Source: Aerococcus viridans
GTDB taxonomy: Bacteria > Bacillota > Bacilli > Lactobacillales > Aerococcaceae
Direction of reading: 5' to 3'
DNA length: 64,000 nt
NCBI RefSeq assembly: GCF_001543285.1
Contig: NZ_CP014164.1
Coordinates: forward strand, 62,001 to 126,000
The translations under genes were made by a program, and so were the position numbers. The notes beneath the pieces were generated by a model. It saw only the letters and a list, made by a program, of their open reading frames with translations, was not told the DNA's origin and did no database searches. The number at the start of each line of letters is the position of its first letter. The first letter of the stretch is position 1. Below are positions 1-64,000 of this stretch, one piece after another.

Positions 1-47
1 GTGACTTCATCGAAGAGAATGCTACCTACGCCAACATCGATTTATAG
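1..47 (+). CDS. gyrB: DNA gyrase subunit B, C-terminal end (partial)
   Basis: Only the last 15 codons lie in the window; in frame from base 3 they read DFIEENATYANIDL and stop at TAG. This matches the conserved RxFIEENA-type C-terminus of GyrB, and gyrA follows 18 bp downstream, the usual gyrBA order. GyrB is the ATPase subunit of the type II topoisomerase that introduces negative supercoils. Little more can be said from so short a piece. Confidence 0.9.
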   Translation, partial: DFIEENATYANIDL

Positions 48-65
48 TAAGGAGGGAAAAGTTTC

Positions 66-2645
66 ATGAGTGAAGAAATTAAAGAACAATTCCCACAACG
101 TGAGATATCGCAAGAAATGCGGACGTCATTTCTTGACTACGCCATGTCAGTTATTGTGGCTCGTGCCCTACCGGATGTCCGTGATGGCTTAAAACCCGTT
201 CACCGTCGTATCCTTTATGGAATGAATGAATTAGGGGTAACCTCAGATAAACCCTATAAAAAATCCGCCCGTATCGTTGGGGACGTAATGGGTAAATACC
301 ATCCGCATGGGGATTCAGCTATCTATGAATCAATGGTGCGTATGGCCCAAGACTTCTCTTACCGCTACATGCTAGTGGATGGTCACGGGAACTTCGGTTC
401 AGTCGATGGTGACCAAGCCGCAGCTATGCGTTATACCGAAGCACGTATGAGTAAGATTGCCCACGAAATGGTTCGTGACATGAATAAAGATACCGTTGAT
501 TTTATCCCTAACTATGACGGTGAAGAGCGTGAGCCAGAAGTATTACCAGCTCGCTTTCCTAACCTATTAGTAAACGGGACAACCGGTATCGCAGTTGGGA
601 TGACCACCAATATCCCAACCCATAACCTAAGCGAAGTCATCGGCGCCATTAAAATTTTAATGCAGAACGCTGACGCAACAACCAACGAATTGATGGAGGC
701 TTTACCAGGACCAGACTTCCCAACCGGTGGTATTGTCATCGGGAAATCAGGTATCCGTAAGGCTTATGAGACTGGAAAAGGGACAATCATTGTCCGTGCT
801 AAATTAGACATTGAAACCTTGTCTTCAGGTAAAGAACGGATTATCGTTCATGAAATTCCTTACATGGTGAACAAGGCTAAATTAGTCGAACGTATCGCTG
901 AACTAGCTCGCGACAAACGGGTAGAAGGGATCACCGCTGTACGTGACGAATCTGGTCGTGAAGGTATGCGTGTCGTTATTGAATGCCGTAAAGATGCCAG
1001 CGCATCTGTAATCGTTAATAACCTTTACAAATACACGCAATTACAAACAAACTTCGGTATTAACATGGTAGCCATTGTAAATGGTGTACCACGTACCCTA
1101 AGCTTGAAAGAAATTCTACAAAACTACCTACTTCACCAAGAAGAAGTTATCCGTCGTCGTTCGATTTTCGAGAAAAACAAGGCTGAAGCGCGTGCCCACA
1201 TCCTAGAAGGGTTGCAAATTGCCTTAGACCATATCGACGAAATTGTGAATATCTTACGTACATCACGTTCAGGTGACGAAGCGAAAGCCCGTTTTATCGA
1301 GGACTACAAGCTATCAGATAAACAATCGCAAGCTATCTTAGACATGCGTCTAGTTCGTCTAACTGGTTTAGAACGTGAGAAAATTGATAAAGAACACGCC
1401 GAATTAATGGCGCAAATCGACTACTTAAACCAAGTATTAGGATCTGAAACAATGCGTTACCAAATCATTTACGATGAATTAATTGAAATCGAAAGTAAAT
1501 TCGGTGATGACCGTCGTACAGAGTTAATGGTTGGTGAAATCCACAATATCGATGATGAAGACCTGATTGAAGAAAGTAACGTGATTGTTACCTTAACGCA
1601 AAACGGGTATATCAAACGTATTGATGATGTAGAATTTAGAGCTCAAAATCGTGGAGGTACGGGTGTTAAGGGGATGAGTATGAACGACGATGACTTCGTT
1701 GAAACCATGTTATCTACCTCAACCCACGACTCAGTCCTATTCTTCACCAACACTGGTCGCGTATTCCACTCTAAAGGTTATGAAATTCCAGAGTTTGGTC
1801 GTGCAGCAAAAGGGATTCCAGTTGTTAACCTGCTAAATCTACAACAAGACGAAACTGTTCAAGCAATGATCAACGTGACCCCAATTGAAGACGCAGAAGT
1901 AAAAGAACACTTATTATTCGTAACGAAAAACGGTACTGTAAAACGTACCAATGCAAGTGACTACTTCAATATCCGTAACAATGGGTTAATCGCCTTGAAA
2001 CTAGCTGAAGGCGATGAATTAGTGAAAGTTGTCTTAACTAGTGGTGATGACAACATTATTATCGCGTCCCGAGATGGTTATGCCGTAAGTTTCCAAGAAA
2101 CAAACGTCCGTAGCATGGGTCGTACCGCTACAGGTGTTCGCGGTATTCGTTTAAATGACGGCGATCAAGTGGTTGGTATGTCCGTACTTGGACCAGATGA
2201 TAATGTATTAGTGGTTACTGAAAAAGGTTACGGTAAACAAACACCAGCCAGCGAATATGGTATTAAAAACCGTGGTGGTAAAGGGGTTAAAACCATTAAT
2301 GTTACCGAGAAGAATGGTATCTTAGTTGGTTTAACAACCGTTTCAGGAGAAGAAGACATCATGTTAATGACGAATCAAGGTATAGCTATTCGTTTCCATG
2401 CGAAAAATATTTCGCAAACAGGCCGGGCAACACAAGGGGTGCGTTTAATCCGTCTAGCTGAAGATTCATATGTATCAGCAATTGCTAAAGTAGAAGCAAT
2501 TGAAGAAGCATTAGCAGCAACACCACTAGAAAATAAAACTGCTATTGATGCCCAATTAGCAGATGAACCCTCTGATGAAATGATTTCTCGTATGCAAGAA
2601 TTCGCAGACGATGCCCTATCTGACCAAGAAGAAACAGAAGACTAA
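66..2645 (+). CDS. gyrA: DNA gyrase subunit A
   Basis: 859-residue breakage-reunion subunit of gyrase, which acts with GyrB in the cytoplasm to supercoil DNA. The N-terminal winged-helix/tower part contains the catalytic tyrosine in AAMRYTEA (Tyr123) and the quinolone-determining segment [10 protein letters not shown] (about 79-88). Ser84 and Glu88 are the wild-type residues at the usual resistance positions. A GyrA-box-like QNRGGTG at about 527 starts the C-terminal beta-pinwheel, and the tail is acidic, as is common. An AAGGAGGG ribosome site precedes ATG 66. The length is normal. A strong terminator follows, so gyrBA is a separate unit from rpsF. Confidence 0.98.
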
Positions 2646-2672
2646 AATTGGTAATACAATAAAAAAGTTGCG

Positions 2673-2720
2673 AAAATCCCATGAAATGGCTATTGATAGG
2701 CCACTTCATGGGATTTTTTT
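2673..2720 (+). terminator. Rho-independent terminator after gyrA
   Basis: The arm at 2673-2690 (AAATCCCATGAAATGG) pairs with 2701-2716 (CCACTTCATGGGATTT) with one mismatch, and a run of T follows. It ends the gyrBA transcript. Confidence 0.9.
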
Positions 2721-2802
2721 GATGTCTTTTAGATTAGATTATTCTGGTATATTAACCTAAATTATTTTCTTACAAATATACGCTTGATTTTTAAGATATC
2801 AC

Positions 2803-2831
2803 TTGATTTATATAGATTATTTTGATAAAAT
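2803..2831 (+). promoter_or_regulatory. Vegetative promoter of rpsF-ssb-rpsR
   Basis: TTGATT (2803-2808) and TAAAAT (2826-2831) are separated by 17 bp, the spacing of a sigma-A promoter, about 80 bp upstream of rpsF. Confidence 0.65.
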
Positions 2832-2862
2832 ACTTTATTGTGAGTATTAATATACTCTCCTT

Positions 2863-2883
2863 GCTCTCAAGGATGTTGAGAGC
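2863..2883 (+). promoter_or_regulatory. Hairpin in rpsF leader (possible S6:S18 autoregulatory site)
   Basis: A perfect 8-bp stem GCTCTCAA / TTGAGAGC with a 5-base loop sits in the untranslated leader just before the rpsF ribosome site. Leaders of rpsF are known to bind the S6:S18 complex in many bacteria. I did not recognise the conserved bulged CCG of that motif, so the regulatory role is inferred from position only. Confidence 0.35.
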
Positions 2884-2913
2884 CAATAGACCAAAAGGAG
2901 GTGCAAAAGTCTG

Positions 2914-3216
2914 ATGAGTGAAAACACTACTAAATACGAAGTTTTATACATTATTCGTCCTGATATGGAAGAAGCGTCTAAAAAAGCTTTGGTTGAACAA
3001 TTCGATCAAATCTTAACTTCAAACGGTGTAACAATTAATGAATCTAAAGACTGGGCAAAACGTCGTCTTGCATATGAAATCAACGATTACAAAGAGGGTA
3101 TCTACCACTTAGTTGATATGGAAGCTGACGATGCGGAAGGAATCAACGAATTCGACCGTCTTGCCAAAATCAATGACAATATCTTACGTCATATGATTAC
3201 TAAAATCGAAGACTAA
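2914..3216 (+). CDS. rpsF: 30S ribosomal protein S6
   Basis: A 100-residue small-subunit protein that pairs with S18 on the 30S platform. The N-terminus [17 protein letters not shown] and the segment [17 protein letters not shown] are typical of S6. AAAGGAGGT precedes ATG 2914 at ideal spacing. It is first in the rpsF-ssb-rpsR operon, with 36 bp to ssb. The length is normal for the family. Confidence 0.97.
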
Positions 3217-3252
3217 TTAACAATACATATTTCGTGAGAGAGGAGTTATTTC

Positions 3253-3804
3253 ATGATTAATAATGTTGTACTGGTCGGCCGTTTAACTCGTGACGTTGAT
3301 GTGCGTTATACGCAAAGTGGCGTTGCCGTTGGATCTTTCAGCGTTGCCGTTGAAAGAAACTTTAAAAATGCCCAAGGTGAACGTGAGACAGATTTTATTA
3401 ACTGTGTTATTTGGCGTAAAGCAGCAGAGAATTTTGCGCGTTTTACCCGTAAAGGTTCATTAGTAGGTGTTGAAGGCAGCATCCAAACTCGAAACTACGA
3501 GAATAACCAAGGACAACGTGTATACGTTACTGAGATTTTGGTTGATAACTTTAGTTTATTAGAATCAAAATCAGTTACTGAAAGCCGCCCTGCCTCTGAT
3601 AATAATAATAACAGTGGTTTTGGTGGGTTTAATAACAATAACGCAAACAACAACAGCTATAACAATCAAAATGCTGATCCATTTGATGGAAACAGCTTTA
3701 ATCAAAACTCCTCTTCATTTAACAATGGTAACGATAACCCATTCCCATCATCTAATGATGGTTCTGGTTCAATCAATGTTACCGATGATGACTTACCATT
3801 CTAA
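3253..3804 (+). CDS. ssb: Single-stranded DNA-binding protein
   Basis: 183 residues. The N-terminal OB fold (about 1-105) begins [21 protein letters not shown] low-complexity Asn/Ser/Gly-rich linker (about 118-170) leads to the acidic tip DDDLPF, which recruits partner replication and repair proteins. SSB coats single-stranded DNA during replication. It lies between rpsF and rpsR as in most Firmicutes, so expression follows the ribosomal operon. A GAGGAG ribosome site precedes the ATG. Confidence 0.97.
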
Positions 3805-3830
3805 TGGTATAAGTAAGGGAGGTAAAAAAT

Positions 3831-4067
3831 ATGGCAGCACAACGCCGCGGTGGTCGTAGACGTAAAAAAGTATGTTTCTTCTGCGCTAACCACATTGATC
3901 ATGTAGATTACAAAGACACAGATTTATTAAAACGTTATATTTCTGAAAAAGGTAAAATCTTACCTCGTCGTGTAACTGGTACATGTGCAAAACACCAACG
4001 TACTTTAACAGCTGGTATTAAACGCGCTCGTATTATGGCTTTAATTCCATTTACTACAGCAGACTAA
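3831..4067 (+). CDS. rpsR: 30S ribosomal protein S18
   Basis: 78 residues of small-subunit protein that forms the S6:S18 heterodimer. A basic N-terminus is followed by [17 protein letters not shown], and the core segment [29 protein letters not shown] is split here by description only because it is a single conserved stretch. The ribosome site GGGAGGT precedes ATG 3831. It is last in the operon, and a terminator follows within 10 bp. Confidence 0.97.
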
Positions 4068-4074
4068 TACTAAT

Positions 4075-4112
4075 CAAAAAACCATTTCGCCTTCTGGTGA
4101 AATGGTTTTTTT
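4075..4112 (+). terminator. Rho-independent terminator after rpsR
   Basis: AAAAACCATTTC pairs with GAAATGGTTTTT around a short loop, followed by T residues. The A-run on the other side makes it potentially bidirectional, which would also serve the convergent gene at 4129-4509. Confidence 0.9.
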
Positions 4113-4128
4113 CTACGTTTAAACTAAC

Positions 4129-4509
4129 TTAATTTGTTGTAATTTCGACTAGATTGCCCTCTGGGTCTTGGACTACAGATTCATAGTAACCATCACCGGT
4201 TGTTCGTGGACCAGATAAAAGTGGGAACCCATCTGCGACTAATTGGGCTGTTTTTGCGTCTACAGCCTCTTTATCTCCTACTGCTAGTGCAATATGTCCA
4301 TAACCTAAAGCATCGGCAATATGGGGGCTTAAATGCTTTTTATTCGTTAATTCTAGTCGACTGCCTTCATCAAAGCTTAAAAAGTATGATGAAAAATGCG
4401 TTTTAGGATTGTGGTAGCGGTCACCTGCCTTGGCTTCAAAGTATTTTTCATAAAATGCTTTGACAAGTTCTAAGTCAGTCACCCATAAAGCAACGTGTTC
4501 AATTTTCAT
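4129..4509 (-). CDS. VOC-superfamily (glyoxalase I / dioxygenase fold) protein
   Basis: 126 residues forming the paired beta-alpha-beta-beta-beta modules of the vicinal-oxygen-chelate fold. Candidate metal ligands are visible at His5 (IEHVALWV), Glu53, His72 (GYGHIALAV) and Glu122 (DPEGNLVEI). That pattern fits a glyoxalase-like lyase, but VOC proteins also include dioxygenases and antibiotic-binding proteins, so the substrate is unknown. It is monocistronic, with ribosome site AAAGGAG before ATG 4509 and a perfect inverted repeat in the upstream region. Confidence 0.8.
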   Translation of the reverse strand: MKIEHVALWVTDLELVKAFYEKYFEAKAGDRYHNPKTHFSSYFLSFDEGSRLELTNKKHLSPHIADALGYGHIALAVGDKEAVDAKTAQLVADGFPLLSGPRTTGDGYYESVVQDPEGNLVEITTN

Positions 4510-4524
4510 ATATAAACTCCTTTG

Positions 4525-4552
4525 GTGTGTAATTTAGAATACGCTTACACAC
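4525..4552. promoter_or_regulatory. Inverted repeat upstream of the VOC gene (putative operator)
   Basis: GTGTGTAA and TTACACAC form a perfect 8-bp inverted repeat with a 12-bp centre, 16 bp before the gene start. Size and position suit a dimeric repressor operator; the regulator is unknown. Confidence 0.4.
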
Positions 4553-4567
4553 TATAGGATAAAGCAA

Positions 4568-4597
4568 AACGAGCTGTGACGCTAGTCACAACTCGTT
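4568..4597 (-). terminator. Terminator downstream of the iron-type alcohol dehydrogenase
   Basis: On the minus strand AACGAGTTGTGAC pairs with GTCACAGCTCGTT around a 4-base loop, followed by TTTGCTTT. It lies about 70 bp past the stop of the gene at 4667-5734. Confidence 0.7.
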
Positions 4598-4666
4598 CTT
4601 AGGGAATTCCTATGTTAAGTATGTTGATTACTTGTTTAATCTCATGTTCTAAGGAGGAAAATCTGA

Positions 4667-5734
4667 TTAGTCCAAAGCTTCAACATCTCTAATTGCTTGT
4701 TCAAATTTCTCACGGGTAATGGTATATGGAGAGAATGTTAAATCGTCCATAGTCATCGCTTTATCAACTAATTTGTCGATATCTTCTTGCGTTGTTACCC
4801 CTTGAGCTGCCAATTTAGTTGGCAATTTAATTGATTCCATGAATGCTTTCATACGGTCACGGTATTCAAATTGTTGGTCCATTGTTAGTAATAACAAGAT
4901 ACCATATGAAACTACCTCACCGTGTAAGTGTTCATGAGCTTGTGGCAGAACAGTATAGCCATAGTAGTAGGCATGTGCCATGTTTGAGTTGATGTCATTT
5001 TCCACTAATACAGACGCATAAGCTGATGCACCAATAATTTCAAGAACAACATCTTCTAAAGCCTGGTTTGTTTCTTTGTTACGTACAGCTTCTAGAGCTT
5101 CAGCGCCAACAGCCATCAATTTATCATTCGTACCTTTGACGATATTTACCCCTAAACGATTTTCAAAGCTTAGGTCTCTGCCACGTGAAGAAAAACTAGT
5201 CTCTACTTCTTTAGACATACAGTCACCAATACCAGCCCATAAGTATTCAACAGGCGCCTCAGCGATGATTTGTGTATCGATGAAGGTATGGTCAGCTGGT
5301 GCTTTACGGTAAGCTAAACCTGCCATCTCATGGTTATCATGATACATAACACATACTGACGAAGTTGGCGCTGAAACTGAAGCTAGAGTGGGGATAGTGA
5401 ATAATGGTTTGTCTAAGTCACGAGCTACTACCTTAATTGTATCAATCGCGCGTCCCCCACCAACTGCAAAGATCATATCCGCATCTTGCACTTCTTTGAT
5501 CGCTTTCATTTTCTCAACATTGGTATATGAAGCTTCCTTTCCGTAGACTTGTACGGTTGCCACTTTTAATGATGATTTTTCTAGGGCAGCAGTTAAACGT
5601 TCCTTACTGGCTGCCAAGGCTTTTTCACCACCTAGAATCGCGACTGTTGTACCAAATTGACTACAATATTCATCAATTGCATCAAAGGCATCAACACCAA
5701 TTGTTAAATTTGGTAGGTTTACTGATAGAGACAT
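4667..5734 (-). CDS. Iron-containing alcohol dehydrogenase family protein (GldA/HcxA-like)
   Basis: 355 residues. The nucleotide-binding half has AVGGGRAIDT (about 90-99). The helical half carries the metal-ligand pattern of the family: Asp171 (GIGDCMSKE), His254 (NMAHAYYYG) and His271 (HEHLHGEVV). Family members oxidise glycerol, other polyols or 2-hydroxy acids with NAD(P); the GGGRAID form is closest to GldA or HcxA. The substrate cannot be fixed from sequence. Minus strand, separated from ilvE by an inverted repeat, so probably its own transcript. Confidence 0.85.
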   Translation of the reverse strand: MSLSVNLPNLTIGVDAFDAIDEYCSQFGTTVAILGGEKALAASKERLTAALEKSSLKVATVQVYGKEASYTNVEKMKAIKEVQDADMIFAVGGGRAIDTIKVVARDLDKPLFTIPTLASVSAPTSSVCVMYHDNHEMAGLAYRKAPADHTFIDTQIIAEAPVEYLWAGIGDCMSKEVETSFSSRGRDLSFENRLGVNIVKGTNDKLMAVGAEALEAVRNKETNQALEDVVLEIIGASAYASVLVENDINSNMAHAYYYGYTVLPQAHEHLHGEVVSYGILLLLTMDQQFEYRDRMKAFMESIKLPTKLAAQGVTTQEDIDKLVDKAMTMDDLTFSPYTITREKFEQAIRDVEALD

Positions 5735-5763
5735 ATTTATCTTCCTTCTTTCTTCATAATCAT

Positions 5764-5796
5764 CCTTTTAAACTAATTTATGCTTGGTTTAAAAGG
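5764..5796. promoter_or_regulatory. Inverted repeat between ilvE and the alcohol dehydrogenase
   Basis: CCTTTTAAAC and GTTTAAAAGG form a perfect 10-bp inverted repeat 30 bp upstream of the dehydrogenase start and just past the ilvE stop. No T-run follows on the minus strand, so an operator or processing site is as likely as a terminator. Confidence 0.4.
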
Positions 5797-5811
5797 CATT
5801 TGGTAAAATGA

Positions 5812-6846
5812 TTAATCTTCATCAACGTCTACAATCCATCCTTCAGGTGCTTCTAATTCACCAAATTGGATACCCGTTAATTCTTTGTATAATTTTTGTG
5901 ATACTGGACCAACCTCAGTTTCTGAGAAGAATACGTGACGGTTGTCTTTGTATGTTACAGAACCAGCTGGAGAAATAACAGCCGCGTTACCCATAGCCCC
6001 TGCTTCAGAATATTTGTCAAAGTCATCTACTTTAATATCGCCCTCTTCAACTTCTAAGCCCAAACGATGTTCTGCTAACCATAACAATGATTTTTTAGTG
6101 ATTGAAGGTAATACTGTGTCTGATTTAGGTGTTACAAATTTGTTTGTATCTTTCTCGATAGCAAAGAAGTTTGCTGATGAGAATTCATCTACTTTAGTAT
6201 GTGTTGCTGGGTCTAAGTATAATACGTCATCGTAACCAGATTCTTGGATACGTTTAGCTGTTGCTAATGTTGATGCGTAGTTAGCTGTTGCTTTGATGTT
6301 ACCAGTACCATCAGCTGCTACACGGTCATGTTCGTGGTCGATGATGTAGTTATGTGGTGCTAACCCACCTTTGTATAAAGGACCAACTGGTGTTACGTAG
6401 ATTGTAAATAAGTATTCTTCAGCTGCTGATACTTGTACGTGGTCACCGATACCTAATAACATAGGACGGATGAACATTGCAGCACCGTTGTGGCCATATG
6501 GTGGCACATAGTCACGGTTAGCTTTAATAACTTCCTTACAAGCACGGACAAATTCTTCAACTGGTACTTCTGGCATCGCCATACGACGAGCACCACGGTT
6601 TAAACGTTCACCAAATTCATCTGGACGGAATAAAACGATCTTGCCATCTTTTGTACCATAAGCTTTATTACCTTCGAATACCCCTTGGCCGTAGTTGACG
6701 ATTGGAGCAGCTTCACGAATTGGTAATTGAGGATCTGTTTCTAATCCTGCTTTATACCATTCGCCATCTTTCCAGTATGCACGCCAGCGGTATGGTACTT
6801 CCGTATAAGAAAAATCTAATTCATCCCAGTTTAATTTGTCAGTCAT
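5812..6846 (-). CDS. ilvE: Branched-chain amino-acid aminotransferase
   Basis: A fold-type IV PLP enzyme of 344 residues that interconverts Leu, Ile and Val with their 2-oxo acids using glutamate/2-oxoglutarate. Motifs include YGQGVFEGNKAY near the N-terminus, the PLP-lysine region GTGNIKATANYAS, and the EFSSANFFA and EAGAMGNAAVISP segments around the cofactor. I place the start at MTDKLNW (6846) because GGAGTTGCTC lies just upstream; an in-frame ATG three codons earlier is possible. It is preceded by a leader peptide and terminator that couple expression to branched-chain aminoacyl-tRNA supply. A paralogue lies at 39156-40175. Confidence 0.93.
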   Translation of the reverse strand: MTDKLNWDELDFSYTEVPYRWRAYWKDGEWYKAGLETDPQLPIREAAPIVNYGQGVFEGNKAYGTKDGKIVLFRPDEFGERLNRGARRMAMPEVPVEEFVRACKEVIKANRDYVPPYGHNGAAMFIRPMLLGIGDHVQVSAAEEYLFTIYVTPVGPLYKGGLAPHNYIIDHEHDRVAADGTGNIKATANYASTLATAKRIQESGYDDVLYLDPATHTKVDEFSSANFFAIEKDTNKFVTPKSDTVLPSITKKSLLWLAEHRLGLEVEEGDIKVDDFDKYSEAGAMGNAAVISPAGSVTYKDNRHVFFSETEVGPVSQKLYKELTGIQFGELEAPEGWIVDVDED

Positions 6847-6902
6847 AATGAGCAACTCCTTTAAGTTTAATTTCTAAGTAACAATATCAGCAATTTATTA
6901 GC

Positions 6903-6938
6903 AAAAGAAAAGGCCCCCCACGCGCTGGTGGGAGGCCT
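6903..6938 (-). terminator. Attenuator terminator of ilvE
   Basis: On the minus strand AGGCCTCCCAC (6938-6928) pairs with GTGGGGGGCCT (6921-6911), followed by TTTCTTTT. It lies between the leader peptide and ilvE and is the regulated stop of the attenuator. Confidence 0.88.
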
Positions 6939-7019
6939 AAGTCCCATTCAGCGTTAACAAGCACGAATAGGACTTACGATTTGTTATTAGTGAAAACCAC
7001 TAATTCGTAAAGTCCTGTT
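6939..7019 (-). promoter_or_regulatory. Competing leader hairpins of the ilvE attenuator
   Basis: Reading the minus strand, a long stem forms between AGGACTTTACGAATTAGTG and CACTAATAAC...GTAAGTCCT, enclosing the end of the leader peptide. Its second arm can pair instead with TGAATGGGACTT just before the terminator (AAGTCCTATTCG with the complementary 12 bases, two G-U pairs). The two structures exclude each other. The alternative stem abuts but does not overlap the terminator stem, so how the switch reaches the terminator is inference. Confidence 0.7.
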
Positions 7020-7056
7020 TATTAATAATAATGACCACTTGTGCTGTCTTTTTCAT
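7000..7056 (-). CDS. ilvE leader peptide (Val-Val-Ile-Ile-Ile)
   Basis: An 18-residue ORF, MKKTAQVVIIINKQDFTN, with GAGGTAG before its ATG. Five consecutive branched-chain codons (GTG GTC ATT ATT ATT) sit where ribosome stalling would change folding of the downstream hairpins. Leader peptides rich in the regulating amino acid are the hallmark of ribosome-mediated attenuation. It lies 150 bp upstream of ilvE, downstream of a good promoter. Confidence 0.85.
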   Translation of the reverse strand: MKKTAQVVIIINKQDFTN

Positions 7057-7089
7057 GAGACTACCTCTTTCGTTTTCTAATGTTAATTT

Positions 7090-7118
7090 AATATAACGCA
7101 TAATACAAATGATTGCAA
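7090..7118 (-). promoter_or_regulatory. Promoter of the ilvE leader transcript
   Basis: On the minus strand TTGCAA (7118-7113) and TATATT (7095-7090) are 17 bp apart, about 35 bp before the leader-peptide start. Confidence 0.7.
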
Positions 7119-7171
7119 CAGGAAAAATGAAAAAAATCTAATAAATTTGCAAATAAATTAAAATTATCTAA

Positions 7172-7205
7172 TAAAAAGGCGTATATGGCAACGCCACATA
7201 CGCCT
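7172..7205 (-). terminator. Terminator after the oligopeptide-binding protein remnant
   Basis: On the minus strand AGGCGTATGTGGC pairs with GCCATATACGCCT around a 3-base loop, then TTTTTATT. It is the original 3' end of the broken gene upstream. Confidence 0.88.
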
Positions 7206-7248
7206 AATCACTATCTAAAAATGGTTGTAATATCTAGTTCAAATCACT

Positions 7249-8133
7249 TTATTCAGATACGGGTGCATCAGCTGTTACTTCAACTGTGTGCCATCCAAAG
7301 TCATCCGCTGGGTTATGCGCGTAGTCAAAGTGTTTTACGCGGTTGTTAATAGGCATAACTTGTTGACGGAATAATGTTGGAATAACTGGTGCTTCTTCAG
7401 AGAAGTATTTTTGCCACTCAATAAAGGTATTACGTTGGAATTCTTCATCAAAGGCTTCTGAACTTGTAAAGTCAGCCATGAATTGGTCATTCTCTTCAGT
7501 TGCCCAACGTGTATAGTTAAAGGCAGCATTACGCGCGTATAAACCGTTTGGTGCTGGGTCAGTACCTGTACCCCAAGCAGCTTGATAGATATCGATATTT
7601 TCATCATCTGCTTCAATACGGTCATAGAAACTGTTGAATTCTAGTAAACGACCATCTGTTAATTGGACATCTAATCCAACTTCATTCCAAGCTTGGATAT
7701 AGTATTGTGCAATCGGCTCTGCAGTTTCCCCACCTGCCATAGAGGCAAAGTTAATTTGTAATGGTTCACCATCTGGATCTTCACGAATACCATCGTTATC
7801 TGTATCTACGTAGCCAGCATCATCTAATAGTTGGTTAGCTTTATCAGGATCGTAGCTATAGCCAGGTACTTCTTCGGTTGTAGCACCAAAGCTACCAAAT
7901 ACAGGTGGAATAACGGTATTTGCATTGGAACGTAGACCATTATAGAATCGTTGTGCTACAGCATCGTCATCAATAGCATACCCCATTGCTTGACGAAGGG
8001 ATTTATCAGCCATTTTGGCATCTTCATCATAAATAACCTCACCGGCTTCAGCATCCCAAGATCCCAGCTTAAATCCGATATAAGTATAAGATAATTCTTC
8101 GCGACCGAGTAATGTATAACCAGGTAATTCTGC
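7249..8133 (-). pseudogene. Oligopeptide ABC transporter substrate-binding protein, C-terminal remnant
   Basis: About 295 codons of the C-terminal half of an OppA/AppA-type (SBP family 5) peptide-binding protein. Recognisable segments are SLRQAMGYAIDDDAVAQRFY, then NQLLDDAGYVDTDNDGIRED and INFASMAGGETAEPIAQYY. The reading frame starts abruptly at about 8133 after a stop; the signal peptide, lipobox and N-terminal lobe (roughly half of a normal protein of about 550-600 residues) are missing. A Met at 8013 lies inside the homologous region and has no ribosome site. The break coincides with the start of the gene-free parS/DnaA-box stretch. Confidence 0.85.
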
Positions 8134-8207
8134 TTATCGTTTTAATAATAGGAAGATAAATGGATTAAGCAGCTTGAAAATTATAATCAAAATAGGAAAC
8201 ATGTGTT

Positions 8208-8216
8208 TGTGGATAA
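8208..8216 (-). promoter_or_regulatory. DnaA box
   Basis: TGTGGATAA, a perfect match on the minus strand to the TTATCCACA consensus; first of three within 123 bp. Confidence 0.7.
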
Positions 8217-8226
8217 AGCTGTGATT

Positions 8227-8248
8227 AATTCGAATAAACGTTCGAATT
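8227..8248. repeat. Inverted repeat between DnaA boxes
   Basis: AATTCGAA and TTCGAATT flank a 6-base loop. It lies between the first two DnaA boxes and may be an unwinding or protein-binding structure. Confidence 0.5.
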
Positions 8249-8273
8249 CTCTTGGTGCTGTTGGCAAGTATCT

Positions 8274-8282
8274 TGTGGATAA
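8274..8282 (-). promoter_or_regulatory. DnaA box
   Basis: TGTGGATAA, a perfect consensus match on the minus strand, 66 bp from the first box. Confidence 0.7.
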
Positions 8283-8321
8283 AATTCAACCACGGTGAGG
8301 AGATCAATATATAAAAATGAC

Positions 8322-8330
8322 TTATCCACA
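8322..8330 (+). promoter_or_regulatory. DnaA box
   Basis: TTATCCACA, a perfect consensus match on the plus strand. It is followed directly by TGTGGAGAT, an imperfect inverted partner. Confidence 0.7.
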
Positions 8331-9328
8331 TGTGGAGATAGGTAGATTTTAACCGGTTATTTTTAAGAAAATGGCTGTTTCACATGAAAACTGTTGTTAA
8401 AATAGCTGCATATTAGGGTCAATAAATTGATGGTATATAAGTAATTGAAAACGAAATAAGAAGCAAAAAGAGCCTATATCATGTAAGGATATATAACATA
8501 TACAATTACAAATTGTTGTAGTACAGTGAAGGGATTCTAAATAAAAAGATTGCAAATTTTAAAAAGGGGATGTGTATTGAATCCTGCTTTATATAAAAAA
8601 ATTAGGTTTAGAGAGATAAAAAGTAGATATAAGCTAAGTAAATAAATGATAGTCATTATTGAATAAAAGTAAAAAAGAATAGTGGCGTATCTCTTTTCAA
8701 GTGCATATAGATGTGAAATTTCACAAGCAAATGAGTTCGAAAGAAGAAGAAAGCATTGATATAGTATAACCATCGATGTGACAAGCTAATAGAAGAAGTT
8801 AAGTAAAATTTAGAGAGACAAGGTGTTAATTTTACTTAAATTAAGTGAATACGGAGAGAAGTATAGACATAACCAAGAATAATAGAAGAAGATAAATGAA
8901 ATTACCTGTCGTTTGATTTTCAATGAGATTTCACGTGTTGGTGCCGTATCAATAAGCGCACTCGGCCCTTCTTATCTGCTTATTTTATGCCCACCCTTAT
9001 ATAATTGGTAAATTTAGCAGCGGTAAGAATTGAGGGATCTATTTATTGAATTCTCCTTATATATTATGATTAGCCAAGTTCTTGTTTAATAGAAGGCTAT
9101 TGTATGAGGGTTTGACTGTATTTTTGGCCATTATCCTATCAATAAAGCCAATTTTAGAGTGTTTTCAGAGTGTCAGTTAAATAAAATCGCGCTTCCATGC
9201 CTTTTTTATAAGGAAAAAGCAGTGGTTTACAACAATAACAATTTTCTACTTCAGTTTTTATGATTATAGCCTGATTTGTATTTTTTGATGCATTGCCCTC
9301 TTTGGGCTTTTATATAAAACTATAAGGA

Positions 9329-9344
9329 TGTTTCACGTGAAACA
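9329..9344. promoter_or_regulatory. parS site 1
   Basis: TGTTTCACGTGAAACA, a perfect match to the Firmicutes parS consensus. The palindrome extends to 9326-9347 (GGA on one side, TCC on the other). It should bind ParB (Spo0J). Confidence 0.9.
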
Positions 9345-9650
9345 TCCCTTCTTTTTATTGATTATCCTTTTGTGTGTAGCAAATGCGTTACCTTAGCTTT
9401 ATAAACCTTATACAAACAGATGAATTATAGTGTTTCTTTCAAAATTTATGATTAAAGAGGGAAAAGGAATAGATACCTTACCGAACTAGGCCAAGGACAA
9501 CTTTAGATAGATTTGAATTAATTATTAGCTCTTCTCGCAGCAGCAATCGCTGTTTTTTTACTAAATTACAATGATTTATACTTATTCACTATAATTCTTT
9601 AACAAAAAAATATTTTCTATAAACTTTGAAAAATATAGCCTGTCTCAGTA

Positions 9651-9666
9651 TGTTTCACGTGAAACA
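9651..9666. promoter_or_regulatory. parS site 2
   Basis: A perfect 16-bp parS, TGTTTCACGTGAAACA, 322 bp from site 1. Confidence 0.9.
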
Positions 9667-9874
9667 ATCCACCATGATAGAATGTTTTAAAATTAATAGG
9701 AGGCCTATAGACAAATAAAGAAAATGATAAGTTAATAAAAATGGTCACCAATTAATGCCTTATATTAATTTTTCTGTGAAATAAATACTTATTTACTATG
9801 TGTGTATTGTATTTCACGAAAATATTTTATATTAGCTACTTCGATAAAATTAAAGTTAATTTATATACCGATGA

Positions 9875-9890
9875 TGTTTCACGTGAAACA
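9875..9890. promoter_or_regulatory. parS site 3
   Basis: A perfect parS within a longer perfect palindrome of 24 bp (9871-9894), 224 bp from site 2. Confidence 0.9.
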
Positions 9891-10470
9891 TCATTCATCG
9901 TCGGTTATTTCAATATCCAGTCCTAATAAAAGAGAAATTTTAAGTAGTATTATACTCTAATATCATTATGGCCGTTAGTCACAATTATCGCTAATTTATT
10001 CAATCGGTGGAAAGATCTATGCCTAATGATTATTGAACCATTCCTTTACTATATAAACTATCAGCGAAATCCTAGCGTTATCATAAAAAATTAGAATGTT
10101 ATATTATACTTATCCTTATGTTTACAATGATACTTAGTATAGCTCTAACCATGCAGTTTAGTGATGATATAAAAAGAAAATCGGATACAAAACATTCTAA
10201 TTAAGAGCTAGGCATTTGATAATTACTTTCAATCATTAATTTGGTGTAGGGTGAATGAATAATTTCTAGTGAGTGTCGATATGCTGGTATAAAAGTCTAT
10301 TTCCTTTATTTAACTTGATATGCGGATAAGATAAACCAAAAGTCAATGAATATTAGGATATATATCGCCATTGTAAGCATTTGTTAGTGAACTGTAGGAA
10401 GATTTCTGTATTGGAGATATGCCCATTATAAAACTTGCAATCATGTAAAATTAATTATAACTAACATGAA

Positions 10471-10486
10471 TGTTTCACGTGAAACA
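10471..10486. promoter_or_regulatory. parS site 4
   Basis: A perfect parS; the palindrome extends to GAA/TTC on both flanks. Confidence 0.9.
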
Positions 10487-10794
10487 TTCACGCTGGATAG
10501 ATACTTCGTGAAGAAGTTTTTGACTTTTATATTTTTGATAAGACATGAATGATACCGATTTAAAGAATCCTATATCTATTTTCTACTTACTTGAAACGTT
10601 TAAAAAATTTATATTTCCTACCTAGAAATAAGACCATAGCAATTACAGGAGTTTGTCTATTTTAAAATGCTTATACAATATGGTAATAGGGGTTTAAATT
10701 ATTTTTTCAACTCATAAGATTTTTATAAAATATGTGGATATTAAAATTTTCATTTAGAAATCAATAATCCCATTATGATTAGATACCATTTAAT

Positions 10795-10810
10795 TATTTC
10801 ACGTGAAACA
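10795..10810. promoter_or_regulatory. parS site 5 (15/16)
   Basis: TATTTCACGTGAAACA differs from the consensus only at position 2. It lies about 120 bp upstream of gdpP. Confidence 0.75.
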
Positions 10811-10927
10811 ATCTAATAAGAACATACGTTTGTATAGAGCGTAAAACGTATAAAAATGATTGTTTTTTAAGATTGTGTTAAAATGGTATATGTTAAAGTG
10901 TCGAATTTTGACCTAAAGGAGATTATT

Positions 10928-12955
10928 ATGAAGAGAGAGAATTGGCAGTCTAAAATTCCTTCTTTCTTATTGAAGTCGGCAATTATATGGCCACTTATTA
11001 TTGCACTATTATTATTAATTATCGTTATCGGTATTAGTGCAACAGTTAGTTTACAAATGGGTTTTGTAATTGTTAGTTTGGTTGTTGTTGTAATAGGTTT
11101 ACTTGGTTTTGCTTTGGTCCTGATGTTAACCGCCTTGAGTGAGTATATCTTAGGATTAGGTAACCAGATTAAATCTGTGCAAAGTGAAATTCTATTGAAG
11201 ATGCCTATTGGTATTATTGTCTTCGATGAAAATGACCCAACCATTGAATGGGTAAACCCCTTTTTACAGAAGTACTTCTACCAGAAGGAAATAATTGGAT
11301 TAAATATAAATGATTTAGATGAAGAAATTTTTGAATTGTACAAGGACTTTCAGGAAGATCCGTCATTGAAATCTAAACGATTCCAGTGGAAGAATGCGCA
11401 TTTCGAGGTCACTTATTTAAGAGATGAGCATGCTATGTACTTTATTGATGCAACCAAGTATGGTGTAATTGCTGAGAATGCTGACCTAGGCCGTATTGTC
11501 ATTGGTCATATTGTAATCGACAATTATGATGAAACGGTATCTTCAATGAATGATAGAAGGAAATCTACGATTGACAACTTGGTAACGAGTGACTTATCTA
11601 AGTGGGCTAAAAACTATGATTCTTACATTAAACGTTTGGATGATGACCATTTCTTACTGGTATCAACTTATGGTCAGTTGTCTCGAATGGAAGAGAACAA
11701 GTTTGTGGTCGTTGATAACCTTCGTGAGAAAACATCAAAGGCGAATACGCCATTAACCATTTCTATGGGGATCTCATACCAAGAGAAGGATGATGTTATT
11801 GATGTGGATGATATTTCTGACCAAGCACAGTCAAACTTAGACCTTGCGCAAAGTCGTGGGGGTGACCAAGTCGTTGTCCGTACTAAAAATCAAAAAGCGC
11901 GTTATTATGGTGGTAAGACGAACCCGATGGAGAAACGTACACGTGTACGATCACGTCAAATCGCCAATACTATTTCGACAATGATTCAAAATACGTCTTC
12001 CGTATTCGTTATGGGGCATGATTACCCAGACATGGATGCTGTTGGTGCCTGCTTGGGTATTCGTCGAATTGCGCAAATGAATAATCAAATTTGTTATGTG
12101 ATTATTGATGAAAGTCGTATTAATGATGGTATTGAACGTTTATTGGTAGAACTTCGTAAGGATGAATCAATTGCGGAGTCAATCATCTCGCCTGAACAGG
12201 CAGAAGAGTTGATGGCACAAGATTCATTATTATTCTTGGTGGATGTGCATCGTCCGTCAATTACCATAGCACCAGACTTGATTACACCGAATAGACCTGT
12301 TATTATTATTGACCACCACCGTAAGGGTGAAGAAGTGCCGGATAATGTATTGTTAGAATATATTGAGCCTTATGCTTCTTCTGCGAGTGAGTTAATTACA
12401 GAGTTCTTCGAGTACCAAAATCAAGAAAGTGAACCAATCAAACGAATTGAAGCAACTGCTATGTTAGCGGGTATGATTGTGGATACACGAAATTTCTCTC
12501 TGCGTACAGGGTCAAGAACTTTTGATGCGGCTAGTTACTTAAAATCTGTAGGTGCTGATTCATTTATGATTCAAAACCTATTGAAAGAGGACTTAACGGA
12601 CTATATTAAACGTAATCAATTAATTGAAAATGTTGAATTGATTTCTGGCAATCTGGGTATTGCTAGTGGTGAAGATCAGGATGTTTACGACTCAGTTACG
12701 GCTGCTCAAGCAGCGGATACTTTATTATCTATGCGTAACGTGGATGCGTCTTTTGTGGTTTACTTAAGAGAAGACGGTCGTGTAGGTATTTCTGCACGTA
12801 GTCTTGGGACGATTAATGTTCAACGTATAATGGAAGAGTTAGGTGGCGGTGGTCATTTATCAAATGCTGCTACACAAATTTCAGATGTGACTGTTTCTGA
12901 AGCAGTAGACATGTTAAAATCTGTTATTATGGATAAAGATGAGGAGGATGAATAA
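10928..12955 (+). CDS. gdpP: Cyclic-di-AMP phosphodiesterase GdpP (YybT family)
   Basis: 675 residues from ATG 10928, which has AAAGGAG at good spacing; an in-frame ATG 15 codons earlier has no ribosome site. Order of domains: two membrane helices (about 15-75), a degenerate PAS sensor (about 85-150), a degenerate GGDEF-like domain (about 165-300), then DHH and DHHA1. Catalytic motifs are visible: [24 protein letters not shown] and GGGGH. The enzyme hydrolyses c-di-AMP to pApA at the membrane, tuning osmolyte transport, wall stress and beta-lactam tolerance. It starts the gdpP-rplI pair, 2 bp before rplI. Confidence 0.95.
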
Positions 12956-12957
12956 TC

Positions 12958-13410
12958 ATGAAGGTTATTTTTCTACAAGATGTTAAAAATCAAGGTAAAA
13001 AGGGTCAAGTAAAAGAAGTTCCTAATGGCTATGCACAAAACTTTTTATTGAAAAAAGGTTTAGCTAAAGAAGCCACAGCAAGTGCTGTTTCTGCGCAACG
13101 TGGTAAAGAAAAAGCCAACGAGAAGCAAGCGCAAGAAGAATTACAAGAAGCAAAAGATTTAAAAGCGAAAATCGAAGACGAAAAAACAGTTGTAACGATT
13201 AAAGCTAAGGGTGGAGAAGATGGCCGTTTATTCGGTTCAGTCCCATCTAAACAAATTGCTACTGCTATGTTGAAACAATACGGTATTAAAGTAGATAAAC
13301 GTAAAATGGACTTGGACGAACCAATCCGTTCATTTGGTTACACAAATGTACCTGTAAAATTGCATCATGAGGTTGAAGCTACTATTCGCGTACATATCGT
13401 CGAAGAATAG
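12958..13410 (+). CDS. rplI: 50S ribosomal protein L9
   Basis: 150 residues. The N-terminal domain [20 protein letters not shown] is diagnostic of L9; a long helix with coiled-coil character (about 45-80) connects to the C-terminal RNA-binding domain. L9 binds 23S rRNA at the base of the L1 stalk and supports reading-frame fidelity. It begins 2 bp after gdpP, inside its GAGGAGG ribosome site, so the two are co-transcribed; a terminator follows. Confidence 0.97.
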
Positions 13411-13430
13411 GGCTAGTCTACCTATATGTT

Positions 13431-13466
13431 GGAGGCTAGGATGGATTCCTGGCCTCCTATTTTATT
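13431..13466 (+). terminator. Terminator after rplI
   Basis: GGAGGCTAGG pairs with CCTGGCCTCC (10 bp, one G-U) around a 7-base loop, followed by TATTTTATT. Confidence 0.8.
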
Positions 13467-13528
13467 CAATTTTTATATCAATGTGCTTACGTTTTTTAGT
13501 ATAATAGTTAGGTGATGGAGGTGCTGAT

Positions 13529-14920
13529 TTGGCGGAGAATTTAGATCATACAACACCGCCTCAAAGTATAGAGGCTGAGCAAGCTGTGCTCGGTGCTATC
13601 TTACTTGATTCCGATGTGTTCATTTCAGTGCTGGAGTACGTTTCTGCCGATGATTTTTATAGTCGTGCAAACCAACTTATTTTTGAAGCGATGGAAGAAC
13701 TGAACCGGGATGATGAGGCAATTGATGCATTAACGGTTCAACAAAAATTAAATAACATGCATATGCTTGAAAATGTTGGCGGCTACGAGTACATTTTCCA
13801 ATTGGCAAATGATACGCCGACTGCAGCGAATGCGGAATACTATGCCCGCATAGTTGAAGAGAAGTCTTTATTGAGAAAGTTGATTCAAGCTTCTAATAAG
13901 ATTGCCCGCGAGAGTTTTGAGCAAGAAGAATCAGTATCTGTCATTTTAGATGAGGCTGAGAAGTCTATTTTAAATGTTGCAGAAAACCGAAATCGAAATG
14001 GGTTTATCCATATTCGAGATGTCGTGTTCGAGTCTATGCAAAATTTAGATGATTTATCTAAAAATGGTCAGGACGTAACAGGGATTCCAACTGGTTATCC
14101 TGATCTAGATGCTATGACAGCTGGGCTGCAACCAGAAGAGTTGATTATTCTGGCAGCACGTCCGGCCGTTGGTAAGACAGCCTTTGCTTTAAATATCGCA
14201 CAGAATGTAGCGACTAAGCAAGATGGTGTTGTCGCAGTCTTTTCTTTGGAGATGGGGGCTGGATCCCTGGTAAATCGTATGATTTGTGCGGAAGGTAGTA
14301 TAAATGCTGGTCATTTAAGGACTGGGCAGTTAACTGAAGATGAATGGTCAGATTTGATCGTTGCTTCAGGGGCGCTATCGGAAGCGGATATTTATATTGA
14401 TGATACACCGGGTATTAGGGTAACCGAAATTCGTTCTAAGAGTAGACGTCTACTTAAAGAGCGGGGGCGTCTGGACTTAATTGTGATAGACTACCTTCAA
14501 TTAATTGAAGGATCTGGTAAACGAAATGAAAACAGACAACAAGAAGTGTCTGATATTTCGCGGCAATTAAAGAAAATCGCCAAAGAATTACACGTACCTG
14601 TAATCGCCTTATCTCAGTTATCACGTGGTGTGGAACAGCGGCAGGATAAACGTCCCGTTCTTTCTGACATTCGTGAGTCGGGATCAATCGAGCAGGATGC
14701 GGATATCGTTGCCTTTCTGTATCGTGATGATTATTACGAACGTGGTGAGGGCGAAGATGATGATGGTGGTGGCGAACCGAGATTGGAAGATAATATCGTA
14801 GAGGTTATTATCGAGAAAAACCGGTCCGGTGCGCGTGGGACAGTGAAACTTATTTTTACAAAAGAATTTAACAAATTTTCATCAGTGAGCTTTAGAACTG
14901 ATGATGAAATGTTTGCATAA
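13529..14920 (+). CDS. dnaB: Replicative DNA helicase DnaB (DnaC in Bacillus naming)
   Basis: 463 residues, hexameric helicase that unwinds DNA at the fork. The N-terminal helical domain (PPQSIEAEQAVLGAILLD) is followed by the RecA-like motor with Walker A ARPAVGKTAFALN, Walker B LIVIDYLQLI and the arginine-rich motif EIRSKSRRL. The start is TTG 13529, chosen because GGAGGT lies 6 bp upstream and the N-terminus fits the family. A TATAAT at 13500-13505 suggests its own promoter after the rplI terminator. purA follows after 18 bp. Confidence 0.96.
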   Translation: MAENLDHTTPPQSIEAEQAVLGAILLDSDVFISVLEYVSADDFYSRANQLIFEAMEELNRDDEAIDALTVQQKLNNMHMLENVGGYEYIFQLANDTPTAANAEYYARIVEEKSLLRKLIQASNKIARESFEQEESVSVILDEAEKSILNVAENRNRNGFIHIRDVVFESMQNLDDLSKNGQDVTGIPTGYPDLDAMTAGLQPEELIILAARPAVGKTAFALNIAQNVATKQDGVVAVFSLEMGAGSLVNRMICAEGSINAGHLRTGQLTEDEWSDLIVASGALSEADIYIDDTPGIRVTEIRSKSRRLLKERGRLDLIVIDYLQLIEGSGKRNENRQQEVSDISRQLKKIAKELHVPVIALSQLSRGVEQRQDKRPVLSDIRESGSIEQDADIVAFLYRDDYYERGEGEDDDGGGEPRLEDNIVEVIIEKNRSGARGTVKLIFTKEFNKFSSVSFRTDDEMFA

Positions 14921-16231
<1,311 letters not shown>

Positions 16232-16260
16232 TTAGATACAAGATTTATAAGATGTTCATA

Positions 16261-16290
16261 AGCGGGGCTTTGATAGTCCTGCTTTTTTTG
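16261..16290 (+). terminator. Terminator after purA
   Basis: AGCGGGGCT pairs with AGTCCTGCT (9 bp, two G-U) around TTGAT, followed by seven T residues. Confidence 0.85.
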
Positions 16291-16365
16291 GTTCAAGAAA
16301 TGAATATTGGGATTTCTTGTGTGTTAACGGATTAGAATACGCTATTAAAAAAGCCCTCTAAATTA

Positions 16366-16500
16366 ACACGAGACGGTAGTTTAAACCAAATTAATCAGGG
16401 CATTACTGAATATAAAGCTATCTGTATTTATGGACTTGGTCATTCAGGTCTAATTGCAAAGGAAATAGAACTATGTTTTAACGGGATAGGTATTCCTTGT
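16366..16500 (+). pseudogene. RpiR-type regulator, SIS-domain scrap
   Basis: About 45 codons read ITEYKAICIYGLGHSG then LIAKEIELCFNGIGIPC, matching the first strand, sugar-phosphate loop and helix of the SIS domain in MurR/RpiR transcription factors (family pattern IYIFGxGxSGLVAKDL...RIG). The helix-turn-helix domain and the rest of the SIS domain are absent. At about 16500 the sequence passes directly into a copper-chaperone gene in another frame, so this is a deletion junction. Confidence 0.6.
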
Positions 16501-16679
16501 CGTGTGCCCACTGCAAGGCGCGTATTGAAAAGGAAGTAACTTGCTTAAAAGGTGTTGAAGTGGCGGATGTACCGGTTGAAAGTAAAGTTCTAACGGTCCG
16601 ATTTGATGATCAAGTAGTAGATAGTGCGGCCATTGTGGCTGCTGTTGCGGAAGCGGGCTATACAGCCAACCCGCAATAA
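16497..16679 (+). pseudogene. copZ: Copper chaperone CopZ, 5'-truncated
   Basis: A heavy-metal-associated domain beginning at its metal site: SCAHCKARIEKEV holds the Cys-x-x-Cys pair. The first beta strand and the Gly-Met before the site (about 8-10 residues) are replaced by the RpiR scrap. A TTG could start translation at 16497, but there is no convincing ribosome site. CopZ normally hands Cu(I) to the CopA ATPase encoded next. The fold lacks its edge strand, so function is unlikely. Confidence 0.7.
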
Positions 16680-16700
16680 TTTTCGTCTAAAGGAAGATGC

Positions 16701-18967
16701 ATGATGAAAGATACTTATACAATTGAAGGCATGACTTGTGCATCCTGTGCGCAAGCGGTCGAGAAATCGGTCGCCAAGTTAACGGGCATGGATGCTGCGA
16801 ATGTGAACTTGGCAACTGAAAAGTTAACGGTTACTTATGACAACCAACAAGTTTCAGAGGCTGATATCACTCAGGCAGTTGAGAATGCAGGTTATAAGGC
16901 GGTGAAGAATTTATCGGTGACTAGCTTTGAAATTGAAGGGATGACCTGCGCGTCTTGTGCCCAAGCGATTGAGAAATCGGTAAGTAAATTAGCTGCTGTT
17001 TCCTCGGTGAATGTGAATTTAGCTACTGAAAAAATGACAGTAACCTTTGATGAGGCGGCCTTAAATGTTTCTGATATTGTCCGTACAGTTGAAGATACGG
17101 GCTACCAAGCTAAATTAGAAACCAGTGAACAGGAGGGGCCTAGTCAAGCTGAGCGTCAAAGCGCCCATATCCAAGCTTTATGGCGTCGCTTTTTGCGGTC
17201 ATTCAGTTGTTGCTGACCTTACCAGTTGTCTATTTGGGACGCGACTTCTACAAAGTGGGTTTTAAAGCCCTCTTTAAAGGACATCCCAATATGGACTCTT
17301 TGATTGCTATTGGGACAGGGGCAGCGCTTGTTCAAGGGATTGTGATGACAGGTCTATTGGTGTCTGGCCAGCTGCATGTAGGCCACGGTCATCCTGACTT
17401 ATACTTTGAGTAAGCGGCGGTTATTTTGACATTAATTACTTTAGGTAAATATTTGGAGGTTGTGTCTAAAGGCAAGACGTCTGAAGCCATTAAAAAATTG
17501 ATGGGCTTGGCACCGAAAACGGCCCGAGTAATGCGCGACGGTCAAGAGGTTGAAGTGGCGATTGACCAGGTGGTGACGGGCGATATTTTAGTCGTTCGCC
17601 CTGGCGAGAAAATTCCAGTTGATGGCGAGGTCGTTGAGGGCAGCTCAGCGGTTGACGAAGCCATGATTACTGGGGAAAGTATCCCAATTGAAAAAAGGGT
17701 GGGCGACCAGGTTGTTGGTGCGTCTATCAACAAAAATGGGACATTCCAATTTAAGGCGACTAAGGTTGGTAAAGATACAACGCTGGCACAAATTATCCAA
17801 CTTGTTGAAGAAGCGCAAGGATCTAAAGCGCCGATTGCTAAATTAGCAGATAAAGTGTCGGGTATTTTTGTGCCGATTGTTATGGCCTTAGCGGCGATTT
17901 CTGGACTTGCCTGGTATTTCCTAGGACAAGAATCATGGGTATTTGCCTTGTCAATTACCATTTCCGTTCTAGTGATTGCTTGTCCATGTGCCTTAGAGGA
18001 AACCCATAAAGTTCAAACTATTGTTTTTGACAAAATAGCTACCATTACCGAAGGCAAACCTGTGGTGACCGACATTAAAGCTTTCGATGGTGCGGATGCA
18101 GATGTTATCTTGCAAGTTGCAGCGTCTGCAGAAGTGGGGTCAGAACACCCACTAGGTGAAGCGATTGTAGCTGAAGCCAAGGACCGCAAGTTGATATTAA
18201 CGGCCAGCCAAGATTTCCAAGCGATTCCTGGACACGGCTTACAGGTTAGCTTGAATGACCGAATCGTTTTGTTAGGCAATAGTAAATTAATGGCCGATCA
18301 CAATATAGATTTATCGGATGCAAGAGCTGTGGCTGACCATTTGGCTTCTGAGGGTAAAACGCCCATGTTTGTTGGGGTTGACGGCCAATTATTAGGGATT
18401 ATCGCAGTAGCGGATACGGTCAAAGAAAACTATGTAGCAGCTATTCAAAAATTACACCGAATGGGCATTGAAGTGGCTATGATCACGGGGGATAATAAGG
18501 GGACTGCTGAGGCAATTGCCAAACAAGTGGGCATCGACCGGGTCTTTAGTGAAGTCTTGCCGGAAGACAAGGCCAAGGAAGTGAAGAAATTACAAGATGA
18601 AGGCTTACACGTGGCTATGGTTGGTGACGGGATCAATGATGCACCAGCGCTTGCCCAAGCCAATGTCGGAATTGCCATTGGTTCCGGGACTGATGTAGCC
18701 ATTGAATCAGCAGATATTGTCTTGATGCGTAGCGACTTAATGGACGTACCAACATCAGTTGAGTTGAGTAAAGCAACTATTCTCAACATTAAACAAAATC
18801 TCTTTTGGGCCTTCGCCTATAATGTGGTTGGGATTCCAATCGCCATGGGTATCCTCTACCTGTTTGGTGGCCCATTATTAAGTCCTATGTTTGCTGGTGC
18901 AGCCATGAGCTTGAGTTCAGTTTCTGTGTTGTTAAATGCCCTTCGCTTAAAGCGCTTTAAAGTATAG
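16701..18967 (+). pseudogene. copA: Copper-exporting P1B-type ATPase CopA, inactivated
   Basis: Two N-terminal metal-binding domains are intact (each with MTCASCAQA). Four lesions follow. First, a frameshift with loss of the TM1-TM2 region near 17180, where RRF jumps to FAVIQLLLTLPV. Second, a TAA stop at 17411-17413 inside [11 protein letters not shown]. Third, after the transmembrane CPCAL motif (about 17994) about 28 codons are missing, including the GLATPTAI segment. Fourth, the phosphorylation motif DKTGT reads DKIAT (18029). Downstream GDGINDAP and the C-terminal helices remain. RBS AAAGGAAG precedes the start. Several of these changes alone would abolish transport. Confidence 0.9.
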
Positions 18968-18995
18968 TTATAAAAAGTATAATACTTAAAATATT

Positions 18996-19020
18996 AGCCA
19001 TCCTTTTTTGAGGGATGGCT
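18996..19020 (+). terminator. Hairpin after the copA remnant
   Basis: AGCCATCC pairs with GGATGGCT around a loop of nine bases. The T-run after it is poor, so termination is probable but not certain. Confidence 0.5.
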
Positions 19021-19117
19021 ATTTAGGGTAAATATATATTTTTTAAGTACAATGCCTTGAAAGATTCCTTGATTGGGTGTAAAATTTTAGTATTGTATTT
19101 GGTAAATGAATGAATTT

Positions 19118-19190
19118 GGACTGGTAGCTCAGTTGGTAGAGCAACGGACTCTTAATCCGTGGGTCCAGGGTTCGAGCCCCTGTCAGTCCA
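19118..19190 (+). tRNA. tRNA-Lys (anticodon CTT)
   Basis: A 73-nt cloverleaf. The acceptor arm GGACTGG pairs with TCAGTCC, with discriminator A and no encoded CCA. The D arm is GCTCAGTTGGTAGAGC; the anticodon arm ACGGA-CTCTTAA-TCCGT gives CTT (Lys); the T arm has GGTTCGAGCCCC. Its 3' end is the integration site of the adjacent island, which re-creates the complete tRNA at attL. Its native terminator now lies beyond attR at about 28372. Confidence 0.95.
19169..19190 (+). other. attL of the island (3' end of tRNA-Lys)
   Basis: A 22-bp sequence from GGTTCGAGCCCCTGTC to GTCCA, repeated at 28339-28360 with one A/G difference at 19185. It is the T-arm and acceptor 3' strand of the tRNA. Confidence 0.9.
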
Positions 19191-19281
19191 TAATATACTT
19201 TTAAAAGAAATGAAAAGTAATGTAAACCATTGATATAATAGGCTTTATAGAAAACTTGAGAAACATTGAAGCCATTTAAAA

Positions 19282-19314
19282 TCTAAACACATCTAAATAC
19301 ATCTCTAAACACAT
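19282..19314. repeat. Integrase arm-type sites, left end (three copies)
   Basis: TCTAAACACAT (19282-19292), TCTAAATACAT (19292-19302) and TCTAAACACAT (19304-19314) in tandem about 90 bp inside attL. The same sequence occurs twice at the right end. Tyrosine integrases with an N-terminal arm-binding domain use such sites. Confidence 0.7.
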
Positions 19315-19357
19315 TTTTAAATGCTCCCATGCACCAAGGGAAATGAATTTCAATATC

Positions 19358-19388
19358 AGCTATTAGCATACAGGCTAATGGCTTTTTT
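19358..19388 (+). terminator. Hairpin with T-run inside the left end of the island
   Basis: AGCTATTAG pairs with CTAATGGCT (one G-U), followed by TTTTTT. It could stop read-through from tRNA-Lys into the island, or leftward transcription in reverse. Confidence 0.65.
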
Positions 19389-19689
19389 ATTGCATCCGGA
19401 TGCCTAACATCCTTTTTTAGGGACTCACATTATTATAATTACCTTGCTATATACCCAACAAAACCTGACATTACCTTTGGAAAACCTTAGGTATTCTTAG
19501 GGTATTAATTCACATTACCATTAGTTCATCTTCAACAATATCAGGGTTTTTACAGGTTATAGATCAACCACAATAGCCTAGTTGCATTTGATTAGCTGCT
19601 TAATATATAAAAAAGTAGTATTTTGTAGTAATGGCCACCGGATGCACGAACATGTTAATACTTGTTAAAACTTTAGTATTCTTAAGGTA

Positions 19690-20165
19690 TCAGTCAACAG
19701 AGGTCAACATTGCCATTAATTCATTTTCAACATTCTTCAACACGCTGACCTTTGTTTCTTTTGTCATACCCCAATCATCACTATTCAACATTAGCATTAT
19801 ATCGCCCTCGTTTAAATCAAGACTAGAAACTTCATTATCTGCCTGTTGTTGGGTTGAGGTGCGTTTGTGCTGATCAATATAATAATTAATCTCCTGTATA
19901 GCTTGGTATAGCTTGGTATACCTCGAGCTATACAGGAGATTAATATATCGTGTTTTAACAGTGTTTTAACCGTTGGATAGCCCAAGGTAGGTAAAAGCTC
20001 TTTAAATAGCTTATATCGCAATCTAAGCGCCTGTAATTGCCTATCAATGGCTTACTGTTCCATAGTCAGTAGGATAACAAACCGTTCAATATTGATAGCC
20101 TGCGTATAATCGTTAATTGTGAAACCGTATTTTGAGGTTCCTGTAGTATATTGATTACCCCCTCT
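19690..20165 (-). pseudogene. Small satellite gene, broken by a stop and a hairpin insertion
   Basis: The minus strand encodes in one frame YGFTINDYTQAINIERF-VILLTMEQ, a TAA stop, then AIDRQLQALRLRYKLFKELL and PTLGYPTVKTLLKHDI. Without the 48-nt hairpin insert at 19891-19938 it would continue NYYIDQHKRTSTQQQADNEV and end at TGA 19690. No start codon is evident at the 5' end. The RLRYKLFKELLPTLGYPT part looks like a conserved small phage protein of unknown role. It is last in the leftward operon. Confidence 0.6.
19885..19944. repeat. Palindromic 48-nt hairpin insertion flanked by ATTAAT
   Basis: 19891-19903 (CTCCTGTATAGCT) and 19926-19938 (AGCTATACAGGAG) are perfect inverted arms; ATTAAT lies on each outer side, extending the arms to 19 bp. 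The centre holds two tandem GGTATA-containing decamers. It interrupts the reading frame of the gene at 19690-20165, which resumes exactly after removal of the core plus one ATTAAT. Confidence 0.6.
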
Positions 20166-20169
20166 AGAG

Positions 20170-20304
20170 TTAACCCTTAATGCCTAACACGATTTCAAAT
20201 AGTTCTGATGCTTCTGCTTGGGTGAGCTTACCCTCTTTCTCAAGGTCTAGTAAAGCCGTTAAACGCTCTTGCTGGGTATTATTGGTAGTTTCTAGGTTAT
20301 CCAT
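20170..20304 (-). CDS. Small SHOCT-like protein
   Basis: 44 residues, MDNLETTNNTQQERLTALLD followed by LEKEGKLTQAEASELFEIVL. The second half has the pattern of a SHOCT helix-turn-helix oligomerisation motif (LxxLxxxGxLTxxEFxxxK). AAAGGGG lies before its ATG, and it follows the 20309 gene with 5 bp between stop and start. SHOCT domains are often short accessory oligomerisation modules; the role here is unknown. Confidence 0.55.
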   Translation of the reverse strand: MDNLETTNNTQQERLTALLDLEKEGKLTQAEASELFEIVLGIKG

Positions 20305-20308
20305 ATAC

Positions 20309-20797
20309 TTACCCCTTTCCGCTAACTTTATTAGCTACTTGGATGCTATAGCTTGGAGAGTAGTATGCTAAATTATGTTTATTATCCTCATTAAGATATT
20401 TAGCAAATTCATCACTTTTGCGATTAGCTTCAGCTCTTACCTCGTCTAGCTTGTCATTAAAATCAGCATCCAGCTTTAGAATAGCTTTCCAATGTTTATC
20501 AGCTTCTGCCTCAGCCTTTGGCAAATAGTCATTAATATAATTTACACTCTCTTGGTTTTGGATTCGCTGAGCGTTATTATAGATAGCGTGGCTATAGTCC
20601 TCAACCAGCTCCATACGCTTAGCCATCTCACTATTATAATAAGCCTTATACTGTTCTAACTCTAAGCGTGCTAAGCTAGTAGCTTTAATATCTTCTACAC
20701 TAGTAACCTCATGGGCGTTAATCTGCTCATTTAGCTCATTGACTTGCTTGCTCCGTTGCCGTTGGCAACCTAATCCAATACAAGTAGCTGACCCCAT
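20309..20797 (-). CDS. Unknown coiled-coil satellite protein
   Basis: 162 residues, not recognised. A short odd N-terminus (MGSATCIGLGC) is followed by a largely helical, charged protein likely to form a coiled coil (about 15-140, many E/K/Q/A). It contains TSLARLELEQYKAY, a motif shared with the protein at 21314-21607 (HSLARLELEQAELY). The start overlaps the end of the ArpU-like gene by 28 bp, so the two are translationally linked. No membrane segment. Confidence 0.6.
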   Translation of the reverse strand: MGSATCIGLGCQRQRSKQVNELNEQINAHEVTSVEDIKATSLARLELEQYKAYYNSEMAKRMELVEDYSHAIYNNAQRIQNQESVNYINDYLPKAEAEADKHWKAILKLDADFNDKLDEVRAEANRKSDEFAKYLNEDNKHNLAYYSPSYSIQVANKVSGKG

Positions 20798-21198
20798 TTA
20801 TAGCACTCTGCAAAGTTTAGCAAAGCGCTGTTCAATTGGCGGTAGTATGTAGCTTCGCTAATATTATCCGCCTCATAAATTTCATAATCAAAGAATTGTG
20901 TGCCATTCATGAATTTTGATGAAATTCTATGCTTATCTTTGTCAGATAATACATGTATAGCCTGATCAATAGATTTCAACAATTCTGCAGCATCTAGCTT
21001 TCTTTGTACGCCTATCTCTATCTTGCTGCTATTTTGATTTTTATCTTTGTTTGTTGGCATTGACGTTATTTGAGCGGTCAAGGGTTGGTAAACCTCTTGC
21101 ATAGCTACTCGCTTTATTCGGTGGTATTGTTCTAACAGTTTTCGAGCTTTTGCTATTGTTTGTTTCTCGTTAATGCTTATCTCAAATAATCCGCTCAT
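20770..21198 (-). CDS. ArpU-family phage transcriptional regulator
   Basis: 142 residues. The layout matches ArpU-like proteins of phages of Gram-positives: N-terminal helices with KARKLLEQYHRIKRVA, then DKDKHRISSKFM and the C-terminal ISEATYYRQLNSALLNFAE, a sigma-70 region-4-like helix-turn-helix. ArpU proteins act late in phage development, controlling packaging or lysis genes. Here no such genes follow, so it might sense or hijack a helper. AGGAGT lies upstream of the ATG. Confidence 0.7.
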   Translation of the reverse strand: MSGLFEISINEKQTIAKARKLLEQYHRIKRVAMQEVYQPLTAQITSMPTNKDKNQNSSKIEIGVQRKLDAAELLKSIDQAIHVLSDKDKHRISSKFMNGTQFFDYEIYEADNISEATYYRQLNSALLNFAECYKWGQLLVLD

Positions 21199-21313
21199 AA
21201 AAATACTCCTATCCTGAATAATTTTTCTAGTATATTATTTTAGTTCCCTAATCCTTATTAAATCATCATAAAAGGTTAGCTATTGTTAGCATTATTAATA
21301 GGCTGTTATACTA

Positions 21314-21607
21314 TCATTTTCTATCAAGCACAATGCCGTACTTTTCCATTAACTCATCAGCAACATTGTCAAAGTCCATTGATATAATAGCCTCAATTAG
21401 ATCATCAAAAGTGGCTTTATTTTGAATAATGTTGCTTGCTAATATATAAAGCTCTGCTTGCTCTAATTCAAGCCTTGCTAGTGAGTGTTCAACAAAATCA
21501 TGGGAGTGGTGATAATGCTTATAAATTTCCTCATGGTTTTTCAATTGGCTCACTCGTTCGGTTACATATTCATCCGTATTTTGGTAAATTTTAATATTTT
21601 TCTGCAT
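21314..21607 (-). CDS. Unknown satellite protein with SLARLELEQ motif
   Basis: 97 residues, not recognised. Mostly helical and acidic; HSLARLELEQAELYILASNI (about 41-60) resembles a segment of the 20309-20797 protein, suggesting a shared partner or a duplicated domain. AAGGAGC before ATG 21607. It stands in the leftward operon between the winged-helix-like gene and the ArpU-like gene. Confidence 0.6.
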   Translation of the reverse strand: MQKNIKIYQNTDEYVTERVSQLKNHEEIYKHYHHSHDFVEHSLARLELEQAELYILASNIIQNKATFDDLIEAIISMDFDNVADELMEKYGIVLDRK

Positions 21608-21696
21608 GTATTTGCTCCTTTTTTAATGCGTCTAATTTGTCATTATTTGTCCGAACCTTAGCAAAGATTAGCATTTTCTCGGGGTTTACCCGTGGT

Positions 21697-22119
21697 TCAT
21701 TTTCTTTGTTTCGTCTTTGTTCGGCGTTCAAAATCAAATTTGAATCTTGTTTGAATAGGTCTATTAGCTAGTGTCTTGCTGTATTTCTCTTTGTAAGCAT
21801 GGGTTACAGTTAAATCACCATTTCTAACCTTATTCGCACGTAACATCATTGTGTTAGCTTGTTCTTCCAATGACCGGATGCCGTTAATTCTTTCTTCTTC
21901 CGTTTCAGGTATGTAATACCCGCTGTGCGTGCTATCTCGTGAGGAACAAATAACAATGCCGTATCTCATGATTAAATCGTTAATAATGTGATAAAACTCT
22001 CTATTAGTTATACCCCCTAAATTGACTAATTCATCTTTACTAATCATTGTTGCTGATCCAATTGGAATAGCACTTAAAATTAATTGATATTTTTCAGGTA
22101 GTTCATCAAACTTTTTCAT
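21697..22119 (-). CDS. Winged-helix-like DNA-binding protein of the satellite
   Basis: 140 residues. The N-terminal 60 residues (PEKYQLILSAIPIGSATMIS then KDELVNLGGITNREFYHIIN) have the helix spacing of a winged helix, and RYGIVICSSRDSTHSGYYIP could be the wing. The C-terminus is basic (RFKFDFERRTKTKQRK), as in DNA-binding replication or regulatory proteins. It follows the presumed origin, so a replication role is possible but not shown. Confidence 0.55.
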   Translation of the reverse strand: MKKFDELPEKYQLILSAIPIGSATMISKDELVNLGGITNREFYHIINDLIMRYGIVICSSRDSTHSGYYIPETEEERINGIRSLEEQANTMMLRANKVRNGDLTVTHAYKEKYSKTLANRPIQTRFKFDFERRTKTKQRK

Positions 22120-22130
22120 GTAATGCCTCC

Positions 22131-22292
22131 TTAGTCCTCTAGTTCAATACCCAATACATAAGCTAACCGCTCAATATCTTGATAAAATAAGTCTTGTAAG
22201 TCCTCAACGGTGATTGGTTCACCAGTTTCTTTATCTGTAATTGCTGCTTGGGTCATTTTGTATAAGTCTTGTAAATAGTCGTTTACTGTCAT
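22131..22292 (-). CDS. Small acidic satellite protein
   Basis: 53 residues, MTVNDYLQDLYKMTQAAITD then KETGEPITVEDLQDLFYQDI, ending in acidic LEED-like residues. AAAGGAGAG sits 8 bp before the ATG, and it precedes the winged-helix gene by 11 bp in the same direction. No family recognised; size and charge recall small phage modulators. Translated cleanly with no stops, so I consider it real. Confidence 0.55.
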   Translation of the reverse strand: MTVNDYLQDLYKMTQAAITDKETGEPITVEDLQDLFYQDIERLAYVLGIELED

Positions 22293-22642
22293 TCTATTTC
22301 TCTCCTTTAGTTGTAGTTTGTAGTAATTTCATCCTACCTTTTCCAACAATTGGTATTTAACCTGTGGGTGGTGTGTGACTAGTTGTAATTGTTGTAATTC
22401 TTCCATAATTGCATTTTTATCACGTTAAACCCTTGATATATTAATGTTTATGTTAATCTTGTAATTTGTAATTGTAAGAATGATAAACTCTCTCTAATAT
22501 ATTTCCTATATAGCTATTTAAATATAAATAAAAAAGTTTATAAAATAGTAATTACATAATTACAAATTGGGTTTTTCCTTACTCTATCAAGGGATGAAAC
22601 GTAATTTTATTTAAAATTACAGACAATTACATAATTACATTT
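22293..22642. other. Presumed replication origin of the satellite
   Basis: 350 bp without genes between the helicase gene and the small-gene cluster, very AT-rich. The 15-mer AATTACATAATTACA occurs at 22550-22564 and 22625-22639, with further ATTACA/TGTAAT units around 22391, 22456 and 22616, plus GTAATTTTATTTAAAATTAC, a hairpin at 22601-22620. TATCAAGGG is present in both orientations, at 22430-22438 (minus) and 22585-22593 (plus). Satellite islands carry their iteron-type origin next to the primase/helicase genes, which is where this lies. Confidence 0.65.
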
Positions 22643-23965
22643 TTATTCTCTTTTATACCCTTGTTCCGGTTTTCCATTAATCCTTACAGTCTGATAACTC
22701 CAATCAGGTTGATTGTCCATATACCCTTTAATTTTCGAATACTTGCTTTGTGCTTGGTGGTAGCTGGCATCAAGATTGAACACAACGGATAAGATTTCCT
22801 TAGTAGTCGTGCGCTCTATATGATGATCACTACCAAAATAGTCCCCGTTCTGATAATTGAGGTAACTCTTGCGTTTATCCTCTGTTTTTAGGTTATTCCA
22901 GTTCTCACTTACGGGCATATTTAGGTAGTTTTCTATTTCTTCTATATCCAACCCTTTGAATTGAGCTTTACCCCGATATGTTTCAGCAATCTTATTGATA
23001 GCCTCGTTGCGATCAACATGTATTTTAGCTTTTTCTTCAAAATATAGATGCTTAGCCTCTGCCCATATTTGTTGAATAGTGTCGTCCGTCATATCAAACG
23101 GGCTCTTTGTGGCGCTGTCATCCTCTAATGGGATAGGGAAGAAACGTCTATTGCCTGTGAAGTCAGTTAGGTACTCGGTGGCGTTGGTTGTGCCTATGAA
23201 GGTGTTGGTACGTGGTAGGGTGCTTACGTTCTTTTCATAAGGCAACCTTACCTTGTCCTCTGATGAACTTAGAAAGCCTTTGGTGTTCTCTATTTCTGAT
23301 TTTCTAAGGCTTGCTAATTCGCTTAACTCTACTATCCATGCGCCTATTAGCAATTGGTTGTCGTCCTTGTGCTGCCCCATGCCTTTTAGGGTGTCTACAA
23401 AATACTTACCCGCTAACTTACCTGCAAGGGTGGACTTACCCGCCCCTTGTGAGCCCTCTAGTATGGGCACAATTTCAAACTTGATACCGGGATAGTAAAT
23501 ACGGGCTATACCACCACATAACCACCGCTTAGCCACCTCCCTGTTGTATTCATCATCAGTCGCTCCTAAGTAGTCTATAAACAGGCTTTCTACACGTTTT
23601 ACGCCGTCCCATGGCTTAGCCTCTATAAATTCTTTTATCGGGTGGTAGGGTTTATCTTGGGCAATGGTCATCACCACATCCTCAATATCGTTCTGAACAA
23701 ATTTCAAGTTATATTCATCATCAATTTTCACCCTAAGGGATTTTAAGTGCATTTCATCAATAGGTCGCTTGTTAATAGTCGGTATTCTCGCAAATTCATC
23801 AAACCCTAGCTGCTGTCCAATAGGTAACATGCTGATGATTACACGTAAGTTGTATAAAGACTTGGTAACGTTGCCGTTACTACTTTTACGGAACAAACCC
23901 GTGGTGTTGCTCTCTTTCTGAACATTTTCAATTTGTTGAATAATATCTTTTGGAAATTCTGCCAT
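22643..23965 (-). CDS. VapE-family superfamily 3-like helicase (satellite replication)
   Basis: 440 residues. The core is the virulence-associated-E P-loop ATPase: Walker A LEGSQGAGKSTLAGKL, Walker B region AWIVELSELASL, and sensor-like FIGTTNATEYLTDFTGNRRF. The N-terminus (to about 120) lacks a primase active site, which is supplied by the next gene. Such proteins unwind the satellite origin during helper-driven replication. It starts 2 bp after the primase stop (minus strand), so they form a pri-rep pair. Confidence 0.85.
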   Translation of the reverse strand: MAEFPKDIIQQIENVQKESNTTGLFRKSSNGNVTKSLYNLRVIISMLPIGQQLGFDEFARIPTINKRPIDEMHLKSLRVKIDDEYNLKFVQNDIEDVVMTIAQDKPYHPIKEFIEAKPWDGVKRVESLFIDYLGATDDEYNREVAKRWLCGGIARIYYPGIKFEIVPILEGSQGAGKSTLAGKLAGKYFVDTLKGMGQHKDDNQLLIGAWIVELSELASLRKSEIENTKGFLSSSEDKVRLPYEKNVSTLPRTNTFIGTTNATEYLTDFTGNRRFFPIPLEDDSATKSPFDMTDDTIQQIWAEAKHLYFEEKAKIHVDRNEAINKIAETYRGKAQFKGLDIEEIENYLNMPVSENWNNLKTEDKRKSYLNYQNGDYFGSDHHIERTTTKEILSVVFNLDASYHQAQSKYSKIKGYMDNQPDWSYQTVRINGKPEQGYKRE

Positions 23966-23966
23966 A

Positions 23967-24842
23967 TTATGCCCCCTTTCTTTGTTTTCGTTCTTCTGCC
24001 TTTACAACACTATTAATCACGTTTACTAGCTCATTGTGTGGGAATGGTGGCGTACAGTGATTGTCTGCCCAATCGACACATAGATTATAAATAGCATGGG
24101 CATTTACATTCGCTTTAATCAATACGCCCACCGCTTGAGTGAAAAAAACGTTCCTCCCGGGCTCTTGAATACCCTCCATATAAACTTGATCTAATAATTT
24201 TGGTATGCGCCCCTTAGATTGCGGGTTAAACGATTGCATTGGCGGGGTAGGTTCTTGTTTTTTATCAGCAATAATCGGATATGGTTTCCCTGTATCGTTT
24301 ATCACTACCTCGTAAGGTAATCGCCCATTGTCTACTGGTAGCCCCTGTAATTGGGAATAGGTACTTGCTGATTGGTCGCAATATTCACTCGGAAATAGGC
24401 TATATACTTGCTGTGTAGTCGCTTGAGTTTCCGCTTGGGTCATTGGTCTAGGTGGTGCAAGAACAACCCGTATACGCCCTGAATTTGGGGTATTTCGTAT
24501 CGTTCCCCATGCCATATACTGATAATTAGCTAGCTTACTATGTATCATCTTTAGCATGTCCTTATAGGTCATAGGCTTGGCATCCGGTTGGGCTTCAAAA
24601 TCAAGCGTAATAAGCGTTCGGTTAATAAGGTTATCGTTATTTCTGCCTTTTTCGATATCTTTCAGCTTGCCAGCTAGAAAATAAGGCATACTTTTCTTAG
24701 TTTTTTCTAGTGCTTTATCTACCCCATGCACTTTCACAGGGGTAGAGGTGTTAATTAAAGCCTTTAGAGTGTTGAAATCGTTCCCTTGTTGATTGAGGGG
24801 GCTCAATACATTTGTATTTAACCCGTTGCTAATGTAAATCAT
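23967..24842 (-). CDS. Primase-like protein (PriCT-type) of the satellite
   Basis: 291 residues. The N-terminal two thirds resemble the primase/polymerase part of bifunctional phage primases, with acidic motif RTLITLDFEA and QLQGLPVDNGRLPYE. The C-terminal segment PGRNVFFTQAVGVLIKANVN then WADNHCTPPFPHNELVNVIN fits a primase C-terminal helical domain. TAGGAGGT precedes ATG 24842. It pairs with the helicase downstream. In many islands primase and helicase are one protein; here they are split. Confidence 0.75.
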   Translation of the reverse strand: MIYISNGLNTNVLSPLNQQGNDFNTLKALINTSTPVKVHGVDKALEKTKKSMPYFLAGKLKDIEKGRNNDNLINRTLITLDFEAQPDAKPMTYKDMLKMIHSKLANYQYMAWGTIRNTPNSGRIRVVLAPPRPMTQAETQATTQQVYSLFPSEYCDQSASTYSQLQGLPVDNGRLPYEVVINDTGKPYPIIADKKQEPTPPMQSFNPQSKGRIPKLLDQVYMEGIQEPGRNVFFTQAVGVLIKANVNAHAIYNLCVDWADNHCTPPFPHNELVNVINSVVKAEERKQRKGA

Positions 24843-24853
24843 TCTTTTACCTC

Positions 24854-25030
24854 CTAATCAAACAGACCCCATTGCGCACAACGGAATAGGCTAAACGCAC
24901 CAATCAGGCCGGATGCCAAAGCCGTTTTCATATCGACAAAAAATATAAGCATTACTGATATTGTGAAAATATAGCACCATTGCCATTGTTTGAAATTTAT
25001 GAATTGCTGCTTAGTCATATACTTTCGCAT
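24854..25030 (-). CDS. Small membrane protein of the satellite
   Basis: 58 residues, with a strongly hydrophobic helix WCYIFTISVMLIFFVDM (about 18-34) and a second weaker one (ALASGLIGAFSLFRC). GAGGAGGC before its ATG overlaps the end of the upstream gene. No family known; it might be a superinfection or small-toxin type membrane protein, but nothing shows that. Confidence 0.55.
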   Translation of the reverse strand: MRKYMTKQQFINFKQWQWCYIFTISVMLIFFVDMKTALASGLIGAFSLFRCAQWGLFD

Positions 25031-25031
25031 C

Positions 25032-25289
25032 CTAAGCCTCCTCCATTAATACATTAATCAGTTCTTTCATTTTCTTATTTTCTTCAGAAACCGCACTCAT
25101 CAAATAGATCATCTTTTCAAAGTTTTGAGTTGCATAATTCCCAACCACTAGCATGTTGTCGTTCGTTCTGTCATTTTTAACGTTAAAGATAGGTCTATCT
25201 AATTCGGAAATAACCATATTTAGTAAATCTGTATTAATATCTTGATTTTCGATACATTCTTCTAAACTTTCTAATTTGTAAATATCCAT
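25032..25289 (-). CDS. Unknown acidic satellite protein
   Basis: 85 residues, MDIYKLESLEECIENQDINT then DLLNMVISELDRPIFNVKND, ending KKMKELINVLMEEA. Largely helical; no family recognised. AAAGGAGAT lies before the ATG. First of the replication part of the leftward operon, 2 bp before the membrane-protein gene. Confidence 0.55.
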   Translation of the reverse strand: MDIYKLESLEECIENQDINTDLLNMVISELDRPIFNVKNDRTNDNMLVVGNYATQNFEKMIYLMSAVSEENKKMKELINVLMEEA

Positions 25290-25309
25290 GTTTAAAATCT
25301 CCTTTATAT

Positions 25310-25402
25310 TTGGTACAATAAAGGCATAAAGAGCTTTATTCGTGGTGGAATTTTAGCTATTGGCTTAGGGAGTTGCTGCTCTACTAAGCCTTTTTTTATG
25401 CC
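25310..25402 (+). ncRNA. Candidate small RNA with its own terminator, antisense within the satellite operon
   Basis: In the 226-bp gap between two minus-strand genes the plus strand reads GGCTTAG, a 15-base loop, CTAAGCC and seven T residues (terminator 25360-25397). The segment starts AATAAAGGCATAAAGAGC and ends TTTTTTTATGCCTTTAA, so its ends could also pair. There is no ORF. The direction opposes all surrounding genes, so it may be an antisense regulator of the replication operon. The promoter was not pinned down. Confidence 0.4.
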
Positions 25403-25515
25403 TTTAAATAGCTTTGTTAGTGTTTTTTTGTTCCTATTGCCTTACTCTAGCTATCTGCCAAGTTAAAAGTAAGGGTTTCTTTCGTTTCTTCTAGTGTGTG
25501 GGAGCACTCTATTTT

Positions 25516-25794
25516 TTAATTAATTCTATGTTGTGAAATAAACTCATTTAATTCTTTCTTTTTGATATATTGCTTGTTGCCTATCTGATACACCGGCAAA
25601 CCTTTCTCCACAAAGTTTTTTGTAAATGTATTTGTTGATACACTAGCCAACTCGCAAGCCTCTTTGGTTGTCAGGTACTCTTTTGCGTACCCTATATCAC
25701 GCTTAGCCTCGCTTATTGCTTGGGCATAAACGTCTTTAAGTTCGCTTTGTAACCCCGTATAAAACGCCGGTGGTAACTCTAGCTGCAATCCCAT
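25516..25794 (-). CDS. Excisionase-like helix-turn-helix protein
   Basis: 92 residues from MGLQLELPPAF (25794), chosen because GGGAGGTG lies directly upstream; an in-frame ATG six codons earlier would bury that site. The C-terminal 50 residues, YLTTKEACELASVSTNTFTK then FVEKGLPVYQIGNKQYIKKK, are a MerR-type winged helix (HTH_17) as in AlpA/excisionase proteins. In PICI islands such proteins activate excision or the replication operon. It is second in the leftward operon. Confidence 0.75.
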   Translation of the reverse strand: MGLQLELPPAFYTGLQSELKDVYAQAISEAKRDIGYAKEYLTTKEACELASVSTNTFTKNFVEKGLPVYQIGNKQYIKKKELNEFISQHRIN

Positions 25795-25813
25795 TATTTC
25801 ACCTCCCTTCAAT

Positions 25814-25868
25814 GCATCCGGATGTCAATTTTTGTCAAGTTTTGCCCCCCTTTCACTGCATCCGGATG
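25814..25868. promoter_or_regulatory. Paired GCATCCGGATG sites between the Cro-like and excisionase-like genes
   Basis: GCATCCGGATG at 25814-25824 and 25858-25868, 44 bp apart, each followed by a TCAA/ACAA and TTTTGTCA tail. A third copy of the palindrome lies at 19392-19403. Spacing and position suggest a regulator binding site in the early operon. Confidence 0.45.
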
Positions 25869-25885
25869 ACAAGTTTTGTCAGGTT

Positions 25886-26095
25886 CTATACCTCTACTAC
25901 ATAAGGTTTCAGCCCTAGTAGTTCGTCAATAGAACAATCTAGGTATTCTGCTAATGTGATTAGGGTTCTTCCTGATGGTATTGTTCTTTGATAGTAGAAT
26001 TTTGTTAAGCTATCTTTAGATAAGCCTGTTTCTTTATGAACATCAGCCACTTTCTTATGTTTTGTGGCTAGTACAATTGAAAAGTTGTTTTTCAT
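25886..26095 (-). CDS. Cro-like XRE-family regulator
   Basis: 69 residues, a bare helix-turn-helix of the Xre/Cro type: HKKVADVHKETGLSKDSLTK, then TLITLAEYLDCSIDELLGL. First gene of the leftward early operon, divergent from the CI-type repressor at 26236. Its promoter overlaps operators shared with that repressor. AGGAGGTT before the ATG. Confidence 0.8.
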   Translation of the reverse strand: MKNNFSIVLATKHKKVADVHKETGLSKDSLTKFYYQRTIPSGRTLITLAEYLDCSIDELLGLKPYVVEV

Positions 26096-26108
26096 TTCTT
26101 TTAACCTC

Positions 26109-26186
26109 CTGTTCTTTTCTGTTCCTTACACGTATATTGTAAACTGTCTTTTTCTGTTCGTCAAGGAAATATCTGTCTTTTTCTGT
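26109..26186. promoter_or_regulatory. Repressor operators and leftward early promoter
   Basis: Three direct repeats of CTGTCTTTTTCTGT type: 26109-26125 (variant), 26144-26160 and 26173-26186. The leftward promoter is TTGACG (26164-26159) and TACAAT (26141-26136), 17 bp apart; the middle operator fills its spacer, so binding would block the early operon. The rightward repressor promoter lies after the third repeat, with TGG-TAAAAT near 26202 as an extended -10. Confidence 0.65.
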
Positions 26187-26235
26187 ATTTTAATTTTCTT
26201 TATGGTAAAATGTAGCTAACATAAGGAGGTTAATC

Positions 26236-27027
26236 ATGGAACAAAATAAAAGATTAGGTGAACGAATCAAGAAAATACGAAAAAAACTGGGAATGTCGCA
26301 ATTAGAATTTTCAAAAGCTATCGGTGCAACTAAATCTGCTGTTAGTAATTGGGAAAATGGATATAACGCACCCAACAATGAAAGGATTAAAGCTATTGCG
26401 AACCTTGGAAACACAACGGTTGATGCTTTGCTTTATGGCTCATTAAATGATCGTGTAGGCAATCTGCTTAATGCTGCAATTGATAGCGACAACCCAACAT
26501 ATAACAAGAAACTTGATGATTTAATTACTGATTACCTAGTTAAGCATGAGAATTTAATAGATATTGTTATTGGATATAATCCGGATGCTGATGATGAAAA
26601 TATCGACATAGAACAAGCAATGAAAGAGAACTTTATAAATCAAAATTTACCGGTATTTATAAATAAATTCGATATTCAAGCTCAAGATGATGACGAGGAT
26701 ATTATCAATAAATTTATAGGCTATGTTAAGTCTATAATTCCTTTTGATGTGAACACCTTTGAGGGCGTTAAAAAATCCATATTCTATACTTTAGAGCAAA
26801 TAAATCCAAAAATTGTCTACACTCAGGAGACTATTGAAGAGTTTATAGATAACGATAAGAAAGATAAGTATCGTAAATTAAAAGGGGAAACATTGAAAGA
26901 TAGAATTGACCAATATTATATTTATCAGTTACATAGCAGAGTTAGGGATGTTCTCGGTGAGGTCATTGATGAATACGTGGATACAATATATAACAAAGTT
27001 GACGAGGACAAATTGAACGAGGAATAA
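26236..27027 (+). CDS. CI/Stl-type XRE-family repressor of the satellite
   Basis: 263 residues. The N-terminal helix-turn-helix is LGERIKKIRKKLGMSQLEFS then KAIGATKSAVSNWENGYNAP; the C-terminal 190 residues are acidic and helical, with no Ser-Lys protease dyad seen. That makes RecA-driven self-cleavage unlikely and fits derepression by a helper-phage protein, as for Stl repressors. ATAAGGAGG precedes ATG 26236. Divergent from the Cro-like gene, upstream of the integrase. Confidence 0.8.
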   Translation: MEQNKRLGERIKKIRKKLGMSQLEFSKAIGATKSAVSNWENGYNAPNNERIKAIANLGNTTVDALLYGSLNDRVGNLLNAAIDSDNPTYNKKLDDLITDYLVKHENLIDIVIGYNPDADDENIDIEQAMKENFINQNLPVFINKFDIQAQDDDEDIINKFIGYVKSIIPFDVNTFEGVKKSIFYTLEQINPKIVYTQETIEEFIDNDKKDKYRKLKGETLKDRIDQYYIYQLHSRVRDVLGEVIDEYVDTIYNKVDEDKLNEE

Positions 27028-27082
27028 CCTTATATTTCCTTTCTTTTGGTGTGTGGGAGCATATTAGGAAGGACTGTTACCA

Positions 27083-28249
27083 TTGGCTACTTATAAGCAA
27101 TATGAAACGAATAAGGGCACGTTTTGGCGTGTTAGTGGTTATCTTGGTGTTGACCCATTGACTGGTAAGCAAACTAACTATAACAAGCGAGGTTTTAAAA
27201 CAAAAAAAGAAGCTAAACATTATTACGATAATGCTAAGCTTCAATTTAATAATGGGGTATATGATACTAGTAAACCAATCAGACAAACTTTTGAGACTGT
27301 TTATAATGAATGGTTAGATATCTATGCTGATGATGTTGAAAGTAGTACCTTGAATAAGACTAAGCAATATTTTAGATTACATATATTGCCTCAGTTTGGG
27401 CATATTCTCATTGATAAAATTAATAGCAGCTTATTACAACAAACTCTAAAAGAATGGCGCTTGAAGTATAAAAGCTTTAAAAAGTTTTATAACTATACAT
27501 GTAGGGTACTTGATTACGCTCATTTTAAAGGGTATATCACTGAAAACCCTAAGACAAAGGTTATTGTACCAAAAGCCAAAGTTCAATATAAGCAAACTAA
27601 GACAACAGAAGATTTTTATACAAAAGATGAGTTAAATCAATTCTTACAGTATGCTGAACAGTATTCAAAAGATCTAGACAACGGTATGTGGTACACCTTT
27701 TTCCGAATGTTGGCATTTGTTGGTATTCGGCGAGGTGAAGCGTTAGCCCTTACTTGGAACGATATCAATTTCAAAGAAAAAACAATCAACATAGATAAGG
27801 CTTTGAAAGTAGGGGACAACAATATCCCATATATTGGGGATACTAAAAATAGTAATAGTGATCGTATACTTACCTTAGATGATATTACAGTAAGTATATT
27901 GAAACGTTGGAAAGTTCAGCAAGCGAGGATATTGTTAGGGTTTGGCTATAACGTAACTGCTCCTAACCAATTGCTATTTTCTAAGTTAGATAATACGCAC
28001 TTAGATGTTTCTAGTCCTCGTAATCGTTTAGAACGGATATGCAAGAAGAACAATTTCAAGATGATAAACATTCATGGCTTCCGCCATACGCATTGTTCAC
28101 TACTGTTTGAAGCTGGTGTACCTATGAAAGATGTTATGGATAGGTTAGGGCATTCTGATATTCAAACGACTATGAATATCTATACCCACGTTACTAAAGA
28201 AAGTAAAAATAAATCTGCTCAAATGTTCGCAAAATATGTTAATTTTTAG
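27083..28249 (+). CDS. int: Tyrosine recombinase (integrase) of the island
   Basis: 388 residues from TTG 27083, with AGGAAGGAC upstream. The N-terminal arm-DNA-binding domain (about 1-60) is followed by a core-binding SAM-like domain (about 70-160) and the catalytic domain. Catalytic residues are visible in GIRRGEALAL (Arg), HGFRHTHCS (His-x-x-Arg) and LGHSDIQTTMNIYTHV (His and nucleophile Tyr). It catalyses site-specific recombination at tRNA-Lys. The gene ends 90 bp from attR, the normal position. Confidence 0.95.
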   Translation: MATYKQYETNKGTFWRVSGYLGVDPLTGKQTNYNKRGFKTKKEAKHYYDNAKLQFNNGVYDTSKPIRQTFETVYNEWLDIYADDVESSTLNKTKQYFRLHILPQFGHILIDKINSSLLQQTLKEWRLKYKSFKKFYNYTCRVLDYAHFKGYITENPKTKVIVPKAKVQYKQTKTTEDFYTKDELNQFLQYAEQYSKDLDNGMWYTFFRMLAFVGIRRGEALALTWNDINFKEKTINIDKALKVGDNNIPYIGDTKNSNSDRILTLDDITVSILKRWKVQQARILLGFGYNVTAPNQLLFSKLDNTHLDVSSPRNRLERICKKNNFKMINIHGFRHTHCSLLFEAGVPMKDVMDRLGHSDIQTTMNIYTHVTKESKNKSAQMFAKYVNF

Positions 28250-28253
28250 AAAG

Positions 28254-28276
28254 TCTAAACACATATCTAAACACAT
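28254..28276. repeat. Integrase arm-type sites, right end (two copies)
   Basis: TCTAAACACAT at 28254-28264 and 28266-28276, just past the integrase stop. Identical to the left-end copies and in the same orientation. Confidence 0.7.
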
Positions 28277-28338
28277 TGGCAAAAATCAGCTTAAAAATGT
28301 TTATAAATGCTGTTATATCAATATTCTTATAGGATAAT

Positions 28339-28360
28339 GGTTCGAGCCCCTGTCGGTCCA
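28339..28360 (+). other. attR of the island
   Basis: A 22-bp copy of the tRNA-Lys 3' end with one change (G for A at 28355). The next bases lead into the original downstream sequence of the tRNA, including its terminator. Confidence 0.9.
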
Positions 28361-28371
28361 TCTTATAAAAG

Positions 28372-28415
28372 GCGTCGTATCAGAGTTTATATACTTTGAT
28401 GCGATGCTATTTTTT
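28372..28415 (+). terminator. Original terminator of tRNA-Lys, displaced by the island
   Basis: GCGTCGTATCA pairs with TGATGCGATGC (11 bp with G-U pairs) around a 14-base loop, followed by TATTTTTT, starting 11 bp after attR. Confidence 0.65.
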
Positions 28416-28556
28416 GTGATGAAAAAAGGTGATCGGAAAATAATTGATAAACATAAATATTGCTATGTAAAATTGCATAACTCAAATAATAGTCATTTTT
28501 AGGTTTCCTTTTTCATATCGATATGGTAATATCGGATACAAATGAATATAGTAGTG

Positions 28557-28628
28557 ACATTTGGGGTGCCGAAAGCTGAGATTATACCCATTGAACCTGA
28601 CACAGTTAATACTGGCGAAGGGAAATGT
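28557..28628 (+). promoter_or_regulatory. TPP riboswitch (THI box)
   Basis: It carries the conserved aptamer segments GGGGTGCC, GCTGAGATTATACCCATTGA, ACCTGACACAGTTAATACTG and GCGAAGGG. The closing stem P1 is ACATTT (28557-28562) with AAATGT (28623-28628). It senses thiamine pyrophosphate and controls the thiamine-salvage operon that begins at 28767. Confidence 0.95.
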
Positions 28629-28720
28629 AAAAATGTTTATGATACGGAAACTATCGGACCAAGTGTGTCTGGATAGTTTATTAAAGTGTTTAAAACAAGG
28701 AGCGAATTCACTTTTGCTCA

Positions 28721-28765
28721 CCCCTTATGCCTCTATTTTTAAAATATAGGAAAAGGGGTTTTTTT
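28721..28765 (+). terminator. Expression-platform terminator of the TPP riboswitch, enclosing the ykoE ribosome site
   Basis: CCCCTT pairs with AAGGGG and CCTCTATTTT with AAAATATAGG (one mismatch), followed by seven T residues. The AAAAGGGG of the 3' arm is also the only Shine-Dalgarno for ATG 28767. Folding would thus stop transcription and also hide the ribosome site in any read-through RNA. Confidence 0.85.
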
Positions 28766-28766
28766 G

Positions 28767-29333
28767 ATGGAAAAATTTAAATGGGCCTTGCCCGACGTCA
28801 TCTTTTTAGCATTTTTAGCTTTCTTATTTGGCGCTGTATTTATGGGAGCAGGTGTCCTGTATGCCGTTTTAGTGTCCCTATTAACACCGTTTGGTTTAAC
28901 ACCATTTGCCAATGAAATCTTATTTGGTATGTGGACGATTGCAGCGCCAGTGGCGGGTATGTTGATCCCGAAAGTGGGTAGTGCCTTGTTAGGTGAGGTT
29001 TTTGCCGCCCTTGCCGAGATGCTATATGGGTCATATTTTGGGGCTGGCGTTTTACTTTCTGGCTTAATTCAAGGACTGGGTACTGAAGCGGGCTTCTTTG
29101 TTACCAAATACGAACGCTATGATACGACGACTTTAGTTTATGGTGCCATTGGGACAACGGTATTTAGTTTTGCCTTTGAATTCTTCAAATTTGGCTACGC
29201 GACTTATGGCCTTGGCTTTGTCGTGGCTTTATTCTTAGTTCGTCTGATTTCAGTGACATTTTTCGGTGTCTTTTTAACTAAACAAATCGTTAGCCTATTC
29301 AACAGGGTCCAAGCCAAAGGACTTGCCCAATGA
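28767..29333 (+). CDS. ykoE: ECF transporter substrate-binding (S) component, YkoE family
   Basis: 188 residues with about six membrane helices, starting at MEKFKWALPDVIFLAFLAFL. The segments AGVLYAVLVSLLTPFGLTPF and SYFGAGVLLSGLIQGLGTEA fit YkoE, the S-component for hydroxymethylpyrimidine or thiamine in Firmicutes. It binds the substrate and docks on the ECF motor encoded by ykoD and ykoC. ATG 28767 is preferred over TTG 28764 by spacing from AAAAGGGG. ATGA overlap with ykoD. Controlled by the TPP riboswitch. Confidence 0.9.
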   Translation: MEKFKWALPDVIFLAFLAFLFGAVFMGAGVLYAVLVSLLTPFGLTPFANEILFGMWTIAAPVAGMLIPKVGSALLGEVFAALAEMLYGSYFGAGVLLSGLIQGLGTEAGFFVTKYERYDTTTLVYGAIGTTVFSFAFEFFKFGYATYGLGFVVALFLVRLISVTFFGVFLTKQIVSLFNRVQAKGLAQ

Positions 29334-30685
29334 GTGCCTTAGTACAAATTAGTGACTTGACCGTCCGGAAAAATGAGACCGTCATCCTAGACAGGATTTC
29401 TTGTGATTGGCAGCTAGGCGATTTTATCTTACTGACAGGTGATAGTGGTAGCGGGAAAAGCACCTTCATCCATACCATAGCTGGCTTCAATGGTGCAAGT
29501 TTTCAAGGGAATGTTGTAATGGATGGCCAGCGGATGTCAGACTATACTATTCCAGAAAAAGCTCAGAAAATCGGGTTGATGTTTCAAAATCCGGGTCAAC
29601 AATTTACCATGCGAACCCTGGAACGAGAATGCTTCTTTGCCTTAGAAAATTGCGGTCTACCTTATGATCAGGCCAAAGTACGCTTAAATCAAGCGGTTGA
29701 CGATTTGGGTATCAGACATTTATTACAGCAAGACTTGATGACCCTGTCAGGTGGAGAGAAGCAGCGAGCGGCCTTAGCCATCTTGATTGCAGTCAATCCA
29801 CCAGTTTTCTTATTAGACGAACCCTTTGCATCAATTGACCCATCATCTAGACTCTTCTTGATTAACATGTTGGCGAAATTAAGACAACAAGGCAAGTTGA
29901 TTGTGGTGGTAGACCATGAGTTGACTGACTATAAGGGACTCATCAATCGATTCTTTATCATGCGAGACGGGCAACTTTCTGAAGCAGATGCAGCCAATTT
30001 GCCGGAGAAAGCGCCTATCCCATTGTTGACTAGTGGTCAAGCTAGCAGCGAATCAGCTTTCACCTTGGAAAATATTGCCATCAAACAAGGCGATAAAACC
30101 TTGCTTCACCAAGAAAAATTCACTTTTCAAAAGGGCGTATCCACCCTAACTGGCGATAATGGGGCGGGGAAATCGACTTTGTTAAAGGCCATGGCCCAGT
30201 TACACCCTTACAAGGGCAAGATGCGGTTTCAGGACCGGAGACTTTCAAGGTTTTGGGGCAAGAAAAGCTTATACGAATCGCTTACCTTGGCTGTTCAAGA
30301 TGCAGCCCAACAATTTGTGACGTTGGAAGTGGCGAGTGAGTTACGGTTTCCAAATGAAGATGCTGGTGAAATTCGTGACCGACAGATGCAGGCACTTGAA
30401 GACTTGAATATCAGCCACGTTTTAGACCGAAGTTTATATCATTTAAGCGAGGGGCAGAAGAAGATGGTGCAATTAATCGCCTTGTTGAGTCTAGACCACC
30501 AGTTTTTAATGCTGGATGAGCCTTTTGCGGGTTTGGACCTGAAAGCCAGTGATTACTTTGCGGATTGGATTAAAGACAAGAAAAGAGATACGGATTTCTT
30601 GATTGTGTCTCATCGCCTTGGTCCGCTGGAAAGTGTAAGTGATCATCATATTCACTTGTCCAATCAAGTGCTGAAGGAGGTTTGA
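29330..30685 (+). CDS. ykoD: ECF transporter ATPase with two ABC domains, YkoD
   Basis: 451 residues, two fused ABC ATPases as in YkoD. First: Walker A GDSGSGKSTF, signature LSGGEKQRAAL, Walker B FLLDEPFASID. Second: GDNGAGKSTLL, signature LSEGQKKMVQL, Walker B LMLDEPFAGLD. It powers uptake with the YkoE S-component and YkoC membrane coupling protein. It overlaps ykoE by four bases and is followed 6 bp later by ykoC, whose AAGGAGG lies inside its last codons. Confidence 0.93.
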   Translation: MSALVQISDLTVRKNETVILDRISCDWQLGDFILLTGDSGSGKSTFIHTIAGFNGASFQGNVVMDGQRMSDYTIPEKAQKIGLMFQNPGQQFTMRTLERECFFALENCGLPYDQAKVRLNQAVDDLGIRHLLQQDLMTLSGGEKQRAALAILIAVNPPVFLLDEPFASIDPSSRLFLINMLAKLRQQGKLIVVVDHELTDYKGLINRFFIMRDGQLSEADAANLPEKAPIPLLTSGQASSESAFTLENIAIKQGDKTLLHQEKFTFQKGVSTLTGDNGAGKSTLLKAMAQLHPYKGKMRFQDRRLSRFWGKKSLYESLTLAVQDAAQQFVTLEVASELRFPNEDAGEIRDRQMQALEDLNISHVLDRSLYHLSEGQKKMVQLIALLSLDHQFLMLDEPFAGLDLKASDYFADWIKDKKRDTDFLIVSHRLGPLESVSDHHIHLSNQVLKEV

Positions 30686-30691
30686 TAATTG

Positions 30692-31354
30692 ATGGAAGAG
30701 AAGAAAACAGCAATTCCAGCTATTCTGGCCTTGGTATTCTTGTTCACGATTGAAATATCTTTTACCTATTCGGTTTGGCTGAATATTTATGTCTTATTGA
30801 TGGTTGTGACCTACTTAGCTGTTAGAAAACGGTTTGGCGTACTGGTATTTTTGTTAGCCCTACCTTTTATTCCTGCCATCACCACTTTTTGGTCGGTCTA
30901 TATCCAAGGAAGTGGCTTAGATGACGCTTGGGTATTATTCACTAGAACCTATGCCTTTGCGGCTTTAGGAATAGGATTTATGGTTGCCGTTGATTTACAA
31001 GACTGCTTACTAATTTTTGAACAGTATAAAGTGCCGGCTATTTTTATCTATGGATTGTTGGTTGTGATACATGCTGTGCCTGAAATTCAAAGGGAAATCA
31101 AGAGTATGCATGATGCCAGTTTATTAAGGGGGAAGAAATTATATCCATGGTCACCTCTCTATTATGTGAAAGTGATCTTTCTAGCCCTCAATTGGCGGGA
31201 TCGGTACGCAGAAGCCATGTATTCTAGAGGTTTCTCTGAAGACCACCCTCGCCACCAGTACCGTCATTGGAAAATGTCTACACCAGCTATTGTTTTATGC
31301 ATGAGTTTAATTGTCGTCGGCAATATGATTATGAGATTGGAGAATATGATTTAA
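30692..31354 (+). CDS. ykoC: ECF transporter transmembrane coupling (T) component, YkoC
   Basis: 220 residues. Membrane helices occur at about 9-30, 40-62 and 90-125. The cytoplasmic coupling helices near the C-terminus (SLLRGKKLYPWSPLYYVKVI and RDRYAEAMYSRGFS) carry the Ala-Arg-Gly-type signature of ECF T proteins. It transmits ATP-driven movement to the S-component. The start is ATG 30692; a TTG one codon earlier is possible. Its stop TAA overlaps the tenA ATG. Confidence 0.9.
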   Translation: MEEKKTAIPAILALVFLFTIEISFTYSVWLNIYVLLMVVTYLAVRKRFGVLVFLLALPFIPAITTFWSVYIQGSGLDDAWVLFTRTYAFAALGIGFMVAVDLQDCLLIFEQYKVPAIFIYGLLVVIHAVPEIQREIKSMHDASLLRGKKLYPWSPLYYVKVIFLALNWRDRYAEAMYSRGFSEDHPRHQYRHWKMSTPAIVLCMSLIVVGNMIMRLENMI

Positions 31355-32049
31355 TGGAAAAGACTTTTACAGAAATCGCCCGTAGTCAAACGAGACCCTT
31401 TTGGGAGGGGAGTTTCAAACATCCTTTTATTTTGCAGTTACAAGATGGGACGTTACCTATTGAAAACTTCCGTTACTATTTGATCCAAGATGCTTATTAT
31501 TTGCGTCACTTTTCAGCGCTGTATGAGAAAGTCGCGGAAATTACTGAAGAGCCTGCATTAAAGACGCAGATGCTTGAAAATGCCGGCCATTTAGCGGAAG
31601 GTGAATTAGCGATTCGTGCCAACTTTTTTGAAGAATTGGCGGTAACGGATGACGAATTAAAAGGAACCGGCGTTGCGCCAACTGCTTACCACTATGTGTC
31701 ACATATGTACCGGCAGTTAGTGGAAAATAATGATGCGATTGCGGCGGCTAGTTTATTGCCATGTTCTTGGCTGTATTTTGAAATTGGTCAACGGTTAAGA
31801 CAATTAAATGTGACGTCACCTGTCCCAATCTACCAAAGATGGATTGAGACATACGGCGGGGAAGAAGCAAGTGAGGCTATCGAAAAGGAATGTGCCCTAT
31901 TGAACCGTCTGTACGCTGAGTCTAGTCAGGAAGACCAGGATAGTATGGTTTCCGCATTTGTCGTAAGTGCTAGAATGGAATTTAATTTCTGGGAAATGGC
32001 TTTTAATTTTGAAACTTGGCCGGAGGGTATCCAACATGTTGACAAATAA
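31354..32049 (+). CDS. tenA: Aminopyrimidine aminohydrolase (thiaminase II) TenA
   Basis: 231 residues from ATG 31354, which overlaps the ykoC stop (TAATG). TenA deaminates 4-amino-5-aminomethyl-2-methylpyrimidine from degraded thiamine to the hydroxymethyl form for reuse. Active-site residues can be placed: Asp46 (YLIQDAYYLRHF), Cys137 (SLLPCSWLYFEIG) and Glu209 (ARMEFNFWEMAF). It works with the transporter in the same operon: imported pyrimidine is the substrate. Length normal. Confidence 0.95.
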   Translation: MEKTFTEIARSQTRPFWEGSFKHPFILQLQDGTLPIENFRYYLIQDAYYLRHFSALYEKVAEITEEPALKTQMLENAGHLAEGELAIRANFFEELAVTDDELKGTGVAPTAYHYVSHMYRQLVENNDAIAAASLLPCSWLYFEIGQRLRQLNVTSPVPIYQRWIETYGGEEASEAIEKECALLNRLYAESSQEDQDSMVSAFVVSARMEFNFWEMAFNFETWPEGIQHVDK

Positions 32050-32542
32050 TAAAGTACAAAAAATGACGATCTTAGCCATGATGATAGCCATGGATGTTGT
32101 CCTTTCACCACTATTTCGGGTGGAAGGGATTGCCCCAATGTCTAGTGTCATGAATGTGATTGCTGCTGTGTTGATGGGTCCCATATATGGGACAGTGATG
32201 GCACTCGCATGTGGGATTCTCCGGATGATCTTGTTTGGGATTCCGCCGCTAGCACTTACTGGTGCCGTATTTGGGGCCTTTCTGGCTGGTGTGGGTTATA
32301 AATGGATGAATACATATCTTGGTGCTATAATAGGCGAATTTATTGGAACAGGCTTGATTGGGTCCTTACTCTCTTACCCAATCATGGTCTGGTTTACAGG
32401 GTCTGCCCAAGGTATGTATTGGTTTGTCTATACACCGCGGTTTATCTTAGGGGCACTATCAGGGTCATTAATTGCCTACCTAGTCTTGGTCAGAATAGAC
32501 AAAGTGCCTTATATTCAACGGGTCAAGAAAACATTTGGCTAA
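32036..32542 (+). CDS. thiW: ECF transporter S component ThiW (thiazole uptake)
   Basis: 168 residues from ATG 32036, with GGAGGG upstream, overlapping the end of tenA by 14 bp. Five to six membrane helices; the N-terminus KMTILAMMIAMDVVLSPLFR and segments VMNVIAAVLMGPIYGTVMAL and GIPPLALTGAVFGAF match ThiW, the S-component for the thiazole moiety. It probably uses the shared ECF motor. Last gene of the TPP-controlled operon; no thiM/thiD/thiE follow here. Confidence 0.88.
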   Translation: MLTNNKVQKMTILAMMIAMDVVLSPLFRVEGIAPMSSVMNVIAAVLMGPIYGTVMALACGILRMILFGIPPLALTGAVFGAFLAGVGYKWMNTYLGAIIGEFIGTGLIGSLLSYPIMVWFTGSAQGMYWFVYTPRFILGALSGSLIAYLVLVRIDKVPYIQRVKKTFG

Positions 32543-32558
32543 TAAGTTGAAGGCACAA

Positions 32559-32588
32559 AAAAACTACCTTTTGCGAGGTAGTTTTTTT
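32559..32588. terminator. Terminator after thiW
   Basis: AAAAACTACC pairs with GGTAGTTTTT around an 8-base loop, with T residues after and A residues before. Confidence 0.88.
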
Positions 32589-32605
32589 CTATAAACAGTG
32601 TTATC

Positions 32606-32640
32606 AAAAAAAGCGCTACACCTATTCAGGTGCAACGCTT
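32606..32640 (-). terminator. Terminator of the PfpI/DJ-1 gene
   Basis: On the minus strand AAGCGTTGCACCT pairs with AGGTGTAGCGCTT around GAAT, then TTTTTG. It lies about 20 bp past the stop of the gene at 32661-33176. Confidence 0.85.
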
Positions 32641-32660
32641 GCTTTCGGCTAATTTATCAT

Positions 32661-33176
32661 TTATTTCAATGCATCGACAATTGCTTGATTAAATGCAGGT
32701 AAGTCTTCAGGCGTACGGCTTGAAATTAATTTACCAGCTTCATCGATTACAACTTCTTTGTCATAGAAATTTGCACCAGCATTTTTTACATCAATTGCCA
32801 CTTGTTTGACTGCGGTAATGTCTTTACCTTTTAAGGTTTCGGCATTGACCAATAATTGAGGACCATGACAGATGGTGAAGATCCATTTGTTATCATTATC
32901 GAAATGACGCACAAAGTCTAACATACGCTCATCTGCGCGCAATTCATCAGGAGAGTAACCACCTGGAATGAACAGTGCATCATATTCTTCAGCTTTCACT
33001 TCATCAATAGCTTTTTCAATGGTTACTTCTGTTCCATCTGTTTTACCTTGAACAGTTTCGCCAGCCTTAATACCAATAGTTACTACATCATGTCCTGCTG
33101 ATTCTAAGGCTTTCTTTGGTTGAATATATTCAGAGTCTTCAAATAAGTTTGCTAATACAGTTGCAATTTTTGCCAT
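32661..33176 (-). CDS. PfpI/DJ-1 superfamily protein (deglycase / stress protein)
   Basis: 171 residues, class I glutamine amidotransferase-like fold. The nucleophile Cys is in WIFTICHGPQLLV (about residue 105), with the acidic partner in LFIPGGYSPDELR. Family members (YhbO, PfpI) protect against carbonyl stress; protease activity is rarely shown. Start MAKIATVLANLFEDSEY has GGAGGCTATAA upstream. Monocistronic, convergent with thiW. Confidence 0.88.
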   Translation of the reverse strand: MAKIATVLANLFEDSEYIQPKKALESAGHDVVTIGIKAGETVQGKTDGTEVTIEKAIDEVKAEEYDALFIPGGYSPDELRADERMLDFVRHFDNDNKWIFTICHGPQLLVNAETLKGKDITAVKQVAIDVKNAGANFYDKEVVIDEAGKLISSRTPEDLPAFNQAIVDALK

Positions 33177-33457
33177 AATTTATAGCCTCCTTAAAGCTTT
33201 GATAAATATATCATAAAGGATATATTTATAGCATGCAAAGGATATGCATTATATGATATTTAACTGATCAATATTAAAGAACACCTTTTATTATATTGAT
33301 TAACAAGCTAATATTGGCAAGTTAACTATATATGCTAGGGTAAGTTCATATATTATTTCATTAGTTTTTACCGCGCCACAACTTCCGTTACTATTAGAAT
33401 ATATATGGAAGTGATTCAACAAAGTAAAAAAAGCTCAAGTGGTAGTAATTATAGTGA
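33177..33457. other. Intergenic region between the PfpI and kinase genes
   Basis: 281 bp, AT-rich, containing the promoter region of the PfpI gene (minus) and the downstream end of the deoxynucleoside kinase. I see no further gene or clear structure. Confidence 0.6.
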
Positions 33458-34120
33458 TTAATTTTTCTGGAGTGTTGCCCACTTATCTTGAATTTTTTTC
33501 GCAACGATTTCTTGGTCCTTATTTGTTAAAATGTCAAATTGGCTAACATCAATGGACATTTTAGCTGAATGGTCATAGTTTGCGTACCATTCATCATATA
33601 GGGTGTGTAGTTGCTTATAGTAGGCTAGTAAATCTGGTCGACCTTCTACTTGTTCGTATGGACGCCCACGACGCTTGATTTTCTCAAGGACTAAATCGAA
33701 AGGTGCATGTAAGTAGACAAGTAATTCCGGTGATTGGTTGGTTGATTCAGAAATAATACGAACATCGTCCATCATATTGGCCAATAAATCTTGGTACAAC
33801 TGCCATTCTACATCTGATATATTGCCGTTAATATTATTTACCTGAGTGAATAAAGCATCTTCATAAATTGACCGATCTAATATTGCACGGTCAAATTTCA
33901 TCCCGCGTTTAATGCTTTTAACGCGTTGGTTTAGAAAGTAAATTTGCAGTGAAAAAGCATATTTCGTTGGTTCGCTGTAGTATGCATCCAAAATTGGATT
34001 TTCTGATACCTCTTCAAAAAGTGGTTCTGCTTGAAACATTTTTGCCATATGTTGGGTATAAGTAGTTTTACCAACACCAATCATGCCTGCCATGGTAATC
34101 ATATTCAATTGCTCCTTCAT
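33458..34120 (-). CDS. Deoxynucleoside kinase (dNK family)
   Basis: 220 residues. P-loop GMIGVGKTTY (about 12-21), the DRS motif ILDRSIYED that fixes base and sugar, and the arginine-rich lid KIKRRGRPYEQ. It phosphorylates deoxynucleosides to 5'-monophosphates for salvage. The family includes dAK/dGK of lactobacilli; specificity cannot be set by eye. The start MKEQLN has GGAGC-like spacing; a second Met at residue 7 is possible. A paralogue lies at 41603-42277. Confidence 0.9.
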   Translation of the reverse strand: MKEQLNMITMAGMIGVGKTTYTQHMAKMFQAEPLFEEVSENPILDAYYSEPTKYAFSLQIYFLNQRVKSIKRGMKFDRAILDRSIYEDALFTQVNNINGNISDVEWQLYQDLLANMMDDVRIISESTNQSPELLVYLHAPFDLVLEKIKRRGRPYEQVEGRPDLLAYYKQLHTLYDEWYANYDHSAKMSIDVSQFDILTNKDQEIVAKKIQDKWATLQKN

Positions 34121-34271
34121 CTAATTAGTCGGGGCAATTATAGCATAAATTTGACCTGACTTGGGTTAGAAGACAGATTGAAATAGGATACATTTACATG
34201 GAAAGTAGCATCTTTATTCTTTGATGCCCTATGGTACAATAGCCGTGGATTATGAGAAAGGGTGGGTGAAA

Positions 34272-35048
34272 ATGGTAGATTTAAATAAGAAAATTTTAGA
34301 AACGGCCCTGTTAGCCGGGCAAATAATGACAGAGAGTAATGCAGAGTCATACCGTGTTGAAGATACGATGAACCGTATTTTAACAACATCAAATGCAGCA
34401 TATGCAGTGGCAATCTCTCTTTCAACAGGTCTTTATATGACCCTTGATGACCCATCTTTTGAAGGTTCTGGGTTTACTGGTATTAAGAGAATTACGCGCC
34501 GTTCTAACAATTTAAATAAAATTACCCAAGTGAATCATATTTCACGTGAATTGACTTCAGGTAATATTTCAATTGACGAAGCTCATGAGCGGTTACAGGT
34601 TATTCGGTTCCAGAAGCCCCAATATTCAAAATTACAAGTATCAATCGGTGTAGTGGGTTTAGCTGCAGCTTTCTCTTTCCTTTTTGGGGGAGGTATTAAC
34701 GAGTTGATCTTGTCTTCAATTAATGGTTTAATTTTGGCCTTATTATACCGTCTAGTGGATAAATACTATATTAGTGAAGGTTTTTCAAATATTATTCAAG
34801 CGCTTGTTGTAACAGTGGCTGCTTATTTAATGCAAGCCTATATATTATCGAATACAGATATCAATATTGTCATTATCTCTACATTGATGCCAATGGTTCC
34901 AGGAACGGCCATAACGAACTCCTTACGTGATATTTTTCATGAAGACTACATTGCAGGCGTTTCTAGAGCAACAGAAGCCTTCTTGAACGCCTTAATGATT
35001 GCCTTAGGCGCAGCACTGGGCCTTGCCTTGATTGGAGGTTTATATTAA
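34272..35048 (+). CDS. Threonine/serine exporter ThrE, N-terminal subunit (DUF1212)
   Basis: 258 residues from MVDLNKKILETALLAGQIMT (ATG 34272, AAAGGGTGGG upstream); a longer frame upstream lacks a ribosome site. The cytoplasmic N-terminal part (about 1-120) has ESNAESYRVEDTMNRIL and RITRRSNNLNKI; about five membrane helices follow, including the MVPGTAITNSLRDI loop. In two-gene ThrE systems this is the ThrE_1 half. An A of TAATG links it to the second half. Confidence 0.88.
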   Translation: MVDLNKKILETALLAGQIMTESNAESYRVEDTMNRILTTSNAAYAVAISLSTGLYMTLDDPSFEGSGFTGIKRITRRSNNLNKITQVNHISRELTSGNISIDEAHERLQVIRFQKPQYSKLQVSIGVVGLAAAFSFLFGGGINELILSSINGLILALLYRLVDKYYISEGFSNIIQALVVTVAAYLMQAYILSNTDINIVIISTLMPMVPGTAITNSLRDIFHEDYIAGVSRATEAFLNALMIALGAALGLALIGGLY

Positions 35049-35572
35049 TGACGATAATGGATATTATTTTACAATTAATAGGTGCTTATGGGGTAGGTTT
35101 GTTTGCAATTTTAACGATTGAAGGGCCACGAAAAGTGCTATTTTGGACACCACTCATTAATATTGCTGGTTGGGGTAGTTACCTGATAAGTTTACACTTT
35201 GGTGGTTTTTCAGAAATAATGGCTACTTATTTTGGTTCCTTGGTTATTGCGTTAATTTCCCAGATGTATGCGCGTATTTTTCGAGAACCGGTAACAGTTT
35301 TCTTTATTCCAGCCTTTTTCCTCTTTGTACCAGGAGGTGGCATGTACCGGACGGCATTAGCCTTTATTCAAGGGAATATGGCCCAAGGCTATACTGAACT
35401 AGGAAGTACACTGTTTACTGCCTTGGCTATTGCGCTTGCAGTTTATACATCTGATACGTTTGTGCAAATTATTAATAAACAAAAATTCCCAAAATTTATC
35501 CGAAAAAACTACCGTGTGATACCTAAAGTAGCGAAGAAAACTGAAAAGAAAATTGAGAAAAATCTTAAGTAG
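35048..35572 (+). CDS. Threonine/serine exporter ThrE, C-terminal subunit (DUF3815)
   Basis: 174 residues, about five membrane helices, and a basic tail (KVAKKTEKKIEKNLK). The loop FLFVPGGGMYRTALAFIQGN is the counterpart of the conserved PGG..Y loop in the family. The start codon overlaps the last base of the upstream subunit stop, so the two are coupled and probably form one exporter of threonine, serine or related metabolites at the cell membrane. Confidence 0.88.
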   Translation: MTIMDIILQLIGAYGVGLFAILTIEGPRKVLFWTPLINIAGWGSYLISLHFGGFSEIMATYFGSLVIALISQMYARIFREPVTVFFIPAFFLFVPGGGMYRTALAFIQGNMAQGYTELGSTLFTALAIALAVYTSDTFVQIINKQKFPKFIRKNYRVIPKVAKKTEKKIEKNLK

Positions 35573-35695
35573 ATTAGCCTGACTGCTAATAATAACTAAA
35601 AAAACTGATAATTGATTACCATTTCATTTTAAGGGCGTATGTGATTTGTCACTGCGTCTTTTTCTATATAATGATAGAAAAGAGGGGGAGATTGT

Positions 35696-36877
35696 ATGAA
35701 AAATTGGCTTGTGTTGTTGGTAACCAGTGTTGTACTTACTGGTTGTGGGTTAAATTACCAGGATGAAGGTACAGATTTGGATGCGCTGAATATGGATGAG
35801 GAGGTTGCTAGCTTGGATGAAGAGCCCTCCCTTTTCGCGGAAGATGTTGAGGCTAATGGAGAAGAGGCATTGAGTCAATTTAATGCAAAAATGGCTGATT
35901 TGCCTACAGTTGAGCTAAGAGATTCTGGCATTCAAGAGAGTCATTTTCTGCGTTTGAATGGCCTAGACCAGTATGTGTATGAGGTAGGTCAGGGTGAAGG
36001 CTTACCGGTGGCGATTTTCCTCCATGGGGGACCTGGCTTTTCTTATACAAACCAAGCAGACACTTTGGTTGGTTTATCTGATCAGGTGAATGTACTTTTT
36101 TGGGATCAGATTGGTGCGGGTAAAACTTATGAAGCGAATTCAAATGCAGAACCCAATATGGACGATTTACAGGCTTCTTTAACAGATTTAGTTGCATATA
36201 CCAAGGCCCGTTATGGGGTTGATCAAGTGGGCATTATTGGTCATTCATGGGGGTCGGCGTTAGGGGTCTCTTATGCGCTTGACCATCCGGATGATGTGGC
36301 TTTTTATGTGGGTATTGGGCAAGTTGTCACACCAGTTGAGGATGAGGCAGTGGCTTTAAGTCAGACGCGAGAATTGGCGACAAGTTTAGGGCGTCAAGAT
36401 TTACTTGATCAATTAAGTGAGATTTCAACTGATTATCCTAACACGGAAAATTTTTTGACTTTAGCTTATGAGGCGGCGATTTTACGGTCAGTTCAGCGTG
36501 AATTAGGGTTTGGAACAGCTGATTTTGTCCAATATTTACCTTTATTGTTAACCAATCAGGTGGATAAATTATCGGCAGGTGACCGGGAAATGCTTGACCG
36601 TATGTTACTCAACCAGCGCTTGTATCGAGAGTTATTAGCGACAGACATATATGCAAGGGACCTCGAATTCAGTATGCCTGTTTACCTGATTTCTGGGGAA
36701 AATGATATCCAAGTACCAAGAAGTCAGTCAGAAAAAATGATTGAAAGGGTTCAAGCACCGACAAAAGAAATGATCATTATACCGGATGCTGGGCATACCC
36801 CAATGATTGATCAGGAAACTGATTTTATACAAACGCTAACAACCATTATAAACCGTACATTTTCGGCAAATGGATGA
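35696..36877 (+). CDS. Lipoprotein alpha/beta-hydrolase (proline-iminopeptidase-like)
   Basis: 393 residues. Signal peptide with lipobox LVTSVVLTGC (Cys about 17), then an acidic low-complexity spacer (to about 60). The hydrolase domain has oxyanion loop FLHGGPGFSY, nucleophile elbow IIGHSWGSALG, and the acid and base in SGENDIQVP and PDAGHTPMID. The S33 peptidase family, including proline iminopeptidases, shares HGGPG. A membrane-anchored, outward-facing esterase or aminopeptidase is likely; the substrate is unknown. GAGGGGGAG before the ATG; TTGTCA and TATAAT upstream at a short 15-bp spacing. Confidence 0.85.
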   Translation: MKNWLVLLVTSVVLTGCGLNYQDEGTDLDALNMDEEVASLDEEPSLFAEDVEANGEEALSQFNAKMADLPTVELRDSGIQESHFLRLNGLDQYVYEVGQGEGLPVAIFLHGGPGFSYTNQADTLVGLSDQVNVLFWDQIGAGKTYEANSNAEPNMDDLQASLTDLVAYTKARYGVDQVGIIGHSWGSALGVSYALDHPDDVAFYVGIGQVVTPVEDEAVALSQTRELATSLGRQDLLDQLSEISTDYPNTENFLTLAYEAAILRSVQRELGFGTADFVQYLPLLLTNQVDKLSAGDREMLDRMLLNQRLYRELLATDIYARDLEFSMPVYLISGENDIQVPRSQSEKMIERVQAPTKEMIIIPDAGHTPMIDQETDFIQTLTTIINRTFSANG

Positions 36878-36967
36878 TTATTTTTTGCCAATTTGTATGC
36901 TAAAATGGATAAGGACAAATCTGTTCAACAACAACATTTGATCTACAACAATATGCGGAGGATAAAT

Positions 36968-37792
36968 ATGACCAAGCAATTGATTCCAAACGGCGGTAAT
37001 TGTTTAGCTTCGGTAGCACTACTTGAAGGTAAGCAGCCATTATTATGGGCCTTCCGTGAAAAGAGCTTGATGCCAAGTGATAGTGGTTGGCGTTTTTTTG
37101 CTGTGACGGATACGCAAACTGAAATTATGGACGGAAAGAGCGTACTTCTTGTCGATATTAATAAAATTGCTGAGCTGGAACCAACTGTAGCGGGTATTTA
37201 TTGGTATCCAGAAGGAGCTGATTTTCAGTTAGCCAGTAAAGATGGCAGCAAATATTTCGTGTACAACGATACTTTCGAAAGAGTAGTACCGGCAACCAAC
37301 TACAAAGACTTACCACGTTCGTCAAAAGCCTTCGTACAACATTTTAAAGAAGCCAAGGAAACATTAACGACTAATGCCATGGCTGAAAGCTTACAATTAA
37401 CTGCTGAAAAAGTGGATATGCTAAAACTATTAGATTTAATGCATACAAGCGATGCAGGTAATCTATCAGATATAGAAATCTTTCTTAATACGGGTTTATT
37501 ATTAGGCTTCGTAGATATGCGAAATAAAGCCCTACATATGACCTTATCAGATGGGCAATTGGATGATATTGTGGGCACTATGATGGATTATTTTAATCTA
37601 AATCGAGAGAAAGCTGTTGCCTACGTTTACCATTACGCTAACTTAAAGCATGATGGAACAGCGGTTGCTGAACAACAATTGACGATGTATGGTGGCAAAA
37701 TGTATGAGTGGTTAAAAGTGGATGACTTTCATGCAATCAAAAATGAATATGCTAACCTAGTGATGCATCATCGCAAAGCCAAAATGGTTTAG
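36968..37792 (+). CDS. DUF2185-domain protein
   Basis: 274 residues from MTKQLIPNGGNCLASVALLE, with GCGGAGG upstream of ATG 36968; a longer frame exists but lacks a ribosome site. The first 120 residues have the DUF2185 pattern (GGNCLAS...WAFREKS...DSGWRFF...YWYPEGADFQL). The rest is helical with no known domain. DUF2185 proteins are related to some immunity proteins (Imm33 group); no toxin gene is adjacent, so that link is weak. Function unknown; probably cytoplasmic. Confidence 0.65.
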   Translation: MTKQLIPNGGNCLASVALLEGKQPLLWAFREKSLMPSDSGWRFFAVTDTQTEIMDGKSVLLVDINKIAELEPTVAGIYWYPEGADFQLASKDGSKYFVYNDTFERVVPATNYKDLPRSSKAFVQHFKEAKETLTTNAMAESLQLTAEKVDMLKLLDLMHTSDAGNLSDIEIFLNTGLLLGFVDMRNKALHMTLSDGQLDDIVGTMMDYFNLNREKAVAYVYHYANLKHDGTAVAEQQLTMYGGKMYEWLKVDDFHAIKNEYANLVMHHRKAKMV

Positions 37793-37831
37793 CGAATTTT
37801 ACCTAATCTAAACAGAATGGAGCGTTAAAAA

Positions 37832-38206
37832 GTGAAGTATTTTAAGCAAGCCTTTATTATTATTGTGATTACTTTAATCTCTGAAGTATTATCACACATA
37901 TTACCTTTACCCTTGTCAGCCTCAATTTACGGCATGGTTATATTATTTATCTGCTTAATGACTGGTGTGATTAAGCTGGAACAAGTTGAAAATGTAGGTG
38001 AATGGTTAATTGCCGTGATGCCTGCTATGTTTGTAGTGCCAGGTGCTGGTTTTATTACCTCTTGGGCAAGTTTACAGCCGCATTTATTATCTTGGTCTGT
38101 GATTATTTCGGTGACAACTATCCTTGTGATGGCCGTTGCTGGTCTTATAGCGCAATCGTTGCAAAAACGTCAGATTGCTAAGAATGGAGGAGAAAATAAT
38201 GAATAG
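37832..38206 (+). CDS. lrgA: LrgA/CidA family holin-like protein
   Basis: 124 residues, four membrane helices, GTG start at 37832. Segments VITLISEVLSHILPLPLSAS and IPAMFVVPGAG-like AVMPAMFVVPGAGFI match LrgA. LrgAB proteins modulate murein hydrolase activity, and in several species export pyruvate under low oxygen. Overlaps lrgB by 8 bp. No LytSR two-component genes are adjacent. Confidence 0.9.
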   Translation: MKYFKQAFIIIVITLISEVLSHILPLPLSASIYGMVILFICLMTGVIKLEQVENVGEWLIAVMPAMFVVPGAGFITSWASLQPHLLSWSVIISVTTILVMAVAGLIAQSLQKRQIAKNGGENNE

Positions 38207-38891
38207 TTTATTTGATTTGTTCCCCTCATTTGGTTTATTTCTAACCTTAGGCGTATACATGATTGCCATGTGGATAAACAAGAAATTAAAAACACCTATT
38301 GCCAATCCGTTGTTAATTGCAGTTATTTTAATTATTGCGATCTTAGTTATTGGCAAGGTAAATGTGCCTGTTTACCAAGAAAGCGCGAGTTTTGTGTCGT
38401 ATTTGTTAACACCAGCAACTATTTCTTTAGCTATTCCTGTATATAAACAACGGCACATTTTAAAAGAAAACTTCTGGACAATTATTATTACAGTTGTGGC
38501 AGCTATGATTACAGCCGTTGTGAGTGTCTTGATTGTCGCTGTTATCTTTAATATGGATGAAGAAATTTTACGTTCGGTGCTATCTAAATCAGTAACAACT
38601 GCCATCGCGATTGATATTACCGAAATAATTGGTGGTATTACACCAATTATTGTTGGTTCAGTTGTTTTGACAGGTATCTTTGGTGTTGTGGTGAACGAAT
38701 GGATTTTCAAACTTCTAAAAATTGATTCATATTTTGCGCGTGGTTTAGCTATGGGGACTTCAAGTCACGCCATGGGTACAGCAGAATCAATGAAAATTAA
38801 TGAACTTCAAGGCGCGATGTCTAGTATCGCCATGGTAATATCTGGTATTGTGATTGCTATTTTAGTACCAATCGTTGCAGGTTTCCTATAA
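38199..38891 (+). CDS. lrgB: LrgB family antiholin-like protein
   Basis: 230 residues from MNSLFDLFPSFG (ATG 38199, AATGGAGGAG upstream). Multiple membrane helices; conserved YLLTPATISLAIPVYKQ, SVTTAIAIDI (here KSVTTAIAIDITEIIGG) and GTSSHAMGTAES motifs. Partner of LrgA in a two-gene operon; a terminator follows. Confidence 0.92.
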   Translation: MNSLFDLFPSFGLFLTLGVYMIAMWINKKLKTPIANPLLIAVILIIAILVIGKVNVPVYQESASFVSYLLTPATISLAIPVYKQRHILKENFWTIIITVVAAMITAVVSVLIVAVIFNMDEEILRSVLSKSVTTAIAIDITEIIGGITPIIVGSVVLTGIFGVVVNEWIFKLLKIDSYFARGLAMGTSSHAMGTAESMKINELQGAMSSIAMVISGIVIAILVPIVAGFL

Positions 38892-38926
38892 AAATTGGTA
38901 AGCGCTAGTTACTAAATATATTTCAA

Positions 38927-38961
38927 AAAGTGTTGTCTATTTTGGACAACACTTTTTATTT
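38927..38961 (+). terminator. Terminator after lrgB
   Basis: AAAAAGTGTTGTC pairs with GACAACACTTTTT around a 7-base loop. Confidence 0.85.
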
Positions 38962-39155
38962 ATCAATAAAAAGCAAAAAAAAGAAAAAATGAGATTTATT
39001 CTCATTTTTATTAGAAATAAACTACCCTTTTTCTCATAAATAGTGTTAAACTAATAGTATATTAATGGATCGTGAGAGGCGTTTATTTGCTTAGATGAAC
39101 AATATCCAAACCAACACGAATTTCATATAAACACATGATTGAAAGGATGAGTAGC

Positions 39156-40175
39156 ATGACAGTAGATATCAAATGGGAAGAATTAGGTTTTGAATATATA
39201 AACTTACCATACCGTTGGCGTGCCTATTGGAAAGATGGCGAATGGTATAAGAGTGGTTTGGAAACTGAAAATACGATCCAGATTGAAGAAGGGGCACCAA
39301 TTTTACATTACGGACAGGGTGCTTTTGAAGGATTAAAGGCATTTAAAACAAAAGAAGGCGATATCCAAATCTTTCGTCCTGACCAAAATGCGAAACGTTT
39401 AAATGCATCGGCAGCCCGTTTAGTGATGCCTGAAGTACCAGAAGAAGACTTCATTCATGCGGTTAAAGAAGTGGTTAAAGCAAATGCTGAATATGTGCCA
39501 CCATATGGTACAGGTGCATCATTCTATCTACGACCAACTTTAATTGGCGTAGGGGATAATATTGGTGTGCATGCAGCAAAAGAATATATCTTCACAGTAT
39601 TTGCCATGCCAGTGGGCCGTTATTTTAAAGGTGGTATGGTTCCAACAGCCTTTACAACATCTGAATTTGACCGTGCGGCACCTCATGGTACAGGAGCAGC
39701 AAAGGTTGGTGGAAACTATGCGGGTAGTTTACAGCCAGGAATTGAAGCCAAAGAACAAGGATACTCTGACGTTGTATATTTAGATCCGGCTACACATACA
39801 AAAATTGAAGAAGTAGGTTCCGCAAACTTCTTTGGTATTGAAAAAGATACCAATAAATTTGTGACACCTAAGTCACCTTCAATCTTACCGTCAATCACTA
39901 AGTACTCATTACTTTGGTTAGCTGAACACCGTTTAGGCTTAGAAGTTGAAGAGGGCGATGTGTATATTGATGACTTAGACCGCTTTAGCGAAGCAGGAGC
40001 ATGTGGTACAGCGGCTGTTATTTCACCAGTATCATTTATTACCCATAACGACCATAAACATGTATTTTATTCAGAAACTGAAGTAGGCCCAATCACCAAA
40101 AAATTGTATGATGAATTAGTGGGTATCCAAAATGGTGACGTTGAAGCACCAGAAGGCTGGATTGTTAAAGTTTAA
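39156..40175 (+). CDS. ilvE: Branched-chain amino-acid aminotransferase, second copy
   Basis: 339 residues from MTVDIKWEELGFEYINLPYR (ATG 39156, GAAAGGATG upstream). Clearly paralogous to the enzyme at 5812-6846: HYGQGAFEGLKAF, the PLP-lysine segment GTGAAKVGGNYAGS, and EEVGSANFFGIEKDTNKFVT are shared in layout. Catalyses transamination of Leu, Ile and Val. Unlike the first copy it has no leader peptide or attenuator; its 240-bp upstream region shows no clear regulatory structure. Flanked by a terminator on each side, so monocistronic. Confidence 0.92.
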   Translation: MTVDIKWEELGFEYINLPYRWRAYWKDGEWYKSGLETENTIQIEEGAPILHYGQGAFEGLKAFKTKEGDIQIFRPDQNAKRLNASAARLVMPEVPEEDFIHAVKEVVKANAEYVPPYGTGASFYLRPTLIGVGDNIGVHAAKEYIFTVFAMPVGRYFKGGMVPTAFTTSEFDRAAPHGTGAAKVGGNYAGSLQPGIEAKEQGYSDVVYLDPATHTKIEEVGSANFFGIEKDTNKFVTPKSPSILPSITKYSLLWLAEHRLGLEVEEGDVYIDDLDRFSEAGACGTAAVISPVSFITHNDHKHVFYSETEVGPITKKLYDELVGIQNGDVEAPEGWIVKV

Positions 40176-40254
40176 AATAAAGACAGAACCACCAAAAGTG
40201 ATTAACCTGATAAAAAACGAATAGATTGTTTAATCTTTAATGAAAATATTAAAA

Positions 40255-40292
40255 GCATGAAAGGGTGGCAAAATGCCTTTCATGCCTTTTTT
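40255..40292 (+). terminator. Terminator after the second aminotransferase
   Basis: GCATGAAAGG pairs with CCTTTCATGC around an 11-base loop, followed by CTTTTTT. Confidence 0.88.
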
Positions 40293-40300
40293 GGTATACA

Positions 40301-40328
40301 AAAAGCACCAGGCTAACCTGATGCTTTT
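40301..40328 (-). terminator. Terminator of the deoxyribosyltransferase gene
   Basis: On the minus strand AAAAGCATCAGG pairs with CCTGGTGCTTTT around TTAG, running into T residues. Confidence 0.8.
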
Positions 40329-40335
40329 CCATTTT

Positions 40336-40839
40336 TTAGATAACATCCATGTCTGGAAGTGGGTTTGTTGGGAAGTGGTTGAAGTCATAAGTTGCTAATT
40401 CATTGATATCAGTCATGAAGTAAGTACCTCCACGCGCAATCATTAAGTTTAATTCTTTATTTTCTAAACCATTTTCACTTAATAAGACAACGATAGCAGG
40501 TTTGTGCATTGCACGCATAAAACCTAACTCAAAGGCTGTACCGTCATCGACGTTTTCAACGTCATATAAGAAAACACCAGCGTCTGCAGTATTCATTGCA
40601 GATAGGTCGTTTTGATAGGTCGCTACTTGCCATTCAAATGAACCAAAAATACCTTCTGGATCACGGTCAAAAGATGTGTCTTTGTATTGGTGATCAAATG
40701 GGAAATGAACAACACCAACAGTTGGGTTCGCGTTTAAGGCTTTTGTCGCTTCCTCTACACGGCGAACTTGGTCAGGATTGAAAAAAGGTGTTGCTAGATA
40801 TAATTTAGTGCTTGCTGAAGTATCTTTACGTTTATCCAA
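40336..40839 (-). CDS. Nucleoside 2-deoxyribosyltransferase
   Basis: 167 residues. Conserved KLYLATPFFNPDQVRRVEEA at the N-terminus, DAGVFLYDVENVDDGTAFEL with the catalytic Glu in AFELGFMRA, and NLMIARGGTYF near the end. The enzyme swaps bases between deoxynucleosides, a salvage route used by lactobacilli and relatives. It lies beside an HD hydrolase, a deoxynucleoside kinase and anaerobic ribonucleotide reductase genes on the same strand. Confidence 0.93.
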   Translation of the reverse strand: MDKRKDTSASTKLYLATPFFNPDQVRRVEEATKALNANPTVGVVHFPFDHQYKDTSFDRDPEGIFGSFEWQVATYQNDLSAMNTADAGVFLYDVENVDDGTAFELGFMRAMHKPAIVVLLSENGLENKELNLMIARGGTYFMTDINELATYDFNHFPTNPLPDMDVI

Positions 40840-40908
40840 TGATATAACCTCTTTCTTAAATTCAAAATGACTTGCTAATTACATTCTACAATAAATAATA
40901 CGAATTGT

Positions 40909-41574
40909 TTAAATATTTCCTTGCCACTCAGCCATAAATTGGTCAAGAAATTGTCGCATAAAAAGTGTCCGCTCATGCGCAATCTCTTTGCCAGCTTCTG
41001 TATTCATAGAATGTTCTAGTTTAAGTAGCTTTTCATAGAAATGGTTAATTGCAGTTGAAGGGTGGTTGCGGTAATCATCTTTATTCTGCACATCAATCAC
41101 AGGGATTTTTGGATTATAGATTTCGTTATTAGCGTGACCGCCGTAGGCAAAGGTGCGAGCAATACCAATTGCACCAAGGGCATCAATTCGGTCTGCATCC
41201 TGAACGTATTGGCCTTCAACAGACAAATCATATTGGGTGGTTAAGTTTTTTGAGTAGGACATATGTTGAATAGTATAAAGAATATTTTCTCGACTAGCTG
41301 GCGAAAGACATAACTCATCTAAAAGTTGTTCAACTTCCATTTGACTAAAAATAATATCCGAAACTAGCTTGTCATCAATTGTATCATGTAAATACGCAGC
41401 GGCTTCAATGATGATCAAAGCCTCAGTATTACTTTCACCATAATCTGCTATATACAGGGTTTTAGCAAGTTTAGCAACTCGATCTGCATGCCAGTAATCA
41501 TGACCAGTGGGGTCAAACGCCATGCGTTCTCTTGCAAAATCTTGAATTTTTTTAAGCCGTATTACCATTTCCAT
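40909..41574 (-). CDS. HD-domain phosphohydrolase
   Basis: 221 residues. The HD metal site is visible: GHDYWHADRV (His29), AAYLHDTIDD (His63-Asp64) and VQDADRIDALG (Asp126). It resembles the YedJ-like group of HD hydrolases acting on nucleotides or phosphate esters; the substrate is unknown. AAGGAGATGGGC upstream of ATG 41574. Lies 28 bp after the kinase gene in the same direction, so likely co-transcribed in a nucleotide-metabolism cluster. Confidence 0.85.
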   Translation of the reverse strand: MEMVIRLKKIQDFARERMAFDPTGHDYWHADRVAKLAKTLYIADYGESNTEALIIIEAAAYLHDTIDDKLVSDIIFSQMEVEQLLDELCLSPASRENILYTIQHMSYSKNLTTQYDLSVEGQYVQDADRIDALGAIGIARTFAYGGHANNEIYNPKIPVIDVQNKDDYRNHPSTAINHFYEKLLKLEHSMNTEAGKEIAHERTLFMRQFLDQFMAEWQGNI

Positions 41575-41602
41575 TTGCCCATCTCCTTAACCAAACAGTA
41601 TT

Positions 41603-42277
41603 TTATTCAAATGTGTCAGCAGTCACAATATCATTTTCAATCATAAAGTCTTTAATATCTTGAATTAAGACATTTTGATGGTGGGGGTACTTGACCAAGT
41701 CGTATTTTTCCATATCAATGAACATCACTTTGGATTGATTATAGTGATTTTCCACCCAATCATCATAACCAGACCATAAGCGGTGGTAATAGTTGGTGAG
41801 TTCCTCTCCTTGTTCAAAATCACGTCCACGGTTTTCGATGCGAGTCATCACTGTTTCAAAAGAACCATGCAGATACAACATTAAATCAGGATGCTTGCGC
41901 GGGATTTCAGCTAATTCTTCCATCATATTACGAGATAGATTTTCGTAAATTGAAAACTCTTCTTCACTAATACGGCCAATGTCTGTATTCACTCTAGCAA
42001 AGTACCAATCTTCAAAAATAGATCGATCTAAAACTGTTTTATCTTCTCTAGAAGCTTGCTTAATTGTTTTAAATCGTGAATTCAAAAAATCCAATTGTGT
42101 TAAAAATGGATACCGCTTCAACAATTGCTCTTCTGGACTAGCTTTATAAAAATAAGGCAACATAATGTTATCCTCTACCGATTCGTAGAAGGGTTTAAAG
42201 TCTAATTCATCTCTGATTAAGTTTGTAACGGTGGTTTTACCTAGGCCGATCATCCCACCAACGGTTATCATTGTCAT
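41603..42277 (-). CDS. Deoxynucleoside kinase, second copy
   Basis: 224 residues. P-loop GGMIGLGKTTVTN at the extreme N-terminus, VLDRSIFEDWYFARV and the lid RIENRGRDFEQ. Related to but clearly different from the copy at 33458-34120. Lactobacilli use two such kinases (dAK and dGK/dCK); this pair may divide substrates similarly. Starts MTMITVGG; ATG at residue 3 is an alternative. Confidence 0.9.
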   Translation of the reverse strand: MTMITVGGMIGLGKTTVTNLIRDELDFKPFYESVEDNIMLPYFYKASPEEQLLKRYPFLTQLDFLNSRFKTIKQASREDKTVLDRSIFEDWYFARVNTDIGRISEEEFSIYENLSRNMMEELAEIPRKHPDLMLYLHGSFETVMTRIENRGRDFEQGEELTNYYHRLWSGYDDWVENHYNQSKVMFIDMEKYDLVKYPHHQNVLIQDIKDFMIENDIVTADTFE

Positions 42278-42398
42278 TGTGTAACTCCTAACTTTTTTAA
42301 AAATCGTAAACCTTTAAATGAAATGGTTTAGCTAAAAAATCATTCTATACCTATCTCAGAATAAAAGGTCATTTGATATTTGTAAACCGATAAAATAA

Positions 42399-43223
42399 TT
42401 ACTTATATGGCAAGCCGTCAGCATTTGTCCAAAGTACAAGCTCATTCTTTTGAAGACTCGCTGGGACATCAATAATTCGCTGGTTGCGACTTCCTCTAAA
42501 CTGTAAAGTTAGATCCATTTGATCTTGTAGGAAACGACCATCAACCAACACATCGATTAAGTCTAAGAGGGCAAGTTTATCTTCTGAATCGACTAGTAAC
42601 TCTTCAAAGGTATAACCTGACCAGCACCAAATATCTTTACTGTGCCCATAGCGGTCACGTAAAGCCTGGCATAGCGGTAGTAAGATATTAGTGTTTAGCA
42701 TAGGTTCCCCACCTAATAAGGTCAAACCTTGGCAGTAACTAGCCCCAATATCTTCCAAAATTTGATTTTGTAGTGCTTCAGTGTAATCAATTCCGTAGTT
42801 GAAATTCTGGACAACTCGGTTGTAGCAGCCTGGACAAGCAAAGAGACAACCACTGACGTAAATGGAACAACGAACACCTTCGCCATCCACAAAGTTATAA
42901 GCTTTGTAGTCAGCGATTTTTCCTCTAGACCAATCTTTTGCTAACCATTCTTTTGGTTCTGGGTTGTTGGGGGATTTGGGTGCGCGCTGGGCTCTTCTAG
43001 CTAACCTCTTCTGAATTAATTCGGCCCTTTTAATATCTTCTTCACTAAGAAAGTCTTCAGGTCGCGCCTCTTGCTTGTCTTCCACCATAGACCGTTCGGT
43101 ATATTTTTTAGGAATTAAGGATTTTTCCGTCTGTTTGGCATTTTCATCCTTATGGTTGGTCGTCAATCTGATCACCCCATACTGGTTCATTGTAGACAAT
43201 GGCATCTTCTCCGTCCGCTTCAA
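42399..43223 (-). CDS. nrdG: Anaerobic ribonucleotide reductase activating protein NrdG
   Basis: Radical-SAM activase that installs the glycyl radical on NrdD. The catalytic part begins near KIADYKAYNFVDGEGVRCSI and has the cluster motif SGCLFACPGCYN (Cys-x3-Cys-x2-Cys), then LTLLGGEPMLN. Normal NrdG is about 150-200 residues. This frame adds about 90 residues, basic and charged (SEEDIKRAELIQKRLARRAQ), with no known domain. The true start is uncertain: TTG or GTG near 43166-43175, after GGGGTGATC, or Met at 43088, are candidates. Overlaps the nrdD end. Confidence 0.88.
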   Translation of the reverse strand: MKRTEKMPLSTMNQYGVIRLTTNHKDENAKQTEKSLIPKKYTERSMVEDKQEARPEDFLSEEDIKRAELIQKRLARRAQRAPKSPNNPEPKEWLAKDWSRGKIADYKAYNFVDGEGVRCSIYVSGCLFACPGCYNRVVQNFNYGIDYTEALQNQILEDIGASYCQGLTLLGGEPMLNTNILLPLCQALRDRYGHSKDIWCWSGYTFEELLVDSEDKLALLDLIDVLVDGRFLQDQMDLTLQFRGSRNQRIIDVPASLQKNELVLWTNADGLPYK

Positions 43224-45420
43224 ATGAGGTATTTACGCGACTTTGAGAGAGATGTTTTGTCCGAGATGAAATTTCTTTATGTCGTCCGTTTACCATTGGT
43301 CGTTGCTGTGGATTACCGAGGTAACCACAAGTCCGTTTAACGACATCGCAGGTTTTAGGGTTACTATTACCACATTGTGGGCATTTAAAGCCGCGGTCAG
43401 TTGGTTCAAAATCACCATCAAAACCACATTCATAGCAGTGGTCAATTGGGGTGTTAGTCCCTAGATAGCCTACCCGGTCATAGGCGAAATCCCACACAGC
43501 TTCAAGCGCTTTAGGATTTTGTCTCATATTTGGGTACTCACAGTAGTGAATGAAACCACCACTTGCATATTGCGGATAGTCTTTTTCAAATTCAAGTTTT
43601 TCAAACGGCGTAGGAGATTTGCGGACGTCATAGTGAAATGAGTTTGTATAGTATTCTTTATCCGTAATATCCGAGATTGGCCCAAATTTTTCAAGGTCCA
43701 ATTCGCAAAAACGATCAGTCAGACTTTCAGCTGGTGTTGAATAGATACTAAAGTGGTAGCCGTAGGTATCTCCTAGATGATCAGCTTTTTGTTTCATCGT
43801 TTTCAAAACAGACAGGGTAAAGTCCTTTGCGTCAGGATTTGACTCCCAATTAGGGCCATAAAAAGCTGTACCGATCTCATATAAACCGATATATCCCATT
43901 GATATGGTAGACCGTTTCTGATTAAATAATAGGTCGACTGGCTCATCCTCATTTAATCTTTTACCAAAGGCACCGTGCATATATAAAATCGGTGCGTTTT
44001 CTGGCTTAGCTTCCTTTACCCGGTTGATACGGAATAAAAGCGCATCCGCCATAATATCTAGCCGTTCATCTAATATGCTAAAGAATCGTTCTTGGTTGCC
44101 TTTAGCTTCAAGTGCAATCCGTGGTAAGTTTAAACTGACCACGCCAAGATTCATCCGGCCACTATTCACTTCTTGTCCATGCTTATCTTGCCAAGCCTGT
44201 AAGAAAGACCGACAACCCATGGGTGCTTTGAAAGAGCCTGTTAATTCAACAATTTTGTCATACATTAAGACATCCGGGTACATTCTTTGCGTCGCACAAG
44301 TCAGTGCTAATTGCTTGATATCGTAATTAGGATCTTTAGGTTCAAGGTTTACCCCTCGTTTAAGGGTGAAGACCAACTTAGGAAAAATGGCAGTCCTTTT
44401 TTCCTTGCCTAATCCTTCGATACGAATATCAAAAATAGCTTTTTGAATTTCTCGCTCATACCAAGAAGTCCCTAAACCAAAGCCAAAGGTTGTAAAGGGT
44501 GTCTGACCTTGAGAAGTATATAAAGTATTGATTTCGTACTCTAGACTTTGGATTGCATCGTGGATATCTTTTTTCGTACGAGACTTTGCGAAGGCCTCTT
44601 GTTTTTTGGCACCATCGATCCATTCTCTAGCAATAGCGAGATTCTTTTTGTAATTCATTTCTGCATAAGGCGCTAAGACTTCGTCTATGCGGTCAACAGT
44701 CGTACCACCATATTGACTAGATGCAACATTAGCAATAATTTGAGCCGTTTGAGCTGCTGCTGTTTGAATGGATTTTGGTGATGCCACTTCGGCGTTACCA
44801 ATCTTGAAGCCATTACTAAACATATTTTCTAGGTCAATCAATGAACAGTTTGTCATTGGTGCGTACGGATTATAGTCCAAGTCATGGATATGAATATCCC
44901 CTTTTAAGTGCGCATTAGCGACATGCTTTGGTAGCATTTTAAGGCCGATAGCTTTCGACACGATACCTGCTGTTAAGTCGCGTTGGGTATTAAAGACCTT
45001 ACTATCCTTATTGGCATTTTCGTTCACCACATCCTGTGCTTTATTGATAAGCCCTTGCATACGAGTCTGGATGTTAGTTGCATTAGCAAACCTTTCTTCA
45101 GCCACTTGTCTGTTTGCTAGATAGGTCTCTGCTATATGGTTGAAATTTTGGTCTTGTAAAACTTGCACTAACTGGTGATGAATAGTGGTCACCTCTATGG
45201 CGTCATTAGGGTTTGCTTTTTGAATATCGGCTAAATTTGCCAATACTTGGTGCAATATTAGGTTGATATCAGCTGTTTCAGCTTGTTTACTTTGACTTGC
45301 TTTTATAATGGATTGTTGTAATTTGTCGACATCAAAAGCGACCGTTCGACCATCACGTTTGTGTACTTTTACTTGGTCAAAGCTATCTAGGTGTAATATT
45401 TCTTGAACTGCTTGTGCCAT
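43150..45420 (-). CDS. nrdD: Anaerobic ribonucleoside-triphosphate reductase NrdD
   Basis: 756 residues, class III reductase making dNTPs without oxygen. An N-terminal ATP-cone (about 15-105) for allosteric control is followed by the 10-stranded barrel. The zinc site is CYECGFDGDFEPTDRGFKCP-QC, and the radical glycine sits in KRTCGYLGNP (Gly699). About 33 extra acidic residues follow the usual C-terminal KHL end. AAGGAGGC precedes ATG 45420. Two NrdR boxes lie upstream, so it should be repressed when dATP is plentiful. nrdG follows in the same operon. Confidence 0.95.
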   Translation of the reverse strand: MAQAVQEILHLDSFDQVKVHKRDGRTVAFDVDKLQQSIIKASQSKQAETADINLILHQVLANLADIQKANPNDAIEVTTIHHQLVQVLQDQNFNHIAETYLANRQVAEERFANATNIQTRMQGLINKAQDVVNENANKDSKVFNTQRDLTAGIVSKAIGLKMLPKHVANAHLKGDIHIHDLDYNPYAPMTNCSLIDLENMFSNGFKIGNAEVASPKSIQTAAAQTAQIIANVASSQYGGTTVDRIDEVLAPYAEMNYKKNLAIAREWIDGAKKQEAFAKSRTKKDIHDAIQSLEYEINTLYTSQGQTPFTTFGFGLGTSWYEREIQKAIFDIRIEGLGKEKRTAIFPKLVFTLKRGVNLEPKDPNYDIKQLALTCATQRMYPDVLMYDKIVELTGSFKAPMGCRSFLQAWQDKHGQEVNSGRMNLGVVSLNLPRIALEAKGNQERFFSILDERLDIMADALLFRINRVKEAKPENAPILYMHGAFGKRLNEDEPVDLLFNQKRSTISMGYIGLYEIGTAFYGPNWESNPDAKDFTLSVLKTMKQKADHLGDTYGYHFSIYSTPAESLTDRFCELDLEKFGPISDITDKEYYTNSFHYDVRKSPTPFEKLEFEKDYPQYASGGFIHYCEYPNMRQNPKALEAVWDFAYDRVGYLGTNTPIDHCYECGFDGDFEPTDRGFKCPQCGNSNPKTCDVVKRTCGYLGNPQQRPMVNGRHKEISSRTKHLSQSRVNTSFEADGEDAIVYNEPVWGDQIDDQP

Positions 45421-45460
45421 GAATAGTGCCTCCTTACTATAACATGAAAAATAAGTTTAG

Positions 45461-45507
45461 ACACAACATATAGTGTCGTCATCAAAATATTTTATCATAT
45501 ATAGTGT
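45461..45507 (-). promoter_or_regulatory. Tandem NrdR boxes upstream of nrdD
   Basis: ACACAACATATAGTGT (45461-45476) and TTATCATATATAGTGT (45492-45507) match the NrdR consensus ACACwATATnTwGTGT fully and in part. Their starts are 31 bp apart, three helical turns, the classic arrangement for NrdR repression of ribonucleotide reductase genes. Confidence 0.8.
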
Positions 45508-45601
45508 TCCGTACAAGGGTAAATGAAAATGGTGCATGGGTCAAAAAGTAAAAATGAAGAAAAATAAACAATTAATGTATGATTTTAAAAAGCGAAAAAT
45601 A

Positions 45602-45652
45602 AAAACGGTCAAAAAACCACCATGACTGATTAAAGAATGGTGGTATTGACCG
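45602..45652 (-). terminator. Terminator of the DUF438/PAS gene
   Basis: On the minus strand CGGTCAATACCACCATT pairs with ATGGTGGTTTTTTGACCG with a small internal loop, followed by TTTTTATTTTT. Confidence 0.85.
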
Positions 45653-45698
45653 AATAGTTTATTTAAATAACCTGAGTTCAAACTAGTCATCTTTTGAA

Positions 45699-47708
45699 TT
45701 AAAAAAAGTGCTTTTCTGTATTTGCTAAATTTCGGTAGTCTTGAATATCTAAGACAGCCTCTACTACCCCGCGGAATTGATCTTGATCATCAAAAGTGGC
45801 TAGGTATTCGATATATGCAAAAAAATTAGGGCTAGAAAAGCGCATTGGCTGAATAATCAGACGAGCATTTTTTAAATCATCTAAAAGTTGCGCAATCTTT
45901 GGCCATAAGCGTGGTGGATGACAAAACTCAATGTCACGACCGATTTCCAAAGGTGAGCGTTTGAAAATCATCTGATCATAAGGCACCACGTGGTTGAAAT
46001 ATCTAAAACAGAAGTTTTCGTCTATATAGGTAATTTCAAAAGGCAGGGCGTTCATTAAACTGGTGAACTCAGCAAGGGATAGATAGCCATTTTCCAAGTC
46101 TAATGGTTGATCAATGGCTACTTGGTCTGGTCTAGTGAGCAGTTGATTGTGGTGACTATACCAATCAACCTGTACATATCCATCGGAAAATTGTATCGTT
46201 TCACTTTGTTTGCTAGTGCGATTTTCTTTGAGTCGTACTAAAGTTGTCAATTTTTTGTTTTTTAAATCTGCTTCATCCGGTCCTTTAACAGAACGGTCTG
46301 TGCCTGGGGCGATGTCAATAAACCGTTGAATATTCTGGACGCATTCGACGATGCCTAAGAATTGATGTTCATCATCGAATAGTGGTTGATATGTCACATA
46401 AATCATTGCAGTACCCCCAGCGCTTGTTTCTTGGAACCAGTAGGATACAGCCTTTTCTTGACCAGATTTTAGTTTTTCAAAAACTGGGTGAATTGTTTTC
46501 CAAATACTGGCTGGAAAAAGCGTCTGTGCAGCCATCCCTATCTGACAATTTTCACGATATTGAAAGGGGAACCCCGTCTTATCTTGACAGGGCAGGGTGT
46601 AATTTGTGTATTGAATATGTCCTGCTGAATTGATAAAGGTAAGGGTGACTGGTATCCGGTCTAAGATAATCCGCATTTGGTTGGTAGATAAGAATCCATC
46701 GCCAACAGGGAGTGGCATGTCAGGGTCAATGATCGCTTGCTGGTAGCTTTCTGTAGCTTGAAATTCGGGTTTTCTTTCCCAGCTGATGAGCATAGCGCCA
46801 TCAGGAAAACTGATTTTTTGGCTTTCAATGATGGCTTTACGTGGCTGGTCTACATTTTTGGTAAGTGGTGTAGTGTCTTCATGTTGGTCATCATCTTTTT
46901 CATCTGAACTTGTCCATGTACCTGTAGGTCGGATAATCGCAAAGCCGTAAATATCACTTTGTTCACTAACCTTGGCCCAATCTTGACTAGACAAACTTTC
47001 GGCTAGAATATTTATAAGAATGGCTTCCTCTTTAAAAATCATCTCCTTAAATTCATATTCAAAATCTGCAAAAGCTAACTTTACTATCGTTAATCTTTCT
47101 GTAAAATCTGTATTTCTTAATAAATCGACTTGCTTTAAAGCTGCTTGAAATAGGTCACGAATCTCATCATCTTTGGCCCACATAACTTTGGGTGGCGCAT
47201 GATAACCGTATTTTTCAAGCAGTGGAAAGAAAACCCGTTCTTTACGAGTATAGTGGTGTTCAAATTGCCCTAAGAGTTGGTATTGCCGCTTCAGGCCGTC
47301 TGTAAAGTCTAAGCGACTAGGATCATCTTCGTTTAAGGCTTCTAAGGCTTTAAAAATATTGTTGATTCGGTTAATGCAGGCTCTAAAGGCCATGTTTTCA
47401 GCTTTAAATACCTGAACGGGATGATTTTCTTGTTCGATTTCTACAGCTGAATGACCTGTTACTTGGTCTTCAAACATGCGGGCATGTACGTTACACAATT
47501 TCAAGACATCTTCAAAGGTGATGTCATTATCGTCTTTGTAGATAATTTTTTGCTCCATCATGGCGATTTCAATGGCCGAAACACCGGAAAAGTGCTGGTT
47601 AAATGCTTCTTGTAAACTGTTAGGGTCTACGCCATGGTGAAGTTGCGTCAACATGTCAGTAAGCACCTGTAATCGTTGTTTTTCTTGGTTAGTATGCTTC
47701 TTTTTCAT
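45699..47708 (-). CDS. DUF438 - hemerythrin - tandem PAS protein
   Basis: 669 residues. An N-terminal DUF438 region (about 10-100: LTQLHHGVDPNSLQEAFNQH) precedes a hemerythrin/HHE-like helical bundle (about 105-260, with LLGQFEHHYTRKERVFFPLL), then two PAS_10-like sensor domains (about 330-470 and 510-660). The paired PAS units share GHIQYTNYTLP- and YIDENFCFRYFNHVVP-type cores. Such proteins are linked to redox, iron or NO sensing under low oxygen; the output is unknown because no enzymatic domain follows. It overlaps the DUF1858 gene upstream by 20 bp, and the two are very likely one functional unit. Confidence 0.85.
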   Translation of the reverse strand: MKKKHTNQEKQRLQVLTDMLTQLHHGVDPNSLQEAFNQHFSGVSAIEIAMMEQKIIYKDDNDITFEDVLKLCNVHARMFEDQVTGHSAVEIEQENHPVQVFKAENMAFRACINRINNIFKALEALNEDDPSRLDFTDGLKRQYQLLGQFEHHYTRKERVFFPLLEKYGYHAPPKVMWAKDDEIRDLFQAALKQVDLLRNTDFTERLTIVKLAFADFEYEFKEMIFKEEAILINILAESLSSQDWAKVSEQSDIYGFAIIRPTGTWTSSDEKDDDQHEDTTPLTKNVDQPRKAIIESQKISFPDGAMLISWERKPEFQATESYQQAIIDPDMPLPVGDGFLSTNQMRIILDRIPVTLTFINSAGHIQYTNYTLPCQDKTGFPFQYRENCQIGMAAQTLFPASIWKTIHPVFEKLKSGQEKAVSYWFQETSAGGTAMIYVTYQPLFDDEHQFLGIVECVQNIQRFIDIAPGTDRSVKGPDEADLKNKKLTTLVRLKENRTSKQSETIQFSDGYVQVDWYSHHNQLLTRPDQVAIDQPLDLENGYLSLAEFTSLMNALPFEITYIDENFCFRYFNHVVPYDQMIFKRSPLEIGRDIEFCHPPRLWPKIAQLLDDLKNARLIIQPMRFSSPNFFAYIEYLATFDDQDQFRGVVEAVLDIQDYRNLANTEKHFF

Positions 47709-47964
47709 TATTTTTCTTTACTCCAATTGGTTGATAGCCATTGTAAATCAGTTGTTGACAGATAAATGCTACGGAGACACCTGCAATTTTAGCACCGCGA
47801 TTAAGGGTCACAAATTGGCCGATTGATTGGCGTAAGATTGGGTCTTCCAAAGGGGTAAAACCAATTTCAACTAATAAAGCTAATAGGTCGGGATGGTCGT
47901 CGATGAGCGTTTTGACAGGTTGGTTAAAGTCAACAGTGAAATCATCGGTAGGGTTCATATGCAA
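47689..47964 (-). CDS. DUF1858-domain protein
   Basis: 91 residues. VKTLIDDHPDLLALLVEIGF then TPLEDPILRQSIGQFVTLNR and AKIAGVSVAFICQQL is the DUF1858 pattern, also found at the N-terminus of the iron-sulfur repair protein ScdA/RIC and of hybrid-cluster neighbours. Here it is a stand-alone protein fused functionally by overlap to the DUF438/PAS gene. A role in di-iron or Fe-S repair under nitrosative stress is a family-level guess. Confidence 0.8.
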   Translation of the reverse strand: MHMNPTDDFTVDFNQPVKTLIDDHPDLLALLVEIGFTPLEDPILRQSIGQFVTLNRGAKIAGVSVAFICQQLIYNGYQPIGVKKNNEKEAY

Positions 47965-48179
47965 TCACTTATCCTTTTATACTTTTGAGTAGTTGGTTAA
48001 ATAGCACTACTACTTGAGAAGAATAGTAAAGTTTCTGAGCTTTGAAAGCAATAAACCTAAGGATGTAGATTTATCTTAATACAATATTGTTTACGAATTA
48101 AAATGAGATCATCCTTTCTTTGACCCTTGAAGAGCTAGCTAGCTAAAGTGATAGTTAACGCAAAGGAAGGAGTGAAGAG

Positions 48180-48539
48180 ATGTCCGTATCAGCAAGTACA
48201 TATGGGATTGTTTTTAAAGGAGAGGCTGTGAACCACCAAAAGGACATAATGGCGCAATTACTCGAGGTTATTGACCCAGAGTTAGGGATTGATTTTCCAA
48301 ATTTAGGTTTAATTTATGAAGTAGATCTGAATCTCACAGGTGAGTGTACTGTAGTGATGACCCTTACGACACCAGCTTGTCCATTAGTATTTGTGATTGA
48401 AAAGGACTTTCAGGAAAAGCTGAGTCAATTAACTATCATAAAGGCAGTGACTGTGACGATTACATTCGATCCTGTCTGGTCAATCCAACGACTAAGTCCT
48501 TTTGCCTGTGTCTGCCTTGGTATGCCGATTCAAGGATAA
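48180..48539 (+). CDS. MIP18/SufT-like (DUF59) metal-sulfur cluster assembly protein
   Basis: 119 residues. QLLEVIDPELGIDFPNLGLI is the DUF59 signature; the conserved cysteine is in LTTPACPL, and TFDPVWSIQRLSPFA corresponds to the DPPW segment. These proteins help Fe-S cluster delivery. Divergent from the DUF1858-DUF438 pair across a 215-bp shared region, suggesting co-regulation around Fe-S or NO stress. AAAGGAAGGAG before ATG 48180. A stray N-terminal extension of about 20 residues precedes the domain. Confidence 0.85.
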   Translation: MSVSASTYGIVFKGEAVNHQKDIMAQLLEVIDPELGIDFPNLGLIYEVDLNLTGECTVVMTLTTPACPLVFVIEKDFQEKLSQLTIIKAVTVTITFDPVWSIQRLSPFACVCLGMPIQG

Positions 48540-48741
48540 AAAGCACTAGGACTGCATGAAATGCCTCTTTTTATGATAGGATAGATAAACTTATCTGAAT
48601 ATGCTCTATTACAGTAATTAAATTCGAAAAACATACTTAAATTGTTTTTAAAGAGCTCAACCTGGAAAAAAGTATTCTTGATTAACGCATGATTATTTGC
48701 ATTTTCAAAATAAGACAATTATACTTAAATCAAATATAGTT

Positions 48742-48751
48742 TACAAACGTA
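48742..48751. promoter_or_regulatory. Probable CopY operator (cop box)
   Basis: TACAAACGTA matches the TACAnnTGTA cop box except at one position. It lies 30 bp before the ribosome site of the truncated copB gene. Confidence 0.5.
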
Positions 48752-48809
48752 AACAAATATAATTATCATGCAGTAGGAGGTAGAAAATAAGACAAAACAT
48801 CATTAGGAT

Positions 48810-49057
48810 ATGCACCATGATCACGACCATGAACATATGAATCACGGAGAGCATAACCATGACCACCATGATCATAGTGGCCACGATGGTCATGGACATG
48901 GCGGACACGGCGCGCATATGATGGCTGATTTTAAGCAACGTTTCTGGGTAGTTTTGGTATTATCTATCCCTTTAGCGATTATTGCACCTATGCTGATGCA
49001 CTTGTTTGGTTACCATATTGATTTTCCGGGCCAAGGGCTTCTAGAGTTTGGCCTTGC
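48810..49057 (+). pseudogene. copB: Copper ATPase CopB, N-terminal remnant truncated by IS1216
   Basis: A His/Met-rich metal-binding start (HHDHDHEHMNHGEHNHDHHD) and then DFKQRFWVVLVLSIPLAIIA, the first membrane helix of CopB-type ATPases. A TAG stop lies three codons before the only Met in frame, so the gene was already damaged. At 49058 it runs into the left end of IS1216, and the catalytic domain is absent. With the copA remnant at 16701 this is the second broken copper exporter in the window. Confidence 0.8.
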
Positions 49058-49869
49058 GGTTCTGTTGCAAAGTTTTAAATAAAGAATAAAATCCCTTACG
49101 GTATCTATGATTTAAGCTGGGATTCCCAATAATACCTTGATTTCAGTACAGACCGAAAACCCGAAGAGAGTGCCTTCTTTTCGGGTTTTCTTATATAATC
49201 CTCGAATGGCTTCCATGCCTTTAATCGTGGTAGAGGCAGTGCGTAAACTTCGATAGAATTTATTGCGTCTCTTTACTGGACGATGGTCTTGTTCAATCAA
49301 ATTATTCAGGTATTTAATAGTACGATGTTCTGTCCCTTGATAAAAGCCGCCGTATTCTTTTAGTTTCTTAAAGGCACTTGTAATAGAGGGGGCTTTATCT
49401 GTGACTACAACCTTCGGTTCATCAAACTGCTTCACTAACCGCTTAAGAAAAGCATAGGCTGCTTGTGTGTCCCGTTTTTTACGTAACCAAATATCCAAGG
49501 TTAAACCATCTGCATCGATGGCTCGATACAAATAATGCCATTTTCCTTTAATTTTGATGTACGTTTCATCCATTTTCCATGAATAAAAGGATTTTTTATT
49601 TTTCTTTTTCCAAATTTTATAGAGTAGTTTGCCATATTCTTGCACCCAACGATAAATCGTCGTATGAGAAACGTTAATGCCACGATCATATAAGATTTCT
49701 TGAACTTCACGATAGCTAAGGTTATAACGAAGATAGTAGCCCACGGCTACAATAATCACATCCTGCTGAAATTGCTTTCCTTTAAAATGATTCATCGTCA
49801 TTCCTCCTGCTATCTTTTTCTATTATTCTACCTTATTTGATAGTAGATTTAAAACTTTGCAACAGAACC
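49058..49869 (-). mobile_element. IS1216 (IS6 family), copy 1
   Basis: 812 bp with terminal GGTTCTGTTGCAAAGTTT and its inverted copy AAACTTTGCAACAGAACC. One transposase gene, on the minus strand. The flanking 8-mers (GGCCTTGC and GGTTTTTG) do not match each other, so no target duplication remains. Confidence 0.95.
49112..49795 (-). CDS. IS1216 transposase, copy 1
   Basis: 227 residues from MNHFKGKQFQQDVIIVAVGY (GGAGGA upstream); two codons earlier another ATG is in frame. DDE transposase of the IS6 family: N-terminal helix-turn-helix (SYREVQEILYDRGINVSHTT), then catalytic residues in WKMDETYIKIKG, VVTDKAPS and TIKYLNNLIEQDHR. Differs from copy 2 at only a few residues (for example LLYKIW versus LLYQIW). 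It moves by replicative cointegrate formation. Confidence 0.95.
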   Translation of the reverse strand: MNHFKGKQFQQDVIIVAVGYYLRYNLSYREVQEILYDRGINVSHTTIYRWVQEYGKLLYKIWKKKNKKSFYSWKMDETYIKIKGKWHYLYRAIDADGLTLDIWLRKKRDTQAAYAFLKRLVKQFDEPKVVVTDKAPSITSAFKKLKEYGGFYQGTEHRTIKYLNNLIEQDHRPVKRRNKFYRSLRTASTTIKGMEAIRGLYKKTRKEGTLFGFSVCTEIKVLLGIPA

Positions 49870-49993
49870 GGTTTTTGTCTGTGTGGAGGAACTGATTCCA
49901 AATTCGCAAAACAATGGTTATAGTGAAGTAGCCACCATGGCTTTTATGCTTGGTTTTGCGATTGTGATGACCTTAGATGTGGCGATTGGTTAA
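49870..49993 (+). pseudogene. ZIP-family metal transporter, C-terminal remnant
   Basis: About 40 codons after the IS end read FVCVEELIPNSQNNGYSEVA then TMAFMLGFAIVMTLDVAIG and stop. The EELIP...GF.xMxxLDVAxG ending is the last helix of ZIP divalent-cation transporters of the GufA/ZupT group. The remainder of the gene is gone; IS1216-mediated deletion is the likely cause. Confidence 0.75.
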
Positions 49994-50008
49994 GAAATAA
50001 CAATTAAA

Positions 50009-50061
50009 GGGGTCTTTTTTCTCTGCAAATGAAATAGGTGAGAAAAGACCCTCTTTTTATT
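50009..50061 (+). terminator. Terminator after the ZIP remnant
   Basis: GGGTCTTTTTTCTC pairs with GAGAAAAGACCC, followed by TCTTTTTATTTT. Confidence 0.8.
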
Positions 50062-50138
50062 TTCTAAAGGCTATCATTATAAATTGTGAACGACTTGCTT
50101 TAAAATAAGACTACAGTGAATAGAAAGTAGGAATTTTC

Positions 50139-51134
50139 ATGTCATATCTTTTGTATGTTCTTGGTGCAGCGATTATTATTGTGACGCTGATTGATATTAT
50201 TTGGACCACTTTATGGGTAGATGGGGGAGAGGGGTGGATAACGGACCGATTAACTACAGTCATCTGGCGTAGAATTTTAAAATCAGGTAAGGAGAACCTG
50301 ATGAATATTTCTGGTCCTTTAATTCTCACGGCTACATTATTTACGTGGTTCTTTCTCCTCTGGTTTGGCGCAACGGTCTTTTTCGCTGGCGATTTAGGTG
50401 CCATTGTTGATTCTTCTTCTAGTCAATCCATTACTTGGTATCAATTACCGTATTACAGCGGCTTTGTGGTGTTTACATTAGGGATCGGCGACTTTACACC
50501 TCAAACCACTTTTTTTCAAATAACTACCGCTTTATTTTCCGGAATAGGCATGTTGATGCTCACTCTTGGGGCCTCTTATATCCTTTCTATTGTCAGTGCA
50601 GTGGTTGAAAAAATGACACTTGCACGTAATATTATGGGAATTGGAGAAAGCAGTGTAGATTTTTTGCAAACGATATGGAACGGGAAAAATTTTAATCAGC
50701 TGGATGACGTTTTAGCTGACTTAAATTCACAAATTAATCAATATACAATACAAATTCAAGCTTTTCCTTTGCTTAAATACTACCACAGTGAGGATATTGA
50801 AAAAGCAACCACGGTAGCGATAGCAGTGCTCTATGACTCTGTACTGGTTCTCAGATATGGGATAAAAACTGAAAGATTAGTGAATACGACACTAGTTGAT
50901 GCAACAGTAAAAAGTATTAATAATTTTATAGATACTTCTAGCGATGGTTATGGCAATCTTTTTGAAGATTATGATAAAAATCCGCCAAAACTTGAACTAT
51001 CCAGTTTAGAACAGACAAGGATCCCTTTAAATCGTCAAGAAGACTATGAAAAAAATATGGAAGAATACGAAGACAAACGATATCAGCTACAAAAAATCAT
51101 TATGATTGATTACCATGACTGGCCAAATCAGTAA
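50139..51134 (+). CDS. Ion channel (two-pore-domain K+ channel-like) protein
   Basis: 331 residues. Helices at about 3-24 and 58-84, a pore loop, and a final helix at about 122-155. The pore sequence FTLGIGDFTPQ (about 112-121) aligns with the TVGYGD selectivity filter but has LGIGD, seen in some bacterial channel-like proteins; ion choice is therefore uncertain. The C-terminal half is cytoplasmic, helical and unlike RCK domains. It sits between two IS1216 copies as cargo and has its own terminator. Confidence 0.8.
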   Translation: MSYLLYVLGAAIIIVTLIDIIWTTLWVDGGEGWITDRLTTVIWRRILKSGKENLMNISGPLILTATLFTWFFLLWFGATVFFAGDLGAIVDSSSSQSITWYQLPYYSGFVVFTLGIGDFTPQTTFFQITTALFSGIGMLMLTLGASYILSIVSAVVEKMTLARNIMGIGESSVDFLQTIWNGKNFNQLDDVLADLNSQINQYTIQIQAFPLLKYYHSEDIEKATTVAIAVLYDSVLVLRYGIKTERLVNTTLVDATVKSINNFIDTSSDGYGNLFEDYDKNPPKLELSSLEQTRIPLNRQEDYEKNMEEYEDKRYQLQKIIMIDYHDWPNQ

Positions 51135-51146
51135 AAAATAAAAGAG

Positions 51147-51196
51147 TGCTCATTTGTCTGCTTTACAGCAAAGCAGACAAATGAGCACTCTTTTTT
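51147..51196 (+). terminator. Terminator of the channel gene
   Basis: Arms AGAGTGCTCATTTGTCTGC and GCAGACAAATGAGCACTCT are perfectly complementary, followed by six T residues; IS1216 copy 2 begins directly after these. Confidence 0.95.
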
Positions 51197-52008
51197 GGTT
51201 CTGTTGCAAAGTTTTAAATAAAGAATAAAATCCCTTACGGTATCTATGATTTAAGCTGGGATTCCCAATAATACCTTGATTTCAGTACAGACCGAAAACC
51301 CGAAGAGAGTGCCTTCTTTTCGGGTTTTCTTATATAATCCTCGAATGGCTTCCATGCCTTTAATCGTGGTAGAGGCAGTGCGTAAACTTCGATAGAATTT
51401 ATTGCGTCTCTTTACTGGACGATGGTCTTGTTCAATCAAATTATTCAGGTATTTAATGGTACGATGTTCTGTCCCTTGATAAAAGCCGCCGTATTCTTTT
51501 AGTTTATTAAAGGCACTTGTAATGGAGGGGGCTTTATCTGTGACTACAACCTTCGGTTCATCAAACTGCTTCACTAACCGCTTAAGAAAAGCATAGGCTG
51601 CTTGTGTGTCCCGTTTTTTACGTAACCAAATATCCAAGGTTAAACCATCTGCATCGATGGCTCGATACAAATAATGCCATTTTCCTTTAATTTTGATGTA
51701 CGTTTCATCCATTTTCCATGAATAAAAGGATTTTTTATTTTTCTTTTTCCAAATTTGATAGAGTAGTTTGCCATATTCTTGCACCCAACGATAAATCGTC
51801 GTATGAGAAACGTTAATGCCACGATCATATAAGATTTCTTGAACTTCACGATAGCTAAGGTTATAACGAAGATAGTAGCCCACGGCTATAATAATCACAT
51901 CCTGCTGAAATTGCTTTCCTTTAAAATGATTCATCGTCATTCCTCCTGCTATCTTTTTCTATTATTCTACCTTATTTGATAGTAGATTTAAAACTTTGCA
52001 ACAGAACC
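51197..52008 (-). mobile_element. IS1216 (IS6 family), copy 2
   Basis: 812 bp with the same ends as copy 1 and the same orientation, 1.33 kb away. The flanks TCTTTTTT and GAATGTCT do not match. The pair and the DNA between them form an IS6-type pseudo-compound transposon / translocatable unit. Confidence 0.95.
51251..51934 (-). CDS. IS1216 transposase, copy 2
   Basis: 227 residues, nearly identical to copy 1, with Ile, Gln and Asn at the positions where copy 1 has Val, Lys and Lys. All DDE residues are present, so it should be active. Confidence 0.95.
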   Translation of the reverse strand: MNHFKGKQFQQDVIIIAVGYYLRYNLSYREVQEILYDRGINVSHTTIYRWVQEYGKLLYQIWKKKNKKSFYSWKMDETYIKIKGKWHYLYRAIDADGLTLDIWLRKKRDTQAAYAFLKRLVKQFDEPKVVVTDKAPSITSAFNKLKEYGGFYQGTEHRTIKYLNNLIEQDHRPVKRRNKFYRSLRTASTTIKGMEAIRGLYKKTRKEGTLFGFSVCTEIKVLLGIPA

Positions 52009-52611
52009 GAATGTCTTTCATATCTGTATCAATACCAGATTTAACTTGCTCTTTCTGTGGCGATACATGATGTTTGAAATACTCATCAATTCGTTTATTA
52101 ATATGCTTGCCAATGTCTTTTGTAATAATACGATTTGTTAATTCTTTTATCTTATTCGGCAACTGTCGAACAGCGTTGCTGACTTTTTGAAACACGCTAA
52201 GGGCTTGCTCTTCAGCATACTCTTCGTTACTAGCCATTTGGTCTAAAACATATATTTCAGTATCTCTAGCGAGATTTATTGTTGTATATTCACCGTTACC
52301 AAGATAATCTTTAGTTAAATCATGATATTCTACATAACTTAAATATTCATTACTAGTTGAATCATAAATATTCAATGATTCTTCAACACTATCTAACAAA
52401 TCAAGCTGACGGTTTAATCACTCTGTTCTTAATTTATGACGTTCATCTCTCAATGCTATTTCAGCTTGCTTTTTAGCATTTTTTCATCTTCTAACGCTTT
52501 TTTACTTTCCGAAAATGTAAGTTAGCAGCTTCAATTTTAGCGTTTATTGTTGGCCATTTTTCGTTGGACTGTTTCTCTACACGTTCAAATTTCTCTTCTT
52601 TTTCAGTCACA
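52009..52611 (-). pseudogene. Plasmid relaxase/mobilisation protein, C-terminal remnant
   Basis: Read on the minus strand from 52611: EKEEKFERVEKQSNEKWPTI, NAKIEAANLHFRKVKK, ALEDEK, AKKQAEIALRDERHKLRTE, a TGA, then LNRQLDLLDSVEESLNIYDS and on to the IS1216 border. At least two frameshifts and one stop. The long charged coiled-coil followed by a basic tail is typical of Mob/relaxase C-termini of small plasmids. Same strand and correct order as the relaxase N-terminal remnant at 54485-55004. Confidence 0.6.
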
Positions 52612-52806
52612 ACAGTTGTAGATGCAGATGAAATTTCAGCTGATAATATTGATTTTGCCTACTGGAATGAACTAGAACAAACTTATGATTCAGAATTCAA
52701 AGTAGGCAACAAACGAATATTGCTTCGTGAAATTAAAGATGATCCAAAAATTATCAAACAAGCAGTAGCAGAAGCTTTAGACAGTGATTTGGAAGGGGTT
52801 GATTAA
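52612..52806 (+). pseudogene. Unknown gene, C-terminal fragment
   Basis: The frame VVDADEISADNIDFAYWNEL then EQTYDSEFKVGNKRILLREI ends at TAA 52806 after an acidic tail. It begins at the junction with the relaxase remnant, so its true N-terminus is missing. Not recognised. It lies 60 bp before the HigBA pair. Confidence 0.45.
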
Positions 52807-52867
52807 TGTGCTATCTCTTAATAATGAATGGAGTGACAATTGATAGCATTTGTGCTATCATATAAAT

Positions 52868-53227
52868 ATGGTTAACAAAAAAATTGAATTTGAATTTTTT
52901 GATGAAGAAGAGTTTAAAAAATTCTTAGATAAATTGCCCTCAAAAGATGCAATTAAAGTGATGTCTATGATTGATAATATTGAAATTAGAGGCATTCAAT
53001 CATCCATCAAAAACCAATGGGTTAAGAAATTGGATGATAACTTATTCGAAATTAGGTCGAAATCTAGTAATAATATACAACGTGGGATTTACTTCCATGT
53101 AAAGGATTCACGATATATTATTACCCACTTCTTCACTAAGAAAGATCAGAAAACGCCAAAACGTGAAATTGAACGTGGGAAAAATCGGCGTAAATTATAC
53201 TTTGTTAGGAGGAAATCAGATGAATAG
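52868..53227 (+). CDS. higB: HigB/RelE-superfamily toxin
   Basis: 119 residues from MVNKKIEFEFFDEEEFKKFL (ATG 52868). Compact RelE fold with the conserved core LFEIRSKSSNNIQRGIYFHV then YIITHFFTKKDQKTPKREIE of the phage-derived Gp49/HigB-like toxins, ending in basic residues. Such toxins cleave mRNA at the ribosome. Overlaps the antitoxin start by 8 bp, in the toxin-first order of higBA. Confidence 0.88.
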   Translation: MVNKKIEFEFFDEEEFKKFLDKLPSKDAIKVMSMIDNIEIRGIQSSIKNQWVKKLDDNLFEIRSKSSNNIQRGIYFHVKDSRYIITHFFTKKDQKTPKREIERGKNRRKLYFVRRKSDE

Positions 53228-53498
53228 AGTATTAGAAGAATATGCTGCAGAAAGAGAATTAAAAGAGCCAGGATTCGCTGAAGAATGGGAAAATGAAAAA
53301 GTACAGAATCGTATTGCAGATCAAATCTACAATATTCGCAAAAATCTAGGTTTAAGCCAACGTGAATTTGCTAAATTGGTTGGTAAACCGCAGTCCACTA
53401 TAGGTAGAATTGAATCTCGTGAAGTGAATGCTTCTTTGGATACTATTGTATCTATTGCAAATGCAACGAATAAAAAACTAATAGTTGAGTTAGTGTAG
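53220..53498 (+). CDS. higA: HigA-type XRE antitoxin
   Basis: 92 residues from MNRVLEEYAAERELKEPGFA (ATG 53220, AGGAGG upstream). The helix-turn-helix NLGLSQREFAKLVGKPQSTI then GRIESREVNASLDTIVSIAN binds DNA and, with HigB, represses the operon. Neutralises the adjacent toxin. Confidence 0.9.
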   Translation: MNRVLEEYAAERELKEPGFAEEWENEKVQNRIADQIYNIRKNLGLSQREFAKLVGKPQSTIGRIESREVNASLDTIVSIANATNKKLIVELV

Positions 53499-53735
53499 TT
53501 ACATCATTCATTCTAAATTTTTTTAGATTTTGAAAAAAGCACAAGAGTCCTTTGATATCCTGTGTTTTTTTTGCGTTTCCATACTTTCGTAGAGTTAATC
53601 TCATTTTAAAAAAAGTCAATTCAAATCCAGGCAACCTTTAGTTTGAATACTTGGGCGTTTCGATTGTAGGTTATTGTATTAACAAAGTAACACTAATGTG
53701 TTACAATGTTTTACATAAGAAAGGTGGTATATGAT

Positions 53736-54053
53736 ATGGAAAAAGCTCGTAAAACACGTACTTCACCTAAAAGAGTGACTAAAGGAAAAAGCAACAAATC
53801 TGAATCTTCTACAATTACCATAAGAGTGGATAAAGACCTTAAAGAAGAAGCTGCCGAATTATTTGAAGATTTAGGTATGAACACGTCTACAGCTATTAAT
53901 ACATTTTTAAGACAAAGTGTCCGTGAAAATAAAGTCCCATTTGAAATTAAAAGAAATATTGAAACTGAAAATGCCCTACGAGAAGTTAAAGAAGGTCATT
54001 TAGAAACCTTTGAAAATTTTGATGAATTTTGGGAAGATTTAAATGAAGATTAG
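53736..54053 (+). CDS. dinJ: RelB/DinJ-family antitoxin
   Basis: 105 residues from MEKARKTRTSPKRVTKGKSN (ATG 53736, AAAGGTGG upstream). The basic tail is followed by the ribbon-helix-helix TITIRVDKDLKEEAAELFED-LGMNTSTAINTFLRQ typical of DinJ, and a toxin-binding C-terminus. Overlaps the toxin gene by 11 bp. The N-terminal 28 basic residues are longer than usual for DinJ. Confidence 0.9.
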   Translation: MEKARKTRTSPKRVTKGKSNKSESSTITIRVDKDLKEEAAELFEDLGMNTSTAINTFLRQSVRENKVPFEIKRNIETENALREVKEGHLETFENFDEFWEDLNED

Positions 54054-54318
54054 TAGGACTTCAAATTTCAAACGGGATTACAAAAAGTTTAAGAAAAAAC
54101 ACTATGATATGGATAAGCTTGCTCAAGTTATCAAACTCATTATCAATGGTGAAAAAGAAACTTTGCGTACACAATACCATGACCATATGTTAAAAGGTCA
54201 ATATGCTGGTTTTCGTGAATTACATATTGAGAAAGACTGGTTGCTGGTCTATAAAGTAGATAACGATCAATTGATCCTGACTTTAATTAGAACTGGCACG
54301 CATGATGATTTATTCTAA
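54043..54318 (+). CDS. yafQ: YafQ-family mRNA interferase toxin
   Basis: 91 residues. MKISRTSNFKRDYKKFKKKH, then LKGQYAGFRELHIEKDWLLV and LILTLIRTGTHDDLF: the GxRExHIxxDWLLxY and RTGTHSxLF motifs with catalytic His residues are those of YafQ. A ribosome-dependent endoribonuclease. Second complete toxin-antitoxin pair within 1.5 kb. Confidence 0.93.
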   Translation: MKISRTSNFKRDYKKFKKKHYDMDKLAQVIKLIINGEKETLRTQYHDHMLKGQYAGFRELHIEKDWLLVYKVDNDQLILTLIRTGTHDDLF

Positions 54319-54324
54319 AAACGG

Positions 54325-54355
54325 CCCTACCAATATGGTGGGGTTCTTTTTTTTA
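54325..54355 (+). terminator. Terminator after dinJ-yafQ
   Basis: CCCTACC pairs with GGTGGGG (one G-U) around AATAT, followed by TTCTTTTTTTT. Confidence 0.85.
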
Positions 54356-54484
54356 CGCTGATTATTGCTTGTGCAAGCACAGCTATTATAAATGTTGCTT
54401 TGATTGTAAATGATTATTTTTTATTTTATTCGGAGGCATATGCATCTGTTCAAAATCGCTCCATTGTGTTTTTTATATACATTA

Positions 54485-55004
54485 TCAATGTGGTACGCCT
54501 TTTTGGTTTGCATGTATGTAATACTCATCAATTTCCAAACCAACAATACTTAACCCATTGATATCTTCAACAGATTTCTTCAAAGTCTTTACGTGTGCAT
54601 GTCTCAAGTCGTTTTCAGTTACACCACTATCCCCTAGTGCTTGAGCGAAATTTTCGTAATCGTCATAATTTGATGCAGTAATTACTAACGGAAAATTATT
54701 TGATTGAAAGTGCTTGATTCTGGTGTTCTTGTTCTTTTTGGTAAAAAAATTATCAATATTGCCGTCTACTTTCTTATGTTCGCCACGTTCTATATATTTT
54801 TGATTTCTCTTCTCGATCATCTGATTCTGCTTAGCTTGTAATTCTGTGTACGCAGTTTTGTTCAAAATTACATGTTCATGAATTTGAAAGCTATATTTGT
54901 TTTTGGTCTCTGATTGCTGAATCTTGAGAGTCTAATTCGTAATGGCTTTTAGACAAACCTCCGTAGCTCATACCTTCCCCAATATGTGCATTTGCTGTGG
55001 TCAT
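54485..55004 (-). pseudogene. Plasmid relaxase, N-terminal remnant
   Basis: From ATG 55004 the minus strand reads MTTANAHIGEGMSYGGLSKS then HYELDSQDSAIRDQ; a frameshift follows, then NKYSFQIHEHVILNKTAYTE and on to DEYYIHANQKGVPH, where it meets a stop. The spaced His near the end (IHANQKGVPH) resembles the HUH metal motif of relaxases, and the preceding segment fits a mobilisation protein. The C-terminal part of the same kind of gene lies at 52009-52611, with the toxin-antitoxin segment between them. Confidence 0.55.
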
Positions 55005-55057
55005 TTTATCAGCCCCTAGGTGTATTTAAATTCAATATAGCACACCAATTTTTCTAA

Positions 55058-55076
55058 CTTGTCCTAATAGGACAAG
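55058..55076. other. Inverted repeat upstream of the relaxase start (possible oriT element)
   Basis: CTTGTCC and GGACAAG flank TAATA, 54 bp upstream of the relaxase ATG. oriT regions of mobilisable plasmids sit in this position and carry such repeats. The nic site was not recognised. Confidence 0.4.
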
Positions 55077-55300
55077 AGGCTTGTAGGTTTGGCAAATTCT
55101 ATGTTTACTAGCCACTTCGTGCCGCAAACGACCTTGTTGGGGAACACTCTGCCCCACTAATACCCTTGATAAACCCGTTCAAAACGCAGCCGTTTTGAGC
55201 AAAAAAAGAGACCTGAAATGTGGCCGTTTCGGTCTCATTTTTAGGCAAGATCAATCAGTTTTTTCGTCGTTTGTGTCGAACAAAGTAGAGCTCGCTAAAC
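55077..55300. other. Non-coding plasmid-type leader region with hairpins
   Basis: No gene. Contains CAAAACG-CAGC-CGTTTTG (about 55182-55199), GAGACC/GGTCTC (about 55211-55238), a GGGG-rich hairpin near 55135-55155, and CCCTTGATA at 55163-55171 (TATCAAGGG on the minus strand), the element also found next to the repeat arrays. Confidence 0.45.
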
Positions 55301-55306
55301 AAAAAA

Positions 55307-55345
55307 GATAGAAAAGCACATTTTTTAAAGTGCTTTTCTATCTTT
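55307..55345 (-). terminator. Terminator of the third toxin-antitoxin operon
   Basis: GATAGAAAAGCAC (55307-55319) pairs with GTGCTTTTCTATC (55330-55342); the minus-strand reading ends in TTTTTT. Confidence 0.88.
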
Positions 55346-55390
55346 CATAATAAGCTATTCTAATCTGTATATATATCGCTGCCAAGATAA

Positions 55391-55705
55391 TTATCCTTTT
55401 GCGGAAGCATATTCGATTTCTTCAACCATTTCAGGATTTTGTTCGATTAATTGTAGTAATCTTCTAGCACTACCGTTTGGATGTGATTTTCCAGTTTCCC
55501 AAGCTTCAACCGTTCTAACCGATACTACTAAAAGATCGGAAAAAACTTTTTGTGTCATTTGTGTTTTGTTACGGACTGTTTTGACAGCCGATGGATTGTA
55601 TTCCGGTAGATTATTTAATGTGTACTTTCTAACCATAACTTTATTTGGTTTGTTATGAGTGAACTTTATTAATTCACTCATACTGTCTTTTAGTGTATCA
55701 CGCAT
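55391..55705 (-). CDS. XRE-family antitoxin (HigA/NadS-like)
   Basis: 104 residues. The C-terminal helix-turn-helix VRNKTQMTQKVFSDLLVVSV then RTVEAWETGKSHPNGSARRL is the NadS/HigA pattern with EAWExGKxxPxGxAxRLL. It starts just after the toxin stop (toxin-first order). It remains open although its toxin gene is frameshifted. Confidence 0.85.
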   Translation of the reverse strand: MRDTLKDSMSELIKFTHNKPNKVMVRKYTLNNLPEYNPSAVKTVRNKTQMTQKVFSDLLVVSVRTVEAWETGKSHPNGSARRLLQLIEQNPEMVEEIEYASAKG

Positions 55706-55706
55706 A

Positions 55707-56004
55707 TTAATTAGCCCCTATTTTTAACTTTTTTTTAAAATCAGTGATAAATTGTTTGATTTCTTTTTTGTCTTTATCTGTCAAAGACTCTTTTTCACTT
55801 TTAGGGTATACATCTAAAAAGGCATAAATAGCTTCCATCGCAATGAAATAAATGATTCGATAAGAACCGCTTTTGCCTTTTTTTTGAAGACTCTGGATTA
55901 AATCTTAACTTTATTGCGCCACCCGTTTTTTGAATCATATCTCCTAAATATACTGCAAGGCAAGACATTTGGTAATTGAAGAATAACAAGCAAAAAAATA
56001 GCAA
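55707..56004 (-). pseudogene. RelE/HigB-type toxin with a single-base frameshift
   Basis: Read on the minus strand: YLGDMIQKTGGAIKLRFNPE-SS in one frame, then after an A8 tract (55876-55883) KGKSGSYRIIYFIAMEAIYA then FLDVYPKSEKESLTDKDKKE in the next. One extra A in an A7 run explains the shift: seven would give SSKKGKSGSYRIIY, the standard core of RelE-type toxins partnered with NadS-like antitoxins. The N-terminal end near 56000 is also unclear. It could be real inactivation, slippage or a sequencing error. Confidence 0.7.
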
Positions 56005-56240
56005 TTAGGTCTTTTGACAAAGTATAGTTGCTATTCTTTTTTTAGGCCCTACTTTAATGAAATTTTTGTTTGGAGGGAATGACTTCATTCCTTTAATTAT
56101 TTCAGTTGAATTTAATAGAGAAGCCTAGCGTCTATTAAGAAATGATTTTCTTGATGAGCGTCAATTTTTTTTGAGGTAGGGACCCTTATACTAAAATGGG
56201 TATTCGGACGGAGGGAAGATTTCTCTATTTTTTGGTATAC
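56005..56240. other. Non-coding gap before the repeat arrays
   Basis: AT-rich, no credible gene or clear structure seen in these 236 bp. Confidence 0.5.
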
Positions 56241-56247
56241 ACCAAAG

Positions 56248-56351
56248 GACGAAAAAAATTAATGCAATTCGTTTAATACACAGTTTTTTCTCGTCTTATC
56301 CACGTATAAACACAGTATTTTCTCGTCATTTAATCGCTGTATCCCTTGATA
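56248..56351 (-). repeat. Repeat array A: direct-direct-inverted module, core GACGAG/GACGAA
   Basis: On the minus strand two direct cores GACGAGAAAA start at 56327 and 56295 (32 bp apart), and the inverted copy is the plus-strand GACGAA at 56248. TATCAAGGG (minus, 56351-56343) lies directly before it. TTATCCACG at 56296-56304 is one base from a DnaA box. Same layout as the other arrays but with one extra helical turn. Confidence 0.65.
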
Positions 56352-56489
56352 TCATTGGGTTTATTTTTATCCAAAAGGTATAAAAGATAAAGTATTTACG
56401 ATATATATAAAAGGTTCATTATTTCACTAAAAAATTTAATATATGATACGTAAATTTCTCGTGATTTCTCAATATACAAAGTGTCTTCC

Positions 56490-57142
56490 TTGACGACAAA
56501 TCTGAAATTTGTCGTTGTAGTTTATCATTATTGACGACAAAAGTGGGCATCATTGACGACAAAACTGAAATTTGTCGTTGTAGTTTATCATCATTGACGA
56601 CAAAAGTGGGCATCATTGACGACAAAACTGAAATTTGTCGTTGTAGTTTATCATCATTGACGACAAAAGTGGGCATCATTAACGACAAAAGTTGGTGTTG
56701 ATAACGACAAAAGTTTAAAGTTGTCGTTATTTAAAAGGAGATTTCTTATTTATTGCTGCATATCAAAAGTGGGCATCATCAGCAACAGAAATGGGTGTCG
56801 TTAGCAACAATTTATGGATTTGTTGCTATAAAAAGAGATTATCAGCAACAAAAGTGGGTACTAACAACGACAAAAGTTGGTGTTGATAACGACAAAAGTT
56901 TAAAGTTGTCGTTATTTAAAAGGATATTTCTTACTTATTGCTGCATATAACGACAAAAGTGGGCGTTAATGACGATTTTTTTATTTTCTTTCGTCATTTA
57001 CATTCTAATGATGAAAGAAATTGGCACTCAAAACGAATATATTTATATTTTTCGTCTTAACAAAGGGAATGACGAAAAATAATGGTGGTATTAACGAATT
57101 TTTACATATATTTTCGTCCTTATTGGGTTAGATGACGAAAAT
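56490..57142 (+). repeat. Repeat array B: modules with cores GACGAC, AGCAAC, AACGAC, GACGAA
   Basis: Direct cores start at 56533/56555, 56596/56618, 56659/56681/56703, 56781/56803, 56844/56866/56888, 56949/56971, 57010/57032 and 57071/57093, always 22 bp apart. Each set is followed by an inverted copy (56571, 56634, 56720, 56819, 56905, 56988, 57048, 57111). The first two sets belong to a 63-bp tandem repeat. A segment of about 186 bp ending in TTATTGCTGCATAT is duplicated. The base triplet TGG or GGG recurs 12-15 bases into the first copy. Confidence 0.85.
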
Positions 57143-57289
57143 ATTCGGTGACATAAAGCAAGATTTATAGCCACTACTTGTTGAAAGTATTTGTTTCACT
57201 CTGATCAGGTCAATGAACGATATATATATGTTAATTTAATAATATATATATTTATATTTAAAGACTTTACGCAATTCAAAAGACTTATG
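57143..57289. other. AT-rich spacer between arrays B and C
   Basis: No gene. It contains TTTACGCAA (57266-57274), related to a longer element at 57679-57699 and, inverted, at 59866-59888, and TA-rich tracts that could melt easily. Confidence 0.4.
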
Positions 57290-57491
57290 TATCAAGGGTT
57301 TTGCACGTTAAAAAACCACATTTTACGGAGCTAAAAACCACATTTTACGTAATCAATCACCACAATAACTTAAATAAGTGGTTTTTGTGTTTATTACAAC
57401 ATTTTACGTAGTGAAAACCACATTTTACCACTTTTGTTAAAGCTGTTTTGAAATTATTTATTTATAACCACTTTTTTTACCTATTGTGGTT
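57290..57491 (+). repeat. Repeat array C: core AACCACATTTTACG
   Basis: TATCAAGGG (57290-57298) leads in. Direct cores start at 57314 and 57336 (22 bp apart), with inverted GTGGTT at 57378-57383. A second, looser set has CATTTTAC at 57400 and 57421 (21 bp) and inverted GTGGTT at 57486-57491. Confidence 0.75.
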
Positions 57492-57568
57492 TATTTAAAG
57501 TCGCCCCTTGAGAAAACCGTGTAATTCATTACATGGATGAATCAAGTTCTAGGGCGACTTTAAATAAA
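57490..57568. repeat. Large hairpin with 17-bp perfect arms
   Basis: Arms TTTATTTAAAGTCGCCC (57490-57506) and GGGCGACTTTAAATAAA (57552-57568). The 45-base centre holds smaller repeats (GTAAT/ATTAC). Could be a recombination, partition or single-strand structure. Confidence 0.65.
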
Positions 57569-57738
57569 GGTGATCAATAAACTATTAAAGGTTTGAATTA
57601 CCAATTTACGTTTGATTTGTTTAACGGTGAATTAGTAACTTAACCTTCTTTCTATTCGTTAAATAATGTTTAATTTAAAGATTTAAGTACTTTGCGTAAA
57701 AATAAAGCTTGATATAACAGGGGGTTTGCCATTTGCAT
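57569..57738. other. Leader of array D
   Basis: No gene. TTAAGTACTTTGCGTAAAAA (57681-57700) followed by TATAACAGGGGGTTTG corresponds to the lead-in of the inverted array E on the far side of IS256 (59866-59888 and 59822-59852), with clear similarity. Confidence 0.5.
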
Positions 57739-58330
57739 GACCAATAGAATGGCAGTTTGAAACCAGTAAATTTTAGATTTTGGTTTCAGACAGGATTTGA
57801 AACCAGTAAAATGGCAATTTGAAACCAGTAAATTTTAGATTTTGGTTTCAGACAGGATTTGAAACCAGTAAAATGGCAATTTGAAACCACTAATTTATAA
57901 AAATTGGTTTTAAACAGATTTGAAACCAATAAAATGGCAATTTGAAACCAGTAAATTTTAGATTTTGGTTTCAAATAGGATTTGAAACCAGTAAAATGGC
58001 AATTTGAAACCACTAATTTATAAAAATTGGTTTTAAACAGATTTGAAACCAATAAAATGGCAGTTTGAAACCAGTAAATTTTAGATTTTGGTTTCTAACA
58101 ATATTTGAAACAAATAAAATGGCAATTTGAAACAAGTATTTTTAAATTATTTGCTTCAAAATGAATTTGAAACAAATAAAATGGCAATTTAAAACAAGTA
58201 TTTTTAAATTATTTGCTTCAAAATGAATTTGAAACAAATAAAATGGCAATTTGAAACAAGTATTTTTAAATTATTTGCTTCATAGTAAATTTGAAACAAA
58301 TAAAATGGCAATTTAAAACATGTTTTTTTA
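57739..58330 (+). repeat. Repeat array D: cores GAAACCA then GAAACAA
   Basis: Ten modules of about 61-63 bp. Direct cores at 57799/57821, 57861/57883, 57922/57944, 57984/58006, 58045/58067 (GAAACCA, inverted TGGTTTC or TTGGTTT), then 58107/58129, 58169/58191, 58231/58253, 58293/58315 (GAAACAA, inverted TTGCTTC); the first module (second core 57759) has a degenerate first core. Spacing is 22 bp each time, with ATGGCA in the first copy. The last module is split by IS256 and its inverted core reappears at 59669. Confidence 0.9.
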
Positions 58331-59654
58331 GATAAAGTCCGTATAATTGTGTAAAAGTAAAAAGGCCATATAACAGTCCTTTTACGGTACAATGTTTTTA
58401 ACGACAAAAACATACCCAGGAGGACTTTTACATGACCCAAGTACATTTTACACTGAAAAGCGAAGAGATTCAAAGCATTATTGAATATTCTGTAAAGGAT
58501 GACGTTTCTAAAAATATTTTAACAACGGTATTTAATCAACTAATGGAAAATCAACGAACAGAATATATTCAAGCAAAAGAATATGAACGAACAGAAAACC
58601 GACAAAGTCAACGAAATGGCTATTATGAGCGCAGCTTTACGACACGTGTAGGCACGCTAGAATTAAAAGTACCCAGAACACGTGATGGTCATTTTTTACC
58701 CACAGTGTTTGAACGTTATCAACGAAACGAAAAAGCCCTCATGGCTTCAATGTTGGAAATGTATGTATCAGGCGTTTCAACTCGTAAAGTATCAAAAATT
58801 GTGGAAGAACTTTGTGGTAAATCCGTCTCTAAGTCCTTCGTTTCTAGCTTAACAGAACAGCTAGAACCTATGGTTAACGAGTGGCAGAATCGTTTATTAT
58901 CAGAAAAAAATTATCCTTACTTAATGACCGATGTACTCTATATAAAAGTACGAGAAGAAAATCGAGTACTCTCAAAAAGCTGTCATATAGCGATTGGAAT
59001 AACCAAAGATGGCGACCGTGAAATTATCGGCTTCATGATTCAAAGTGGCGAAAGCGAAGAGACCTGGACAACATTTTTTGAATACCTAAAAGAACGCGGT
59101 TTACAAGGTACGGAACTCGTTATTTCTGATGCGCACAAAGGATTAGTCTCTGCCATTAGAAAATCCTTCACCAACGTAAGTTGGCAAAGATGCCAAGTTC
59201 ACTTCCTAAGAAATATCTTTACCACCATTCCTAAAAAAAATTCAAAATCTTTCAGAGAAGCTGTTAAAGGAATTTTTAAGTTCACAGATATTAACTTAGC
59301 GCGTGAGGCTAAAAATCGATTGATTCATGATTATATCGATCAACCAAAATATTCAAAAGCTTGCGCATCATTGGATGATGGATTCGAAGACGCCTTTCAA
59401 TATACCGTACAAGGAAATTCCCACAATCGACTAAAGAGTACCAATCTAATTGAACGACTGAATCAAGAAGTACGCAGAAGAGAAAAGATTATTCGCATCT
59501 TCCCCAATCAAACATCAGCCAATCGCTTAATTGGAGCCGTTCTTATGGACCTGCATGATGAATGGATTTATTCTTCAAGAAAATACATCAATTTTGATAA
59601 GTAAAAATGGTAAAAACATTGTATAGCATTTTACACAGGAGTCTGGACTTGACT
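58331..59654 (+). mobile_element. IS256
   Basis: 1324 bp, the exact length of IS256. The left end GATAAAGTCCGTATAATTG and the right end TTTTACACAGGAGTCTGGAC are its imperfect 26-bp terminal repeats. An 8-bp target duplication TTTTTTTA flanks it (58323-58330 and 59655-59662), so the insertion is recent and unrearranged. It splits the last module of array D. Confidence 0.95.
58432..59604 (+). CDS. IS256 transposase
   Basis: 390 residues, the known length, beginning MTQVHFTLKSEEIQSIIEYS. DDE/mutator-type transposase: YPYLMTDVLYIKVREENRV (first Asp), VISDAHKGLVSAI (second Asp), and STNLIERLNQEVRRREKIIR (Glu). The sequence looks essentially identical to the enterococcal/staphylococcal IS256 protein as I remember it. 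It moves by copy-out circles. AGGAGG before the ATG. Confidence 0.97.
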   Translation: MTQVHFTLKSEEIQSIIEYSVKDDVSKNILTTVFNQLMENQRTEYIQAKEYERTENRQSQRNGYYERSFTTRVGTLELKVPRTRDGHFLPTVFERYQRNEKALMASMLEMYVSGVSTRKVSKIVEELCGKSVSKSFVSSLTEQLEPMVNEWQNRLLSEKNYPYLMTDVLYIKVREENRVLSKSCHIAIGITKDGDREIIGFMIQSGESEETWTTFFEYLKERGLQGTELVISDAHKGLVSAIRKSFTNVSWQRCQVHFLRNIFTTIPKKNSKSFREAVKGIFKFTDINLAREAKNRLIHDYIDQPKYSKACASLDDGFEDAFQYTVQGNSHNRLKSTNLIERLNQEVRRREKIIRIFPNQTSANRLIGAVLMDLHDEWIYSSRKYINFDK

Positions 59655-59662
59655 TTTTTTTA

Positions 59663-59806
59663 AAATAGTTGCTTTAAAAATTTCCAATCATTATATCGTT
59701 ATAAGTACCAACTTTTGTCGTTATAACTATGCTAAAATATCAAACCTCCGCCCCTTATAACGACAACACCCACAATCAGTCGTTATAAGTGCCAACTTTT
59801 GTCGTT
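59663..59806 (-). repeat. Repeat array E: inverted modules, core AACGAC
   Basis: The end of the split array D module (TTGCTTT, 59669-59675) is followed by modules on the minus strand. Direct cores end at 59806 and 59784 (22 bp), with the inverted AACGAC at 59759-59764; a second set has GTCGTT at 59717-59722 and ATCGTT at 59695-59700 (22 bp). The core equals one of array B but the direction is opposite. Confidence 0.75.
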
Positions 59807-59995
59807 GCTAGCTGCCATTTTAGGTGTTCCTAAAACCCCTTTGACATTGATATACTAACCTCAATTTTTACGCAAATTACTTAACCTTTAAATCTATATA
59901 ATATTAATTTATATAGACAACTTATTTAAATTATGTCTGTATGTCTTAATGAATTATAGAAATCAACAATTAAAGTGATGATCTTAAGACGGAGT
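59807..59995. other. Leader of array E and gap before the unknown genes
   Basis: No gene. Minus strand: TTAAGTAATTTGCGTAAAAA (about 59886-59867), then TATCAATGTCAAAGGGG leading into array E. Very AT-rich beyond that. Confidence 0.45.
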
Positions 59996-60883
59996 ATAAC
60001 GGAGAACCGTTGAACTTCTATGTGACTTCTATGAACTCATTGAAGTTAGCTTCAGGTGAAACAATTGAAGTAACAAGTGAAGAGATTATCGCAGCACAAG
60101 CAGAGAATGGTACGTTAAAATTAAGCGGCGAACAAGTAAGTGAGCGTGCAGAAGATGCATACTCAAACACCGCAAACGAAGATACTAACGGAGAACCTTC
60201 GACAGGAACCAACCTAGCACCTACTGGTTCAATTGTAGTTAATGGGGTTGAAGTACCCATTAGCTTAGATATGCTAGTGACTAGATTAAATCCTTCAGCG
60301 GACAACGTATCGTGATGTAACAATTGATTCAACCTTAGCTGAAATTTATGATGTGACGTTTGGTGCGATTGACCGTTCAGCAATCATGACGAACAAAGAG
60401 AATGCGGTAGCACAGTTGGAAGCTGCTAAAGAATCTATGGAAGAATATCATGAACGATTGAATGATGACCCTAACATAAGTGATGACGATGCGAAGAAAA
60501 TTATTGAAGCAGACAACATCGCTTTAAACTCAATCGGTGACGGTGAAACAAATAAACAAATTGAAAAGCTATTAAGCGAAACAAGCATTTCAAGTTCAGA
60601 CTCAAGCGGTACAGTTGAAGAAACAAAACCAATTGAAGAGATGACTGCTGAAGAACGTGAAGCCGCATTGCTTGCTGAAGTCAACGAAGAGTCACTAGGT
60701 ATTACGCAAGATACTTCAACAGTCGTTGCTTTAGAAAGTTTACGTGCATCAATCATCGACTTGAATTATCAAATTGCATTGTATGATGTAGAGTTAGATT
60801 ATATTGACGAAGTTTCAATCAAACAAGATAGCATTGGTCGTGAAGCTGTTAGATATAATTTGTTAAGTCCATTCGATATTTAA
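59996..60883 (+). pseudogene. Unknown plasmid/phage-type protein, frameshifted
   Basis: One gene in two frames. The first frame (to TGA 60315) reads LNFYVTSMNSLKLASGETIE ... GSIVVNGVEVPISLDMLVTR-LNPSADN. The second continues TYRDVTIDSTLAEIYDVTFG and runs to 60883 with a long acidic helical section. A one-base shift near 60302 links them. No start codon with a ribosome site is visible upstream (an in-frame stop lies at about 59968), so the 5' end may also be missing. Not recognised; codon use is less AT-rich than the surroundings. Confidence 0.6.
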
Positions 60884-60903
60884 TTTAAAAGGAGCGTATA
60901 ATC

Positions 60904-61296
60904 ATGGCAAGAAAAATAGAACCATTACAAAAACGTTGGGCAAGTTTAGCAACTACTTTAAAGGATAGTAAGAACGATTTAGATTTCGGTAAGATCGATG
61001 TTCAGCTCACTGCTTCAGAACAAGAACCATTAAACGAGTTAGCAACGTCAATTAAAGAGATGGCAAAAGAGATGCGAGAGATTGCTAATCAACTTGATAA
61101 AGAGTTTGACCACTACGTTAATTCTAAACGTAACGATGCGATTGATTCTGCGATGTCAGATAGCGAAGTACGTGAGTTAGTTTTAGCAATGGCTTTAGAA
61201 AAAGGTCTAGTGAAAACGTTAGATCTTTCTTCAGAAGTTGAAGTGGAGAACGAAGAACCAGTCGCAAATAATTCAGAACAACGTCAGGCAATTTAA
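60904..61296 (+). CDS. Unknown helical acidic protein
   Basis: 130 residues, MARKIEPLQKRWASLATTLK then DSKNDLDFGKIDVQLTASEQ, with a predicted coiled coil (about 40-85, EPLNELATSIKEMAKEMREI) and an acidic, disordered tail. AAAGGAGCG precedes the ATG; the gene is 20 bp after the frameshifted gene and a terminator follows, so the two form an operon. No family recognised; a structural or replication-accessory protein of a plasmid or phage is plausible. Confidence 0.65.
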   Translation: MARKIEPLQKRWASLATTLKDSKNDLDFGKIDVQLTASEQEPLNELATSIKEMAKEMREIANQLDKEFDHYVNSKRNDAIDSAMSDSEVRELVLAMALEKGLVKTLDLSSEVEVENEEPVANNSEQRQAI

Positions 61297-61327
61297 TCAG
61301 TAAAGAGAAATTCATATAATGTTTTTG

Positions 61328-61363
61328 ATACCAGATGGTCGATGACTGTCTGGTATTTTTTTG
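61328..61363 (+). terminator. Terminator after the unknown gene pair
   Basis: ATACCAGA pairs with TCTGGTAT around a 13-base loop, followed by TTTTTTT. Confidence 0.88.
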
Positions 61364-61504
61364 TTTGTTATCGTGAAGGGCAGGGTGGGATGATAGCAAG
61401 TTCAAGCGGATGTTATCGTGACACCATGCCAATTTTTCTTGTACCTCATCTAGTTCATTACCTTCGGTTACGCCAAAATTATTTCTAGCGACTCGTCAAA
61501 AAAA

Positions 61505-61980
61505 TGCCTTCTGGATTTTAAAATGATAGGCTAAGCTTCATCATTTTTTTCGTCCTCAATCTTAAAAGGGTTAGGCTAGGTTTCGTCGAAAAATTTTCTT
61601 TTTATATCAGAAGCTTTGCCAAAGATTTGTAAAAAAAATTTTGTATTCATACCAAAAGCTTAGCCAAGGTTTTGAAAAAAATCTTGCATTCACTCCAAAA
61701 AGGTAGCTAAGGCTTCATCAAAAAAACTTTTGATTAATCCAAAAAAGGTCAGCAAGCCTTCACCATTATTTTTGTTCTCAATCCAAAAGAAGGGGGCAAG
61801 ATTTCTTGTTCTCAATCCGAAAAGTCGATCAAGGCTTCGTCATTTTTATTTGTTCTCAATCGAAAAAAGGTGGTAGAGGATTCTTCTATTCAATCCAAAG
61901 GGTAGGCTAGCCTTTAACCAAATTTCTTCAAAAAATTTTCAAAGGCATGGCTAGGCTTTTTCAAAAATCTACCTAACCAA
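61505..61980. repeat. Degenerate tandem repeat of about 43 bp
   Basis: About eleven divergent copies of a unit like CAATCCAAAAAGGTAGGCTA followed by AGGCTTCGTCA, an A/T tract and TTTGTTCT. Copies start near 61512, 61556, 61607, 61650, 61695, 61738, 61779, 61817, 61859 and 61893. No coding frame is kept. Possibly a plasmid partition (centromere-like) or origin-linked repeat. Confidence 0.55.
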
Positions 61981-62026
61981 AGTATAAGCCCTAAAGGAAA
62001 AAGGCACTTTTTCACAAACTTTTTGT

Positions 62027-62224
62027 TGTTACAAGTCGCTCCAAAAGCCTATGAAATCAAGGTTTAACCTGTAACAAGAACTTGCAAAAAGTGGTTCATT
62101 GGTGTAACAACTTGTAACAAGCTTGTTACAAGTTTATAAGTCCCAAAAAGCAAGTGAAAATAAGGGTTTTACACACTTCCGTTTTAACTGTTGTTACAAG
62201 CTTGATACAACTTGTAACAAGAAA
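62027..62224. repeat. Repeat group F: core TTGTAACAA
   Basis: Direct GTAACA at 62071, 62104 and 62114 with inverted TGTTAC at 62125-62130; further TGTTAC at 62027 and 62192 and GTAACA at 62214. ATCAAGGTTTAACCTG (62057-62072) leads in, resembling the TATCAAGGG leaders. The first two direct cores are 33 bp apart with AAGTGG between them. Confidence 0.6.
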
Positions 62225-62396
62225 ATGATAAAAATGCACCATTTTCCCTTATGCTCTTCCACCACTTTTCACCATTCACAAAGTATGCCTAGCTTACCTA
62301 GTAAAGCCTAGCAAGGTCAAACTGGATAGGTTACACTGAGTTGGACAGAAAAGATAAGGTGTGTATACTAAAAGAAACACACTGGAGGAATCTATC

Positions 62397-62662
<266 letters not shown>

Positions 62663-62690
<28 letters not shown>

Positions 62691-63610
62691 TCAAAGCAAA
62701 CAAACATAAGTATTCTATATCAGCGATGTGCCGTGCCCTCAAAATTAACAGAGGATCTTATTATTATGAAGCCAAAAAGAAAGAAAGTGAATCAGAACTC
62801 GAACAAGCAATCATTGAAGAATTCGCAAGAAGTAATAATGCGTTCGGCACGCGGAAATTGAAACCTGTACTTGAAAAGAGAGGTTTTACTGTCTCTCGCC
62901 GTCGTATCGGTCGTATAATGAAAAAATTCCATCTCGTCTCAAAATATAACCGGCCGTCTTACAAACCCCAGAGAACCGGTGTTAATCAAGCTAGAATCGA
63001 AAACATCCTGAACCGTGAGTTCTCACAAGAAGAGCCGATGAAAGTGATCGTCACGGATTTGACTTACGTCAAAGTAGCTACTAAGTGGTTTTATGTATGT
63101 TTTATCCTTGATTTATTTAATCGTGAAATCATTGGTTATTCCGCTGGACCGCATAAGACCGCTGACTTAGTCATGCAGGCCCTGGCGACAGTTAAGGGCG
63201 ATCTACATATGGTGAACACTTTTCATACCGATCGAGGAAAAGAATTTGATAACCATACGATCGATGAATTATTGGATACCTTTGACATTGAACGCTCGTT
63301 AAGTAGAAAAGGAAATCCGTATGACAATGCCGTAGCGGAATCGACATATAAATCGTTTAAGTTTGAATTTGTCTACGACAATCGATTCGATACACTCTAT
63401 GAACTGCAGGTCCAACTTATGGACTACGTCCATTGGTGGAATAATTTCCGTCCGCATGGCGCACTAAACTACGAATCTCCCATAGACTATCGTAAAACTT
63501 GGGAAGAAGAACAGTCTGAAAATGGAAGAGATAAGTCATTCGTCTATCGGTCGGCCACTGAGTCAAAACAGTATGAGGCCAGGACGGAAAGGGTGGTCTT
63601 GCCCTTGTAG
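62663..63610 (+). CDS. IS3-family transposase OrfB
   Basis: The frame opens at about 62663 (DIRAKVEVIKANKHKYSISA) and has a first Met at 62726. DDE integrase core: IVTDLTYVKVATKWFYVCFI (Asp), FHTDRGKEFDNHTIDELL (Asp) and NPYDNAVAESTYKSFKFEFV (Glu). No separate ribosome site, so translation by frameshift from OrfA is expected, as known for the family. Catalytic residues are intact. Confidence 0.88.
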
Positions 63611-63640
63611 TCGTGGACACAGACTGTTACATTAATTAGC

Positions 63641-64000
63641 CGATCGATTGAACGAAAGGCTTCCGCCATTCGGTTGAGAGAGGCAAAAAGAACGTGAACT
63701 TAATTATCTTTTACACTTTATATTTTCTGTTCAATAATGTGTTGACATTCCAAACGGGTAAAAAGGCATCTTGATATAGGGGATCCTTCAAAGGTCATGG
63801 GCGGAAATTAAAGGGACAAATCGAAAAGGGAGGCAAGAGATTGAGCAGAAAAAGGAAGGTTAGGTAGCCAGCCCTTAAGACTTTGAATGGGTTAGATTTT
63901 AAAAAGGGTAGTAGGTTGCTGGATAATTTTTGAATAGGTTGGTCTTGAGTAAGGGGAGATAGAAAGTAAAACAAGGGGAAGGGTTAGGGGGTAGCGAGTG
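63641..64000. other. Right-end sequence without a gene
   Basis: 360 bp, purine-rich toward the end (many GGTTAG/AAGGG runs). No credible reading frame or structure recognised. It may belong to further plasmid-type repeats beyond the window. Confidence 0.5.

Follow-up and report, generated by a model that had tools for sequence, protein, structure and literature searches.

The described systems closest to the locus presented here are the origins of the Rep_3 / RepB theta plasmids (PF01051), with one core type per replicon and the rep gene directly behind, and the control iterons of plasmid P1, a locus named incA. In the lactococcal theta origins, the iterons are followed by an inverted repeat that overlaps the last half-iteron (PMC3138775, in the part available), and both elements vary from plasmid to plasmid and presumably determine specificity, according to portions of two accounts (PMC3138775, PMC7117683). 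As to iterons outside the minimal origin, partial texts describe those on both sides of repA in P1 as determining incompatibility (PMC10999674), and the extra-origin iterons of ori2-inc in V. cholerae as negative elements in an iteron replicon (PMC6090056). One example of dependence on a helper is SGI1, an island with an iteron origin, whose replication depends on an IncC helper plasmid and destabilises that helper (PMC7433901, partial text). Another example is presented by a survey of Acinetobacter baumannii, in which 161 of 813 plasmids had no identifiable initiator gene (PMC11702686, partial text).

The locus in question is found in a 64-kb window (the whole stretch of DNA that was analysed) of the Aerococcus viridans chromosome, where modules of the Rep_3-type iteron-plus-operator form, tandemly amplified and of many core types, are present in a genome without Rep_3. 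It resembles the Rep_3 / RepB theta origins in the AT-rich element, the 22-bp direct iterons, and the half-iteron overlapping an inverted repeat, but differs from them in its at least eight cores, in tandem amplification and in the lack of a rep gene. With the P1 control iterons and ori2-inc, which in the available accounts regulate or inhibit replication, it shares initiator-binding-type sites outside a minimal origin, here putative and recognised by sequence form only; those systems, however, serve the single initiator of their own replicon, whereas the array has many specificities and no initiator of its own. The helper-dependent replication proposed below would be akin to that of SGI1, which, unlike the array, encodes its own Rep, induced by the activator of the helper, as far as the partial source goes. 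Likewise, the 'rep-less' A. baumannii plasmids are comparable in having no identifiable initiator gene, but no multi-iteron array is mentioned in the available part of that survey (PMC11702686).

Arrangement of the modules

The array, minus an inserted transposon, was searched mechanically for a direct core, a second direct core at an exact step and an inverted core (D-D-I; 8-nt cores, at most one mismatch each). At a step of 22 bp, 29 matches were recovered on both strands, versus 0-2 at every other step from 15 to 32, these 29 not being 29 separate modules, as tandem arrays let one inverted core serve two. In 100 first-order Markov resamples of the array region, matches at step 22 averaged 0.2, with a maximum of 2, and the first 56 kb of the window gave 4, within the range of other steps there (0-4). 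Exact 7-mers at step 22 formed 10 clusters on the plus and 7 on the minus strand, all within the array region; none formed at other steps from 14 to 32, and a single cluster at step 33 lay outside the array region. The direct-direct-inverted modules with a 22-bp step, claimed by a prior sequence-only reading, are thus real, and both of the step exceptions that it named are present, one of 32 bp in array A (18-nt copies at 56278 and 56310) and one of 21 bp, which falls in array F (about 57397/57418, by eye). It counted at least six core types, and at least eight are now distinguished by eye: A GACGAG, B GACGACA, C AACGACA, D AGCAACA, E GACGAAA/AACGAA, F AACCAC, G GAAACCA, and H GAAACAA. The span it assigned, 56248..59806, includes a gene for a transposase of the IS256/Mutator family; the inserted transposon, the nature of array A as a near-complete origin of known type, and the plasmid cassette were overlooked.

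Array A (56249..56420, minus strand) is an almost complete origin of the known lactococcal/pUCL287 type without rep, recognised by a profile of AT-rich elements, by aligned copies and by weak blastn matches. In minus-strand order, it consists of the AT-rich element (56414-56343), the ATCAAGGGATACAGCGATTAAA motif, two GACGAG iterons at the 32-bp step, a half-iteron plus inverted core (the operator), and the apparent start of a rep leader, after which no rep follows. Array B (56490..56692, plus strand) is made of tandem 63-bp D-22-D-I modules with the core GACGACA and the second half AAAGTGGGCATC. Detector matches on the plus strand further define two copies of the array C module, core AACGACA (56678..56735 and 56863..56920), and between them an array D module (56776..56835), whose core AGCAACA is also that of the rep-linked loci L021, L046, L072, and L114. 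Array E (56960..57145, plus strand, by eye) has GACGAAA / GATGAAA and AACGAAT cores at the 22-bp step, with TTTCGTC inverted cores. Array F (57229..57490, plus strand) is an origin-like unit, with an AT-rich element (57229-57298; weak profile match) and the TATCAAGGG motif, and its order is three AACCAC cores at the 22-bp step, inverted GTGGTT, the 21-bp pair, and one more inverted repeat. Neither E nor F was matched by the 8-nt D-D-I detector. Arrays G and H (57660..58319, plus strand) include an AT-rich element (profile match 57683-57722) and about nine tandem 62-bp modules with the second half TAAAATGGCAAT, the G core GAAACCA extending from 57740 to about 58095 and the H core GAAACAA from about 58100 to 58319. 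The IS256/Mutator-family insertion (58335..59655, plus strand) is outside the array proper, its ends being approximate, as set by the break in homology to plasmids, and its transposase ORF (58432-59604) matches PF00872 with E 1.2e-165. Array C' (59655..59930, minus strand), with two AACGACA module sets and an AT-rich stretch, is origin-like by eye only, and is 97% identical to its copy in plasmid L001 (see below) over 331 aligned positions. A companion gene pair (60010..61296, plus strand) encodes two acidic proteins, one of about 287 aa, whose gene is frameshifted in the window (ORFs 60010-60315 and 60353-60883), and one of 130 aa (60904-61296).

A transcribed hairpin array was considered and rejected, as the units are oriented both ways and an Rfam search of 55000-62400 gave 0 matches. 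DnaA boxes in the window number 9 versus 10.75 expected, with 0 in the array itself and two inside the inserted IS element, and one right-flank stretch had no match to phage records.

Relation to Rep_3 origins

A profile built from the AT-rich flanks of 27 real Rep_3 origins (the DUE profile) was run on the 64-kb window, and its three best matches all fall in the array. Only the match in array A is significant (56414-56343, E 1.3e-6), those in G (E 0.35) and F (E 0.49) being second and third, and weak, and array C' had no match. One origin-like unit is firm (A), and two or three are weaker. By blastn, array A has weak matches on Enterococcus and Lactococcus origins, two of which adjoin annotated RepB; three of the 84 matched records were examined, and many of the 84 are matched by chance (for example, inside MFS transporter genes). 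The nearest control loci by eye are L027 and L028.

As to the module itself, a widened D-D-I detector was applied upstream of Rep_3 genes selected by Pfam, and it matched 20 of 29 loci at step 22, versus 0-4 of 29 at other steps from 15 to 30, a few of these 20 matches sitting on sequence other than the iteron core. The same detector matched 24 of 30 loci in a set biased by having been picked for the 22-bp pattern, and without the palindrome filter, step 22 was matched in 49 of 62 loci, versus 0-9 for any other step, in a set mixing both selections. Iterons were present, by the threshold of the script, in 27 of 30 Rep_3 control loci (spaced by 22 bp in 23 and by 21 bp in 4; the other 3 had none), a set that includes near-duplicates, such as L021, L022, L072, and L114. 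Together with the layout published for lactococcal plasmids (PMC3138775, in the part available), the 20 of 29 loci establish that the module is not new, but an ordinary building block of the Rep_3 (lactococcal/pUCL287-type theta) origin in front of rep. The tie to 22-bp Rep_3 iterons drawn in the sequence-only reading is supported by these loci and by the DUE profile matches inside the array. Its statement that no described locus has this layout does not hold for the module, given the accessible text of PMC3138775, but it does for the rep-less array of many specificities, of which we found no earlier description as far as the literature could be searched.

The B/C/D core, in three copies at a 22-bp step, occurs at no fewer than 186 loci in genome contigs and viral contigs, of which at least 31 have a Rep_3-like ORF; as these loci were chosen by the 22-bp pattern, their step is no evidence. 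Among the matches listed, 155 loci are without a Rep_3-like ORF by our own profile, and among the 31 listed with one, the iterons are at most 212 bp from the ORF end in 29. A search of 395 Lactobacillales genomes for three exact GAAACMA iterons (the G/H cores) at the 22-bp step found no such replicon. In viral contigs, threefold GAAACMA occurs at 20 loci and threefold AACCACA at 2, with 0 matches for TAAAATGGCAATTTGAAAC and 0 for the A-type iteron pair.

Overall, of the features of a Rep_3 replicon, two or more direct iterons (21-22 bp) and a half-iteron overlapping an inverted repeat are present here, an AT-rich element beside the iterons is present in unit A and weak in F and G, and a PF01051 rep behind the origin has no match in the host genome or in L001. 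Because of this last result, the locus is classed as rep-less origin units and not as a Rep_3 replicon.

Plasmid and chromosomal copies of the cassette

The cassette is also carried by two plasmids of A. urinaeequi, the 37.5-kb circular L001 and pT4302, and a shortened version is found in another Aerococcus chromosome, adjoining the same IS6-family element. It belongs to an Aerococcus plasmid family, with copies next to an IS6-family element in two or more chromosomes, and the locus in the window is a stranded piece of this family, copied into the chromosome from a plasmid. These occurrences also bear on the possibility that a single ordinary iteron set was multiplied by misassembly, which the sequence-only reading had named as fatal to its claim. 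Tandem repeats do misassemble readily, but related arrays of the same order are present in independent records of other strains, and their copies differ by many substitutions, making such an artefact vanishingly improbable, with the repeat numbers taken as assembled.

The earlier observation that no initiator gene lies between the cores is correct and extends to the whole genome, a single contig of 2.2 Mb, with no match to Rep_3 (PF01051). L001 has no Rep_3, Rep_trans, or Rep_OBD match and no annotated rep; searches for RepA_N and Rep_1 also gave no match, the control genomes being equally silent in these two. L001 is without the 8-kb stretch that carries rep in pT4302. The latter possesses its own Rep_3 gene, which a frameshift interrupts in the record and which is associated with a different iteron core, so that no cognate initiator was found on the same replicon in any of the three, and the cassette is not needed as the origin of pT4302 if that Rep_3 gene works. 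This sole Rep_3 match on molecules bearing array A is far from the array A copies.

The distribution appears narrow. With window positions 56250-57490 as the query, 2 of 76 genomes were matched (5 candidates scored per genome), and with the L001 array as the query, 6 of 15 genomes of the genus were, only the host genome, G016, and G014 being matched beyond a 70-bp dispersed repeat. The two array halves searched are single-copy in the host genome. The window copy is broken by two IS elements, and the neighbour gene is frameshifted, suggesting that the chromosomal copy is probably a passenger, stranded where it has no Rep as a binding partner.

Possible roles of the array

For the plasmid copies, the reading we lean toward, on the grounds of sequence comparison, is that the units work in trans with the Reps of other replicons, through helper-dependent replication, titration, or both. 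Every core type would correspond to one incompatibility group, whose Rep would recognise it, binding the 22-bp iterons as a monomer and the half-iteron with its inverted core as a dimer. Units that are complete (A, and perhaps F, G, and C') could then fire the origin of their carrier via a borrowed Rep, and the amplified arrays would simultaneously titrate or handcuff Reps, putting pressure on related plasmids (incompatibility). Recognition of all modules by a single protein was rejected, the cores being too dissimilar.

The main rival is a decaying, tandemly expanded relic, in which a mosaic plasmid would have lost the rep genes of its several origins, tandem copies would have arisen by slippage or recombination, and everything would be neutral today. 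Tandem amplified repeats can indeed arise and persist without function, and the broken state of the chromosomal copy is in line with this. So is the freely variable array length, AATGGCA anchors numbering 10 in the window, 11 in L001, 13 in pT4302, and 4 in G016, as are the loss of most unit F iterons from the L001 copy and the single iteron in two of the three pT4302 copies of array A, one of which is also without the shared end. Against this, whole units of array A are maintained at two copies in L001 and three in pT4302, the same rep-less end recurs in five of the six copies on the three molecules (one copy's end read separately; one further copy is partial), and no other recognised initiator is present on L001. 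The modules of class G-J also argue against mere decay, as 30 of 34 anchors keep step 22 and the D-D-I pattern (4 were dropped), and the direct and inverted cores change together. The second half of the 22-mer is constant, and the core shifts jointly in direct and inverted copies, with 28 of the 30 kept modules falling into three matched pairs of second direct and inverted cores (2 exceptions). In 10000 shuffles of the 21 unique modules, the pairing seen here was attained 0 times, a test that overstates independence, as the modules are related by duplication. The pairing is looser in class B-E (32 anchors), where the inverted core differs from the second direct core (8 nt) by at most one mismatch in 16, by 2 in 9, and by 3-4 in 7. 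With both sides considered, we see the relic as possible but doubtful.

Another view is that the array is a weapon only, an incompatibility library selected, on plasmids or in the chromosome, solely for titrating or handcuffing Reps that belong to competitor plasmids. The many adjacent specificities and the high copy of the modules would fit this, as would the negative role of extra-origin iterons (PMC6090056, PMC10999674, in the parts available). A decoy, however, has no need of an AT-rich element, which is present in all six copies of unit A; the search of the Lactobacillales genomes yielded no competitor replicon to match the G/H cores; and the array is rare in the family as sampled. We therefore consider a pure decoy rather unlikely.

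A specific and tentative form of action in trans is that the cassette may serve as a plasmid-borne origin library, gathering Rep_3 origins and operators from many incompatibility groups without their rep genes. Any initiator provided by a co-resident plasmid could then replicate the carrier, and would be titrated at the expense of its owner. If true, this would make it a satellite replicon with multiple helpers, which diversifies where it stands as the specificities of initiators drift apart. More generally, if the units act in trans, this would amount to piracy of replication between plasmids that uses only DNA sites and combines several specificities, and would bear on the persistence of plasmids without a recognisable rep gene and on the divergence of iteron specificity, as in the joint core changes of class G-J. 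Even if neutral, the array records past initiator specificities of one plasmid lineage.

In the window, as in both plasmids, the companion gene pair adjoins the array, and dN is below dS between the plasmid copies (0.017/0.060 and 0.010/0.094), which, along with the lack of a known initiator on L001, could point to a new initiator or partition system with the whole array as its binding region. We hold this to be very improbable. With pI values of 4.05 and 4.62, versus 6.5-9.4 (median 8.9) for 30 control Reps, the two proteins are strongly acidic, and they are predicted to be all-helical at low confidence (mean pLDDT 67 and 61, the larger modelled as a C-terminal piece only), and one pair would need to recognise eight different cores. 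In addition, G016 retains array pieces with no match to the 130-aa protein. Searches against Pfam, PHROGs, NCBIfam, and PADLOC gave weak matches only, those with a curated cut-off all falling below it, and a scan of genome contigs with the 287-aa protein found 0 relatives at 94 pattern stretches. L001 already encodes ParA and a DUF5388-like protein (24.3 bits, cut-off 26.1), a pair that by eye has its own set of short repeats, located upstream of parA, and for that reason the array was also rejected as the centromere of the plasmid ParA system.

The module and its relation to Rep_3 origins

Modules of two direct cores 22 bp apart, followed by an inverted core, had been proposed for 56248..59806 of the window, and the pattern is real, with 29 matches in the array at a step of 22 bp versus 0-2 at other steps and versus a mean of 0.2 and a maximum of 2 at step 22 in resampled sequence (n = 100). 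The first 56 kb of the window, outside the array, contain 4 matches at this step and 0-4 at others, and an exact 7-mer search agrees on step-22 clustering in the array, where the exceptional steps of 32 and 21 bp are likewise both present. The array does occupy the proposed span, but not without interruption, as it is split by a transposon of the IS256/Mutator family (transposase at 58432-59604, PF00872), and comparison with plasmids shows that the piece at 59655-59930 is its continuation beyond the transposon.

As to the nature of the module, the plasmid initiator family Rep_3 (PF01051) was searched in 295 Lactobacillales genomes, 63 of which gave a match, and 30 loci served as controls. Iterons are found at the script threshold in 27 of these (spaced 22 bp in 23 loci and 21 bp in 4; none in 3), and many of the loci continue after the last iteron with a half-iteron, an inverted core and a promoter-like stretch. 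The detector used for the window, given a wider loop and with self-palindromic cores excluded, matches 20 of 29 Pfam-selected Rep_3 loci at step 22, versus 0-4 for every other step in the range 15-30, which upholds the proposed tie to Rep_3 iterons; it also matches 24 of 30 pattern-selected loci, a set picked for the 22-bp step, and in either set a few matches fall on sequence other than the iteron core. Lactococcal theta plasmid origins are described as comprising an AT-rich region, three and a half copies of a 22-bp sequence, and an inverted repeat that overlaps the final half-iteron in most of these regions; specificity is suggested to lie in the iterons and/or the inverted repeat (PMC3138775; for the pUCL287 family, PMC7117683). 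The control iterons, the detector results on known origins and the published layout together identify the direct-direct-inverted arrangement, by its sequence, as a Rep_3 origin/operator module. The sequence-only reading knew of no described locus of this kind; this does not hold for the module, whose layout was already published (PMC3138775), but it does for an array of many specificities without a rep gene, of which no description was found in the portions of the open-access literature searched.

A locus of plasmid origin without a Rep_3 gene

The genome is a single contig of 2,199,877 bases, of which the window covers positions 62001-126000, and gyrA, dnaB and purA-like ORFs, recognized by eye, place the window in the chromosome. 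The locus itself is of plasmid origin. Two Aerococcus urinaeequi plasmids, L001 (NZ_CP114064, 37.5 kb) and pT4302 (L002; NZ_CP063066, 51.8 kb), match the array (best joined places of 84% identity over 43% and 28% of the 2.1-kb query), and in both it adjoins the same pair of genes, for proteins of 287 and 130 aa, plus further repeat families, together making up a cassette; no plasmid record beyond these two matches the gene pair. In the window, the 287-aa gene is frameshifted and an IS3-like element (62361-63610; rve and HTH domains) breaks up the cassette. Homology to pT4302 extends about 2.2 kb beyond the window end. Near-identical copies of one IS6-family element occupy 49058-49869 and 51195-52008, with a third some 12.3 kb beyond the window (12321-13132 of the stretch L259); together these give the chromosomal piece the look of a plasmid fragment flanked by IS copies. 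Two further copies lie beside an array piece in a second Aerococcus chromosome, G016 (3093-3904 and 6253-7064 of the stretch L268), identity to the window copy at 49058 being 99.0-99.5%. Of the array, this chromosome contains C', a G-J array of four anchors and the flank of G, which lie about 90 bp from an IS6-family copy of 99.4% identity; the 130-aa protein has no match there. The other genomes bearing array pieces all belong to Aerococcus, which with the plasmid matches points to an Aerococcus as the host, and each of the two array halves searched is single copy in its own genome.

The gene pair (60010-61296 in the window) has dN < dS; in Pfam and NCBIfam no family exceeds the cut-off, and PHROGs/PADLOC give only weak matches. 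Its products are acidic, whereas the Rep_3 controls are mostly basic (median pI 8.9), and are predicted, with low confidence, to be helical. The repeat families beyond it, of 43-45-bp and 78-bp units, accompany the cassette (window 61589-61896; L001 8350-9760, also with direct and inverted copies of TTGATACAA; pT4302 25470-25900). The interval separating the IS6-family copies from the array holds toxin-antitoxin-type genes at 52850-54318 and 55391-55705 (Gp49-like with HTH; RelB/YafQ; MqsA-like antitoxin).

The reported lack of an initiator gene between the cores extends to the entire genome, which has no Rep_3 match. L001 has no match to Rep_3, Rep_trans or Rep_OBD and no annotated rep; RepA_N and Rep_1 also gave no match, which says little, since the control genomes for both were equally silent. 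On this 37.5-kb 'complete' plasmid, with no recognized initiator gene, ParA, a DUF5388-resembling protein and short repeats upstream of parA are found. The single Rep_3 gene of pT4302, which a frameshift splits in the record, has ordinary iterons of its own with another core, and L001 lacks the stretch of about 8 kb (about 6.7-14.7 kb of pT4302) containing this gene.

Origin-like units and their possible working

A profile of the AT-rich flank, built from 27 real origins, was applied to the window, to both plasmids, to some small loci and to 40 resamples. Its best match in the window is just upstream of array A (56414-56343, minus strand, E = 1.3e-6), followed by those just upstream of G (57683-57722, plus strand, E = 0.35) and F (57229-57298, plus strand, E = 0.49), versus 1.5 for the next match and 1.9 for the best resample. 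By these values unit A is a firm candidate for an origin-like unit, and F and G are putative ones by the rank and position of weak matches; the profile has no match at C', which appears origin-like by eye only. There are six copies of unit A (one in the window, two on L001, three on pT4302), plus a partial one in another Aerococcus genome, G014. All six retain the AT-rich element and the motif; two pT4302 copies have a single iteron, one of them also without the shared end. None is followed by a rep gene; these molecules have a single Rep_3 match, on pT4302 at 13.9-14.4 kb.

When carried on a plasmid, the cassette would work with Reps made by other replicons: its units, of which at least A is complete in form, would serve as borrowed origins, and it would inevitably also be a sink for these Reps. 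Extra initiator sites act negatively in iteron replicons (PMC6090056, PMC10999674), and the cassette may serve for pure titration of Reps, with no borrowing of origins, or may today be a relic; borrowing and/or titration, taken together, rank somewhat above the relic. With no Rep_3 gene in its genome, the chromosomal copy is probably inactive except when a plasmid enters.

Core types and variation of modules

The search for replicons sharing the cores, which the sequence-only reading had suggested, succeeds for B/C/D (GACGACA/AACGACA/AGCAACA) and fails for G/H, for which 395 Lactobacillales genomes yielded no replicon carrying three exact copies of the GAAACMA iteron. The B/C/D family, sought as RNCRACAAA three times at a 22-bp step, occurs at at least 186 loci in genome and viral contigs; among those listed, 31 have a Rep_3-like ORF by our own profile, against 155 without one, and the iterons of 29 of the 31 are within 212 bp of either end of the ORF. 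Hosts of the 31 include Lactococcus, Vagococcus, Psychrobacter, Acinetobacter, Persephonella, Thermosipho, a Cytophagales MAG and others. Array A matches Enterococcus and Lactococcus origins by blastn with weak E-values, among 84 records of which many are chance; all three matched records examined have ACACAGTTTTTTC-type 22-bp iterons, two with an annotated RepB. The controls nearest to array A by eye are the Rep_3 loci L027 and L028; the Rep of the former shares 99.7% identity, across 97% of its length, with a protein encoded on a plasmid of Carnobacterium viridans.

In class G-J, mismatch limits kept 30 of 34 anchors (window 10, L001 11, pT4302 13) and excluded 4. The three final letters of the second direct core co-vary with the first three of the inverted core (CCA-TGG 8, CAA-TTG 8, CAT-GTG 12, others 2), CAT-GTG being an imperfect complement, while the second half, TAAAATGGC, is constant. 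Among 21 unique modules, none of 10000 shuffles of the inverted core attains the observed pairing, though these are not 21 independent observations, as the modules are kin. In class B-E (32 anchors with similar direct cores), the inverted core differs from the second direct one by at most 1 of 8 positions in 16, by 2 in 9 and by 3-4 in 7, and adjacent core types are sometimes mixed inside one module. Cores also vary among natural Rep_3 plasmids.

An H-type module is matched by four Enterococcus faecium plasmid records, of which one was examined. It stands alone at L001 21600-21710 and at 360-450 of the E. faecium locus (L004), adjoining a small-ORF/AAGGGTTAACACCC region in both, and its counterpart at about 6600-6690 of pT4302 is near par genes. 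Within the array (57497-57566) lies an inverted-repeat element of about 70 bp, AAGTCGCCCC...GGGCGACTTT, a small dispersed palindromic element, with at least 17 further places in its own genome (L001-array query, 20 of 69 candidates scored) and matches in G009, G010, G014 and G018, four further genomes of Aerococcus.
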